A DNA stretch of 39,487 nucleotides from Gluconacetobacter aggeris (GTDB lineage Bacteria > Pseudomonadota > Alphaproteobacteria > Acetobacterales > Acetobacteraceae), in NCBI RefSeq assembly GCF_014174395.1, contig NZ_JABEQD010000021.1, positions 1 through 39,487 of the forward strand, given 5' to 3'. This document shows positions 1 to 39,487 of the stretch, in pieces; the stretch's first letter is position 1, and each line of letters starts with the position of its first letter. The notes beneath the pieces are model-generated. The model had not been told where the DNA came from. It worked only from the letters and a program-made list of their open reading frames with translations, and did not search any database. The translations under genes were made by a program, and so were the position numbers.

Positions 1-323
1 AATCAAACCCAGGCTAAACCCAGATAAAACCAACCCCTAACAACCCATTCTCACAGGCCGTCAGAACGCCGCCAACATATCCCTTCCATTCCATTATTCT
101 ATTGTCAAAGACCGGTTCGAAGCGGCAGTGCCGTTCGGTGAGGCGGGTTTTACGGAGATCGGGGGGGGATGTCAACGCGCTTCAAAACAGCCCCAAAACA
201 CCCTGTTTTTCGCGGAAAACCGGCCCACCCAACCGGGAGCCCACACCCTTCTGTGGACAAAGCGTGGATAAGAAAATGAACTTTTTTCTGCTTTTCCATG
301 TCAGAGCCGCGAAAAGCCCTGAA
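1..323. other. Intergenic region with DnaA-box-like sites
   Basis: No gene was recognised in this stretch left of clpB. Positions 1-50 are A/C-rich with the short direct repeat AAACCCAG occurring twice. At 252-260 (TGTGGACAA) and 263-271 (CGTGGATAA) there are two adjacent sequences, each one mismatch from the DnaA box TGTGGATAA. They may belong to the promoter of a gene left of the window or to a DnaA-binding region. The open frame at 102-521 has no recognisable product and runs into the end of clpB on the other strand, so I did not call it. Confidence 0.3.
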
Positions 324-353
324 CGGGGCGGCACATTGGATTGCGCCGCCCCG
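324..353 (-). terminator. Hairpin terminator after clpB
   Basis: A perfect 9-bp inverted repeat (CGGGGCGGC at 324-332, GCCGCCCCG at 345-353) with a 12-base loop lies 8 bases past the clpB stop. On the minus strand it is followed by a short T-rich run (TTCAGGGCTTTTC). The stem is strong but the U tract is weak, so a Rho-independent terminator is likely but not certain. Confidence 0.6.
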
Positions 354-361
354 CCAACCGG

Positions 362-2965
362 TCAGTCTTCGGCTATCGACCGGCCGTTGATGGTCAGCCC
401 CTTGTCATCGGCCGACACCTGGACGCGCTCGCCATCATGGATGGTGCCATCCAGCAGCAGCCCCGCCAGGGGGTTCTGCAACGTGCGCTGGATCACCCGC
501 TTCAGCGGACGCGCGCCGTAGACCGGATCGTAGCCTTCCTCGGCCAGCCACAGATGCCCGGGCTCGTCCAGATCCAGCTCGATATGCCGGTCGTCCAGCA
601 GCTTGCGCAGGCGTCCGATCTGGATATCGACGATCCGCGTCATGTCCGCCCGCTGGAGACGGGAGAACAGGATGATCTCGTCCAACCGGTTGAGGAATTC
701 CGGCCGGAAGTGATTGCGCACCACCTTCATGACCTCGGCCTGCACCATATCGGTGGATTCATTGTCCGGCAGATGGGCCAGGACATCGGACCCCAGATTG
801 CTGGTCAGGACGATGATGGTGTTGCGGAAATCGACCGTCCGCCCCTGCCCGTCCGTCAGCCGCCCGTCATCGAGCACCTGGAGCAGGACGTTGAAGACAT
901 CCTCGTGCGCCTTCTCCACCTCGTCGAACAGGATCACCTGATAGGGCCGGCGCCGCACGGCCTCGGTCAGCACGCCGCCTTCCTCGTAACCGACATAGCC
1001 CGGAGGCGCGCCGATCAGGCGGGAGACCGCATGCTTCTCCATGAACTCGCTCATGTCGATGCGCAGCAGGGCCTTCTCGTCATCGAACAGGAAGCGGGCC
1101 AGCGCCTTGCACAGCTCGGTCTTGCCCACACCGGTCGGGCCGAGGAACAGGAACGAGCCGATCGGCCGGTTGGGGTCCTGCAAGCCGGCACGCGCGCGCC
1201 GCACCGCATTGGCCACCGCCTTCAGCGCCGGCTCCTGGCCCACCACGCTGCGACGCAGTTCGTCCTCCATCCGCAGCAGCTTGGCCCGCTCGCCTTCCAG
1301 CATGCGGTCCACCGGCACGCCGGTCCAGCGCGACACGACGGAGGCGATGCCCTGTTCGGTCACGGCCTCACTGACCAGCCCGGCACCGGCAGCGGCACTC
1401 TCATTCGCCTCCTGCGCGCTGGCGATCTGCCCCTCCAGATTGGGGATAACGCCGTACATCAGCTCCGACGCCCGGCCCAGATCGCCGCGCCGCTGGGCGA
1501 CCTCGACATCCGACCGCGCCTGGTCGAGCTGTTCCTTCAGCTTCTGGATCGCATTCACGCGGTCCTTCTCGGCATGCCAGGCCGCCGACATGGCGTTCGA
1601 TTTTTCCTCGATCTCCGCCAGTTCGGCTTCCAGCTTCACCAGCCGCTCGCGGCTGGCGGCATCCTCTTCCTTGCGGATCGCCTCGCGCTCGATCTTCAAC
1701 TGAATCAGCCGGCGGTCGAGTTCGTCCAGCTCCTCCGGCTTGCTGTCGATCTGCATACGCAGGCGGCTGGCCGCCTCATCCACCAGATCGATCGCCTTGT
1801 CGGGCAGGAAACGGTCGGTGATATAGCGGTTGGACAGCGTCGCCGCCGCCACCAGCGCGTTGTCGGTGATCCGCACGCCGTGGTGCAGCTCATACTTCTC
1901 CTTGATGCCGCGCAGGATCGAGATCGTATCGGGCACCGAGGGCTCGCCGACATAGACCGGCTGGAAACGCCGGGCCAGGGCTGCATCCTTCTCTATATAC
2001 TTGCGGTACTCATCCAGCGTGGTCGCGCCGATGCAATGCAGCGTGCCGCGTGCCAGTTCCGGCTTGATCAGGTTGGACGCATCCATCGCGCCATCCGTCC
2101 GGCCGGCCCCCACCAGCGTGTGCATCTCGTCGATGAACAGGATCACCTGCCCCTCGGCGCTCTCGATCTCCTTGAGCACGGCCTTCAGCCGTTCCTCGAA
2201 CTCGCCCCGGAACTTGGCACCAGCCACCAGCGCGCCGAGATCGAGCGACAGCAGCCGCTTGTTCTTCAGCGCCTCCGGCACGTCGCCATTGACGATGCGC
2301 AGGGCCAGCCCTTCGACGATCGCGGTCTTGCCCACCCCGGGCTCACCGATCAGGACCGGGTTGTTCTTGCTGCGCCGGGCCAGCACCTGGATCGCGCGGC
2401 GGATTTCCTCGTCGCGCCCGATCACCGGGTCCAGCTTGCCCTGCTGGGCGATCTCGGTCACGTCGCGGGCATATTTCTTCAGCGCGTCGAAACTGGCTTC
2501 GGCGTTCTCGCTGGTCACGGTACGGCCCTTGCGGATGGTGGCGACCGCCTTGTCCAGCGCCTGCGGCGTCGCACCGCCCTCACGCAGCGCGCGGCCGGCC
2601 GGCGTGTCCGAGGCGGCAATGGCCACCAGCAGGCGGTCCTGCGCCACATATTCGTCACCCGCCTTCTGCGCCGCGCTCTGCGCCGCATCCAGCAGCCGGA
2701 CCAGATCGGGCGTGGCCTGGGGCTGACCGGCCCCACCACCCTGCACGCGGGGCAGCTTGGCCAGCGCGGCCTCCACCGCCGCCTGGATGGCCGGCGCCTG
2801 CCCACCGGCAGCGCGGATCAGCGCGGACGCCGCGCCTTCCGGGTCGTCCAGCAGCGCCTTCAGCAGATGTTCGGGCGTCAGTTGCTGATTGTACTCACGC
2901 ACCGCGATCGTCTGCGCGGCCTGGAGGAACCCGCGCGACCGTTCGGTAAATTTCTCGATATTCAT
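362..2965 (-). CDS. clpB: ATP-dependent disaggregase chaperone ClpB
   Basis: The 867-residue product is a full-length ClpB, the hexameric Hsp100 chaperone that pulls polypeptides out of aggregates together with DnaK in the cytoplasm. The N domain spans about 1-145. The first AAA+ domain has its Walker A motif GEPGVGKT at 207-214 and Walker B FIDEMH near 278. The coiled-coil middle domain runs from about 400 to 530. The second AAA+ domain has GPTGVGKT at 609-616 and the pore-loop tyrosine in GYVGY near 657-660. The length is normal for the family. The ATG at 2963-2965 starts the conserved [13 protein letters not shown] terminus. A sigma-32-type promoter lies about 85-115 bases upstream and a hairpin terminator follows, so the gene appears monocistronic and heat inducible. 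Confidence 0.98.
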
Positions 2966-3048
2966 AATCCCATGTCCCTTTCACTCAGGCGACCTGAAGC
3001 TGAGGGTGCCATCCCTTCATAAGGCAACGGCACACCACACTGAGGTCG

Positions 3049-3079
3049 AGATGGGGATAATGAGACGTTGTTACAAGGG
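3049..3079 (-). promoter_or_regulatory. Sigma-32 (RpoH) promoter of clpB
   Basis: Read on the minus strand, CCCTTGTAA (3071-3079) is followed after 14 bases by CCCCATCT (3049-3056). These match the RpoH consensus elements CTTGAAA and CCCCATNT with usual spacing. The position upstream of clpB, a standard member of the heat-shock regulon, supports the call. Confidence 0.8.
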
Positions 3080-3122
3080 CCTGGAGACGCGCTGGCACAT
3101 GACAGCCCCGCCCCTCGCGCGG

Positions 3123-3153
3123 CCGGTTTCATGACACCGATCATTGAAACCGG
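3123..3153. repeat. 9-bp inverted repeat beside the LysR remnant
   Basis: CCGGTTTCA (3123-3131) and TGAAACCGG (3145-3153) form a perfect 9-bp inverted repeat with a 13-base spacer. It lies between the clpB promoter and the LysR remnant. It could be an old terminator, a protein-binding site or a scar of rearrangement, and nothing in the sequence decides which. Confidence 0.4.
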
Positions 3154-3200
3154 GGCGAGACCTCCTTAACTGCCGCAACGGCGCAGGCCTCGTCCAGATC

Positions 3201-3371
3201 GCCGCCGGGCGCACCGGACGGCTGCTGACGGTGATGGAAGCCTGGGAACCGAACACGGTCACCTTCTACGCCATCCACTCCGTCAGCACCGCCCACTCGC
3301 AGAAGATCGCGCTGTTCATCGGCGACCTGCTGGCGCCGGGCGGCATCATGGCCGATCAGACAGCGCCGTAG
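3201..3371 (+). pseudogene. C-terminal remnant of a LysR-family regulator
   Basis: The translated segment (open from 3144) contains LLTVMEAWEPNTVTFYAIH followed by an SQKIALFIGDLLA-like end. This is the pattern of the last 45 or so residues of LysR effector-binding domains, where a VLxxWxP stretch, a YAVxP strand and a final xAFIDFL helix occur. No DNA-binding domain or upstream half is present, so only the tail survives. It ends 16 bases inside the 3' end of the convergent FAA-hydrolase gene. I see no sign that it is translated. Confidence 0.55.
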
Positions 3372-4051
3372 GTCACATCCAGCGTGCCGACCCCGACGCA
3401 GCTTGCATGCAGCATGTCACCCGGCTGCACCGCACCGACGCCCGCCGGCGTGCCGGTCATGATCAGATCGCCCGGCGCCAGTTCGACGAAGCCACTAAGC
3501 TGCGAGACGATATCGGCGACCGGCCAGATCATGTCCGACACATCACCCTGCTGACGGACCACCCCGTTCACCGACAGGGTGATGGGCCCGCGCTCCGGAT
3601 GGCCGATCACAGCCACGGGCGCCACCGGCCCGATCGGGCAGGATTGATCGAACCCCTTGGCCAGCGCCCACGGCCGACCGGCCTTCTTGGCCTCGGCCTG
3701 CAGGTCGCGGCGCGTCATGTCCAGGCCCAGCGCATAGCCATAGACATGCGACAGCGCCTGATCCACCGGGATATCCCGCCCGCCGGTGCCGATCGCCACC
3801 ACCAGCTCGACTTCATAATGCAGATTGGCGGTCCTGACCGGAAAGGGCAGCACCCCGCCACCAGGAACAACGGCATCGCCCGGCTTGGCGAAGAAGAAAG
3901 GCGGCGCCCGATCCGGATCGCTCCCCATTTCGCGCGCATGTTCGGCATAGTTCTGGCCGACGCACCAGATCCGGCGCACCGGGAAACGGGCATCGGTCCC
4001 CGTGACGGACAGGCTGGGCTGAGGCGGCTGAGCGATGACGTAATCGGTCAT
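3356..4051 (-). CDS. Fumarylacetoacetate hydrolase family protein
   Basis: The 231-residue product belongs to the FAH family of metal-dependent hydrolases and decarboxylases. By length and motifs it resembles the fumarylpyruvate hydrolase and acylpyruvase branch, which acts on ring-cleavage products in aromatic catabolism. Visible signatures are VGQNYAEHAREMG near residue 30, the metal-binding LHYEVELVVAIG with two acidic ligands, GLDMTRRDLQ, and the C-terminal GDLIMTGTPAGVG. I chose the ATG at 4049-4051 because AAGGA lies 7 bases upstream; an in-frame ATG at 4093 would add 14 unrelated residues. The GNAT gene is 65 bases upstream on the same strand, so the two may be co-transcribed. The substrate cannot be fixed from sequence. 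Confidence 0.88.
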   Translation of the reverse strand: MTDYVIAQPPQPSLSVTGTDARFPVRRIWCVGQNYAEHAREMGSDPDRAPPFFFAKPGDAVVPGGGVLPFPVRTANLHYEVELVVAIGTGGRDIPVDQALSHVYGYALGLDMTRRDLQAEAKKAGRPWALAKGFDQSCPIGPVAPVAVIGHPERGPITLSVNGVVRQQGDVSDMIWPVADIVSQLSGFVELAPGDLIMTGTPAGVGAVQPGDMLHASCVGVGTLDVTYGAV

Positions 4052-4116
4052 GGGGATGTCCTTATTGACTGAGCCGGGCAAGCTTATTCCCACTCTCCGC
4101 CGGCATGAAAGAGCCC

Positions 4117-4656
4117 TTACGCGGTAACATGCTTGCGCATCCGGACCAGCGGAACAGCAACCTCGTTCACGATCGCTTCGACCGTTTCAACGGGCCGATA
4201 ACCGCTCGCCACATAAAGCGGCTGGCCGCTCAGCGTCGACATCAGTTCCACCGCCGAAAACCCAGCGGCACGGGCTGCCTGCTCGCACCCCGACAGGATC
4301 ACACGGCCGATACCCTGCCGCGCGCAACGCGGGTGCGTATACATCGCACGGATCTTCGCGGCGTCACGGGCAGGGTCGAGAAGCTGCGGGTCGCGCAAGC
4401 TGGTGCTGTGATCGCCGCCATAAAGCGTCGCACGCCGGCTCCAGCCGCCGCATCCCACGATCTCGCCGTCCTTTTCGGCCACCAGATAGGTGCCGTCGAC
4501 GACCAACTGCGTGTCCAGCCCCATGATCGCCCGGCTGGCCGCGATCTGTTCGGGGGTGAGGAATCCCGCCTGCAAGGTTTCGATCGACAGGGCGATCAGC
4601 GACCCCAATGCCGGAAGATCGGCCATGGTCGCCCATCGTGTGCTGACGGCGTGCAT
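4117..4656 (-). CDS. GNAT family N-acetyltransferase
   Basis: The 179-residue product has the GNAT fold, which transfers an acetyl group from acetyl-CoA to an amine. The acetyl-CoA-binding motif A is seen as RAMYTHPRCARQGIGRVIL, containing the R/Q-x-x-G-x-G/A loop. It is followed by ELMSTLSGQPLYVASGYRPV, which is typical of motif B. The start at ATG 4654-4656 has the ribosome binding site AAAGGACT upstream. The frame is open further upstream to 4836, but that part crosses the AT-rich repeat and has no family similarity. The acceptor substrate is unknown. Confidence 0.85.
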   Translation of the reverse strand: MHAVSTRWATMADLPALGSLIALSIETLQAGFLTPEQIAASRAIMGLDTQLVVDGTYLVAEKDGEIVGCGGWSRRATLYGGDHSTSLRDPQLLDPARDAAKIRAMYTHPRCARQGIGRVILSGCEQAARAAGFSAVELMSTLSGQPLYVASGYRPVETVEAIVNEVAVPLVRMRKHVTA

Positions 4657-4690
4657 CACACAGTCCTTTCGATGGATTCCGGCAGGGTTT

Positions 4691-4812
4691 CTGTTCTTTT
4701 TTGCAAAAAAGAACCAAAAAACTCCTGATTCGTTCAGGAGCCTCATGCTGGGGACACATGATGTCCCTGAACAGATCAAAAATCTTTTTGCTTCTTTTTC
4801 GGAAGACAAAAG
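4691..4812. repeat. AT-rich dispersed repeat, copy 1
   Basis: About 120 bases carry several hairpins. There is a palindrome at 4693-4714 with 10-base arms GTTCTTTTTT and AAAAAAGAAC, a 7-bp stem CTCCTGA/TCAGGAG at 4722-4740, and GGGACA/TGTCCC at 4751-4767, followed by a TTTTTGCTTCTTTTT run. The same order of elements occurs inverted at 14373-14503 and partly at 10374-10432. It lies between ilvC and the GNAT gene and may act as a transcription barrier. Confidence 0.75.
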
Positions 4813-4820
4813 AAGATTAC

Positions 4821-4850
4821 GGCCGGGCAGGTGCAATCACCCGCCCGGCC
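4821..4850 (-). terminator. Rho-independent terminator of the ilv cluster
   Basis: GGCCGGGC (4821-4828) pairs with GCCCGGCC (4843-4850), and inside it GGTG (4830-4833) pairs with CACC (4838-4841). This makes a 12-bp stem with one mismatch and a CAAT loop. It begins 10 bases past the ilvC stop and on the minus strand is followed by TCTTCTTTTGT. This is a strong terminator candidate. Confidence 0.8.
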
Positions 4851-4860
4851 TGTCTCATGA

Positions 4861-5925
<1,065 letters not shown>

Positions 5926-6441
5926 TCAGATCGTCCGGGGCCCCCGGATGATCGCGGCCACGCCCGTGCGGGAGACTTCGGCCAGGCCGAGCGGACGCAT
6001 CAGGTCGATGAACGAATCGAGCTTATCGGTCGCACCGGTCAGCTCGAAGACGAAGGATGTGGCGGTGGTATCCACCGCGCGCGCGCGGAAGGCCTCGGCA
6101 ATGCGCAGGGCCTCGGTCCGGGCCTCGCCGCTCGAGACGACCTTCACCAGCGCCATTTCACGCGCGACATGCGGCCCCACCTGCGTCAGGTTGGCCACGC
6201 GATAGACCGGCACCAGCCGCCCCACCTGGGCCTTGATCTGCTCGATCACCTGCGGAGTGCCGGAGGTCACGATATTGATGCGCGACTGGTGGCGCGACTG
6301 CTCGACCGGCGCCACGGTCAGGCTTTCGATATTGTAGCCGCGGCCCGAAAACAGCCCGATCACGCGGGCCAGCACGCCGCTTTCGTTTTCCACCAGAATG
6401 GAGATGACCGCGGAGACAATCGTCTCGTCCTGCATGGTCAT
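5926..6441 (-). CDS. ilvN: Acetolactate synthase regulatory (small) subunit
   Basis: The 171-residue product is the regulatory subunit of acetohydroxyacid synthase. It activates the catalytic subunit and confers valine feedback inhibition. The N-terminal ACT domain is clear in ISILVENESGVLARVIGLF followed by GRGYNIESLTV, and the C-terminal domain follows from about residue 85. The length is normal for the IlvH/IlvN type. Two in-frame ATGs (MTM) are possible; I kept the first, which has AGGA 9 bases upstream. It lies between ilvB and ilvC on the same strand, so the cluster supplies consecutive steps of branched-chain amino acid synthesis. Confidence 0.97.
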   Translation of the reverse strand: MTMQDETIVSAVISILVENESGVLARVIGLFSGRGYNIESLTVAPVEQSRHQSRINIVTSGTPQVIEQIKAQVGRLVPVYRVANLTQVGPHVAREMALVKVVSSGEARTEALRIAEAFRARAVDTTATSFVFELTGATDKLDSFIDLMRPLGLAEVSRTGVAAIIRGPRTI

Positions 6442-6464
6442 GATGAGAATTCCTGAACAGGGCC

Positions 6465-6489
6465 CGGCACGGGGCGAACCCCGCTGCCG
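6465..6489 (-). promoter_or_regulatory. Intercistronic hairpin with UUCG loop between ilvB and ilvN
   Basis: In the minus-strand RNA the 99-base ilvB-ilvN spacer folds into a hairpin in which CGGCA and CGGGG pair with CCCCG and TGCCG, with one bulged base, around a TTCG tetraloop. There is no U tract, so it is probably an mRNA-stability or processing element. It could instead be a weak attenuator that sets the IlvB:IlvN ratio. Confidence 0.45.
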
Positions 6490-6540
6490 GTATATATCAA
6501 GGGAGACGGCCGGAAGGGCCGGGGGCGAAAGGGCGTCGGA

Positions 6541-8367
6541 TCAGACCAGCATGCGGCCCTCGGCGCTGACCTTCACCTCACCTTCCTGCTCGGGGCCCAG
6601 AAGCATCTGGTTATGGGCCGCGCCGGACGGGATCATCGGATAGCAGTTCTCGTCCTGCGCCACGCAGATATCGGCCACCACCGCGCCGGGCTCGGCCAGC
6701 ATGGCGCGGATCACGTCGTCCAGCTCGCCCACGCAGGTCGCGCGCATGCCCTTGGCATGGAAGCTCTCGGCCAGGCGGATGAAATCCGGCAGGGCGGCGC
6801 TGTAGCTTTCGGAATAGCGCGAGCCATGCAGCAGTTCCTGCCACTGGCGGACCATGCCCATATACTGGTTGTTCAGGATGAACAGCTTCACCGGCAGGCG
6901 GTACTGGGCGATGGTGCCCAGTTCCTGGATGTTCATCAGCGTCGAGGCCTCGCCCGCGATGTCGATCACCAGCGCGTCGGGATGCGCGACCTGCGCCCCC
7001 ACCGCCGCCGGCAGGCCGTAGCCCATGGTGCCCAGCCCGCCGGAGGTCAGCCAGCGGTTCGGCCGGTCGAACTGGAAATGCTGCGCGGCCCACATCTGAT
7101 GCTGGCCCACTTCGGTCGACACGAATGTGTCGCGCCCCGTTTCCATCGCCAGCTCATACAACCGGCGGACGGCATATTGCGGCCGGATGATCGCCGAAGG
7201 CGTCCTGTCCTGCTCGAAATGCAGGCTGCGGATACCGCGCCAGGCATCGATCTGCTGCCACCACTGACCCAGCGCCGCCGGATCGGGCGCGCCGTCCTGG
7301 CGGTCCCATTCCTCCAGCATCATCTCGATCACGCGGCCGGCATCGCCGACGATCGGCACGTCGACCTGCACGATCTTGTTGATCTGCGAGGGCTCGATAT
7401 CGGCATGGATCTTGAACGAATCCGGCGAGAACGCATCCAGCCGCCCGGTCACCCGGTCGTCGAACCGCGCACCCAGCGCAACCAGCACGTCGCAGCCATG
7501 GGTGGCCAGATTGGCCTCGTAGGTTCCATGCATGCCCAGCATGCCCAGGAACTGCCGGTCGGTGGTCGGATAGGCGCCCAGCCCCATCAGGGTCGAGGTG
7601 CAGGGGAAACCGGTCTTGCGCACCAGCCGGCCCAGCGCCTCGCTGGCCTGCGGGCCCGCATTGATGATGCCGCCACCGGTATAGAACAGCGGCCGGCGGG
7701 CACGCTTCATGGCCGCGACGGCGCGCACCACCGCCTCGCGCTCCGGCTCGGTGCGCGGACGGTAGGACGGATGCGGCGCGCGCGATGCCGGGGCATAGGG
7801 CGCGGAACCCACCGTGATGTTCTTGGGCAGGTCCACCACCACCGGGCCGGGACGGCCGCTGCGGGCGATGTGGAAGGCCTCATGCGCCACCCGGGCCAGA
7901 TCGGCCGGGTTCTTCACCAGGTAATTATGCTTGGTGGCCTGACGGGTGATGCCCGTGGTGTCGGCCTCCTGGAACGCATCGGTGCCGATCAGCGGCACGC
8001 CGACCTGCCCGGTGAAGCACACCACCGGGATGGAATCCATCAGCGCGTCCACCAGGCCGGTCACGGCATTGGTCGCCCCCGGGCCGCTGGTGACCAGCAC
8101 CACGCCGACCTTGCCGGTCGAGCGCGCATAGGCCTCGGCCGCATGGACCGCCGCCTGCTCGTGCCGCACCAGGATGTGACGCACCGCGTTCTGCTTGAAC
8201 AGCGCGTCATAGATCGGCAGCACCGCGCCACCCGGATAGCCGAAGATGACATCGACCTCCTGCTCGACGAGAACGCGAAGCAAAACCTCGGCACCGGAGA
8301 GGACGATATCCGCTCCGTGGCCACGCGTGTTCGGCTTCAGGTCGTTCCGGTTGGGTGTCGCGTTCAT
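6541..8367 (-). CDS. ilvB: Acetolactate synthase catalytic (large) subunit
   Basis: The 608-residue product is the thiamine-diphosphate- and FAD-dependent acetohydroxyacid synthase that makes 2-acetolactate from two pyruvates. It shows the N-terminal DVIFGYPGGAVLPIYDAL with the catalytic glutamate in VRHEQAAVHAAEAYAR and the conserved TSGPGATNAVTGLVDALMDS. Near the C terminus is the cofactor motif, here IDIAGEASTLMNIQEL followed by ILNNQYMGMVRQWQ. The usual GDG/GDA aspartate is glutamate in this protein. I chose ATG 8365-8367, preceded by GGAGCAGGG; the frame is open 14 codons further upstream to GTG/ATG-less sequence with no family similarity. The gene starts 72 bases after the miaA stop, and that gap can form a hairpin next to the ribosome binding site. 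Confidence 0.97.
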   Translation of the reverse strand: MNATPNRNDLKPNTRGHGADIVLSGAEVLLRVLVEQEVDVIFGYPGGAVLPIYDALFKQNAVRHILVRHEQAAVHAAEAYARSTGKVGVVLVTSGPGATNAVTGLVDALMDSIPVVCFTGQVGVPLIGTDAFQEADTTGITRQATKHNYLVKNPADLARVAHEAFHIARSGRPGPVVVDLPKNITVGSAPYAPASRAPHPSYRPRTEPEREAVVRAVAAMKRARRPLFYTGGGIINAGPQASEALGRLVRKTGFPCTSTLMGLGAYPTTDRQFLGMLGMHGTYEANLATHGCDVLVALGARFDDRVTGRLDAFSPDSFKIHADIEPSQINKIVQVDVPIVGDAGRVIEMMLEEWDRQDGAPDPAALGQWWQQIDAWRGIRSLHFEQDRTPSAIIRPQYAVRRLYELAMETGRDTFVSTEVGQHQMWAAQHFQFDRPNRWLTSGGLGTMGYGLPAAVGAQVAHPDALVIDIAGEASTLMNIQELGTIAQYRLPVKLFILNNQYMGMVRQWQELLHGSRYSESYSAALPDFIRLAESFHAKGMRATCVGELDDVIRAMLAEPGAVVADICVAQDENCYPMIPSGAAHNQMLLGPEQEGEVKVSAEGRMLV

Positions 8368-8375
8368 GTCCCTGC

Positions 8376-8425
8376 TCCTCCGTCCGGCGTGTTTGACGCG
8401 GGGCCACAAGGCCCCCTCCGGACGG
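8376..8425 (-). promoter_or_regulatory. ilvB leader hairpin abutting the ribosome binding site
   Basis: In the ilvB leader CCGTCCGG (8418-8425) and CCGGACGG (8380-8387) can pair perfectly over 8 bp. Between them GGGGCC (8410-8415) pairs with GGCCCC (8400-8405) around a 4-base loop. The outer stem ends directly at the purine-rich ribosome binding region of ilvB (GGAGGAGCAGGG), so folding would be expected to affect initiation. It lies in the 72-base miaA-ilvB gap. No leader peptide was recognised. Confidence 0.45.
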
Positions 8426-8439
8426 AATGTGGGCTGGGT

Positions 8440-9438
8440 TTAGGGAAACTGACGGCCCGCGTCAATCCGGTTTAGAATAAAAGAAATGACGTTGCCGTAA
8501 TTTCTTTCCATTTGTTGCGCATCATTGCCAATCCGCGTGTCGATCACCCGCGTATCGGCCGCATCCGCCAGGCTGTGATGGGCAAACCAGGTCGTCTGCC
8601 GCCGCGTGTAGCGCCCGGTCGCCAGCACCGCGCGGCCCGCGGCCTCCTCCAATGTCAGCTCCCCGCGCAGATGGGCCGCCAGTTCCGGCACGCCATGCGC
8701 GCGCATCGCCGGCAGGGCCGGGGACAGGTCCTGCGCCAGCAGCGCCCGCACTTCCTCCAGCGCCCCGGCCCCCAGCATCGCAGCGAAGCGCCGCGCGATG
8801 GCGGCCCGCAACGCATCACGCGGCGGCTCCAGCCGCACCGCCACCCGGTGACAGGCCAGAGGCGGCAGCGTCGCGGCCCGGCGCCAATGGGCCATGCCGT
8901 GCCCGGTGCCCGACCAGACCTCCCACGCGCGGGCCACGCGCTGGCTGTCGGAGGGGCGCAGCGCGGCCGCACTTTCGGGATCGACCGCCGCCAGCCGGGC
9001 ATGCAGCGCCGCCGATCCCTCTTCCTCGACCAGCCGGCGCGCCTCGGCCCGGGCTTCGGCACCGGGGTCGGGAATGTCGGTCAATCCATCGGTCAGCGCG
9101 CGCATATACATGCCGGTGCCACCACACAGCACCGGCAACCGCCCTTCAGCCCATGCCGCCTCGATTTCCGCTATCGCGCGGGCGCGCCACCAGGCGACGC
9201 TGCCGGTCTCGTGCGCGGGCAGCACACCATACAGACGGTGCGGCACGGCCGCTTCTTCCTCCGGCGTCGGCCGGGCCGTCAGCACCCGCAGGTCGCGATA
9301 GACCTGCATCGAGTCCGTATTGATGATCACGCTGTCCGTCACGCGCGCCACCGCCAGCGCCAGCGCCGATTTGCCCGAGCAGGTCGGCCCCGCGATCACC
9401 ACCACCGGCCGTTGCGACAGATCCACCGCTTGCGTCAT
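8440..9438 (-). CDS. miaA: tRNA dimethylallyltransferase MiaA
   Basis: The 332-residue product transfers a dimethylallyl group to A37 of tRNAs that read codons starting with U. The P-loop is VVVIAGPTCSGKSALALAVA (about residues 12-31), followed by INTDSMQVYRDLRVLTARPT, the substrate-binding DSMQVY block, and by VLCGGTGMYMRALTDGL. The start ATG 9436-9438 gives the normal N terminus; the frame stays open to 10299, but only because that strand lies opposite serB. It stands 31 bases from the divergent serB start. The ilvB gene follows 72 bases downstream on the same strand, so read-through into the ilv cluster is possible. Confidence 0.96.
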   Translation of the reverse strand: MTQAVDLSQRPVVVIAGPTCSGKSALALAVARVTDSVIINTDSMQVYRDLRVLTARPTPEEEAAVPHRLYGVLPAHETGSVAWWRARAIAEIEAAWAEGRLPVLCGGTGMYMRALTDGLTDIPDPGAEARAEARRLVEEEGSAALHARLAAVDPESAAALRPSDSQRVARAWEVWSGTGHGMAHWRRAATLPPLACHRVAVRLEPPRDALRAAIARRFAAMLGAGALEEVRALLAQDLSPALPAMRAHGVPELAAHLRGELTLEEAAGRAVLATGRYTRRQTTWFAHHSLADAADTRVIDTRIGNDAQQMERNYGNVISFILNRIDAGRQFP

Positions 9439-9468
9439 GCCGCCTTCCCTGTCACACGCCTGTTCGTC

Positions 9469-10365
9469 ATGTCGCTGTCCCATACCATCACGCTCGTCGC
9501 CCGCCGCGACGCCACGACCCTGACCGACGCCGATGCCCGCGCCGCGCGGGACATGGTGAAGGGCGGCGTCCCCGTCATCCTCTCGCCCGGCGAGGCCGTG
9601 GATATTCCCAGCCCCGCGCCCCATCCGGGCATGCCGACGCTGGACACGATGCGCGCCGTCTTCGGCCCGCGCCAGATCGACGTCCTTCTGACGCGTTCGC
9701 GCGGACGACGCAAAGGGCTTCTGGTCGCCGACATGGACAGCACCATCGTCGCCAACGAGACGCTGGACGACCTGGCCGCCCATGCCGGCATCGGCGAGCG
9801 CATCGCCGAGATCACCCGCCGCTCGATGAACGGCGAGATCGACTTCGCCGCCGCCCTGCGCGAGCGCGTCTCCCTGCTGGCCGGCCTGCCCGCCACCCTG
9901 CTGGAAACCGCGTGGAAGGATGTCCGCCTCAACGAAGGCGCGCGCGAACTGGTGGCCACCATGCGCGCCCGCAACGCCCGCACCGCCCTGGTGTCCGGCG
10001 GCTTCACCTTCTTCACCGGCCGCGTCGCGGCCCTGTGCGGCTTCACCGAACATCATGCGAACGTGCTGGAAATCCAGAAGGGCATCCTGACCGGCACGGT
10101 CGGCGAGCCGATCCTGGGCCCCGACACCAAGCTGGCCCATCTGCGCCGCCTGGCCGAAGACGGGCGCCTGAAACCCGCCGCCACCATGGCCGTGGGCGAC
10201 GGCGCCAACGACCTGGCCATGCTGAAGGACGCCGGCCTCGGCATCGCCTTCCACGCCAAGCCGATCGTCCGCGCGGCCATCGGCAACCGGGTGGACCATG
10301 CCAGCCTGCGTGCGCTGCTGTTCGCGCAGGGTTACCCGGCGGCGTCGTTCGTGACGGGCGAGTAA
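9469..10365 (+). CDS. serB: Phosphoserine phosphatase SerB
   Basis: The 298-residue product is a HAD-family phosphatase that makes L-serine from phosphoserine, the last step of serine synthesis. HAD motif I is LVADMDSTIVANETLDDLA at about 81-99, with the nucleophile and acid/base aspartates in DMDST. Motif II is ALVSGGFTFFTGR, and motif IV is AVGDGANDLAMLKDAGLGIAFHAK. The first 75 residues form the usual N-terminal regulatory part. The ATG at 9469 lies only 31 bases from the divergent miaA start and has no clear ribosome binding site, so the promoter may overlap the other gene. The frame is open back to 8512 only as a shadow of miaA. Confidence 0.96.
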   Translation: MSLSHTITLVARRDATTLTDADARAARDMVKGGVPVILSPGEAVDIPSPAPHPGMPTLDTMRAVFGPRQIDVLLTRSRGRRKGLLVADMDSTIVANETLDDLAAHAGIGERIAEITRRSMNGEIDFAAALRERVSLLAGLPATLLETAWKDVRLNEGARELVATMRARNARTALVSGGFTFFTGRVAALCGFTEHHANVLEIQKGILTGTVGEPILGPDTKLAHLRRLAEDGRLKPAATMAVGDGANDLAMLKDAGLGIAFHAKPIVRAAIGNRVDHASLRALLFAQGYPAASFVTGE

Positions 10366-10373
10366 GAGCCTTC

Positions 10374-10432
10374 ATTTTGTCTTCTGAAAAGAAGCAGAAA
10401 GACTTTCAATCGTTCGGGAGCACCCTCAGCTC
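10374..10432. repeat. AT-rich dispersed repeat, partial copy
   Basis: Read on the minus strand, this stretch after serB (GAACGATTGAAAGTCTTT, then CTGCTTCTTTTCAGAAGAC) matches the right half of the repeat at 4691-4812. It contains the small stem CTTCTGAAAAGAAG. It probably doubles as the serB transcription end. Confidence 0.55.
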
Positions 10433-10495
10433 ATCGAATAGACGCTTGGCGCGCGCCATCCTACTGTGGCGGATATCCGCATATTGCAGCGGCAT

Positions 10496-10988
10496 TTATG
10501 CCTGGTCGCCATGATGGGGATTGGAGAGGCCCGTGCCCTCCCTGGCCGCCTTTACCTTGATCTCCCGATAAAGGAAACTTCCAACAACCGTTATCGCCGT
10601 TGAACTCCCAACGGCGATGGCCGCATTATCATGCCCGGATATTGCAAGAAGATATGTGCAATACATAGCAATAGAGAAAGCTGAAAGCGCAAATATGCGC
10701 TGCACCAGTGCATCGCAAAACTGGAACACTTGCGCTCTCAAGCGCATCTTTCTTTCAGCTTCAGAGTTTTTCTCCGCCATCGACATAATTCTGTCCGGGA
10801 GGTCTTCTCTGACCTCCTTAATACCCAGACATTTCTTCGGATGCCGGAATAGGCCCGGTGACGGTCTTTTGCGCAGCCATCATGATCGCGCCCGCCCCGG
10901 AAGGAAGGGGGCCATAGATCGGCGTCTGCGGTATATGAGCCGGATTAGTGATTGATGAGGGGATGGGAGACACGTCCGATTTCGGCAT
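10496..10988 (-). pseudogene. DUF2335-like membrane protein, split by a frameshift
   Basis: Two overlapping reading frames together give one DUF2335-like protein. The upstream frame (10988 to a TAA at 10818-10820) encodes 56 residues ending GPIPASEEMSGY. The downstream frame continues KEVREDLPDRIMSMAEKNSE and has two membrane segments and a basic tail, stopping at 10496. Families of this type read GPLPxPExLxxYxxxxPxxADRIxxMAE, so removing one T from the TATTAAG at 10818-10824 restores the expected join. If it is truly broken, the 96-residue part from the ATG at 10784-10786 may still be made. A 7-bp hairpin GGAGGTC/GACCTCC (10798-10817) sits right after the stop. A sequencing error or a natural one-base insertion fits best. 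Confidence 0.65.
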
Positions 10989-11151
10989 CAATCTGATTCA
11001 TTGAATGGCGCATTGATTCCCCCGTCGCCTTCCACGCCGATGATGCGATATCGTCAGCTGTTGAGATAGGGTAATCTCTTGCGGGGACGCCCAGATCAAG
11101 CAATTCATTGAATGCATTCAGGATTGAGCGCGCCGAAACTGATTTTAGCAT
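10945..11151 (-). CDS. Small hypothetical protein upstream of the DUF2335-like gene
   Basis: The 68-residue product is not recognised. It looks soluble, with an N-terminal helix (SARSILNAFNELLDLG) and a second helix rich in polar residues (TGESMRHSMNQIDAEIG). There is no signal peptide or membrane segment. I chose ATG 11149-11151 because GGAGG lies 5 bases upstream; GTG and TTG codons further up have no such site. Its 3' end overlaps the start of the DUF2335-like frame by 44 bases, so the two are probably translated from one message and may work as a pair. Confidence 0.6.
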   Translation of the reverse strand: MLKSVSARSILNAFNELLDLGVPARDYPISTADDIASSAWKATGESMRHSMNQIDAEIGRVSHPLINH

Positions 11152-11292
11152 TGCTTCCTCCGTCACCAATGGTTGCTATCCACGTCAAATTGGACATGGC
11201 ACAGTTTTCCGTCAAGTGAACTCTGCCGTCTCAATTCGGGTGCCCCAAGCGCACCTTCCTATCCGCTTCCATTCTTTCGTATCATCTGGCTC

Positions 11293-12228
11293 CTACTGCC
11301 GCCCTTTCGCCATCCGCGCCGACGCATCCTGCGCCTCGATGAACACATGCGTCACCTCGGGCACCGCCGCGCGGATCTGTTCCTCGATATGAGAGACTGA
11401 CCGTTCCACCTGCCCGGCGCTCAACCCGTTGTCGAAATCCAGGCTCAACGCCACCAGCACATCCGACGGGCCGAAATGCATCGAGCGCATTTCGTTCAGC
11501 CCCAGCACACCCGGTTCACGCAGGGCCAGGGCCCGGACCTTGGCCTGGGATTCCACCGCCATGCCCTCCCCGGTCAGCAGCGACTGGGTTTCCCGCGCCA
11601 GGAAGGCGGCGGTCACGGTCAGGATCATACCGATCAGGATCGAGGCCACGCCGTCGAGCATCGGCAGATCCAGCGTTTCCGCCAGGATATTGCCCAGCAG
11701 CGCGACCAGCAGGCCGCACAGCGCCGCCGTATCCTCGAACAGCACGGTAAAGACGGTCGGGTCCTTGCTGTGGCGCACCGCCTCGATCCAGCCGCGCCGG
11801 CCCTTGCCGTTGCGCCGGAATTCCCGCAGTGCCGCCAGCCACACCGAACCCTCGAACAGGATGGCCAGCGCCAGCACCACATAATTGACAACGACATGAT
11901 CCATCGGCTGGGGATGACGAATGCGGCTGACACCCTCGATCACCGAGACGCCGGCCCCGAGGCCGAAGATCAGCAGCGCCACCACGAAGGTCCAGAAATA
12001 CAGCTCCAGCCCGTAGCCGAACGGATGCAGCGGCGTGGCCGGGCGCGCGGCGCGGCGCAGGCCCACCAGCAGCAGCATCTGGTTGCCGGTGTCGATCAAC
12101 GAATGGATCGCCTCGCTCAGCATCGCGGCGCTGCCGGTCGTGAAGGCGGCGACGAACTTGACGACCGCGACCAGCAGGTTACCCCCCAGGGCCGCGTAGA
12201 TCACGAAACGGGACGAAGAGGCGGCCAT
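11293..12228 (-). CDS. Cation diffusion facilitator family metal exporter
   Basis: The 311-residue product belongs to the CDF family, inner-membrane antiporters that expel divalent cations such as Zn2+, Co2+ or Fe2+ in exchange for protons. The first 200 residues hold about six hydrophobic segments. The stretch AAMLSEAIHSLIDTGNQMLL, followed by HPFGYGLELYFWTFVVALLI, is typical of the ZnT9-like branch. The cytoplasmic C-terminal domain (about 210-305) has ALREPGVLGLNEMRSMHFGP and a late HVFIEA strand. ATG 12226-12228 has GGAG upstream. The gene is divergent from the nitrilase-family gene. The metal specificity is not determinable here. Confidence 0.92.
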   Translation of the reverse strand: MAASSSRFVIYAALGGNLLVAVVKFVAAFTTGSAAMLSEAIHSLIDTGNQMLLLVGLRRAARPATPLHPFGYGLELYFWTFVVALLIFGLGAGVSVIEGVSRIRHPQPMDHVVVNYVVLALAILFEGSVWLAALREFRRNGKGRRGWIEAVRHSKDPTVFTVLFEDTAALCGLLVALLGNILAETLDLPMLDGVASILIGMILTVTAAFLARETQSLLTGEGMAVESQAKVRALALREPGVLGLNEMRSMHFGPSDVLVALSLDFDNGLSAGQVERSVSHIEEQIRAAVPEVTHVFIEAQDASARMAKGRQ

Positions 12229-12321
12229 GGTCACTCCGGACAGCGAAGGCCCAGCATAGACCGGATGCCGGCCGCATCGAAGATGCCGACACCGAAAACC
12301 ACCCTCGGGAGCGGGCGGCAG

Positions 12322-12351
12322 TTGCGGGCGGGTCGGCCCGCACCTTATAAA
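12322..12351 (+). promoter_or_regulatory. Candidate sigma-70 promoter of the nitrilase-family gene
   Basis: TTGCGG (12322-12327) and TATAAA (12346-12351) are separated by 18 bases, giving 3/6 and 5/6 matches to the consensus. Initiation near 12358 would leave a leader of about 55 bases before the GTG start. The -10 element is good and the -35 weak. Confidence 0.4.
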
Positions 12352-12411
12352 AGGCGGCTCGAGACCATGGATCGGCCGGCCGGCCGCGTCCGCTTTCGCA
12401 CGGAGTGTCAG

Positions 12412-13251
12412 GTGCGCACCACTGTCGTCCAGATGGCCCCCGGCGCGTCCCTGCCGGACAATATCGCCCAGGCCAGCGACCTGATCGCGGCCGCCGTCGC
12501 CGCCGACCGGCCCGAGCTGGTGGTGCTGCCGGAAATCTGGAGCTGCCTGGGCGGCGCGGCCGAAACCAAGTTCGCCAATGCCGAGGAACTGCCCGCCCCC
12601 GGCACCACGGCCGGCACCGGCCCGCTCTATCGTTTCCTCTCCGAGACCGCGCGCACGCACGGCATCACCCTGCATGGCGGCTCGATCGGCCAGCGATATG
12701 GCGGCAAGCTGCTGAATACCAGCCTCGTCTTCGGCCCCGACGGGGTGGAACGGGCACGCTACAGCAAGATCCACCTGTTCGACATCACCACCCCCGGCGG
12801 CGAAGGCTATCGCGAAAGCGACACCTACGCCCCGGGCGAGGACGTCGTGACCGTCCCGGTGGGCGCGTTCACCGCCGGGCTGGCCATCTGCTACGACCTG
12901 CGCTTCGCTGAACTGTTCCTGGCCCTGCGCAAGCGCGGCGCGAACGTGATCGTGCTGCCGGCGGCCTTCACCGCCGAGACCGGCGAGGCCCACTGGGCCA
13001 CGCTGCTGCGCGCCCGGGCGATCGAAACCCAGTGCTGGGTCGTGGCCTGCGGCACCACCGGCACCCATATCGATGCGGGGGGACATGCCCGGCGGACCTA
13101 CGGCCATTCCATGATCATCGACCCGTGGGGCACGATCGTCACCCAGGCGTCGAACGGCATCGGCTGGGCCACGGCCACCCTGACCCTCCACCAGGTCGAG
13201 CGTGTCCGTGCCGGCATGCCCGTGCTGGCCCATCGCCGCCTGGGAGCCTGA
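12412..13251 (+). CDS. Carbon-nitrogen hydrolase (nitrilase superfamily) family protein
   Basis: The 279-residue product is a cytoplasmic amidase of the nitrilase superfamily, closest in pattern to the omega-amidase/Nit2 and deaminated-glutathione amidase (Nit1) group. The catalytic triad is complete: E41 in VVLPEIW, K119 in YSKIHLFD and C160 in AICYDLRFAELF. I prefer the GTG at 12412-12414, which has GGAG 6 bases upstream and gives the typical RTTVVQMAPG start. An ATG at 12367 would add 15 residues with no family match. The gene is divergent from the CDF gene. Its stop lies inside the left arm of a 13-bp inverted repeat. The role may be repair of damaged metabolites, but that is inference. 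Confidence 0.9.
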   Translation: MRTTVVQMAPGASLPDNIAQASDLIAAAVAADRPELVVLPEIWSCLGGAAETKFANAEELPAPGTTAGTGPLYRFLSETARTHGITLHGGSIGQRYGGKLLNTSLVFGPDGVERARYSKIHLFDITTPGGEGYRESDTYAPGEDVVTVPVGAFTAGLAICYDLRFAELFLALRKRGANVIVLPAAFTAETGEAHWATLLRARAIETQCWVVACGTTGTHIDAGGHARRTYGHSMIIDPWGTIVTQASNGIGWATATLTLHQVERVRAGMPVLAHRRLGA

Positions 13252-13379
13252 CCGGACATGCGCGCTGGCGGCAATCCGACGCGCGTTTCCTGCGCTTCGC
13301 TCCGATGCCCGGAAACCCACGCCGGGCGCGGTCCTTGCGGGCCGCTCTCGCTCGCCTGCCCACATTTCCGGTCAGGCTC
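13244..13379. repeat. 136-bp segment bounded by 13-bp inverted repeats
   Basis: GAGCCTGACCGGA (13244-13256) and TCCGGTCAGGCTC (13367-13379) are perfect inverted repeats. They extend imperfectly inward (ATG/CAT after one mismatch), with a smaller pair GTTTCC/GGAAAC inside. The left arm contains the stop codon of the nitrilase-family gene. It could be a small non-autonomous element or a long terminator-like fold. I found no second copy in the window. Confidence 0.5.
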
Positions 13380-13418
13380 TGACTACGTGACAACGCTCCA
13401 CCCGGCCGCGACCGTGCG

Positions 13419-14222
13419 ATGACCGAAGTCCATCCCCCCGTCTGGCCCCGCAGTGGCGCGCCGCGCCGCCTGTGCTTCATCTCGGCCCCGAACGACGCCG
13501 CCCGCCGGACGCAGGACGAGCTGGTCGCCCGTTACGGCCAATATGCCCCGCCGGACGCCGATGCCGTCATCTGCCTGGGCGGCGACGGCTTCATGCTGGA
13601 GACGCTGCACAGCATGCTGGGCGAGCCGACGCCGGTCTACGGGATCAATTGCGGATCGGTCGGGTTCCTGATGAATCCGTCCCTGCCCGACGACCTGCCG
13701 GCCCATCTGGCACACACCCAGGCCGCGACGCTGCACCCGCTGCGCATGTGCTCGGTCGACCGCGCGGGTGTCGAGACCAGGGCCCTGGCCCTGAACGACG
13801 TGTTCCTGTTCCGCCAGACCCGACAGGCCGCGAAGATCGAGATCGAGGTCGATGGCCGGGTTCGTATGCCGGAACTGATCTGCGACGGCGTGCTGGTCGC
13901 CACCCCCGCCGGGTCGACCGCCTACAACCTGTCCGCCCACGGGCCGATCGTCCCGCTCTCGGCCAATCTCCTGCCCCTGACCCCGATCAGCGCCTTTCGT
14001 CCCCGGCGCTGGCGCGGCGCGCTGCTGCCCTCCACCGCGCGGGTGACGCTGACGATCCTGGAAAGCGAGAAACGCCCCGTCGCGGCCGTCGCCGATTTCA
14101 CGGAAGTCCGCGACGTGGTGCGGGTCGAGATCGCCGAGGACCGCACCCTCCACGCCACCCTTCTGTTCGACGCGGACCAGAGCCTGTCCGAACGGATTCT
14201 GGCGGAACAGTTCACGGTCTGA
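13419..14222 (+). CDS. nadK: NAD kinase
   Basis: The 267-residue product phosphorylates NAD+ to NADP+. It carries the catalytic and nucleotide-binding motif VICLGGDGFMLETLH at about 50-64 and GINCGSVGFLMNP, the NE/D motif in ALNDVFLFRQ, and the conserved CDGVLVATPAGSTAYNLSAHGPIVP. The length fits the compact alphaproteobacterial enzyme. ATG 13419 directly follows the inverted-repeat segment. No strong ribosome binding site is seen, but the frame has no better start. It probably forms its own transcription unit. Confidence 0.96.
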   Translation: MTEVHPPVWPRSGAPRRLCFISAPNDAARRTQDELVARYGQYAPPDADAVICLGGDGFMLETLHSMLGEPTPVYGINCGSVGFLMNPSLPDDLPAHLAHTQAATLHPLRMCSVDRAGVETRALALNDVFLFRQTRQAAKIEIEVDGRVRMPELICDGVLVATPAGSTAYNLSAHGPIVPLSANLLPLTPISAFRPRRWRGALLPSTARVTLTILESEKRPVAAVADFTEVRDVVRVEIAEDRTLHATLLFDADQSLSERILAEQFTV

Positions 14223-14562
14223 GAAACTGTCTCGAATAGCCCCGCTGACCCACGCCGAAAGCGATATCCCATCCGCCCTCATCGCCTGGCCCCTTGCCCG
14301 CGGCCTGCCATTGCCCGTCACGGCGCTGGCCCGCACATTGCTGGAACGGCGCCGGTCTGACGTGGAAAAAGTCCCTTCTCTTGTTTTACGAAAAAAGAAG
14401 CAAAAAGACCTCTGATCCGTTCAGATCCAGCACGTGACACAGAAAAAATCCTGAGCAGATCAAAAGTTTTTTGGTTCTTTTTTCAAAAAAGAACAGAAGC
14501 CAGCACGTCTCCACCTACCCCGCCCATCCTACCGTTACAGGCATGCACAGCAACGGCTTCAC
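14223..14562. other. Gene-free stretch with a possible decayed fragment
   Basis: In one plus-strand frame (about 14247-14355) a short segment translates to THAESDIPSALIAWPLARGL and then PLPVTALARTLLERR. It reads like coding sequence, but I cannot assign it to a family. It runs into the AT-rich repeat at 14373-14503, where it meets a stop. The rest of the stretch holds nothing I recognise. Confidence 0.3.
14373..14503. repeat. AT-rich dispersed repeat, inverted copy
   Basis: The reverse complement of this stretch follows the repeat at 4691-4812 element by element: a palindrome with arms GTTCTTTTTT/AAAAAAGAAC at 14474-14494, then CCAAAAAACT, then a diverged middle, then GATCAGAGGTCTTTTTGCTTC. 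It separates nadK from the MFS remnant. Confidence 0.75.
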
Positions 14563-14760
14563 ATGACACTCGCCGTCCGGCGTCCATGGGCCAGCGTGGC
14601 GGGCTCCGCCGCCGGCTATGCGATGGACGGGTTCGCTTTCCTGATCCTGAGCTTCATCATGCCGGCCTTGATGCAGGGGGCTGGTCAGTGCCACGCTCTT
14701 CGGCACCGTGGCCGGCGGGCAGGTCGGTCGCCATCGCCGCCTTGGCCCTGGTCAGGAATG
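14563..14760 (+). pseudogene. N-terminal remnant of an MFS transporter
   Basis: From ATG 14563 the frame reads SAAGYAMDGFAFLILSFIMP, matching the first membrane helix and MDGFDxxILxF pattern of the MFS acid and sialate transporter group. After about 40 residues the similarity moves to another frame (SATLFGTVAGGQVG), which is the second helix and loop. The remaining ten helices are missing. The gene is therefore both frameshifted and truncated. It ends about 200 bases before the permease gene. Confidence 0.6.
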
Positions 14761-14944
14761 GGCCGCCAGCCCACCGGCCGACAGTACGCAATTGACCCCG
14801 GCACGCTGCCCTACCATATCGGTCCTAAAACAATATGGACAATCGCGCCATTGTTCGCATCCTGATACGAATCCGGCACATGTTCTGAAGCCGGATGCCC
14901 CGTACCCGGGCCGGGCGGCGCCCGGACAACGGAAAGGACAAGAC

Positions 14945-16300
14945 GTGGCGCCAGGCAGCATCGACTCCACACCGGCGGCATCGCTGCGCATTCGCCATAT
15001 CACCATGATCTCGCTCGGCGGCGTCATGGGGGCGGGTTTCTTCATCGGCTCCTCGGGCGCCATCGCCATGGCGGGGCCGGCGGTACTGCTGTCCTATGCC
15101 TTCGCCGGCATCCTGATCTTCTTCGTCAACCTGATCCTGTGCGACCTGCTGGGCCGCACACCGCATCGCGGGTCCTTCGTCAGCCAGGTCGGCCATATCC
15201 TCGGCCCGCGCTACGGCTTCGTCATGGGCTGGACCTACCTGCTGGTCTGGATCACCACGCTGGCGGCGGAAATCATGGCCGCCGCCTCGCTCCTCGCCCC
15301 GCTGGTGCCGCTAGCGTACTGGCTGCTGGAACTGCTGGTGCTGGGCAGCATGACCGCGCTCAACCTCGCCTCGGTGCGCGGATATGGCGAGACCGAATAT
15401 TGCCTGTCCTTCACCAAGGTCGCCGCCGTGGTGATCTTCATCCTCATCGGGGTGATCGCGCTGGCCACGGGCCATCATGTGCCCCACGCCGCGTTCCTCG
15501 GCGGCAGCCTGTTTCCACATGGCGGCGTGGCCATTCTCAGCGCCGTACCTATCGTCCTCTTCTCGATGGCCGGCACCGAGATCGGCACTATCGCGGCGCT
15601 GGATTCCGACCAGCCGAAGAAGAACATCGCCCGCCTCGCCCGCACCATCGCCATCCGCCTGCTGGGCTTCTACCTGTCCTCGATCGCCGTCATCCTCTGC
15701 CTGCTGCCATGGCAGAGCATTACCCCCGGCCATTCGCCCTTTCTCCAGGTGCTGGACGCGCTGCGCATCCCCTTCGCCGATACGCTGATGACCATCGTCA
15801 TTCTCGCGGCCGTTCTCTCCACGCTGAATTCCGGCCTCTACGCGTCGTCCCGGATTCTGCGCGATGTCGCCGTCGCCGGAAACGCGCCCGCCACGCTCAG
15901 GGCCACCGCCCCGGCCAGCGGCATTCCGCACCGGGCCATTCTGTGCGTGGCCGCCGCCAGCGCCGCCGTCGCGGCCTCGGCCATCCTTTCACCCACCCTG
16001 GTCTTCGCGTTCCTGATCAGCGTCGTCGGCGTCTTCATCATCGCGGGCAACATGATGATCGTCCTCGCCCGGCTGTATCTGGTGCGAGACGGGCGCCGGG
16101 CCGCGCTCCTGACCCTGGCGGGCCTTGCCGCCGTCCTCGTCGCCATGGCGGTCGATCCGCATGCCCGCCACGAGCTTGCCCTCGGCGTGGTGGCGATCGG
16201 CGGCATCGTGGGGCTGGAACGGATCGTGTCCGGCCTGCGCCGGCGGGCGGGAGAAGGTCGGGCTCCGCCCGAACCCGCAAGGGGCCAGTCGGCCCCTTGA
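14945..16300 (+). CDS. Amino acid permease of the APC superfamily (AAT family)
   Basis: The 451-residue inner-membrane protein is a proton-coupled amino acid importer of the AAT group, which includes the GABA, proline and aromatic amino acid permeases. The first helix region RHITMISLGGVMGAGFFIGS is the family hallmark, and about twelve hydrophobic segments follow. The conserved loop SMAGTEIGTIAALDSDQPKK lies near residue 215, with an LNSGLYASSRI block later. I chose GTG 14945-14947, with AAAGGA 6 bases upstream; the frame is open further back, but that part is unrelated. The last 20 or so residues are Pro/Gly rich and run almost up to the GC-rich repeat. The substrate is unknown. Confidence 0.9.
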   Translation: MAPGSIDSTPAASLRIRHITMISLGGVMGAGFFIGSSGAIAMAGPAVLLSYAFAGILIFFVNLILCDLLGRTPHRGSFVSQVGHILGPRYGFVMGWTYLLVWITTLAAEIMAAASLLAPLVPLAYWLLELLVLGSMTALNLASVRGYGETEYCLSFTKVAAVVIFILIGVIALATGHHVPHAAFLGGSLFPHGGVAILSAVPIVLFSMAGTEIGTIAALDSDQPKKNIARLARTIAIRLLGFYLSSIAVILCLLPWQSITPGHSPFLQVLDALRIPFADTLMTIVILAAVLSTLNSGLYASSRILRDVAVAGNAPATLRATAPASGIPHRAILCVAAASAAVAASAILSPTLVFAFLISVVGVFIIAGNMMIVLARLYLVRDGRRAALLTLAGLAAVLVAMAVDPHARHELALGVVAIGGIVGLERIVSGLRRRAGEGRAPPEPARGQSAP

Positions 16301-16318
16301 CCCCAATTCGTTAAGAAA

Positions 16319-16372
16319 ACAAATGGTTTCCAAAGGCACCGCCTTTGGCGGGGTGCGGGGCAGAGCCCCGCG
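16319..16372. repeat. GC-rich intergenic repeat, copy 1
   Basis: A double hairpin: CCAAAGGC and GCCTTTGG pair around a short ACC-type loop (16330-16349), followed by GCGGGGC and GCCCCGC around AGA. A nearly identical block occurs at 19407-19457. It lies between the convergent permease and sldA copy 1 and is a likely bidirectional terminator. Confidence 0.75.
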
Positions 16373-16381
16373 AAAGAGCCC

Positions 16382-18577
16382 TCACTTGCCGTCAGGCAGG
16401 GCGTAAACCACCAGCGCATCGCTCACCGGCGCCATCATGAAATGATGGCCGCCCGCCATGATGGCGACATACTGCCTGCCCTTGTACTCATACGTCATGG
16501 GCGTCGCCTGGCCACCACCCGGCAGCACGTCGTTCCACAGTTCCTTGCCGCTTTTGGCATCGAACGCATGCAGCATGTTGTCGGTCGTAGCGGCAACGAA
16601 CACCACGCCACCGGCCGTAATCACCGGCCCGCCATTGTTCGGCGTGCCGATGGTCAGCGGCAGATAGGTCGGCACACCCCACGGGCCGTTGGCCCGGGCG
16701 CTGCCCAGCGGATGCTGCCACAGCACCTTGCGCGTGTGCATGTCGATCGCCGTGATCATGCCATAGGGCGGCTTGTTGCACATCATGTGCGTGTACTGGT
16801 TCCAGAACGGCGAAACCACGATGCCGTAGGGCGTGTCGGCCATGGCGCCATTGCCTTCGGCCCCGCCACCGCCGGGTTTGAAGTTGGGATCGTCGATCGG
16901 CATCAGGCCCAGCGCATCGGCCTTCTTGCGCGTGACGAGCTGATCATACATCGGCGTCACGTTCCAGTTGGCGATCAGCACACCCGTCTTCGGATCGTAC
17001 GCCATGCTGCCCCAGTCGCTGCCGCCGTTATAGCCGGGATATTCGATCCACGGCTTCTCGACGCTGGGGGCCGTGAACTCACCCTCATATTTGGCGCGAC
17101 GGAATTTCAGGCGGCAGAAGAGCTGGTCGATGGGCGACATGCCCCACATGTCGCTCTCCTTCAGGTCCGGCAGGCCCAGGCGCGGCATGCCGACCGACCA
17201 GGGCTGCGTGGGCGAACGCGGATCACCCTGCACATCAGTCGCGAGCGGCGCCGGGCGATCCTCGACCGGCAGGATCGGCTTGCCGTCGCGGCGATCGAGC
17301 ACGAAGGTCTGCCCGCGCTTGGTCGGCACCACCAGCGCCGGCACCGGGCCGTCCTGGCCGGGGAAGTCGATCATGGTCGGCTGCGAGCCGATATCGTAAT
17401 CCCAGACATCCTTATGCACGGTCTGGAACACCCAGCGCGGCGAACCGGTCTTCACATCCAGCGCCACGATCGCGGAGGAAACCTTGTTCTCCTCCGGCGA
17501 GCGCATGGCGGAATAATAATCGGCGGCCGAATTGCCGGTCGGGACATAGACAAGGCCCAGCGCATTGTCGCCCGTCATGGTCGCCCACGAATTGGGCGTG
17601 CCGCGGCTGTAATGCTGGCCTTCCGCGGGCTCGCCATGCTGGTCCGGGCGATTGACGTCCCACGCCCACAGGAATTTCCCCGTTTCGGCGTCATAGCCAC
17701 GAATCACGCCCGAGGGCGCCCAGCGGCGCTGGCCATCCAGCACTTCGTGATTCACCACAATCGCGCCGTTCACGATCGGGGGCGGCGCCGTCATGGACAC
17801 GAAGCCCGGAACGGATTCCCCCATGCCCTTCATCAGGTTGACCTGGCCGTGATAGCCGAAGCCTTCGCACAATTTGCCGGTATCGGCATCGACCTCGATC
17901 AGCCGCATGTCCAGCGTGCCTTCGAGGATTCGATTATGGCAGGGCTCCCCCTCCGGCACGGTCGAGGACGTGTAATACACCACCGCCTTGCAGGCGGCCG
18001 TATAGGGAATGCTGGCATATTTCACGCCGGCCTCGTGCCGCCAGACCTCCTTGCCGGTCGCCGGGTCCAGCTTCACGATGTCGTTCATGGCCGAACACAT
18101 ATACAGCCCGTCGCCCACCTTGATGGGGGTGGTCTCGGCGGCCCATTTGTTCACCTGGCCCGGCGCCGGCTTGCTACCGGTATGGTAGACGAATGCGCGC
18201 GTGAGCTGCCCGACATTCCGGGGCGTGATCTGCTCCAGCGGGGAAAAGCGCGTAGCGTCGGTATCCCGCCCATAGGCAGGCCAGTCATCATGCGCCGGAT
18301 GGCTGCCGATCTGCTCGACGGCAGGTGTGGCCTCACCGGGCCCGGCCGGCGGTCCATCGGGAATATTCGCGGCATTGACCCCGGGCGCCTGCGGCGCGAA
18401 AGGCGACGGGCCTGCAAATTTGTCACTGGGTTTCTTCCCGGGCGCATCCGCATCTCCCGGCCCGGGCGGGGCCTCCTTGTAGGCACTCTGGGCCCGAGCC
18501 GGCGCGATGCCTGCCGTCGCGGACAGAAGCACGAGGCCGCACAATGCCGTGGCGGCAGAAAGATCCGTCCTGGGCAT
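16382..18577 (-). CDS. sldA: PQQ-dependent polyol dehydrogenase, large subunit SldA (copy 1)
   Basis: The 731-residue product is a pyrroloquinoline-quinone enzyme of the glycerol/sorbitol/arabitol dehydrogenase type. It oxidises polyols at the periplasmic face and passes electrons to ubiquinone. It has a Sec signal peptide ending near ARAQS at about residue 30, a Pro/Gly-rich linker, and then the eight-bladed propeller from about 95. Visible family blocks are DDWPAYGRDTDATRFSPLEQ, HKDVWDYDIGSQP and YNGGSDWGSMAYDP, ending with the FDAKSGKELWNDVLPGGGQ block. I chose ATG 18575-18577, which overlaps the sldB stop as TGATG; a GTG lies one codon earlier. The tandem second copy is very similar. Specificity among polyols cannot be read from sequence. 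Confidence 0.9.
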   Translation of the reverse strand: MPRTDLSAATALCGLVLLSATAGIAPARAQSAYKEAPPGPGDADAPGKKPSDKFAGPSPFAPQAPGVNAANIPDGPPAGPGEATPAVEQIGSHPAHDDWPAYGRDTDATRFSPLEQITPRNVGQLTRAFVYHTGSKPAPGQVNKWAAETTPIKVGDGLYMCSAMNDIVKLDPATGKEVWRHEAGVKYASIPYTAACKAVVYYTSSTVPEGEPCHNRILEGTLDMRLIEVDADTGKLCEGFGYHGQVNLMKGMGESVPGFVSMTAPPPIVNGAIVVNHEVLDGQRRWAPSGVIRGYDAETGKFLWAWDVNRPDQHGEPAEGQHYSRGTPNSWATMTGDNALGLVYVPTGNSAADYYSAMRSPEENKVSSAIVALDVKTGSPRWVFQTVHKDVWDYDIGSQPTMIDFPGQDGPVPALVVPTKRGQTFVLDRRDGKPILPVEDRPAPLATDVQGDPRSPTQPWSVGMPRLGLPDLKESDMWGMSPIDQLFCRLKFRRAKYEGEFTAPSVEKPWIEYPGYNGGSDWGSMAYDPKTGVLIANWNVTPMYDQLVTRKKADALGLMPIDDPNFKPGGGGAEGNGAMADTPYGIVVSPFWNQYTHMMCNKPPYGMITAIDMHTRKVLWQHPLGSARANGPWGVPTYLPLTIGTPNNGGPVITAGGVVFVAATTDNMLHAFDAKSGKELWNDVLPGGGQATPMTYEYKGRQYVAIMAGGHHFMMAPVSDALVVYALPDGK

Positions 18578-18960
18578 CACGCAATTCCCTTCTGTGCCAA
18601 AGATGTTTTCTGAAGGCGGCGCAGAACGGGAATAGTCAGCACCACAAGAACGGCAATCAGCGTCGGTCCCAGCAGGCGCGGCAGAAGCCCCCAGCCGTCA
18701 AACCCGACCTCCCACAAGGCCCACGGCCAGGTCAGCAGCCATGCCAGCAGATACAGAAAGGCCCCGGCAACCGAGCCCATCAGCATGAGAATACCGCCGG
18801 CGATAATGGCAGCGCCCGCCACGACATAGTAAAGCGACCCACCGAGCAGGGCCAGCTCAGCACCCATGATCAACAGGGGAAGCCCAAGAAGAATGAGCAG
18901 TACCGCAACCGCGCACGTCGCCCATTCCGAGGCCCTTCGAGGTCTGTATAAACCCGCCAT
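18577..18960 (-). CDS. sldB: Membrane subunit SldB of PQQ polyol dehydrogenase (copy 1)
   Basis: The 127-residue product is almost wholly hydrophobic, with four or five membrane segments (for example CAVAVLLILLGLPLLIMGAE and TLIAVLVVLTIPVL). Its size and position directly before sldA match Gluconobacter SldB, which anchors or matures the catalytic subunit. The TGATG overlap with sldA implies translational coupling. The start ATG 18958-18960 has GGAG upstream. Another start is unlikely, since the MAGLYRPRRASEWATCAV N terminus is shared with copy 2. Confidence 0.88.
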   Translation of the reverse strand: MAGLYRPRRASEWATCAVAVLLILLGLPLLIMGAELALLGGSLYYVVAGAAIIAGGILMLMGSVAGAFLYLLAWLLTWPWALWEVGFDGWGLLPRLLGPTLIAVLVVLTIPVLRRLQKTSLAQKGIA

Positions 18961-18971
18961 CCATCAATGCT

Positions 18972-19010
18972 CCGAACAAAACATCATTCCAACGTTTTGT
19001 GGACCATCGG
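18972..19010 (-). promoter_or_regulatory. Leader hairpin of sldB copy 1
   Basis: ACAAAAC (18976-18982) and GTTTTGT (18994-19000), with an outer CCGA/TCGG pair (18972-18975, 19007-19010), form a hairpin whose 3' side runs into the ribosome binding site of sldB. The same fold with different bases occurs in front of copy 2. Confidence 0.45.
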
Positions 19011-19048
19011 GTTCATCCGAAAAAGGACTGATTACAAAAAGACAGTTC

Positions 19049-19076
19049 AATATAAAGTGCGCGCCCTGTCGGACAA
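19049..19076 (-). promoter_or_regulatory. Candidate promoter of sldBA copy 1
   Basis: On the minus strand TTGTCC (19071-19076) and TATATT (19049-19054) are separated by 16 bases, a 4/6 and 5/6 match to the sigma-70 consensus. It lies about 90 bases upstream of the sldB start and before the leader hairpin. Confidence 0.45.
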
Positions 19077-19278
19077 TGCGCACCATCGGCGAGATGCGCC
19101 TCCGCAAAAGCTTGAGGGAGGCGCAGCGCGCATGGCTGAAAAATCCCTTTCCATCTCTCGGTTTCTGTATTTTTTGGGATGATATGCGGCTGCATCGCCA
19201 TTCCTGAATGGAGACGACAAGCTTCAGTCTTTCCGGGAGGATTTTTAGAAATATTGACTGGAAATCGCCACGATTCCC

Positions 19279-19395
19279 ATGCACACCCGTCCGGAAGCGA
19301 GACAGGACACCCCAGGAAAACGATGGCACGGCCCTGATGGCCAAACAGAGAGCACCGATGACGGCGCCGATAATGATGGCCGGATGATGCGTCTT
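19279..19395 (-). pseudogene. Internal remnant of a second dedA gene
   Basis: On the minus strand, KTHHPAI with a GAVIG stretch and AIVFLG followed by a VSL stretch (in different frames) match two separate parts of the intact DedA at 22344-23063: KTHHLAIQG with GAVIGDNFG, and SAIVFLGRFVSLL. The DNA match is plain (AAGACGCATCAT, GGCGCCGTCATCGGTG, GTGCCATCGT with TTCCTGGGG). The sequence between the two parts is deleted and both ends are lost. It shows that the sldBA copy was duplicated with its upstream gene. Confidence 0.7.
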
Positions 19396-19406
19396 GATCC
19401 CAAACG

Positions 19407-19457
19407 AATGGTTTCCAAAGGCGCCGCCTTTGGCGGGGTGCGGGGCAGAGCCCCGCT
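19407..19457. repeat. GC-rich intergenic repeat, copy 2
   Basis: This is nearly identical to 16319-16372, with the same two hairpins (CCAAAGGC/GCCTTTGG and GCGGGGC/GCCCCGC). It follows sldA copy 2, as copy 1 follows sldA copy 1, so it belongs to the duplicated block. Confidence 0.75.
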
Positions 19458-19482
19458 TTCAGCGAACCAGGGCTCGCTGAAA
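19457..19482 (-). terminator. Hairpin after sldA copy 2
   Basis: TTTCAGCGA (19457-19465) and TCGCTGAAA (19474-19482) form a perfect 9-bp stem with an 8-base loop, 11 bases past the sldA stop. It is a likely terminator, reinforced by the GC-rich repeat next to it. Confidence 0.5.
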
Positions 19483-19493
19483 AGGCTCCAGCC

Positions 19494-21677
19494 TCACTTG
19501 TTGCCAGGCAGGGCGTAAACCACCAGCGCATCACTGACCGGGGTCCTCATGAAATGATGCCCGCCCGCCATGATGGCGACATACTGCCTGCCCTTGTACT
19601 CATACGTCATGGGCGTGGCCTGTCCACCGCCCGGCAGCACGTCGTTCCACAGTTCCTTGCCGCTTTTGGCATCGAACGCATGCAGCATGTTGTCGGTGGT
19701 GGCACCGACAAACACCACGCCGCCGGCCGTCACCACCGGCCCGCCATTATTGGGCGTGCCGATCGTCAGCGGCAGATAGGTGGGAATGCGCCACGGGCCG
19801 TTGGCCCGGGCACTGCCCAGCGGATGCTGCCACAGCACCTTGCGCGTGTGCATGTCGATCGCCGTGATCATGCCATAGGGCGGCTTGCTGCACAGCAAGC
19901 GCGTGTACCGGTTCCAGAACGGCGAAGCCATGATGCCATAGGGCGTGTCGGCCAGGGCACCTTTGCCTTCGGTCCCGCCACCGGCCCTGAAGCTGGGATC
20001 GTCGGCCGGCATCAGGCCATCGGCTTTCCTGCGGGTCAGGATCTGATAGACCGGGGTCACGTTCCAGTTGGCGATCAGCACGCCCCTCCTGGCATCGTAG
20101 GCCATGCTGCCCCAATCGCTGCCACCGTTATAACCGGGGAATTCGATCCACGGCCTGTCGACGCTTGGGGCCGTGAACTCGCCCTCATATTTGGCACGGC
20201 GGAATTGCAGGCGGCAGAAGAGCTGGTCGATGGGGGACATGCCCCACATGTCGCTCTCCTTCAGGTCCGGCAGGCCCAGGCGCGGCATGCCGACCGACCA
20301 GGGCTGCGTGGGCGAACGCGGATCGCCCTCCACGTCGGTCTCCACCGGAACCGGACGTTCCTCCACCGGCAGGATCGGCTTGCCGTCGAGACGATCGAGC
20401 ACGAAGGTCTGGCCGCGCTTGGTCGGCACCACCAGGGCCGGCACCGGGCCGTCCCGGCCGGGGAAGTCGATCATGATCGGCTGCGAGCCGACATCGTAAT
20501 CCCAGACATCCTTATGCACGGTCTGGAACACCCAGCGCGGCGAACCGGTCTTCACATCCAGCGCCACGATCGCGGACGAAACCCTGTTCTCCTCCGGCGA
20601 GCGCATGGCAGAGTAATAATTGACGGCCGCATTGCCCATGGGGACGTAGACAAGCCCCAGCCCATCGTCGCCCGTCATGGGAGCCCAGGAATTAGGCGTG
20701 CCGCGGCTGTAATGCTGGCCTTCCGCGGGTTCACCATGATCGCCCGGACGGTTGACGTCCCAGGCCCACAGAAACCACCCCGTTTCGGCATCATAGCCAC
20801 GGATCACGCCCGAGGGCGCCCAGCGGCGCTGGCCGTTCAGCACCTGATGATTCACCACGATCGCGCCGTTCACGATCGGGGGCGGCGCCGTCATGGACAC
20901 GAAGCCCGGAGCCACCTCCCCCATGCCCTTCATCAGGCTGACCTGTCCGTGATCGCCGAAGCCTTCGCACAACTTGCCGGTATCGGCATCGACCTCGATC
21001 AGACGCATGTCCAGCGTGCCTTCGAGGATTCGGTTATGGCACAACTGCCCCGTCGGCACAGTCGACGCGGTATAATACACAACCCCCTTGCAGGCCGCCG
21101 CATAGGGAATACTGGCATATTTCACGCCGGCATTATGCCGCCAGACCTCCTTTCCGGTTTCCGGGTCCAGCTTTACAATGTCATTCATGGCCGTACACAT
21201 ATACAGCCCGTCGCCCACCTTGATGGGGGTGGTCTCGGCGGCCCATTTGTTCACCTGACCCGGCGCCGGCTTGCTGCCGGTATGATAGATGAATGCGCGT
21301 GCGAGCTGCCCGACATTCCGGGGCGTGATCTGCTCCAGCGGGGAAAAGCGCGTGGCGCCGGTGTCCCGCCCGTAGGCAGGCCAGTCATCATGCGCCGGAT
21401 GGCTGCCGATCTGCCCGACGGCAGGCGTCGCCTCACCGGCCCCCCCCCGCGGCTCACCGGGAATATTCGCGGCATTGACCCCGGGCGCCTGCGGCACAAA
21501 GGACGACGGAGCCGCTAATCCCTTACCTTCTTTTTGTTCGGATGCATCCGCCTCACTCAAGCGGGGCGGGGCCTCCCTGTACGCGCTTTGGGCCCGAGCC
21601 GGTACCATGCCTGCCGCTGCGGAAAGAAGCATGAATCCGTACAATGCCGTGGCAGCAGCGGGACTGAGCGTCGCCAT
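19494..21677 (-). CDS. sldA: PQQ-dependent polyol dehydrogenase, large subunit SldA (copy 2)
   Basis: The 727-residue product is a tandem paralogue of copy 1, with the same signal peptide type, linker and propeller and most residues identical. Differences cluster in the linker after the signal peptide (EADASEQKEGKG here) and in the loop near NVTPVYQILTRRKADGLMP, where this copy is shorter by three residues. The pattern suggests recent duplication with drift in exposed loops, and possibly a change in substrate range or expression. ATG 21675-21677 overlaps the sldB stop as TGATG. A hairpin and GC-rich repeat follow the gene. Confidence 0.9.
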   Translation of the reverse strand: MATLSPAAATALYGFMLLSAAAGMVPARAQSAYREAPPRLSEADASEQKEGKGLAAPSSFVPQAPGVNAANIPGEPRGGAGEATPAVGQIGSHPAHDDWPAYGRDTGATRFSPLEQITPRNVGQLARAFIYHTGSKPAPGQVNKWAAETTPIKVGDGLYMCTAMNDIVKLDPETGKEVWRHNAGVKYASIPYAAACKGVVYYTASTVPTGQLCHNRILEGTLDMRLIEVDADTGKLCEGFGDHGQVSLMKGMGEVAPGFVSMTAPPPIVNGAIVVNHQVLNGQRRWAPSGVIRGYDAETGWFLWAWDVNRPGDHGEPAEGQHYSRGTPNSWAPMTGDDGLGLVYVPMGNAAVNYYSAMRSPEENRVSSAIVALDVKTGSPRWVFQTVHKDVWDYDVGSQPIMIDFPGRDGPVPALVVPTKRGQTFVLDRLDGKPILPVEERPVPVETDVEGDPRSPTQPWSVGMPRLGLPDLKESDMWGMSPIDQLFCRLQFRRAKYEGEFTAPSVDRPWIEFPGYNGGSDWGSMAYDARRGVLIANWNVTPVYQILTRRKADGLMPADDPSFRAGGGTEGKGALADTPYGIMASPFWNRYTRLLCSKPPYGMITAIDMHTRKVLWQHPLGSARANGPWRIPTYLPLTIGTPNNGGPVVTAGGVVFVGATTDNMLHAFDAKSGKELWNDVLPGGGQATPMTYEYKGRQYVAIMAGGHHFMRTPVSDALVVYALPGNK

Positions 21678-22060
21678 CACGCGATGTCCTTCTCTGCCAT
21701 GGCTATTTTCTGAAGGTGGCGCAGAACCGGAATGGTCAGCACCACAAGAACGGCAATCAGCGTCGGTCCCAGCAGGCGCGGCAGAAGCGCCCAGCCATCA
21801 AACCCGACCTCCCACAAGGCCCAGGGCCAGGTCAGCAGCCACGCCAGCAGATACAGCAGGGCCCCGGCAACCGAGCCTCTCAGCATGAGGATGCCACCTG
21901 CAACAATGGCTATTCCTGCCAGGATATAGTAAAGCGACCCACCAAGCAGGGCCAGCTCGGTCCCCATGATCACCAGGGGAAGTCCAAGAACAATGAGCAG
22001 TACCGCAACCGCGCACGTTGCCCATTCCGAGGCCCTTCGGGGCCTGAATAAACCTGCCAT
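21677..22060 (-). CDS. sldB: Membrane subunit SldB of PQQ polyol dehydrogenase (copy 2)
   Basis: The 127-residue product differs from copy 1 at only about 18 positions and has the same four or five membrane segments. ATG 22058-22060 starts the shared MAGLFRPRRASEWATCAV N terminus and has GGAG nine bases upstream. The frame is open to 22159, but that part overlaps the leader hairpin and is not shared with copy 1. The translational overlap with sldA copy 2 is the same TGATG. Confidence 0.88.
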   Translation of the reverse strand: MAGLFRPRRASEWATCAVAVLLIVLGLPLVIMGTELALLGGSLYYILAGIAIVAGGILMLRGSVAGALLYLLAWLLTWPWALWEVGFDGWALLPRLLGPTLIAVLVVLTIPVLRHLQKIAMAEKDIA

Positions 22061-22069
22061 CCGATCATG

Positions 22070-22122
22070 CTCCAGAGGAAACACCACCCCCAACATTATG
22101 TGGTGCATCAGGTTCTCTGGAG
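22070..22122 (-). promoter_or_regulatory. Leader hairpin of sldB copy 2, sequestering the ribosome binding site
   Basis: CTCCAGAG (22070-22077) pairs with CTCTGGAG (22115-22122), and inside it CACCAC (22082-22087) pairs with GTGGTG (22100-22105). In RNA the 3' arm contains the GGAG ribosome binding site of sldB, so the fold could control translation. Copy 1 has a different sequence that makes a similar fold. Confidence 0.5.
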
Positions 22123-22175
22123 AGCGACTCATCGTAATGAGTTCTTCAAGACTCAGCACGCTCTAACACGCTCAT

Positions 22176-22196
22176 TTGTCTCGATATTTGAGACAA
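22176..22196. promoter_or_regulatory. Palindrome upstream of sldBA copy 2
   Basis: TTGTCTC (22176-22182) and GAGACAA (22190-22196) are perfect 7-bp inverted repeats around GATATTT, about 115 bases upstream of the sldB copy 2 start. The size and AT-rich centre suit a dimeric regulator's operator. It could instead end dedA transcription. Copy 1 lacks it. Confidence 0.35.
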
Positions 22197-22343
22197 TCCT
22201 TAAAAATTCCCAATGATCGGCAGGCGTTCACGATCACGGAAAATCCCGTTTGTTTCCTCCATTCCCATATTTTTGAAAAACGAAAAAATAACGAAAACTT
22301 TCGACCTCGTCGGATCAAACCAGACGCCGGACCGGGCGTTCGA

Positions 22344-23063
22344 TTATGCTCCCGGCCGCGCGGAAAGCATGGCGTCTTCCTTCAGCGCCAACTGCGTCAA
22401 TCGCTTTTCATTCTTCCTCAGGAAGAGTCCCGAGAAGAACAGGCCGATGATCGTCGCGATTCCGATCGCCATGCCCGTCGGACCGGACAGTTGCGAGATC
22501 TTGCGCCCGAGAAGATAGGTACCCAGGGCATAACCGCCCGCCCAGCACGTACCGCCCAGGGTATTGAAGAGCATGAAGCGCCGCCAGCGCATGTTGCATG
22601 CCCCGGCCAGCAGCGCCACGCACACACGCAGCAGCGAGACGAAGCGCCCCAGGAAGACGATGGCACTGCCATGATGGCTGAACAGGTACCGCCCGAGAAC
22701 CAGCCGTTCGGACGTCAGGCCGATGCGCGCACCATGTTTCTCGAGCAGCGGAAGGCCGAAATGCCGTCCGATCATGTAGCCGAAATTGTCACCGATGACG
22801 GCGCCGGCAATGGCGGCCAGCGCGACGCCCTGAATGGCCAGATGATGCGTCTTGAGGCAATAGAGCGATGCCGTGATGATGCAGGTTTCAGCAGGGATGG
22901 GAATGCCCATGCTCTCCAGCAGGACGGCCAGGGTCACGATACCGTAGCCGTAATGGTGCAGCAGGCTGTCCAGGTGCTGAAGCAGGGGAGGCTTTCCTTG
23001 CGCTGATCGACCAGCCCGTTTGATGGGGGCAAAATGCCCCCGGGGGAAGAGAAATGAGCGCAT
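22344..23063 (-). CDS. DedA family membrane protein
   Basis: The 239-residue inner-membrane protein belongs to the DedA/VTT family, some of whose members recycle undecaprenyl phosphate or support membrane energetics. Family signatures are LLESMGIPIPAETCIITASLY, GAVIGDNFGYMIGRHFG, FLGRFVSLLRVCVALLAG with the conserved FxRFxPxxR-like arginine, and WAGGYALGTYLLG. ATG 23061-23063 has AAGGG 5 bases upstream. It lies 68 bases after the AroE-like gene and about 280 bases before sldB on the same strand. A decayed second copy at 19279-19395 marks the duplicated block. Confidence 0.9.
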   Translation of the reverse strand: MRSFLFPRGHFAPIKRAGRSAQGKPPLLQHLDSLLHHYGYGIVTLAVLLESMGIPIPAETCIITASLYCLKTHHLAIQGVALAAIAGAVIGDNFGYMIGRHFGLPLLEKHGARIGLTSERLVLGRYLFSHHGSAIVFLGRFVSLLRVCVALLAGACNMRWRRFMLFNTLGGTCWAGGYALGTYLLGRKISQLSGPTGMAIGIATIIGLFFSGLFLRKNEKRLTQLALKEDAMLSARPGA

Positions 23064-23131
23064 GACAGCCCTTCCCCAACGGTCGGCGCGCAGCCGATGG
23101 CCTTCGCGATCAGCCGCCGTCGTCGTTCACA

Positions 23132-23989
23132 TCAGTCGGCGGAGCCAAAAATATCCTGCAGCGCGCGTTTCATGACGCTGGCATCAAGCGTTTTGCCCAG
23201 CCACAATTCCACGCCGATCACCCCCTGGTTGACGAGCATGCCAAGACCGTCGAGTGGCGTGCAGCCACGCGCCTTCGCCTCGCGCAGCAGGTGCGTCCTG
23301 GGCGGATTCGGGATCACGTCGGCGACGATGTGTCCTTTCTTCAGGCTGTCCAGCGCAATCGGCGGCAGCGCATCCTTGTCGCCCAACCCGATGGAGGTGG
23401 CATTGATCAGGATATCGACATCCTCGGGGATGCGTACCGCGCCGTCCCACGGCATGGCGGCCGCGTCGCTTCCGGTATTGTCGCGCACCAGCGCCGCGAT
23501 GATTTCGGCTTTCGCCGGGTCGCGATTGACGACCGTGATATGCGCGGTGCCGGCAAGGCCCAGTTCCACGGCAATCGCCCGGGCAGCACCCCCAGCACCC
23601 AGCAGCAGGACCGTCTTGCCGCGCGGATCGGTCACCTCCTTGAGCGAGGCCAGGAAGCCCTTGCCGTCCGTATTGTCACCGGTCAGCCGGCCGTCGCGGA
23701 TGGTCACGCAATTGACCGCGCCGATAATCTTCGCGGCCTCGGACAGCGCATCCAGATACTGGATGACCGCAACCTTATGCGGCAGCGAGCAATTGAACCC
23801 GACCCATTCCATCGCCTTCGCGCCCCGAACGGCATCGGCGAGATTGTCGGGCTTCACATCGCAATTGATGTAGCGGGCATCGATGCCATGATGGCGATAG
23901 GCGGCCTCGATCATGGCAACCGTCGGGTTGTCGGCGCAAGGCGTGGAGAAAGATCCGGTCAGGATGCTCAGGAAGCTCTTGTCACTCAT
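23132..23989 (-). CDS. Shikimate/quinate dehydrogenase family protein (AroE-like)
   Basis: The 285-residue product has the AroE fold: an N-terminal substrate domain and an NAD(P)-binding Rossmann domain with LLLGAGGAARAIAVELGLAG near 130. The catalytic lysine is in NCSLPHKV, and the aspartate is in TGDNTDGKGF. The substrate-binding N terminus is unusual: AroE normally has GxPIxHSxSP, whereas this protein reads GSFSTPCADNPT, and the NVTxPxK motif is NCSLPHK. It may therefore act on quinate or another cyclitol rather than being the biosynthetic enzyme. ATG 23987-23989 is the only reasonable start. It precedes dedA and the sldBA copy on the same strand. Confidence 0.82.
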   Translation of the reverse strand: MSDKSFLSILTGSFSTPCADNPTVAMIEAAYRHHGIDARYINCDVKPDNLADAVRGAKAMEWVGFNCSLPHKVAVIQYLDALSEAAKIIGAVNCVTIRDGRLTGDNTDGKGFLASLKEVTDPRGKTVLLLGAGGAARAIAVELGLAGTAHITVVNRDPAKAEIIAALVRDNTGSDAAAMPWDGAVRIPEDVDILINATSIGLGDKDALPPIALDSLKKGHIVADVIPNPPRTHLLREAKARGCTPLDGLGMLVNQGVIGVELWLGKTLDASVMKRALQDIFGSAD

Positions 23990-24084
23990 TCGACGCTCCG
24001 GAAACAGGCGTTGCGGTCATGCTGCATAGCTATGCCTCAGCGACCTCGGGATGTCCAAGATTGAGAAATGACACAGAGTTAAAA

Positions 24085-24298
24085 CCATGGCCCCATAGAG
24101 CCTCTTCGATCGACACCACCGGGCGGAAGCTCTCGAAGTTCCGTCTGCGCCAGCAGATGGAATGTTGCTATAGGTCGTCGAACGCTGTTTCCCCTGGCTC
24201 GGCCGCTTCCGTCGCCTTGCCTTCACACCATCACATGCTCCCTCACCCGCATTACGGCACACACATCGTGATCTTGAAAGCTGCTCCTAATAGCTGAT
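24085..24298 (+). mobile_element. C-terminal remnant of an IS5-type transposase
   Basis: One plus-strand frame (24177-24293) reads VVERCFPWLGRFRRLA, the hallmark of IS5/IS427-type DDE transposases just after the catalytic glutamate (in VER). A stop codon directly precedes it and the following residues lose similarity, so the gene is dead. No terminal inverted repeats were found. It forms the left edge of the low-GC operon region. Confidence 0.6.
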
Positions 24299-25657
24299 CA
24301 GTCGCATGAAGCCGTAATCCATGTGGATCTGCTGATGGCAGTGAAACAGAGACAGGCCAGGATTGTCTGCGTGCAGGTCAACGTCCAGTGAACCATAGAG
24401 GGGCAACACGACCGTGTCCTTGATCACACCGCTGACGGGACGGCCTGAAATGGCGGTGATTTCGAAACTGTGCCGATGCAGATGGACAGGATGATCCTCG
24501 CGGCTGGCATTGAAGAAGCGGAACCGATAGCGGCGTCCTCTGACCAGGCGCATGATCGGGGCGTCTTCGAAGACCTGGCTGTTGATGCGCCATTCATCCA
24601 TGCCTTCCTTTTTCAGGAAACGCTTCGAAATGATCATGGGAATGACTTCGTCGATTTCGGGTTGCGTCCCCACGCCAGGTTCGGCGAACAGACGGTAATC
24701 CCAGTCATGGCGTGTCGGAGGAATCCAGCGGGCCGGCCCGGTACGCCCTGCATATTCGATGGCCAGAGCCAGTCCTGATGCCCGTTCGGTATCATTGGTA
24801 GCCCCGAGCATCCACACGCCGGGATTGTTCATTTCGACAATCGCATCAACGCGTTCAGCGACGCCGAGACGGATCACATCGACGCTGGCCTGCGTGGGAA
24901 CGGGATTACCATCCAGGGCGATGATGCGGAACCGGTGACCCGGAAAGGCAATGGCCGTATTTTGCGTCGCGCTGGCATTGACGAAGCGGAACCTGATCCG
25001 CTCGCCCATACGGACACGCAGGGGTTCGGCCGCGCTGAAGAGGCGGCCGTTGAAAGTGGCGTATCGATAGCAGACCATCTGGTCCGAAACCGGTGCCCCC
25101 ATATCGCACAAGGCCCCGTTCCAGTGATGGACGGCCAGAAAGACCTCACGATCATAGGATGCAGGGAAGCGTCCATCGTCGATATCAATGAACCCGAACT
25201 GCCCGGAATATCCCCCGGCATTCAGATCCTGTCCGGCCATGACATGTGTATGGTACCAGCGGGTGCCCGAAGGACCCGGCATGAAGTCATAGACCCCAGT
25301 CTGACCCGGCGGGATCATGGGGGACCCCTCTTCCATCGCACCGTCAACGGGGCCGGGAATGTGCAGGCCGTGCCAATGTACCAGTTCAGCCTTCGCGCTG
25401 GTATTGGTGACATGGACCACCGCCGGTCGTGTCGGACTGAATTTCAGGAGTGGTCCGGGAACAGTGCCATTATACGTTGTGGTCGGTATGATAATACCCC
25501 TGCCCAGTTCCACATTGCTCTGTTCGATTATCAGGCGGATCGGATCATCCGGATAAAGCAGGCTTGGTCTGGACGCAGCATGTAAGCGGGCTGGCAAGGC
25601 CGCGGCCGTCAGGGCTGCTGCCAGGGCCTGGCGCCGGGTAAGGAGCAGGGGCCTCAT
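24287..25657 (-). CDS. Tat-exported multicopper oxidase
   Basis: The 456-residue product is a periplasmic multicopper oxidase. A twin-arginine signal is at the start (LLLTRRQALAAALTAAALPA). The four copper-ligand blocks are present: HWHGLH (94-99), WYHTHV (from 135), HPVHLHRHSFE (near 398) and HCHQQIHMDYGFM close to the C terminus. The last gives a type 1 copper site with Cys, two His and probably Met. It has three cupredoxin domains and is short for a laccase. No Met-rich loop, as in copper-detoxifying CueO, is seen. Its ATG overlaps the stop of the flavoprotein gene by 4 bases, so the two are coupled. The substrate could be phenolic or a metal ion; sequence does not say. Confidence 0.93.
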   Translation of the reverse strand: MRPLLLTRRQALAAALTAAALPARLHAASRPSLLYPDDPIRLIIEQSNVELGRGIIIPTTTYNGTVPGPLLKFSPTRPAVVHVTNTSAKAELVHWHGLHIPGPVDGAMEEGSPMIPPGQTGVYDFMPGPSGTRWYHTHVMAGQDLNAGGYSGQFGFIDIDDGRFPASYDREVFLAVHHWNGALCDMGAPVSDQMVCYRYATFNGRLFSAAEPLRVRMGERIRFRFVNASATQNTAIAFPGHRFRIIALDGNPVPTQASVDVIRLGVAERVDAIVEMNNPGVWMLGATNDTERASGLALAIEYAGRTGPARWIPPTRHDWDYRLFAEPGVGTQPEIDEVIPMIISKRFLKKEGMDEWRINSQVFEDAPIMRLVRGRRYRFRFFNASREDHPVHLHRHSFEITAISGRPVSGVIKDTVVLPLYGSLDVDLHADNPGLSLFHCHQQIHMDYGFMRLISY

Positions 25658-27552
25658 GGCATCGTGCCTTTGGCTTCCTCGATTTCGTTGATGGCACGCC
25701 AGGCCATGTCGATGGCCAGGGCGGTGGAATCCGTGCCGCCGGAATCCGTATTGGCGATGGTGATCCGCCCAAACTTGCGGCGTGCACGCAAGTGCGGCGG
25801 CTCGCTACCGTTTCTCAGGAAGTCATCAAAAAGTGACGAGTACCAGTAGGAATATCCATGTCCCCAGCGATTGACGGTAATGCCGAGAATGTCATGTGCC
25901 GCATCGAATCCGTAGGGACCAAGGGCTGCATTGAATTGCATGCGCAATTCGCGCTCATAGGTCTCAAAACTGGTTTCATACATGTCGATGCGACCCGCAC
26001 GGAACTGATCCTTGATCGGGAGTCCCGGTGCGCCGTAACCGCGAAGCAAGGAGACGTGGGCTGGCTGGTCGGGCGACGCTGAATGCTGATACCCACCGAC
26101 GGAAACCGGTGGTTCCAGAATGATCGAGGCGTAATACGACCCCGGTGCATTCATCAGGCAGGCCCCGGCCTTCTGAAAGGCTTTCCAGTTTCGCAACCAG
26201 ACATTGACCCAGAGATTGGGCGTGTGGACGTTGTAGTGCAATGCATCGCGCTGTTCCGGCGGCATGTCGGGACAGAGATATGGGATAACATGAAACCAGC
26301 AGGCGAGGACACAGGATCGCGCCCTGACCGAGAACAAGTCACCATCACGAATATAGCTAACAGTAACGCCGTCTTCCTGATTTCTGACATTGATGGCTGT
26401 CGAATTCAGGCGTATGCGGACGTTGTTCCGTTCATGGTCCAGTAAGTCATAATTCACCCTGCGCACCAATGCATCTGATAGCCCGTCGCATTCCAGCGCA
26501 CCGGGGATCAGATCCCGTACGATCATGCGCGGGATCGTTGCGTTCCCTTCCGGGAAATGGTACTCGGCGCCGCCATGTCCATGCGGTCGGGCTTCCGGCA
26601 GCCCAAGACCATCAAAACCGGGAAAGCTAAAACGTTGATGAGCGGCCAGTGCAGTGGTCGCATCCAGTCCACGGCCACTGCCAAAACTGCGGTCGCGCAG
26701 ATAGGTGCAGACCATTGGGTCACATCCGACGACATCCAGAAGATAGTCACGATAGCTCATCAGAGCCAGTTTTTTCAGTTTTTCGTCCGGAGACAGGCCC
26801 GGCAGATAGTCTGTCCTGTCGTGATAAAGACGAAACAGGTCACGTTTCGCGCGTTCCGGCAACGGGGCATCGCGCATGAACCGCTCCCAGCGCGCCGCGG
26901 AGTCCGGGGGGGTTGTCGGGTCATACAGAAAGGTGAAATCGGTCCAGGGGGCAGGATCTTTCAACAGGACATCCTGGCCGAATGTCTGGCGGTCGAAAAA
27001 AACCGCCTGCCCCATGCCCATCTGTTCGTAAAAGCGACGACTGACTGTGGTTTTGGCCAGTTTTTCGACATCTATGCCGCATACATCGAAAATCAGGTTC
27101 TGGGCTTCTGTCTGTGGTGAATAAAGATTGAAAGTCCCACCATTGGCGATACGGGTATCGCCATTGTGTGTGAACTCGTTCCGTTTGGCATGACCGCCGA
27201 AATCGTCATGATTGTCCAGGACGAGGATCCTGGCGTCCTTTCCATATTTCCGTCGATAAAACCAGGCTGCGGAAAGACCACTGATCCCGCCGCCGACGAC
27301 AATCAGGTCATAGGTCTGGTCCACCTGCTGGGCCTGCGGCAGATTGTCCGTCAGATGCCCGTTGCGCAGGGCATGTCCCGGGCAATAGGCCCGGGTATAA
27401 CCGCTGCCCCGCATCCCGGTCAGGGACGGGGGATAGTGGGAATCACGTTCGGTGCGTCCGTCGGAATAATCCGCACGAGGAATGTCGCAGGCCATGCCCA
27501 GAGCCCGGTCCATGGCGGCGGAGCGTGCCCCGCGCTTTGTATCGATGGTCAC
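25654..27552 (-). CDS. FAD-dependent oxidoreductase, spermidine dehydrogenase-like
   Basis: The product of about 632 residues is a flavoprotein of the amine-oxidase fold. The dinucleotide site is YDLIVVGGGISGLSAAWFY near 80-98, followed by ILVLDNHDDFGGHAKRNEF. The C-terminal flavin-binding end is IANTDSGGTDSTALAIDMAW. These blocks and the YPPSLTGMRGS stretch are typical of spermidine dehydrogenase (SpdH)-like proteins. In that family a twin-arginine region follows LGMDRPI; here the N terminus reads LGMACDIPRADYSDG, without RR or a hydrophobic core. I chose GTG 27550-27552, with AAGGG upstream; TTG 27558 and ATG 27513 are alternatives. The receptor gene ends 13 bases before it. The substrate need not be a polyamine. 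Confidence 0.85.
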   Translation of the reverse strand: MTIDTKRGARSAAMDRALGMACDIPRADYSDGRTERDSHYPPSLTGMRGSGYTRAYCPGHALRNGHLTDNLPQAQQVDQTYDLIVVGGGISGLSAAWFYRRKYGKDARILVLDNHDDFGGHAKRNEFTHNGDTRIANGGTFNLYSPQTEAQNLIFDVCGIDVEKLAKTTVSRRFYEQMGMGQAVFFDRQTFGQDVLLKDPAPWTDFTFLYDPTTPPDSAARWERFMRDAPLPERAKRDLFRLYHDRTDYLPGLSPDEKLKKLALMSYRDYLLDVVGCDPMVCTYLRDRSFGSGRGLDATTALAAHQRFSFPGFDGLGLPEARPHGHGGAEYHFPEGNATIPRMIVRDLIPGALECDGLSDALVRRVNYDLLDHERNNVRIRLNSTAINVRNQEDGVTVSYIRDGDLFSVRARSCVLACWFHVIPYLCPDMPPEQRDALHYNVHTPNLWVNVWLRNWKAFQKAGACLMNAPGSYYASIILEPPVSVGGYQHSASPDQPAHVSLLRGYGAPGLPIKDQFRAGRIDMYETSFETYERELRMQFNAALGPYGFDAAHDILGITVNRWGHGYSYWYSSLFDDFLRNGSEPPHLRARRKFGRITIANTDSGGTDSTALAIDMAWRAINEIEEAKGTMP

Positions 27553-27565
27553 TAACAATCAACCC

Positions 27566-29932
27566 TTACAGGGAGTAATCCAGAGACAGATAGTAATATC
27601 CACCGTTGAAGCCAAGCTGCTGAGCGCTGGAATCATAGGGCACGACACCGACATAGCTGGTGTTGAGCGGAATACGTGATGGATATTCGTTGAACAGGTT
27701 GTTGGCCCCCAATGCCACATGCAGGCGTTCTGTGGCCTGATACCCGACAAGGACGTTGGTCTGGAATTTGGGCTTGCTGTACATCTGGTAGAAGATCTGG
27801 TTCGACCAGGCATTCGGCCCCGTCACATACTGCAACTGGTTGATCGTGTGTCCCCAGCGCATTTCATGGATCGACACATCCCATTTTCCCTTATGCCATG
27901 ATCCGCCGAAGATCAGCTTGTTCCGTGGGAATGCAGTCGTCAGGTACCCGATACCTTGTGCACTGAGCAAGGGGTTGCCGTTCGAGTCCAGATAGTCGCG
28001 CAGAACCTTGGTCTCGTTCAGATTGAGAGAAACATCCCAGTTCACGCGACCATAACGCCCGAAATCGGTCCTATATCCGGCGGTGACGTTGACACCCCGT
28101 GTCCGTGTATCCGCCCCGTTCGAAAAATACTGAACCGACACACTGTCTGGCGTGACAGTCGAATCCACCTGATAGCCACCGGCTTCCAGTGCATCAATCG
28201 CACGCTGGCCGTTATAGACGCCACCCTCGACAATGCGGTGCCGGACAGTGATCTGGTACGCGTCAACGGTGATATTCAGATTACGTAAAGGGTTCAACAG
28301 AAAACCTGCGCTGAAGTTCATCGAGCGTTCAGGACGCAGTGGCTTCGATCCCAATGCACGGGCCGTTGCGGAGTTAACAGCAACCACACCATTGGCACCG
28401 GTCGGCGTGGTGCTGAGACTGGTATAATATTGTTCCGCCAAGGTCGGCGCGCGGAAGCCATTGCTGATACCGCCACGCAGCGCGAGATATTTATTGACAT
28501 CATAGCGCATCGAGACCTTTCCGGTCTCGGTATCACCGGAGTCGGTATAATGCTCGAAGCGGCCGGCAAAATCGACCTGCCAGTTCTTCAGCAGGCGGGT
28601 CGAAAGGCCAACGTAGCCTGCAGTCACATCGCGGCTGGCCCGGGTATAGCTAAGTTGGTTCAGGCCGCTTTGTCCCTGAGGTCCTGAACCGTAATAAGAT
28701 GCAGGGTCTCCTGGATTGACGTTATAGGCGTCGTTCCTGTACTGCGCGCCAATCGAGAAATTGAGAGGACCAGCAAGTAGCGGAACGTCGAATGCCTTAC
28801 GGATGCCAAAATCAGTCGTCCATTGGCGGTTCGAGAAGGACATAACGTGGAAATGTGTCGGTGTATGGCCGGTATCGGCATACAGCATCGTGTTGACAGA
28901 GTCATTCAGGTCAAAATGGGAATGATCTTCACCGTAACTGGTGCTGAGATCCCAGTTCCAGCCGTCGAACAGTTCTCCCCTAAATCCGACAGCGACGTTG
29001 AAATCATCTTCATCGAGTGAACTGACGGGGCTGAAGCCGAACGGATAGATTTCAGGCAGGATCGCAGGCGTGCGATAATTCTGGTAAGACCATGAAGCCC
29101 GGTGAGCGTAGCTGGAAAACGAATAGAATTCGACCTTGTTGGTAATATGATAACCCATATTGTACCCTAGGGACACCTTTGTTTCCTGCGGGTTTCCGAA
29201 ATACTGGTTGACCTTCTTGTCGACGCGCGTGTCGATGTCGCCGCGATTGGTATGGTCCTGATGCTTGAATTCACCATCCAGGTGAAAATAGCCCCGATCT
29301 GTCAGGCTTGTGCCCCAACTAACGGTATTATCCGTCGTGAAGCCGTCCCCGGCATAATATCCACCATTGACGGAATGCAGATCCAGGCCGCTGGGTTTGT
29401 TCTTGAGGATGATGTTGACCACGCCGGCGATGGCATCCGAACCATAAAGGGCCGCGGCACCGTCCTGAAGTACCTCGATATGATCGATCGACGACATCGG
29501 AAACATGCCCAGATCGACCGGTGTGGTGCCGTTTTCCGGGCTGCCGGTATCGTCCGTCATGATGGACGTCGAGTGCCGACGCTTGCCATTGACCAGGATC
29601 AGCGTCTGGTCGGATGTCAATCCGCGCAGACTGATCGTGGACGTCATGTTGGCATTACCTGACGTCACGCCGGGACGGGTGATGGATGGATCAAGCTGGA
29701 CCAGGGCGTCACGCAGATCGGGCTGACCCGTCGCTTTCAACTGTTGTGCGCTGACAACCGTGATGGGGCTGATACTTTTTCTGACCGTCTGATGCGGATC
29801 GCGCGTGCCGGTGACGATGACCTGCTCGTCGGCAGGACCATCAGCAGCTGCAAGGGCAGGTATGGAAAGCACGCACGTTCCAGCCGCCAGGGAGGCGGCA
29901 GAGGCGAGAAGAAATCCACGCATCTTCGGCAT
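27566..29932 (-). CDS. TonB-dependent outer-membrane receptor
   Basis: The 788-residue product is a ligand-gated outer-membrane porin energised by TonB. It has a signal peptide (about 1-28, ending LAAADG) and a TonB box in EQVIVTGT. The plug domain contains VSAQQLKATGQPDLRDALVQ and IEVLQDGAAALYGSDAIAGV. A 22-strand barrel begins near 190 and ends with an aromatic YYLSLDYSL terminus. There is no N-terminal signalling domain. The ATG at 29930-29932 is preferred; ATG 29923 three codons later is possible. It is the first gene of the operon with the flavoprotein and the oxidase, so the imported compound is probably their substrate. The ligand is unknown. Confidence 0.95.
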   Translation of the reverse strand: MPKMRGFLLASAASLAAGTCVLSIPALAAADGPADEQVIVTGTRDPHQTVRKSISPITVVSAQQLKATGQPDLRDALVQLDPSITRPGVTSGNANMTSTISLRGLTSDQTLILVNGKRRHSTSIMTDDTGSPENGTTPVDLGMFPMSSIDHIEVLQDGAAALYGSDAIAGVVNIILKNKPSGLDLHSVNGGYYAGDGFTTDNTVSWGTSLTDRGYFHLDGEFKHQDHTNRGDIDTRVDKKVNQYFGNPQETKVSLGYNMGYHITNKVEFYSFSSYAHRASWSYQNYRTPAILPEIYPFGFSPVSSLDEDDFNVAVGFRGELFDGWNWDLSTSYGEDHSHFDLNDSVNTMLYADTGHTPTHFHVMSFSNRQWTTDFGIRKAFDVPLLAGPLNFSIGAQYRNDAYNVNPGDPASYYGSGPQGQSGLNQLSYTRASRDVTAGYVGLSTRLLKNWQVDFAGRFEHYTDSGDTETGKVSMRYDVNKYLALRGGISNGFRAPTLAEQYYTSLSTTPTGANGVVAVNSATARALGSKPLRPERSMNFSAGFLLNPLRNLNITVDAYQITVRHRIVEGGVYNGQRAIDALEAGGYQVDSTVTPDSVSVQYFSNGADTRTRGVNVTAGYRTDFGRYGRVNWDVSLNLNETKVLRDYLDSNGNPLLSAQGIGYLTTAFPRNKLIFGGSWHKGKWDVSIHEMRWGHTINQLQYVTGPNAWSNQIFYQMYSKPKFQTNVLVGYQATERLHVALGANNLFNEYPSRIPLNTSYVGVVPYDSSAQQLGFNGGYYYLSLDYSL

Positions 29933-29994
29933 TGTCTCGTTTCGCGATGGTTACGGGGCAGACTTGGGAGGGCCTTATCGTATCGACGTCGGAA

Positions 29995-30023
29995 TTGATG
30001 TGATAACGTTCTCACATTGTCAA
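29995..30023 (-). promoter_or_regulatory. Promoter of the receptor-flavoprotein-oxidase operon
   Basis: On the minus strand a perfect TTGACA (30018-30023) is followed after 17 bases by CATCAA (29995-30000), a weak -10 (3/6). The spacer is almost entirely the LacI-type palindrome. Transcription would start near 29988, about 55 bases upstream of the receptor start. Confidence 0.5.
29998..30017. promoter_or_regulatory. LacI-family operator
   Basis: ATGTGATAACGTTCTCACAT is a near-perfect palindrome: only the pair at the sixth base of each ATGTGA-type arm breaks symmetry. The central CG and the AACGTT core are typical of LacI-family operators. It sits between the -35 and -10 elements of the operon promoter, where a bound repressor would block RNA polymerase. 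The divergent LacI gene is the obvious binder. Confidence 0.7.
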
Positions 30024-30186
30024 CTGCCATGAATCGAATCCGATGTCGAATCGTTCTCCTGGCATGTCACTGGCGGGCTGAGGCATTCGTCATGCACCTG
30101 TTTTGCGCTATGCTCTGTTCCCGGGGAGTAATCAGGCCGCAAACCTGTCCAACCGACAGGAAGGCGGCTCAGGAGGGGACAAATTG

Positions 30187-31278
30187 GTGCCGGCGAACAA
30201 GGCAAGACACGCGACGATCGTGGATGTGGCGAAGGCTGCGAATGTCAGCGTGGCAACAGCCGGCAGGGCGCTGGGCCAGTACGGATATGTGCGACCGGAG
30301 ACCAGGAAAGCTGTGCAGGAAGCCGCATCAGCTCTGCATTACAAGAAAAATATGGCCGCACAATCTCTTATTTCTGGAAGCGCAAAAACATTTGGAATGA
30401 TCGTATCAGATATAAGCTCTGAATTTTATTCAAATATAATAAAATCGACGGTAAACTACTGCAGAGAGCGTGGTTATTGTATTCTGATCTACGATACGCA
30501 TGAATCTGCAAAGATCGAGCGTGAGGCATTGGCCATCTTCCAGAAACACAGGGTCGATGGCATCATCGTCTCACCGGCAGATTCACGGAATGTCGACCAT
30601 CTACGGGAATTCATCGACGATGGTGGGCGCATTGTACAGATCGATCGCTGTATCCCGGAGCTGAATACAGATACGGTCATGCTGGACAACAGGGAGGCAG
30701 CCTTTCAGGGTGTAAGCCGATTGATTGCCGCAGGACATCGAAAAATTGCATATATTGGAGAGTTACATGAAATAAGACCAGACCTATTGCAGTCTATCGT
30801 CAATAAATATGGTCGCCCATCCCGCGCGCGAAGAGCATTTGCCCCAAGTTACCAACGATTCATGGGGTATCTGGATGCGCATGCCGTGGCCGGACTTCCG
30901 GCCTGTCTGGATATGATTGGCCGGACTGGACACTATAGCAGCGAGAGCGCGCAACGGGCCGCCGGGCGTGTCCTGATGCATGAGCCCACTGCGATGCTGG
31001 CCGCTGATGGTATGATGGCCATTGGTGCATTTCGGGCGTTGAAAACGTCTGGAATGCGCATTCCAGAAGATGTTTCATTCGTCAGTTTCGATGACCTGGA
31101 TTGGTATCAGCTTGTTGATCCACCCGTGACAGCAATTGCCCAGCCATGTGCGCAGATTGGCGAAGAAGCGGCCCGAATTCTGATCCAGAGGACTGAGGAA
31201 AAAATCGGCCCTGTGCATTATGAGCATGTACGCCTGCCTGGCCATATCCTCATGAGGGGCTCGGTCCGTGCTCTCTGA
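30187..31278 (+). CDS. LacI-family transcriptional regulator
   Basis: The product of about 363 residues has an N-terminal helix-turn-helix (TIVDVAKAANVSVATAGRAL), then a hinge helix (NMAAQSLISGSA), then a periplasmic-binding-like effector domain with GMIVSDISSEFYSNIIKS and RVDGIIVSPAD. The recognition helix has TAGRALGQYGYV in place of the usual TVSRVLNGxxxV, which marks a sub-branch. The ribosome binding site AGGAGG fits either TTG 30184 or GTG 30187; I list the GTG. The gene diverges from the receptor operon, with a palindromic operator between them, so it probably represses that operon until a ligand binds. Such ligands are usually sugars or nucleosides. Confidence 0.93.
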   Translation: MPANKARHATIVDVAKAANVSVATAGRALGQYGYVRPETRKAVQEAASALHYKKNMAAQSLISGSAKTFGMIVSDISSEFYSNIIKSTVNYCRERGYCILIYDTHESAKIEREALAIFQKHRVDGIIVSPADSRNVDHLREFIDDGGRIVQIDRCIPELNTDTVMLDNREAAFQGVSRLIAAGHRKIAYIGELHEIRPDLLQSIVNKYGRPSRARRAFAPSYQRFMGYLDAHAVAGLPACLDMIGRTGHYSSESAQRAAGRVLMHEPTAMLAADGMMAIGAFRALKTSGMRIPEDVSFVSFDDLDWYQLVDPPVTAIAQPCAQIGEEAARILIQRTEEKIGPVHYEHVRLPGHILMRGSVRAL

Positions 31279-31890
31279 AAATCCGTCAACTCCCGATTGG
31301 AAAAAAATTCCTGTCCGTCTCAAGATATCCCGTATATTTCTTTCAATTTCATAGATCCTGCCATCATCGTTTTCTTAAAATTCCCCATACAGTTCTTCTC
31401 CTGAGGACAGCCACCGACATGTTTCGGATCGCACGACGCTGAAAGCTGCCGTCGAAGCCGTTCGTGCGGGCGAACGGGGCAGTGGCTTTCCCATCGTCGC
31501 ACGTGCAGTCAGGGTCCTGGCGCGAAGAACGACGTGAAATTTGTGACTGGCTCCAAACACTGCATCAGGGATGATGGCAAAGCAGGTTAACGAATTTGAT
31601 ATTTTATCGATGATGTTTCGCATTCATCTCAGGAGCAATCCAGTGGATTGAACAAAATCAATTCAACCATGAACAACACGGCGGAACGCGAACGTTCACA
31701 ACCTGACATCGAGAGGCGACGTCTCTTCGTCAGACCATCAACCATTTCAAGATTGAAGAAGACCGGGCTCTTCCAGTCTGATCCACGGCAGAAAACCAGG
31801 CAGTGTTCCAGGCCCGAGCATGTCGATCGACCCACAATACGGGCCGCACCCCATCGCGCGCCGCGCCTGTGACCCCGATATCGGTTCTGT
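31279..31890. other. Gene-poor stretch with a decayed fragment
   Basis: A plus-strand frame (about 31385-31537) reads DRTTLKAAVEAVRAGERGSG and then FPIVARAVRVLARRTT before a TGA. It looks like the tail of a real protein, but I cannot name its family. A 7-bp hairpin CCGTTCG/CGAACGG lies inside it (31457-31476). No start signal or upstream half is visible. The rest (31540-31890), up to the tRNA, shows nothing I recognise. Confidence 0.35.
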
Positions 31891-31976
31891 TGGTGCGAGC
31901 TGCGGGACTCGAACCCGCACGCCCTTGCGGGCGCAAGATTTTAAGTCTCGTGCGTCTACCATTCCGCCAAGCTCGC
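31891..31976 (-). tRNA. tRNA-Leu (UAA)
   Basis: The 86-base minus-strand gene has the acceptor stem GCGAGCT/AGCTCGC (31970-31976, 31895-31901) and an encoded ACCA 3' end. The D arm starts TTGGCGGAATGGTAGACGC. The anticodon loop CTTAAAA gives anticodon UAA. The long variable arm (GCGCCCGCAAGGGCG) marks a class II tRNA, and the T arm contains GGTTCGAGTCC. It reads the leucine codon UUA, rare in such a GC-rich genome. Confidence 0.97.
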
Positions 31977-32039
31977 CCGGCCCGCCATCTAGCATACTCG
32001 CGCGGCGGGTGAAATCCGGCGGCGGCGGTTTTCGGCAGG

Positions 32040-32762
32040 TTATGCGGCGCGCAGCAATGCCGGCCCGTGACGGCGCAGCCAGACTTCGGCCATGTGGCGG
32101 TGCGGCGTCAGGCTGGCCACCAGCACCCAGAAATCGGGGCCATGATTCATGTGCCGCAGATGGGCCAGTTCATGGGCGACCACGTAATGCTGCACGTCGA
32201 CGGGCGCCATCACCAGCCGCCAGTTCAGCATCACCGTGCCATCCGCGCTGCAACTGCCCCAGCGGCTGCTGGTATCCTTGATCACCAGCCGGCGGGGCCG
32301 CAGGCCGGAGGCCCCCGCGATCTGCGCCAGCCGCGCGCCGAGCCGATGCCCGGCTTCCTGCCGCAGGAACGTCGTCAGGCGGCGGCGCAGGAACGGCGCC
32401 TCGCCGCTCACCTTCACCACATCGTCCTCGATCCACACGCCCCGCCGCCCATCGGGGCAATGGACGATTCCATGCGGGCACCCATCCAGCACCACCTGCC
32501 CCCCGTCATGCCACGGCGCCGCCGCCGGCAGATGGTCCAGCCGCGACAGCGCCCAGACGGCATGGCTGCGCAGCAGCGCCAGCCCCGCCTCGCGCTCCGC
32601 CCGCGGCGGCAGGGTAATCACGATTTCGGCCTCACGCGCGTCGATCCGCAGCGACAGCCGCCGCGCCCGGCTCGACCGACGCCAGCGGACCGGCACGTCG
32701 CGCCCGGCCAACCGGACGGTCTCGGCCTCCGCCGGCATCGGACCGGAGAGGCCGGCGCTCAT
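32040..32762 (-). CDS. YgjP-like M48-family metallopeptidase
   Basis: The 240-residue product is a small cytoplasmic zinc-peptidase-like protein of the YgjP (DUF45) family. The zinc site is HELAH at 197-201, with the third ligand in the NHGPDFW stretch (H207). The family block [20 protein letters not shown] precedes it. The N-terminal part has the usual [16 protein letters not shown] strand. The start overlaps the stop of the upstream YcgN-family gene by ATGA, so translation is coupled. The in-frame ATG at M9 is an alternative. The substrate is unknown. Confidence 0.88.
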
Positions 32763-33241
32763 TCCCCGGAGGGCGTCCGTGGCCGGCGCGGACGCGGCAT
32801 CACACCGGGCCAGTCGACGATATGATGCTCCAGCGGACCGGCACGACGCTCGCTGATCGCCCGCCCCCGTACCGAAATCCCGGCCTCATGCACGGTATCG
32901 GGCGAGCCGGACACCAGCGGATGCCACCATGGCAGCTTCCGCCCCTCGGCCAGCAGCCGATAGGCGCAGGAAGGCGGCAGCCAGTCGATCTCCGCCAGGG
33001 CTTCGGGCGTCAGTTGCACGCAGTCGGGCACCTTGCGCCGGCGGCACGCATAGTCCGAGCAGCGGCAGCTTTCCAGGTCCAGCAGCCGGCAGGCAACCTC
33101 GGTAAACAGGATCTGCTCGGTCACGTCCTCGCGCAGCTTGTGCAGGCAGCAGCGTCCGCAGCCGTCGCACAGCGATTCCCATTCCTCGGTCGTCATTTCG
33201 TCCAGGCGGCGGACCTGCCAGAACGGCTTTGTATCGGTCAT
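32759..33241 (-). CDS. YcgN family cysteine cluster protein
   Basis: The 160-residue product belongs to the YcgN (UPF0260) family of unknown function. Its cysteine set begins [12 protein letters not shown] and continues with [11 protein letters not shown] and PDCVQL, and is thought to bind a metal. The typical [20 protein letters not shown] and HPLVSG blocks follow. The length is normal. It is the first gene of a pair with the downstream metallopeptidase, with a 4-base overlap. Confidence 0.92.
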
Positions 33242-33289
33242 GGCGACCGTCTTACTGAATCCGGCCGGCCGAGAGAAGAAAAACGCCGC

Positions 33290-33736
33290 CTACCCGTCCA
33301 GAACGCCCATCATCACGGCACCCGCCACCGCCAGCACCGCCGCGCCCAGCGCCGCCGGCCCCAGCAGCGGCAGCCACAGGCCGCGCAGCCGGATCACCCG
33401 CCCGGCCCCCAGGCCCGCCGCCGTCCGCGCCAGTCCGGGCGGCAGGCGGTCGAGCGCGCGCAGCAACGGCAGCAGCACCAGCGGCACCAGGCAGACAGCC
33501 TGCGTCACGACCGGCTCCGCACCGCCATCCCGCCAGGGCCCGGATAGCGCAACGGCCCCCATCCATCCGGGAATCGCCAGCGCCAGGGCACAGACCTGGG
33601 CGGCCGACAGCACGCGCCGCCCCCGCGGCCCCGCCCGCAGCAGCAGGCCGAGCCCGCACGCGGCCAGGGCCGCCGTCCCTTCCACCAGCAGGCCGACGAC
33701 CAGTGCCGGCGACGAGAAAGCCGGCAGCCCGGTCAT
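33290..33736 (-). CDS. Half-length ABC-type permease protein
   Basis: The 148-residue product has about four membrane segments (around 9-33, 42-64, 76-95 and 118-146). The stretch ARTAAGLGAGRVIRLRGLW followed by LPLLGPA is the EAA loop pattern by which binding-protein-dependent permeases contact their ATPase. Normal permeases of this type have 260 or more residues, and the helices after the EAA loop are missing. Its start overlaps the upstream binding-protein stop by ATGA, so it was designed to be translated with it. It may be a decayed permease or a reduced, re-purposed membrane protein. Confidence 0.65.
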   Translation of the reverse strand: MTGLPAFSSPALVVGLLVEGTAALAACGLGLLLRAGPRGRRVLSAAQVCALALAIPGWMGAVALSGPWRDGGAEPVVTQAVCLVPLVLLPLLRALDRLPPGLARTAAGLGAGRVIRLRGLWLPLLGPAALGAAVLAVAGAVMMGVLDG

Positions 33737-34767
33737 GGCACGGCCAGCCAGTCCGCGAAGCGCCGGGACAGGTCAGGCAGATGCTCCTGCCAGAAGGCGG
33801 CATCCATCGGCAGCGGCTGCACCGACTGCGCGTCCGGACGCGCATGGTAGAGCGACGCGAACCGCGCCACCTGCTCGGGCTGGGCCATGAAATGCAGCAG
33901 GCTGCGTGCCCGGTCGCGCGTCGCGTGATCCAGATCGGGCGCAACACCCCAGGACAGGCCGTCATCCAGGCTCTGTTCCCACTGCAGCCCGACATCGCGC
34001 TGGCCGGACCCGGCCGCCGCCACCTCGCCCCCCACCGCACTGGTCATCAGCACGCTGCCATTGCCGATGATGCGTGCGGATTCCGCCGGGCTGGTCCACC
34101 ACTCGATATAGGGACGCAACTGGCTGAGCTTGCGGAACGCGCGCGCCACCCCGTCGGGCGTCGCCAGCACGGCATAGACATCGGCCGGTGCAACGCCATC
34201 GGCCATCAAGGCGATCTCAAGCGTCGAGCGCGGGTCCTTGCGCAGGCCGCGCTTGCCGGGATAGCGGACGACATTCCAGAAATCGCTCCAGTGCGGGGCC
34301 ACCGGAATGCGGCCGCGATCCCACGCCAGGGCGATCCCCTCGCGCAGGGCCGGCACGCCACACGCATCCGCGCTGCCCGGCGCGCCGCCCAGCCGCAGCA
34401 GGACTCCCTGCATGCAGGCGGCGCGGGCGGTGCTGTCTTCCATCAGCGCCACCGTCCAGGCACGGCCGCCAGAGCCCTGGCGGGCGGCAGGCTGCGGATC
34501 GCCATCCCATACATAGCGCAGGATGCCGACCTTCATCTGGGCCGCGAAGGGGCGAAAGAACGCCTTGTCCTGGGCCGCGCCCAGGGCTCCGCCCAGGCTG
34601 TTCACCACCAGCGCATGCGCGCGCCAGCCCGTCCGGGCATTCCCGCCGGTCGGCACGATCGCCAGCAGCAGCAGCCCGATCAGAAGACGACGGAGCGATC
34701 GGAAAGTGCGGAGCGGGCCGGACAGGGGAATGGACTTTCGCAGGGGGCGGGGCAGGAAGGCCGGCAC
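33733..34767 (-). CDS. ABC-type periplasmic substrate-binding protein
   Basis: The product of about 344 residues resembles the PotD/AfuA-type and YnjB-type binding proteins of spermidine, iron or thiamine transporters. A signal peptide is visible (SLRRLLIGLLLLAIVPTGGNA). The mature part contains LVVNSLGGALGAAQDKAFFRP and a late DVGLQWEQSLDDGLSWGVAP. I chose GTG 34765-34767, which lies one base past the ATPase stop codon. ATG 34806 would overlap the ATPase by 38 bases. The stop overlaps the permease start by ATGA. The ligand is unknown. Confidence 0.75.
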   Translation of the reverse strand: MPAFLPRPLRKSIPLSGPLRTFRSLRRLLIGLLLLAIVPTGGNARTGWRAHALVVNSLGGALGAAQDKAFFRPFAAQMKVGILRYVWDGDPQPAARQGSGGRAWTVALMEDSTARAACMQGVLLRLGGAPGSADACGVPALREGIALAWDRGRIPVAPHWSDFWNVVRYPGKRGLRKDPRSTLEIALMADGVAPADVYAVLATPDGVARAFRKLSQLRPYIEWWTSPAESARIIGNGSVLMTSAVGGEVAAAGSGQRDVGLQWEQSLDDGLSWGVAPDLDHATRDRARSLLHFMAQPEQVARFASLYHARPDAQSVQPLPMDAAFWQEHLPDLSRRFADWLAVP

Positions 34768-34768
34768 G

Positions 34769-35884
34769 CTAGCCCATTTCCCCCCGGAACGGAAAGGCCA
34801 CGGCATGCGCCGGCGGCCAGGCCAGCCGGGCGGTCCGTCCGGGCACGAGTCCCGTCAGGTTCTGCGCCGGCGGCCGGCGGACCAGGACCTCCTGCCCATC
34901 CTCCAGGCGGAAGCGCAGCCGAATATGGTCGCCCATATGGTGCAGCCCCGCCAGCACCGCCGGCAGCGTGTCCTCGTCCTCATCGTCGGCGGCGGCCCGC
35001 CCGGTCGGAAACAGGGTGGCGATCCGGTCGGGCCGGACGCACAGCGTGCACAGCATGTCCGCGTCCACCCCCTGCCCGGCCATGGCCTCGACCCGCGCGC
35101 CGCTGGCCAGATGGACCGATGCCAGATCGTCCTCCACCCATGCGACGCGACCGGTCAGCGCGTTGGCGTCGCCGAAACGCGTGGCGACCCGGTCGCAGGC
35201 CGGCCGGTCGAACAATTCGGCCGCACTGCCGACCTGCAACAGCGCCCGACCGGACAGCACGCCGATCGCATCCCCCAGCAGCAGCGCATCATCCCGATCC
35301 CCGGTCGCCAGCAGCAGCGTCAGGCCCTGCGCCCGGGCCACGCGGGCCAGCAGGCGGCGCATCGCCAGCCGGTCCTCGCGCTCCAGCCCCGCGAACGGGT
35401 CGTCCAGCAGCAGGACCGACGGCGCGAACACCAGCAGCCGGCCCAGGCGGGCGCGCCACTCATCCTGTGGGGCAAGGGCGTGCGGGCGGCGGGCGGCCTG
35501 TCCATCCAGCCCCAGCAGGGCCAGCACCGTGTCCATCCGCGCCGCGACCGCCGGCCGTGCCAGGCCGCGCGCCTCCAGCGGAAAGGCCAGGTTCCGCCGC
35601 ACCGTCAGGTGCGCGAACAGCGGATCGCGCGCGCTGAACAGCCCGAGGCCCCGGCTCCCCGCCGGTCGCGCGGCCACGTCCCGGCCATCGAGCAGGATCT
35701 GGCCGGCCACGCACGGCAGATGGCCGGCCAGCGTGTCCAGCAGGCGGGAGAGGTCCGCCGCACGGTCCCCAAGCAATGCCAGGCACCCGCCGGGTGCGAT
35801 CGAAAAGGACAGCGTGGGCGTGGACGGTTCCACCGGCGCACACACAAATCCGCGAACGTCAAGACGTGGAGAGAGGGGAGCCAT
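34769..35884 (-). CDS. PotA-like ABC ATPase with degenerate catalytic motifs
   Basis: The 371-residue product aligns along its length with PotA/FbpC-type ABC ATPases (LSFSIAPGG start, ILLDGRDVAARP, a C-terminal OB-like domain from about 240). Yet the ATPase motifs have changed. Walker A is LLGDRAADLSR (38-48) with no lysine. The Q-loop glutamine is S84. The signature is LAPQD (137-141). Walker B is LLLDDP, with the catalytic glutamate replaced by D162. The switch histidine is G195. The frame is intact. ATG 35882-35884 is preferred; TTG 35935 is open upstream. It heads the operon with the binding protein and the half permease. It probably cannot hydrolyse ATP normally. Confidence 0.8.
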   Translation of the reverse strand: MAPLSPRLDVRGFVCAPVEPSTPTLSFSIAPGGCLALLGDRAADLSRLLDTLAGHLPCVAGQILLDGRDVAARPAGSRGLGLFSARDPLFAHLTVRRNLAFPLEARGLARPAVAARMDTVLALLGLDGQAARRPHALAPQDEWRARLGRLLVFAPSVLLLDDPFAGLEREDRLAMRRLLARVARAQGLTLLLATGDRDDALLLGDAIGVLSGRALLQVGSAAELFDRPACDRVATRFGDANALTGRVAWVEDDLASVHLASGARVEAMAGQGVDADMLCTLCVRPDRIATLFPTGRAAADDEDEDTLPAVLAGLHHMGDHIRLRFRLEDGQEVLVRRPPAQNLTGLVPGRTARLAWPPAHAVAFPFRGEMG

Positions 35885-35941
35885 GCGAGAAACGAAACCT
35901 GACAGGACTGATCGAAAGTCGGCCAGTGTAGACAACCCGCA

Positions 35942-36084
35942 TCAAAGATACGACCTTCCTGGGGCGTCAGCCCGTAAAATCGGCCCAATACCGCCGCTGA
36001 CGGGTCGTTGCCAAGGCGCGCGAACTGGCCGATTATCCGCGCAAGACCTGAGCCGCCGGGACCCCAGGCACCCAGGGCGGCCAT
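35942..36084 (-). pseudogene. Fragment resembling a LuxR-type DNA-binding region
   Basis: From an ATG at 36084 the minus strand translates to a segment with IIGQFARLGNDPSAAVLGRF followed by YGLTPQEGRIFDAG. The YGLTPxEGRI pattern resembles the first helix of LuxR-type HTH domains (YGLTPAEARV). No further helix follows and the frame continues into the ATPase gene. It is probably a remnant. The rest of the gap up to the holin-like gene holds one hairpin. Confidence 0.35.
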
Positions 36085-36116
36085 CGCCAGCCATGCCGCG
36101 ATCAGCTATCTGGCCG

Positions 36117-36143
36117 GGCGGGCATTCCGGCGGAACGCCCGCC
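36117..36143. terminator. GC-rich hairpin upstream of the holin-like gene
   Basis: GGCGGGC (36117-36123) and GCCCGCC (36137-36143) pair around a TTCC/GGAA inner stem. No U tract follows on either strand, so a terminator role is only possible. Confidence 0.3.
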
Positions 36144-36171
36144 AACGCAGTAGAGGGACGAAGCAAGGACC

Positions 36172-36612
36172 ATGAAGATAGCCGAACTTGGCAAGGCCAC
36201 TGTCCAGGCGGAACTGACCGTACGCCGCGAGATGGCCATTCGCATAGGCAGGCAGGTGGCATTCCTGGTCGTCGCCGCCGTGTTCGGCCTGCTGGCTGTC
36301 CTGTCGGGACACGCGCTGCTGTGGGCCTTCGCCTATCAGACGCTGGGGTTCAGCGTCCTCGGCGCGGCCATCCTGGTCTTCGCTGTAGACGCCGTCATGG
36401 CGCTGCTCTTCCTGCTGCTCGGCCGCCGCTCGATCATGACGGCGACCGAAATCCGCGCCCGCTTCGCGCGCGAACATGCGCTGAACGAACTGCGGCAGGC
36501 CCTGGCCCTGACCGCCGTCACCTCGGCGATCGCGGGCCCGGTCGGCCGCCAGGCCCTGCGCGGACTCATGCACCTCGTCCGTTCGCTCTTCGGCCGCAAG
36601 GGCGGCATCTGA
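36172..36612 (+). CDS. Phage holin family (DUF1469-like) membrane protein
   Basis: The 146-residue product has a charged amphipathic N terminus, then two hydrophobic segments (about 29-52 and 60-87), then a basic C-terminal half ending FGRKGGI. This matches the putative holin/YqjE-type small membrane proteins common in proteobacteria, which are not necessarily of phage origin. AAGGACC precedes the ATG at 36172. No phage genes are nearby, so the name reflects the family only. Confidence 0.65.
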   Translation: MKIAELGKATVQAELTVRREMAIRIGRQVAFLVVAAVFGLLAVLSGHALLWAFAYQTLGFSVLGAAILVFAVDAVMALLFLLLGRRSIMTATEIRARFAREHALNELRQALALTAVTSAIAGPVGRQALRGLMHLVRSLFGRKGGI

Positions 36613-36904
36613 CCTCCTGTTGACACCCGCCTGGCAGGAGAGACGCCAAACCCGGTTGGGGACCATGCTGAAATTGCATTGGCCCCCGCCCCCCATTTCT
36701 GGAAACCTGCTCCCTGGTCACAATTTCATGAGCATACGCCCCACATGCGTGTTCATGACAGCAGGGAAACCGGGTAGCTGCAGGGATGGCGGACTCCGAG
36801 CGTAGTGCGCGGGCACGATCCTTTGGACGTCGTCTGACCCATAAGGACGCCCCCCGACAGGGATGGCCCGGCCGTGGCCGGGCCGCGCATGCGGCGATCC
36901 GGAC
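36613..36904. other. Gene-free stretch with a GC-rich palindrome
   Basis: This is the leader region of the efflux operon. GGCCCGGCC (36865-36873) and GGCCGGGCC (36876-36884) form a perfect 9-bp hairpin with a 2-base loop just before the FUSC gene. No clear promoter or regulator site was found elsewhere in the stretch. Confidence 0.4.
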
Positions 36905-39139
36905 ATGAGCATCCGGCTGGTTCCGCCCCACACGGCGCTGCATGTCCCCCGTTCGCTGGTCCGGTTCGGCGGCTTCGCCTTCCCCGACTGGCAGACGCTC
37001 TCGCCCACCATCGCCTACAGCATCCGCGCGCTGCTGGCCGTCGGGCTGGCGCTGTTCCTGGCCTTCTTCTTCCAGCTCCAGACGCCGATGTCCTCGGTCA
37101 CCACGGTCCTGATCGTGGCCAACCCCGTCGTCGGCGCGATGGTCTCCAAGAGCTTCTGGCGCATTTTCGGCACCGTGATCGGCGCGACGGCGGCGGTCCT
37201 GCTGATGGCGGCCTTCCCGCAATCTCCGATGCTCTATTTCATGGGCATGTCGCTCATCATCGGCGTCGCCTGCTGCGTGTCGACGCTGCTGCGGTTCTAC
37301 AAGGCCTATGCCGCCGTGCTGGCGGGCTACACCATCGTGCTGGTTTCGATCTCCACCTTCGCGGACCCCGACCGCATCTTCATGGCCGCCATGTCGCGCC
37401 TGTCGGCGGTCACGGTCGGCATCGTCAGCACGGCGGTGGTGTTTCTGGTCACCTCGGTCAGCCGGCCGGAAAAGGTCCTGCGCCAGGTCGACCAGACGCT
37501 GCGCAATATCGCCGGCCAGTTCTCGCACCCGGCGGACCTCGAGGACGTGGTTCCCGGCCAGACACCCATGCCGGACGACGGCGGCCAGCCGCTCTCGTTC
37601 CGCGCCATGACGCTGACCAGCTACGATGCGCGCGCGCGCCTGCTGTCCCAGGCCAATGCACTGGTCGAGGCGATCGAATATGCCGCCGCCGACAATTTCG
37701 CGATCGGCCGCCGGGTCGATGGCCTGCGCGCGGGCGTGGCCAGGCTGCTGGGCCTGCTCAGCACCGACCACCCGATCTGGCGCGACGAACCGCCCCCAAA
37801 CCCGCAATCGGCCGCCGCCCGCGACCTGGTGCATGAGGTCATGGCCAGCTTCGCCGTCACACCATCGGAAAACCTGCACCTGGACGATCCGGGCCATATG
37901 CGCGCCCGCCTCGCCACCGCCATCGACACGCTGGACCAACTGTCCGAACAGACGAAAGACCTGCCCACGATCGCATTCATCGACAACGAGCGCGATATCC
38001 TGGTGCAGTTGCGGAGCGCGCTGGACGATTTCGTGGGGCCGCAGGTCCATCTGCGCCCGATCAGGCTGCAGCTGTTCTTCGACTGGCCGGCGGCGCTGCG
38101 CAACGGCACGCGCGGCGCGTTCGTGACCTTGCTGGGCTGCCTGATATGGTACGTCTTCCGCTGGTCGAACGGCGCGGCCATGCTTGCCTACCTGATCCCG
38201 GCCTCCTGCCTGCTGGCCACCAGCCCGGTGGCATCCCGCGCCAGCGTCATGTTCGCCAGCGGCACCCTCGCCGCCCTCCCCGCCGCCTTCATCTGCCAGA
38301 CCTTTCTCCTGCCCCGCATCGACGGTTATCCGCTGCTGTGGCTGTCCCTGTCGGTCTGCCTGCTGCCGGGCATCTGGCTGCAGTTCCATCCCCGCCACGC
38401 CATGCGCGGCTTCGGCTATGCGGTGTTCTTCAATGCCATGGTGCAGATCCGTAATCCGATCTCCTTCGATGACCTGTCGCTGATGAATGTCTGGCTGTCC
38501 TACCTGATCGCCCTGATCGGGCTGGCATTGGTATTCCGGGTCATCCTGCCGTCCGACCACCGGCTGGATACCGGCCGGCTGGTCATGTCGATCAACCGCG
38601 CCACCCAGCAGTTGGCCCGCCTGCCGCTGGACCGCCATGTAAGCTGGCCGGTGTGGGAAAACCTGCAGATGCAGAAGATCCTGCGCATGATTCAGCGCTT
38701 CTCGCTGGTCGCCCCCCCCAGGCGCGTCTACGAAACCACCGACGCGGCGTTCATCTCCGTCTCGGTAGGGCGCCTGATCACCCGGCTGCGGCATCTGGTA
38801 CAGAATCCGGCGGTCCATGAGCAGGACCGGGCGCGCGCACTGGCGGCACTGAGCGCATTCCAGCATCTGTGCACGCACCCCGCCCACACCGCACTGCTCC
38901 TGCGCACGGCGGCGCAGGACGTGATGGCCGACGTCGAAGACCGCCCCGCCGCATCCCACGTTCCCACCCGGCGCATTGCAGCGTGTCTGGAACAGGCGTC
39001 GCTCCTGGTAGACTCGGCGCCCGGATTCTTTCACAAACATGGTCCCCTGCAATTGCCCGGCGACATGCCGGGCGCCAATAACAGGCTGAATATGGCCATC
39101 CCCCCCGAGACGCGTTCGTTCGGAATGAGAGTCGCGTGA
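36905..39139 (+). CDS. FUSC family (AaeB-like) aromatic acid efflux membrane protein
   Basis: The 744-residue inner-membrane protein belongs to the fusaric acid resistance family, which includes the p-hydroxybenzoate exporter AaeB. Its two hydrophobic blocks (about 40-185 and 400-560), joined by a long soluble region, are typical. Family stretches include SSVTTVLIVANPVVGAMVSK and WSNGAAMLAYLIPASCLLATS. I chose ATG 36905-36907; the upstream ATG 36863 would add 14 residues with no match. Its stop overlaps the start of the DUF1656 gene as TGATG. The three-gene layout with DUF1656 and an HlyD-type adaptor is the aaeXAB arrangement. Confidence 0.92.
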   Translation: MSIRLVPPHTALHVPRSLVRFGGFAFPDWQTLSPTIAYSIRALLAVGLALFLAFFFQLQTPMSSVTTVLIVANPVVGAMVSKSFWRIFGTVIGATAAVLLMAAFPQSPMLYFMGMSLIIGVACCVSTLLRFYKAYAAVLAGYTIVLVSISTFADPDRIFMAAMSRLSAVTVGIVSTAVVFLVTSVSRPEKVLRQVDQTLRNIAGQFSHPADLEDVVPGQTPMPDDGGQPLSFRAMTLTSYDARARLLSQANALVEAIEYAAADNFAIGRRVDGLRAGVARLLGLLSTDHPIWRDEPPPNPQSAAARDLVHEVMASFAVTPSENLHLDDPGHMRARLATAIDTLDQLSEQTKDLPTIAFIDNERDILVQLRSALDDFVGPQVHLRPIRLQLFFDWPAALRNGTRGAFVTLLGCLIWYVFRWSNGAAMLAYLIPASCLLATSPVASRASVMFASGTLAALPAAFICQTFLLPRIDGYPLLWLSLSVCLLPGIWLQFHPRHAMRGFGYAVFFNAMVQIRNPISFDDLSLMNVWLSYLIALIGLALVFRVILPSDHRLDTGRLVMSINRATQQLARLPLDRHVSWPVWENLQMQKILRMIQRFSLVAPPRRVYETTDAAFISVSVGRLITRLRHLVQNPAVHEQDRARALAALSAFQHLCTHPAHTALLLRTAAQDVMADVEDRPAASHVPTRRIAACLEQASLLVDSAPGFFHKHGPLQLPGDMPGANNRLNMAIPPETRSFGMRVA

Positions 39140-39333
39140 TGCTGACCGAGTTCAATTTCTTCGGCGTCTTCATGGCACCGATCGTCGTCTACGCGATCGC
39201 CGCCCTGCCGGTGACCATGCTGATCCGCTTCCTGCTGTGGTGGACCGGCATCATGAAATGGTTCTGGCATCTCGCGCTGTTCGAGGTCGCCCTCTACACT
39301 TGTGTTCTGTGCCTGATGATCCTGTTCGTCTGA
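39139..39333 (+). CDS. DUF1656 (AaeX-like) small membrane protein
   Basis: The 64-residue product has two hydrophobic segments and the family start MLTEFNFFGVFMAPIVVYA. Such proteins accompany FUSC exporters. ATG 39139-39141 overlaps the FUSC stop by one base (TGATG), so translation is coupled. A GTG one codon earlier is the other choice. Confidence 0.9.
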   Translation: MLTEFNFFGVFMAPIVVYAIAALPVTMLIRFLLWWTGIMKWFWHLALFEVALYTCVLCLMILFV

Positions 39334-39376
39334 GAAACGACCGAACACCTGCCCCCTGCAAGGTCCGAGATAGACA

Positions 39377-39487
39377 ATGCCTCTTTTGCGTACCCTGATC
39401 CGTGTGGTCCTGACCCTGAGCGTCGTTGTGCTGGCGATCGTTCTGGGGGTGACCCTTTGGGACACGTATATGATTGCCCCATGGACG
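39377..39487 (+). CDS. HlyD-family efflux adaptor (AaeA-like), partial
   Basis: Only the first 37 residues lie in the window (MPLLRTLIRVVLTLSVVVLA and on to DTYMIAPWT). They give a single N-terminal membrane anchor followed by the ALxxxYMxAPWT-type start of membrane fusion proteins. As the third gene after FUSC and DUF1656 it is the periplasmic adaptor that would link the exporter to an outer-membrane channel. Confidence 0.85.
   Translation, partial: MPLLRTLIRVVLTLSVVVLAIVLGVTLWDTYMIAPWT

Follow-up and report, generated by a model that had tools for sequence, protein, structure and literature searches.

A candidate periplasmic oxidase module in Gluconacetobacter aggeris, in which a Tat-signalled multicopper oxidase may export and re-oxidize a heme-b flavodehydrogenase

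Introduction

What does a TonB-dependent receptor do in one operon with an SpdH-like flavoprotein (FLAV) and a multicopper oxidase (MCO), and how might a FLAV without a Tat signal reach the compartment of its partner? We address this question in the window, by which we mean the whole 39,487-nt stretch of contig NZ_JABEQD010000021.1 that was analysed. An initial annotation had read the operon as capture and oxidation of one compound. To our knowledge, few bacterial laccase-like oxidases have an established physiological electron donor. The reference for the flavoprotein is Pseudomonas aeruginosa SpdH; in the portions of the cited papers available to us, PA3713 is identified as spdH (PMC8904051), its FAD hands electrons on to a surface heme b (PMC12564564), and its Tat signal appears in a Discussion table that we take as a list of signals working in a Tat reporter assay (PMC6085387).

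Results and discussion

Gene order and Pfam domains bear out the annotated operon: receptor, FLAV and MCO follow one another on the minus strand, with a divergent LacI gene on the plus strand (Table 1). FLAV and MCO share positions 25654-25657, which is the annotated 4-base overlap, and the annotated 13-base gap between receptor and FLAV holds if the FLAV starts at GTG 27552; with the mechanical ORF start (TTG 27558) the gap is 7. For the LacI gene, the likely start is TTG 30184, preceded by GGAGGGG and preferred over the mechanical start at 30103. The three-gene operon contains neither an inner-membrane importer gene nor a small-subunit gene, and promoter and terminator scans returned nothing beyond chance.

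Table 1. Coordinates of the genes and sequence features of the operon
Feature	Position	Strand	Basis
TonB-dependent receptor, 788 aa	27566..29932	-	Pfam Plug and TonB barrel
SpdH-like FAD protein (FLAV), 632 aa from GTG	25654..27552	-	Pfam NAD_binding_8/DAO; SpdH match
Laccase-like three-domain MCO, 456 aa	24287..25657	-	Pfam three Cu-oxidase domains; copper motifs
LacI-family regulator, divergent, proposed TTG start	30184..31278	+	Pfam LacI and Peripla_BP_3
LacI-type operator-like palindrome TGTGATAACGTTCTCACA	29999..30016	.	8/9 half-site positions symmetric
TTGACA, possible -35 of operon promoter, adjoins operator	30018..30023	-	Sequence; promoter scan did not pick it
N-terminal Tat-type signal of MCO (MRPLLLTRRQALAAALTAAALPARLHA)	25577..25657	-	By eye
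FLAV His60 codon, aligns with SpdH heme-b ligand His54	27373..27375	-	Alignment
FLAV His565 codon, aligns with SpdH heme-b ligand His562	25858..25860	-	Alignment
FLAV residues 15-32 DRALGMACDIPRADYSDG	27457..27510	-	Aligns with DRxLGM...RRDFLNG start of relatives

The flavoprotein was rightly called SpdH-like. A phmmer search matched its residues 40-626 to the solved P. aeruginosa protein (PDB 7D9F-7D9J; E 7e-132), and both heme-b histidines are shared. They are present in 119 of the 119 family rows at the first site, in 118 of the 118 rows that reach the second, and in 10/10 FLAVs paired with an MCO. The two proteins differ at their N-termini: SpdH carries its own Tat signal, according to the accessible part of PMC6085387, whereas residues 15-32 of the window FLAV lack the twin arginines and hydrophobic Tat region of its relatives.

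Across the 119 FLAVs compared, the Tat hydrophobic region is missing in all 10 that lie co-directionally beside an MCO and is present in all 109 others, although the flanks of L168-L181 and L189-L217 reach only about 1.5 kb, so that a more distant MCO there would escape notice. The rule scores the best 11-residue hydropathy after an RR and was chosen after the results of an earlier rule had been seen; its values are at least 1.22 in 109/109 other FLAVs and at most 0.89, or without any RR, in 10/10 paired ones. The earlier rule (12 uncharged residues, cut 0.9) called 13 rows signal-less, including L090, L225 and L233, which have an RR and a hydrophobic region and are signal-bearing under the uniform rule; another missed the signals of L073, L078 and L090 owing to the position of the N-terminus cut. 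The counts leave out FLAV frames that are too short or without the FAD motif pattern, such as L054 (N runs) and L229, and also L083, a Kozakia plasmid pair excluded because the FLAV runs across the start of the record. Re-fetched loci L182-L188 were skipped; of these, L183 was read again as L243 and L184 as L222, and L185 became L248, excluded because of its length. Judged by eye, L229 carries a Tat signal and is without an MCO match. The 999-aa FLAV frame of L078, considered as a gene fusion, was rejected: its upstream part resembles an overlong frame and not an MCO (by eye).

Signal-less FLAVs arose at least three times on a tree built with care from 33 of the 119 rows; an AU test on these rows rejects a single clade (p ~1e-55). 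One MAG holds both kinds, L100 (with an MCO and no signal) and L243 (with a signal and no MCO within 12 kb), and L090, the sole divergently encoded pair, retains its FLAV signal. A sign test gave p = 0.25 under the earlier Tat rule, and another gave 0.5 with the divergent L090, which departs from the pattern, counted as paired; with only 3-4 independent events, such a test is underpowered. The 10 MCO partners of signal-less FLAVs each begin with an RR and a hydrophobic stretch, judged by eye, and the window's MCO fits its annotated Tat-type N-terminus (LTRRQALAAALTAAALPARLHA) on the same by-eye reading. Each of the 10 co-directional pairs thus has the predicted form of a Tat hitchhiker, a signal-less passenger with a co-encoded, Tat-signalled partner. 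The one-compound reading had overlooked that the FLAV loses its signal exactly where an MCO is co-encoded.

We propose a periplasmic oxidation module. The TonB receptor would carry the substrate across the outer membrane, and in the periplasm the FLAV, a member of the SpdH fold family with FAD and heme b, would act as the dehydrogenase that oxidizes it. The FLAV would be exported folded, bound as a passenger to the Tat-signalled MCO from the overlapping frame, and its own signal seems to have been lost because it travels with the MCO. Electrons would then run from FAD through the surface heme b to the type-1 copper, the trinuclear copper and O2, yielding water, which would make the MCO a dedicated soluble electron sink instead of a second substrate enzyme. 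We give this combination of passenger export and electron path about even odds (roughly 0.5).

An unlikely alternative accounts for the signal loss equally well: the signal-less FLAV (10/10 paired proteins) may now be cytoplasmic, the MCO being a separate periplasmic enzyme with which it has only regulation in common. Heme-b proteins do exist in the cytoplasm. Against such a relocation, the loss occurs only beside a co-directional MCO with a Tat-type signal, and did so at least three times; the heme ligands are unchanged; and the operon brings no inner-membrane importer gene.

The MCO itself has the three Cu-oxidase domains and four copper motifs (HWH, HTH, HPVHLH and HCHQQIHMDYGF) of a three-domain laccase-like enzyme, with Phe450 at the type-1 axial position. 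Phe at this position often goes with a high potential. These laccase-like copper sites, together with the co-transcription layout and the MCO signal, would suit a pathway in which the FLAV oxidizes the imported compound and the MCO, as a laccase, goes on to oxidize either the product or a phenolic related to it. We think this improbable: it leaves unexplained why the FLAV signal was lost repeatedly, and the clade of the MCO adjoins dehydrogenases of the PQQ, molybdenum and FAD/heme types, which should yield different products. A dehydrogenase lies within three genes in 40 of 44 sampled clade members (PQQ 28, FLAV 11, molybdenum 1), two more have only a cytochrome c at that distance, and outside the clade 1/44 has such a neighbor. 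Most of these dehydrogenase types have a heme or cytochrome c exit. Since the clade keeps company with dehydrogenases of three distinct chemistries, a role in accepting electrons suits the MCO better. What stands of the one-compound reading is an oxidative module supplied by the receptor and flanked by a LacI-type regulator; two enzymes acting in sequence are less supported.

If the proposed export and electron path hold, the pair would be a new two-protein periplasmic oxidase, in which the Tat signal of the MCO smuggles out a heme-b flavodehydrogenase for which the MCO is also the acceptor. It would then illustrate a broader principle not yet described, with the MCO clade as the soluble terminal module that reduces O2 for dehydrogenases of the PQQ, molybdenum and FAD/heme types, forms water, not peroxide, and bypasses the membrane chain. 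We advance this reading as a whole, the new oxidase together with the broader principle, tentatively, at slightly less than even odds. A literature search, with most subscription journals outside it, returned no title or abstract opening that describes an SpdH/MCO or PQQ/MCO module.

The nearest parallels fall short in different ways. Cellobiose dehydrogenase (CDH) and other flavocytochromes can be coupled to laccase, and they resemble the proposed FLAV in passing electrons from FAD through heme b to an external acceptor, but we know of no encoded, co-exported MCO partner for them. CDH is named in the available part of PMC12564564. In the FAD-dependent glucose, fructose and gluconate dehydrogenase complexes, as described in the accessible portion of PMC6719666, a signal-less FAD subunit is likewise exported by a Tat-signalled partner, and electrons leave by a heme or cluster. 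Their flavin subunit is of the GMC type and their "hitchhiker" carrier is a small secretion-helper subunit, whereas the window flavoprotein has no GMC Pfam match and its proposed carrier is a redox enzyme. If clade MCOs draw electrons from co-encoded periplasmic dehydrogenases, a set of "laccases" in Acidobacteria and acetic acid bacteria would gain a testable role, Tat passenger export would acquire an example with redox enzymes as both carrier and passenger, and sensors and biofuel cells could draw on a flavin-heme-copper oxidase that is complete in itself and produces water instead of peroxide.

The imported substrate is most likely a carbohydrate, as suggested by the LacI regulator and the genes beside the FLAV relative L243, where a TonB receptor, FLAV, MFS, aldo/keto reductase and PfkB row lies downstream of a GH92 gene. 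No recurring sugar gene set or shared pathway was found beside the FLAV in 40 Acidobacteria loci, so that this substrate class rests on few loci. A spermidine or polyamine catabolic operon with a true SpdH is very unlikely in spite of the nearly full-length SpdH match: the regulator is LacI, L243 has sugar-type neighbors, the family is broad (119 rows), and for the two distant homologues covered in the available part of PMC12564564 the substrates were unknown to its authors. Metal handling, with a CueO/CopA-like MCO and a metallophore receptor serving copper tolerance or iron/copper acquisition, is harder still to credit, even though, among solved proteins, the receptor is closest to a siderophore receptor and a 46% MCO relative adjoins an ars operon in Komagataeibacter, because the MCO scores far under the NCBIfam cut-offs (CopA 148 vs 478.95 bits; CueO 75.8 vs 525 bits) and has no Met-rich insert (15 Met in 456 residues), and because a LacI protein stands in place of a metal regulator. 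The MCO shares three cupredoxin domains and copper motifs with laccase-type MCOs, CueO and CopA, and differs from them also in the dehydrogenase neighbors of most of its clade.

The LacI protein probably represses the operon, given its HTH and ligand domains and a palindrome at the divergent promoter, which are the sequence features of a local repressor. The palindrome has an expected count of 0.00 in shuffled sequence and is the sole genome-wide match to a relaxed pattern with one mismatch allowed. Among four other loci of the same form, it is identical in L087, one base off in L088 and L083, and absent from the Acidobacteria locus L089, whose LacI is 25% identical to that of the window.

FLAV and MCO genes are paired repeatedly in both Acetobacteraceae and Acidobacteria, and the paired FLAVs occupy no fewer than three independent positions in the FLAV tree. 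The initial annotation had made its reading depend on co-occurrence elsewhere, and here the outcome is mixed: adjacency is rare, yet patterned. It was found in 5 of 397 family genomes, including the window's own, and in 2/349 genomes of the Acidobacteria class, one being the already known center genome; FLAV places in that class survey comprise the best fetched ones and 40 regions read (38 from the survey or its genomes, 2 elsewhere). At 14 FLAV loci of a phylum sample other than the window, no MCO lies within about 1.5 kb. In a set of 80 loci a FLAV was found in 8, and two further loci are plasmid records. The arrangement varies: L236 has the reversed order, MCO first, and a FLAV-MCO spacing of 28-36 bases in L089, L100 and L236 indicates that not every pair is translationally coupled. 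Only some of the loci have the receptor adjoining the pair; no receptor lies next to the FLAV of G003 (L065), and L089 and L090 have a different outer-membrane barrel type nearby.

Operon organization and its candidate operator

The initial annotation described an operon joining a TonB-dependent receptor, an SpdH-like FAD protein (FLAV) and a multicopper oxidase (MCO), with a divergent LacI-type regulator, and this layout is borne out in the window. The receptor and FLAV are separated by 13 bases, if FLAV begins at its GTG codon, and the FLAV and MCO reading frames overlap by 4 bases. The number of LacI-type palindromes TGTGATAACGTTCTCACA expected by chance in the window is 0.00, and a whole-genome search using a relaxed pattern with one mismatch matched only the copy located between the receptor and the regulator. 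As this match is the only one in the genome, the LacI regulator most likely controls this promoter alone. The palindrome is identical in comparison locus L087, has one changed base in L088 and in the Kozakia baliensis plasmid (L083), and was not found in the Acidobacteria locus L089.

Features of the operon and of the plasmid-borne cassette
Feature	Positions	Strand	Remarks
TonB-dependent receptor	27566-29932	minus	
FLAV, SpdH-like FAD protein	25654-27552	minus	GTG start at 27552
MCO, multicopper oxidase	24287-25657	minus	
LacI-type regulator			divergent from the receptor, FLAV and MCO genes
LacI-type palindrome TGTGATAACGTTCTCACA	29999-30016		between receptor and LacI
L083 cassette	32182-36022 and 1-3135		plasmid pKB16680_3

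The window also encodes a split PQQ dehydrogenase of the glucose/quinate/shikimate family (19494-22159, minus strand), whose catalytic gene (19494-21680) and membrane gene (21677-22159) overlap by 4 bases, and, at 16382-18580, another PQQ dehydrogenase, 732 aa long.

Distribution of the FLAV-MCO cassette

The FLAV-MCO cassette is rare, mobile and repeatedly assembled. Across 397 genomes of the window's family, FLAV is present in 32 (E up to 1e-30), the MCO in 21 (E up to 1e-40) and both in 11; they adjoin in five (G000, G001, G003, G010 and G101, among them the genome of the window), and the receptor joins them in all but G003. FLAV occurs in 15 of 398 genomes sampled from the phylum. Among 349 genomes from the class to which Acidobacteria genome G804 belongs, FLAV is present in 71, the MCO in 73 (E up to 1e-90) and, by the places listed, both in 8, with adjacency in two: G850 and G804, the known centre of that sample. 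The expected co-occurrence elsewhere thus held in part, adjacency being rare and the pair nonetheless recurring. LacI, receptor, FLAV and MCO are carried together on the mobilizable K. baliensis plasmid (36 kb, MOBQ, with IS5 and IS701 genes), where the receptor is annotated in pieces; its near copy in L088 is a single frame. Searches limited to the literature available found nothing linking spermidine dehydrogenase to a multicopper oxidase, or linking multicopper oxidase, PQQ-dependent dehydrogenase, electron acceptor and Acidobacteria, and a broader search of titles and abstract openings found no such dehydrogenase/MCO module.

Loss of the FLAV Tat signal beside a co-directional MCO

The label 'SpdH-like' is well founded: FLAV residues 40-626 align to solved SpdH (E = 7e-132). 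According to PMC12564564, SpdH passes electrons from FAD to a surface heme b with ligands His54 and His562. These align with His60 and His565 of the window's FLAV, and the pair is conserved in 119/119 and 118/118 FLAV rows (one row is cut short). With both ligands conserved, FLAV is very probably a flavocytochrome.

The 119 FLAVs were drawn from the family, phylum and G804-class samples, MCO-linked loci and one plasmid. A co-directional MCO adjoins ten of them (the window, L063, L065, L066, L067, L088, L089, L100, L122 and L236). Under a uniform rule, the Tat hydrophobic region is absent from all ten paired FLAVs and present in the other 109; an earlier, stricter rule had put 3 of these 109 on the wrong side. 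The window's FLAV retains the family's DRxLGM start and has lost the twin arginine and hydrophobic stretch, while the form B FLAVs (L065, L066, L067 and L122) retain RRDFLNG, followed by a charged, cysteine-containing stretch. Both states occur as paralogues in one MAG, where L100 has the MCO and no signal, and L243 has the signal and no MCO within 12 kb. The sole divergent pair, L090, has a FLAV with its signal retained.

In a careful phylogeny covering 33 of the 119 FLAV rows, the paired state changes four times, at least three of them forced by well-supported branches, and a single clade of paired FLAVs is rejected (p-AU = 1.15e-55). A sign test had three usable independent pairs, all concordant (p = 0.25), a number at which significance is unreachable; scoring the divergent L090 as paired weakens this test. 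PA3713, named spdH in PMC8904051, is included in a table in the Discussion of PMC6085387, which we take as a list of Tat signals functional in a reporter assay; on this basis, export was most likely the ancestral condition of FLAV. Two diverged FLAV paralogues adjoin in five Acetobacteraceae loci (L045, L048, L052, L068 and L069); the stretches read there gave no match to the MCO.

Dehydrogenases beside the MCO clade

The MCO's copper motifs are complete, with Phe450 at the type-1 axial position, and it scores far under the CopA and CueO cut-offs. A contig scan, with an alignment consisting mostly of FLAV-linked MCOs, gave 376 relatives; among the best 80, FLAV adjoins the MCO in 8. Within four genes of the MCO, 29 of these loci have a member of a PQQ dehydrogenase cluster (its representative has fused cytochrome domains) and 18 have a member of a cytochrome c cluster, in nearly all cases in Acidobacteria, with Pfam domains taken from cluster representatives only. 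One gene row, which may form a pathway of sugar oxidation in the periplasm, has the order ThuA, GFO/IDH/MocA, AP_endonuc_2-type isomerase, MCO, cytochrome c, PQQ dehydrogenase; L109, L115 and L131 (about 3800-13000) have all of it, and further loci have part.

A tree of 88 MCOs (the best 80 and 8 others) contains a supported 44-row clade, in which 30 rows carry the PQQ/cytochrome c label, 3 are of other kinds and the remaining 11 are the complete set of FLAV rows. A PQQ gene lies within three genes of the MCO in 28 of the 30 labelled rows (on the opposite strand in L159); L118 and L141 have cytochrome c alone at that distance. Among the 3 rows of other kinds, L093 (4418-7630) has its MCO in a gene row with a cytochrome c and a molybdenum oxidoreductase (Oxidored_molyb, Mo-co_dimer). 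A dehydrogenase is thus present within three genes in 40/44 clade rows, plus 2 with cytochrome c, versus 1/44 outside (L101). In these counts the labels are strand-blind, the molybdenum case emerged when a single locus was read, and rows outside the clade were scored by their labels alone.

Among the MCO relatives, one (46%) directly precedes an ars operon (arsR, arsC, arsenic transporter, arsH) on a Komagataeibacter oboediens plasmid (L084, 4884-9416), and 7 of the 80 have, by eye, a chromate-transporter-like gene nearby (L104, L123, L130, L134-L136 and L148), including loci from Bradyrhizobium and other Alphaproteobacteria.

Proposed export and electron transfer

Dehydrogenases of three classes, most of them with a heme exit, accompany a single MCO clade, and same-strand FLAVs have lost their signal. 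It is possible that a signal-less FLAV is cytoplasmic; the simplest account of both patterns is that FLAV would be exported bound to the MCO, carried to the periplasm with it, and would then pass electrons to it. The potential of a Phe-axial type-1 copper lies above the onset of SpdH, and this transfer would be downhill. That onset is -0.14 V vs Ag/AgCl at an electrode, as given in PMC12564564. In FAD glucose dehydrogenase, the FAD subunit is likewise carried by a Tat-signalled partner; unlike the MCO proposed here, that carrier is a small subunit, described as a secretion helper (PMC6719666).

The substrate is the weakest link of this account: the LacI regulator and the neighbours of L243 point to a carbohydrate, and the compound may be a sugar, a polyol or another reduced compound. 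Counting against a carbohydrate, no recurrent sugar genes were found beside FLAV in 40 Acidobacteria FLAV loci. A GH35 gene is located near L122. The gene row at L243 runs TonB receptor (31% identity to that of the window), FLAV, MFS, aldo/keto reductase, PfkB, and upstream of it lies a GH92 gene.
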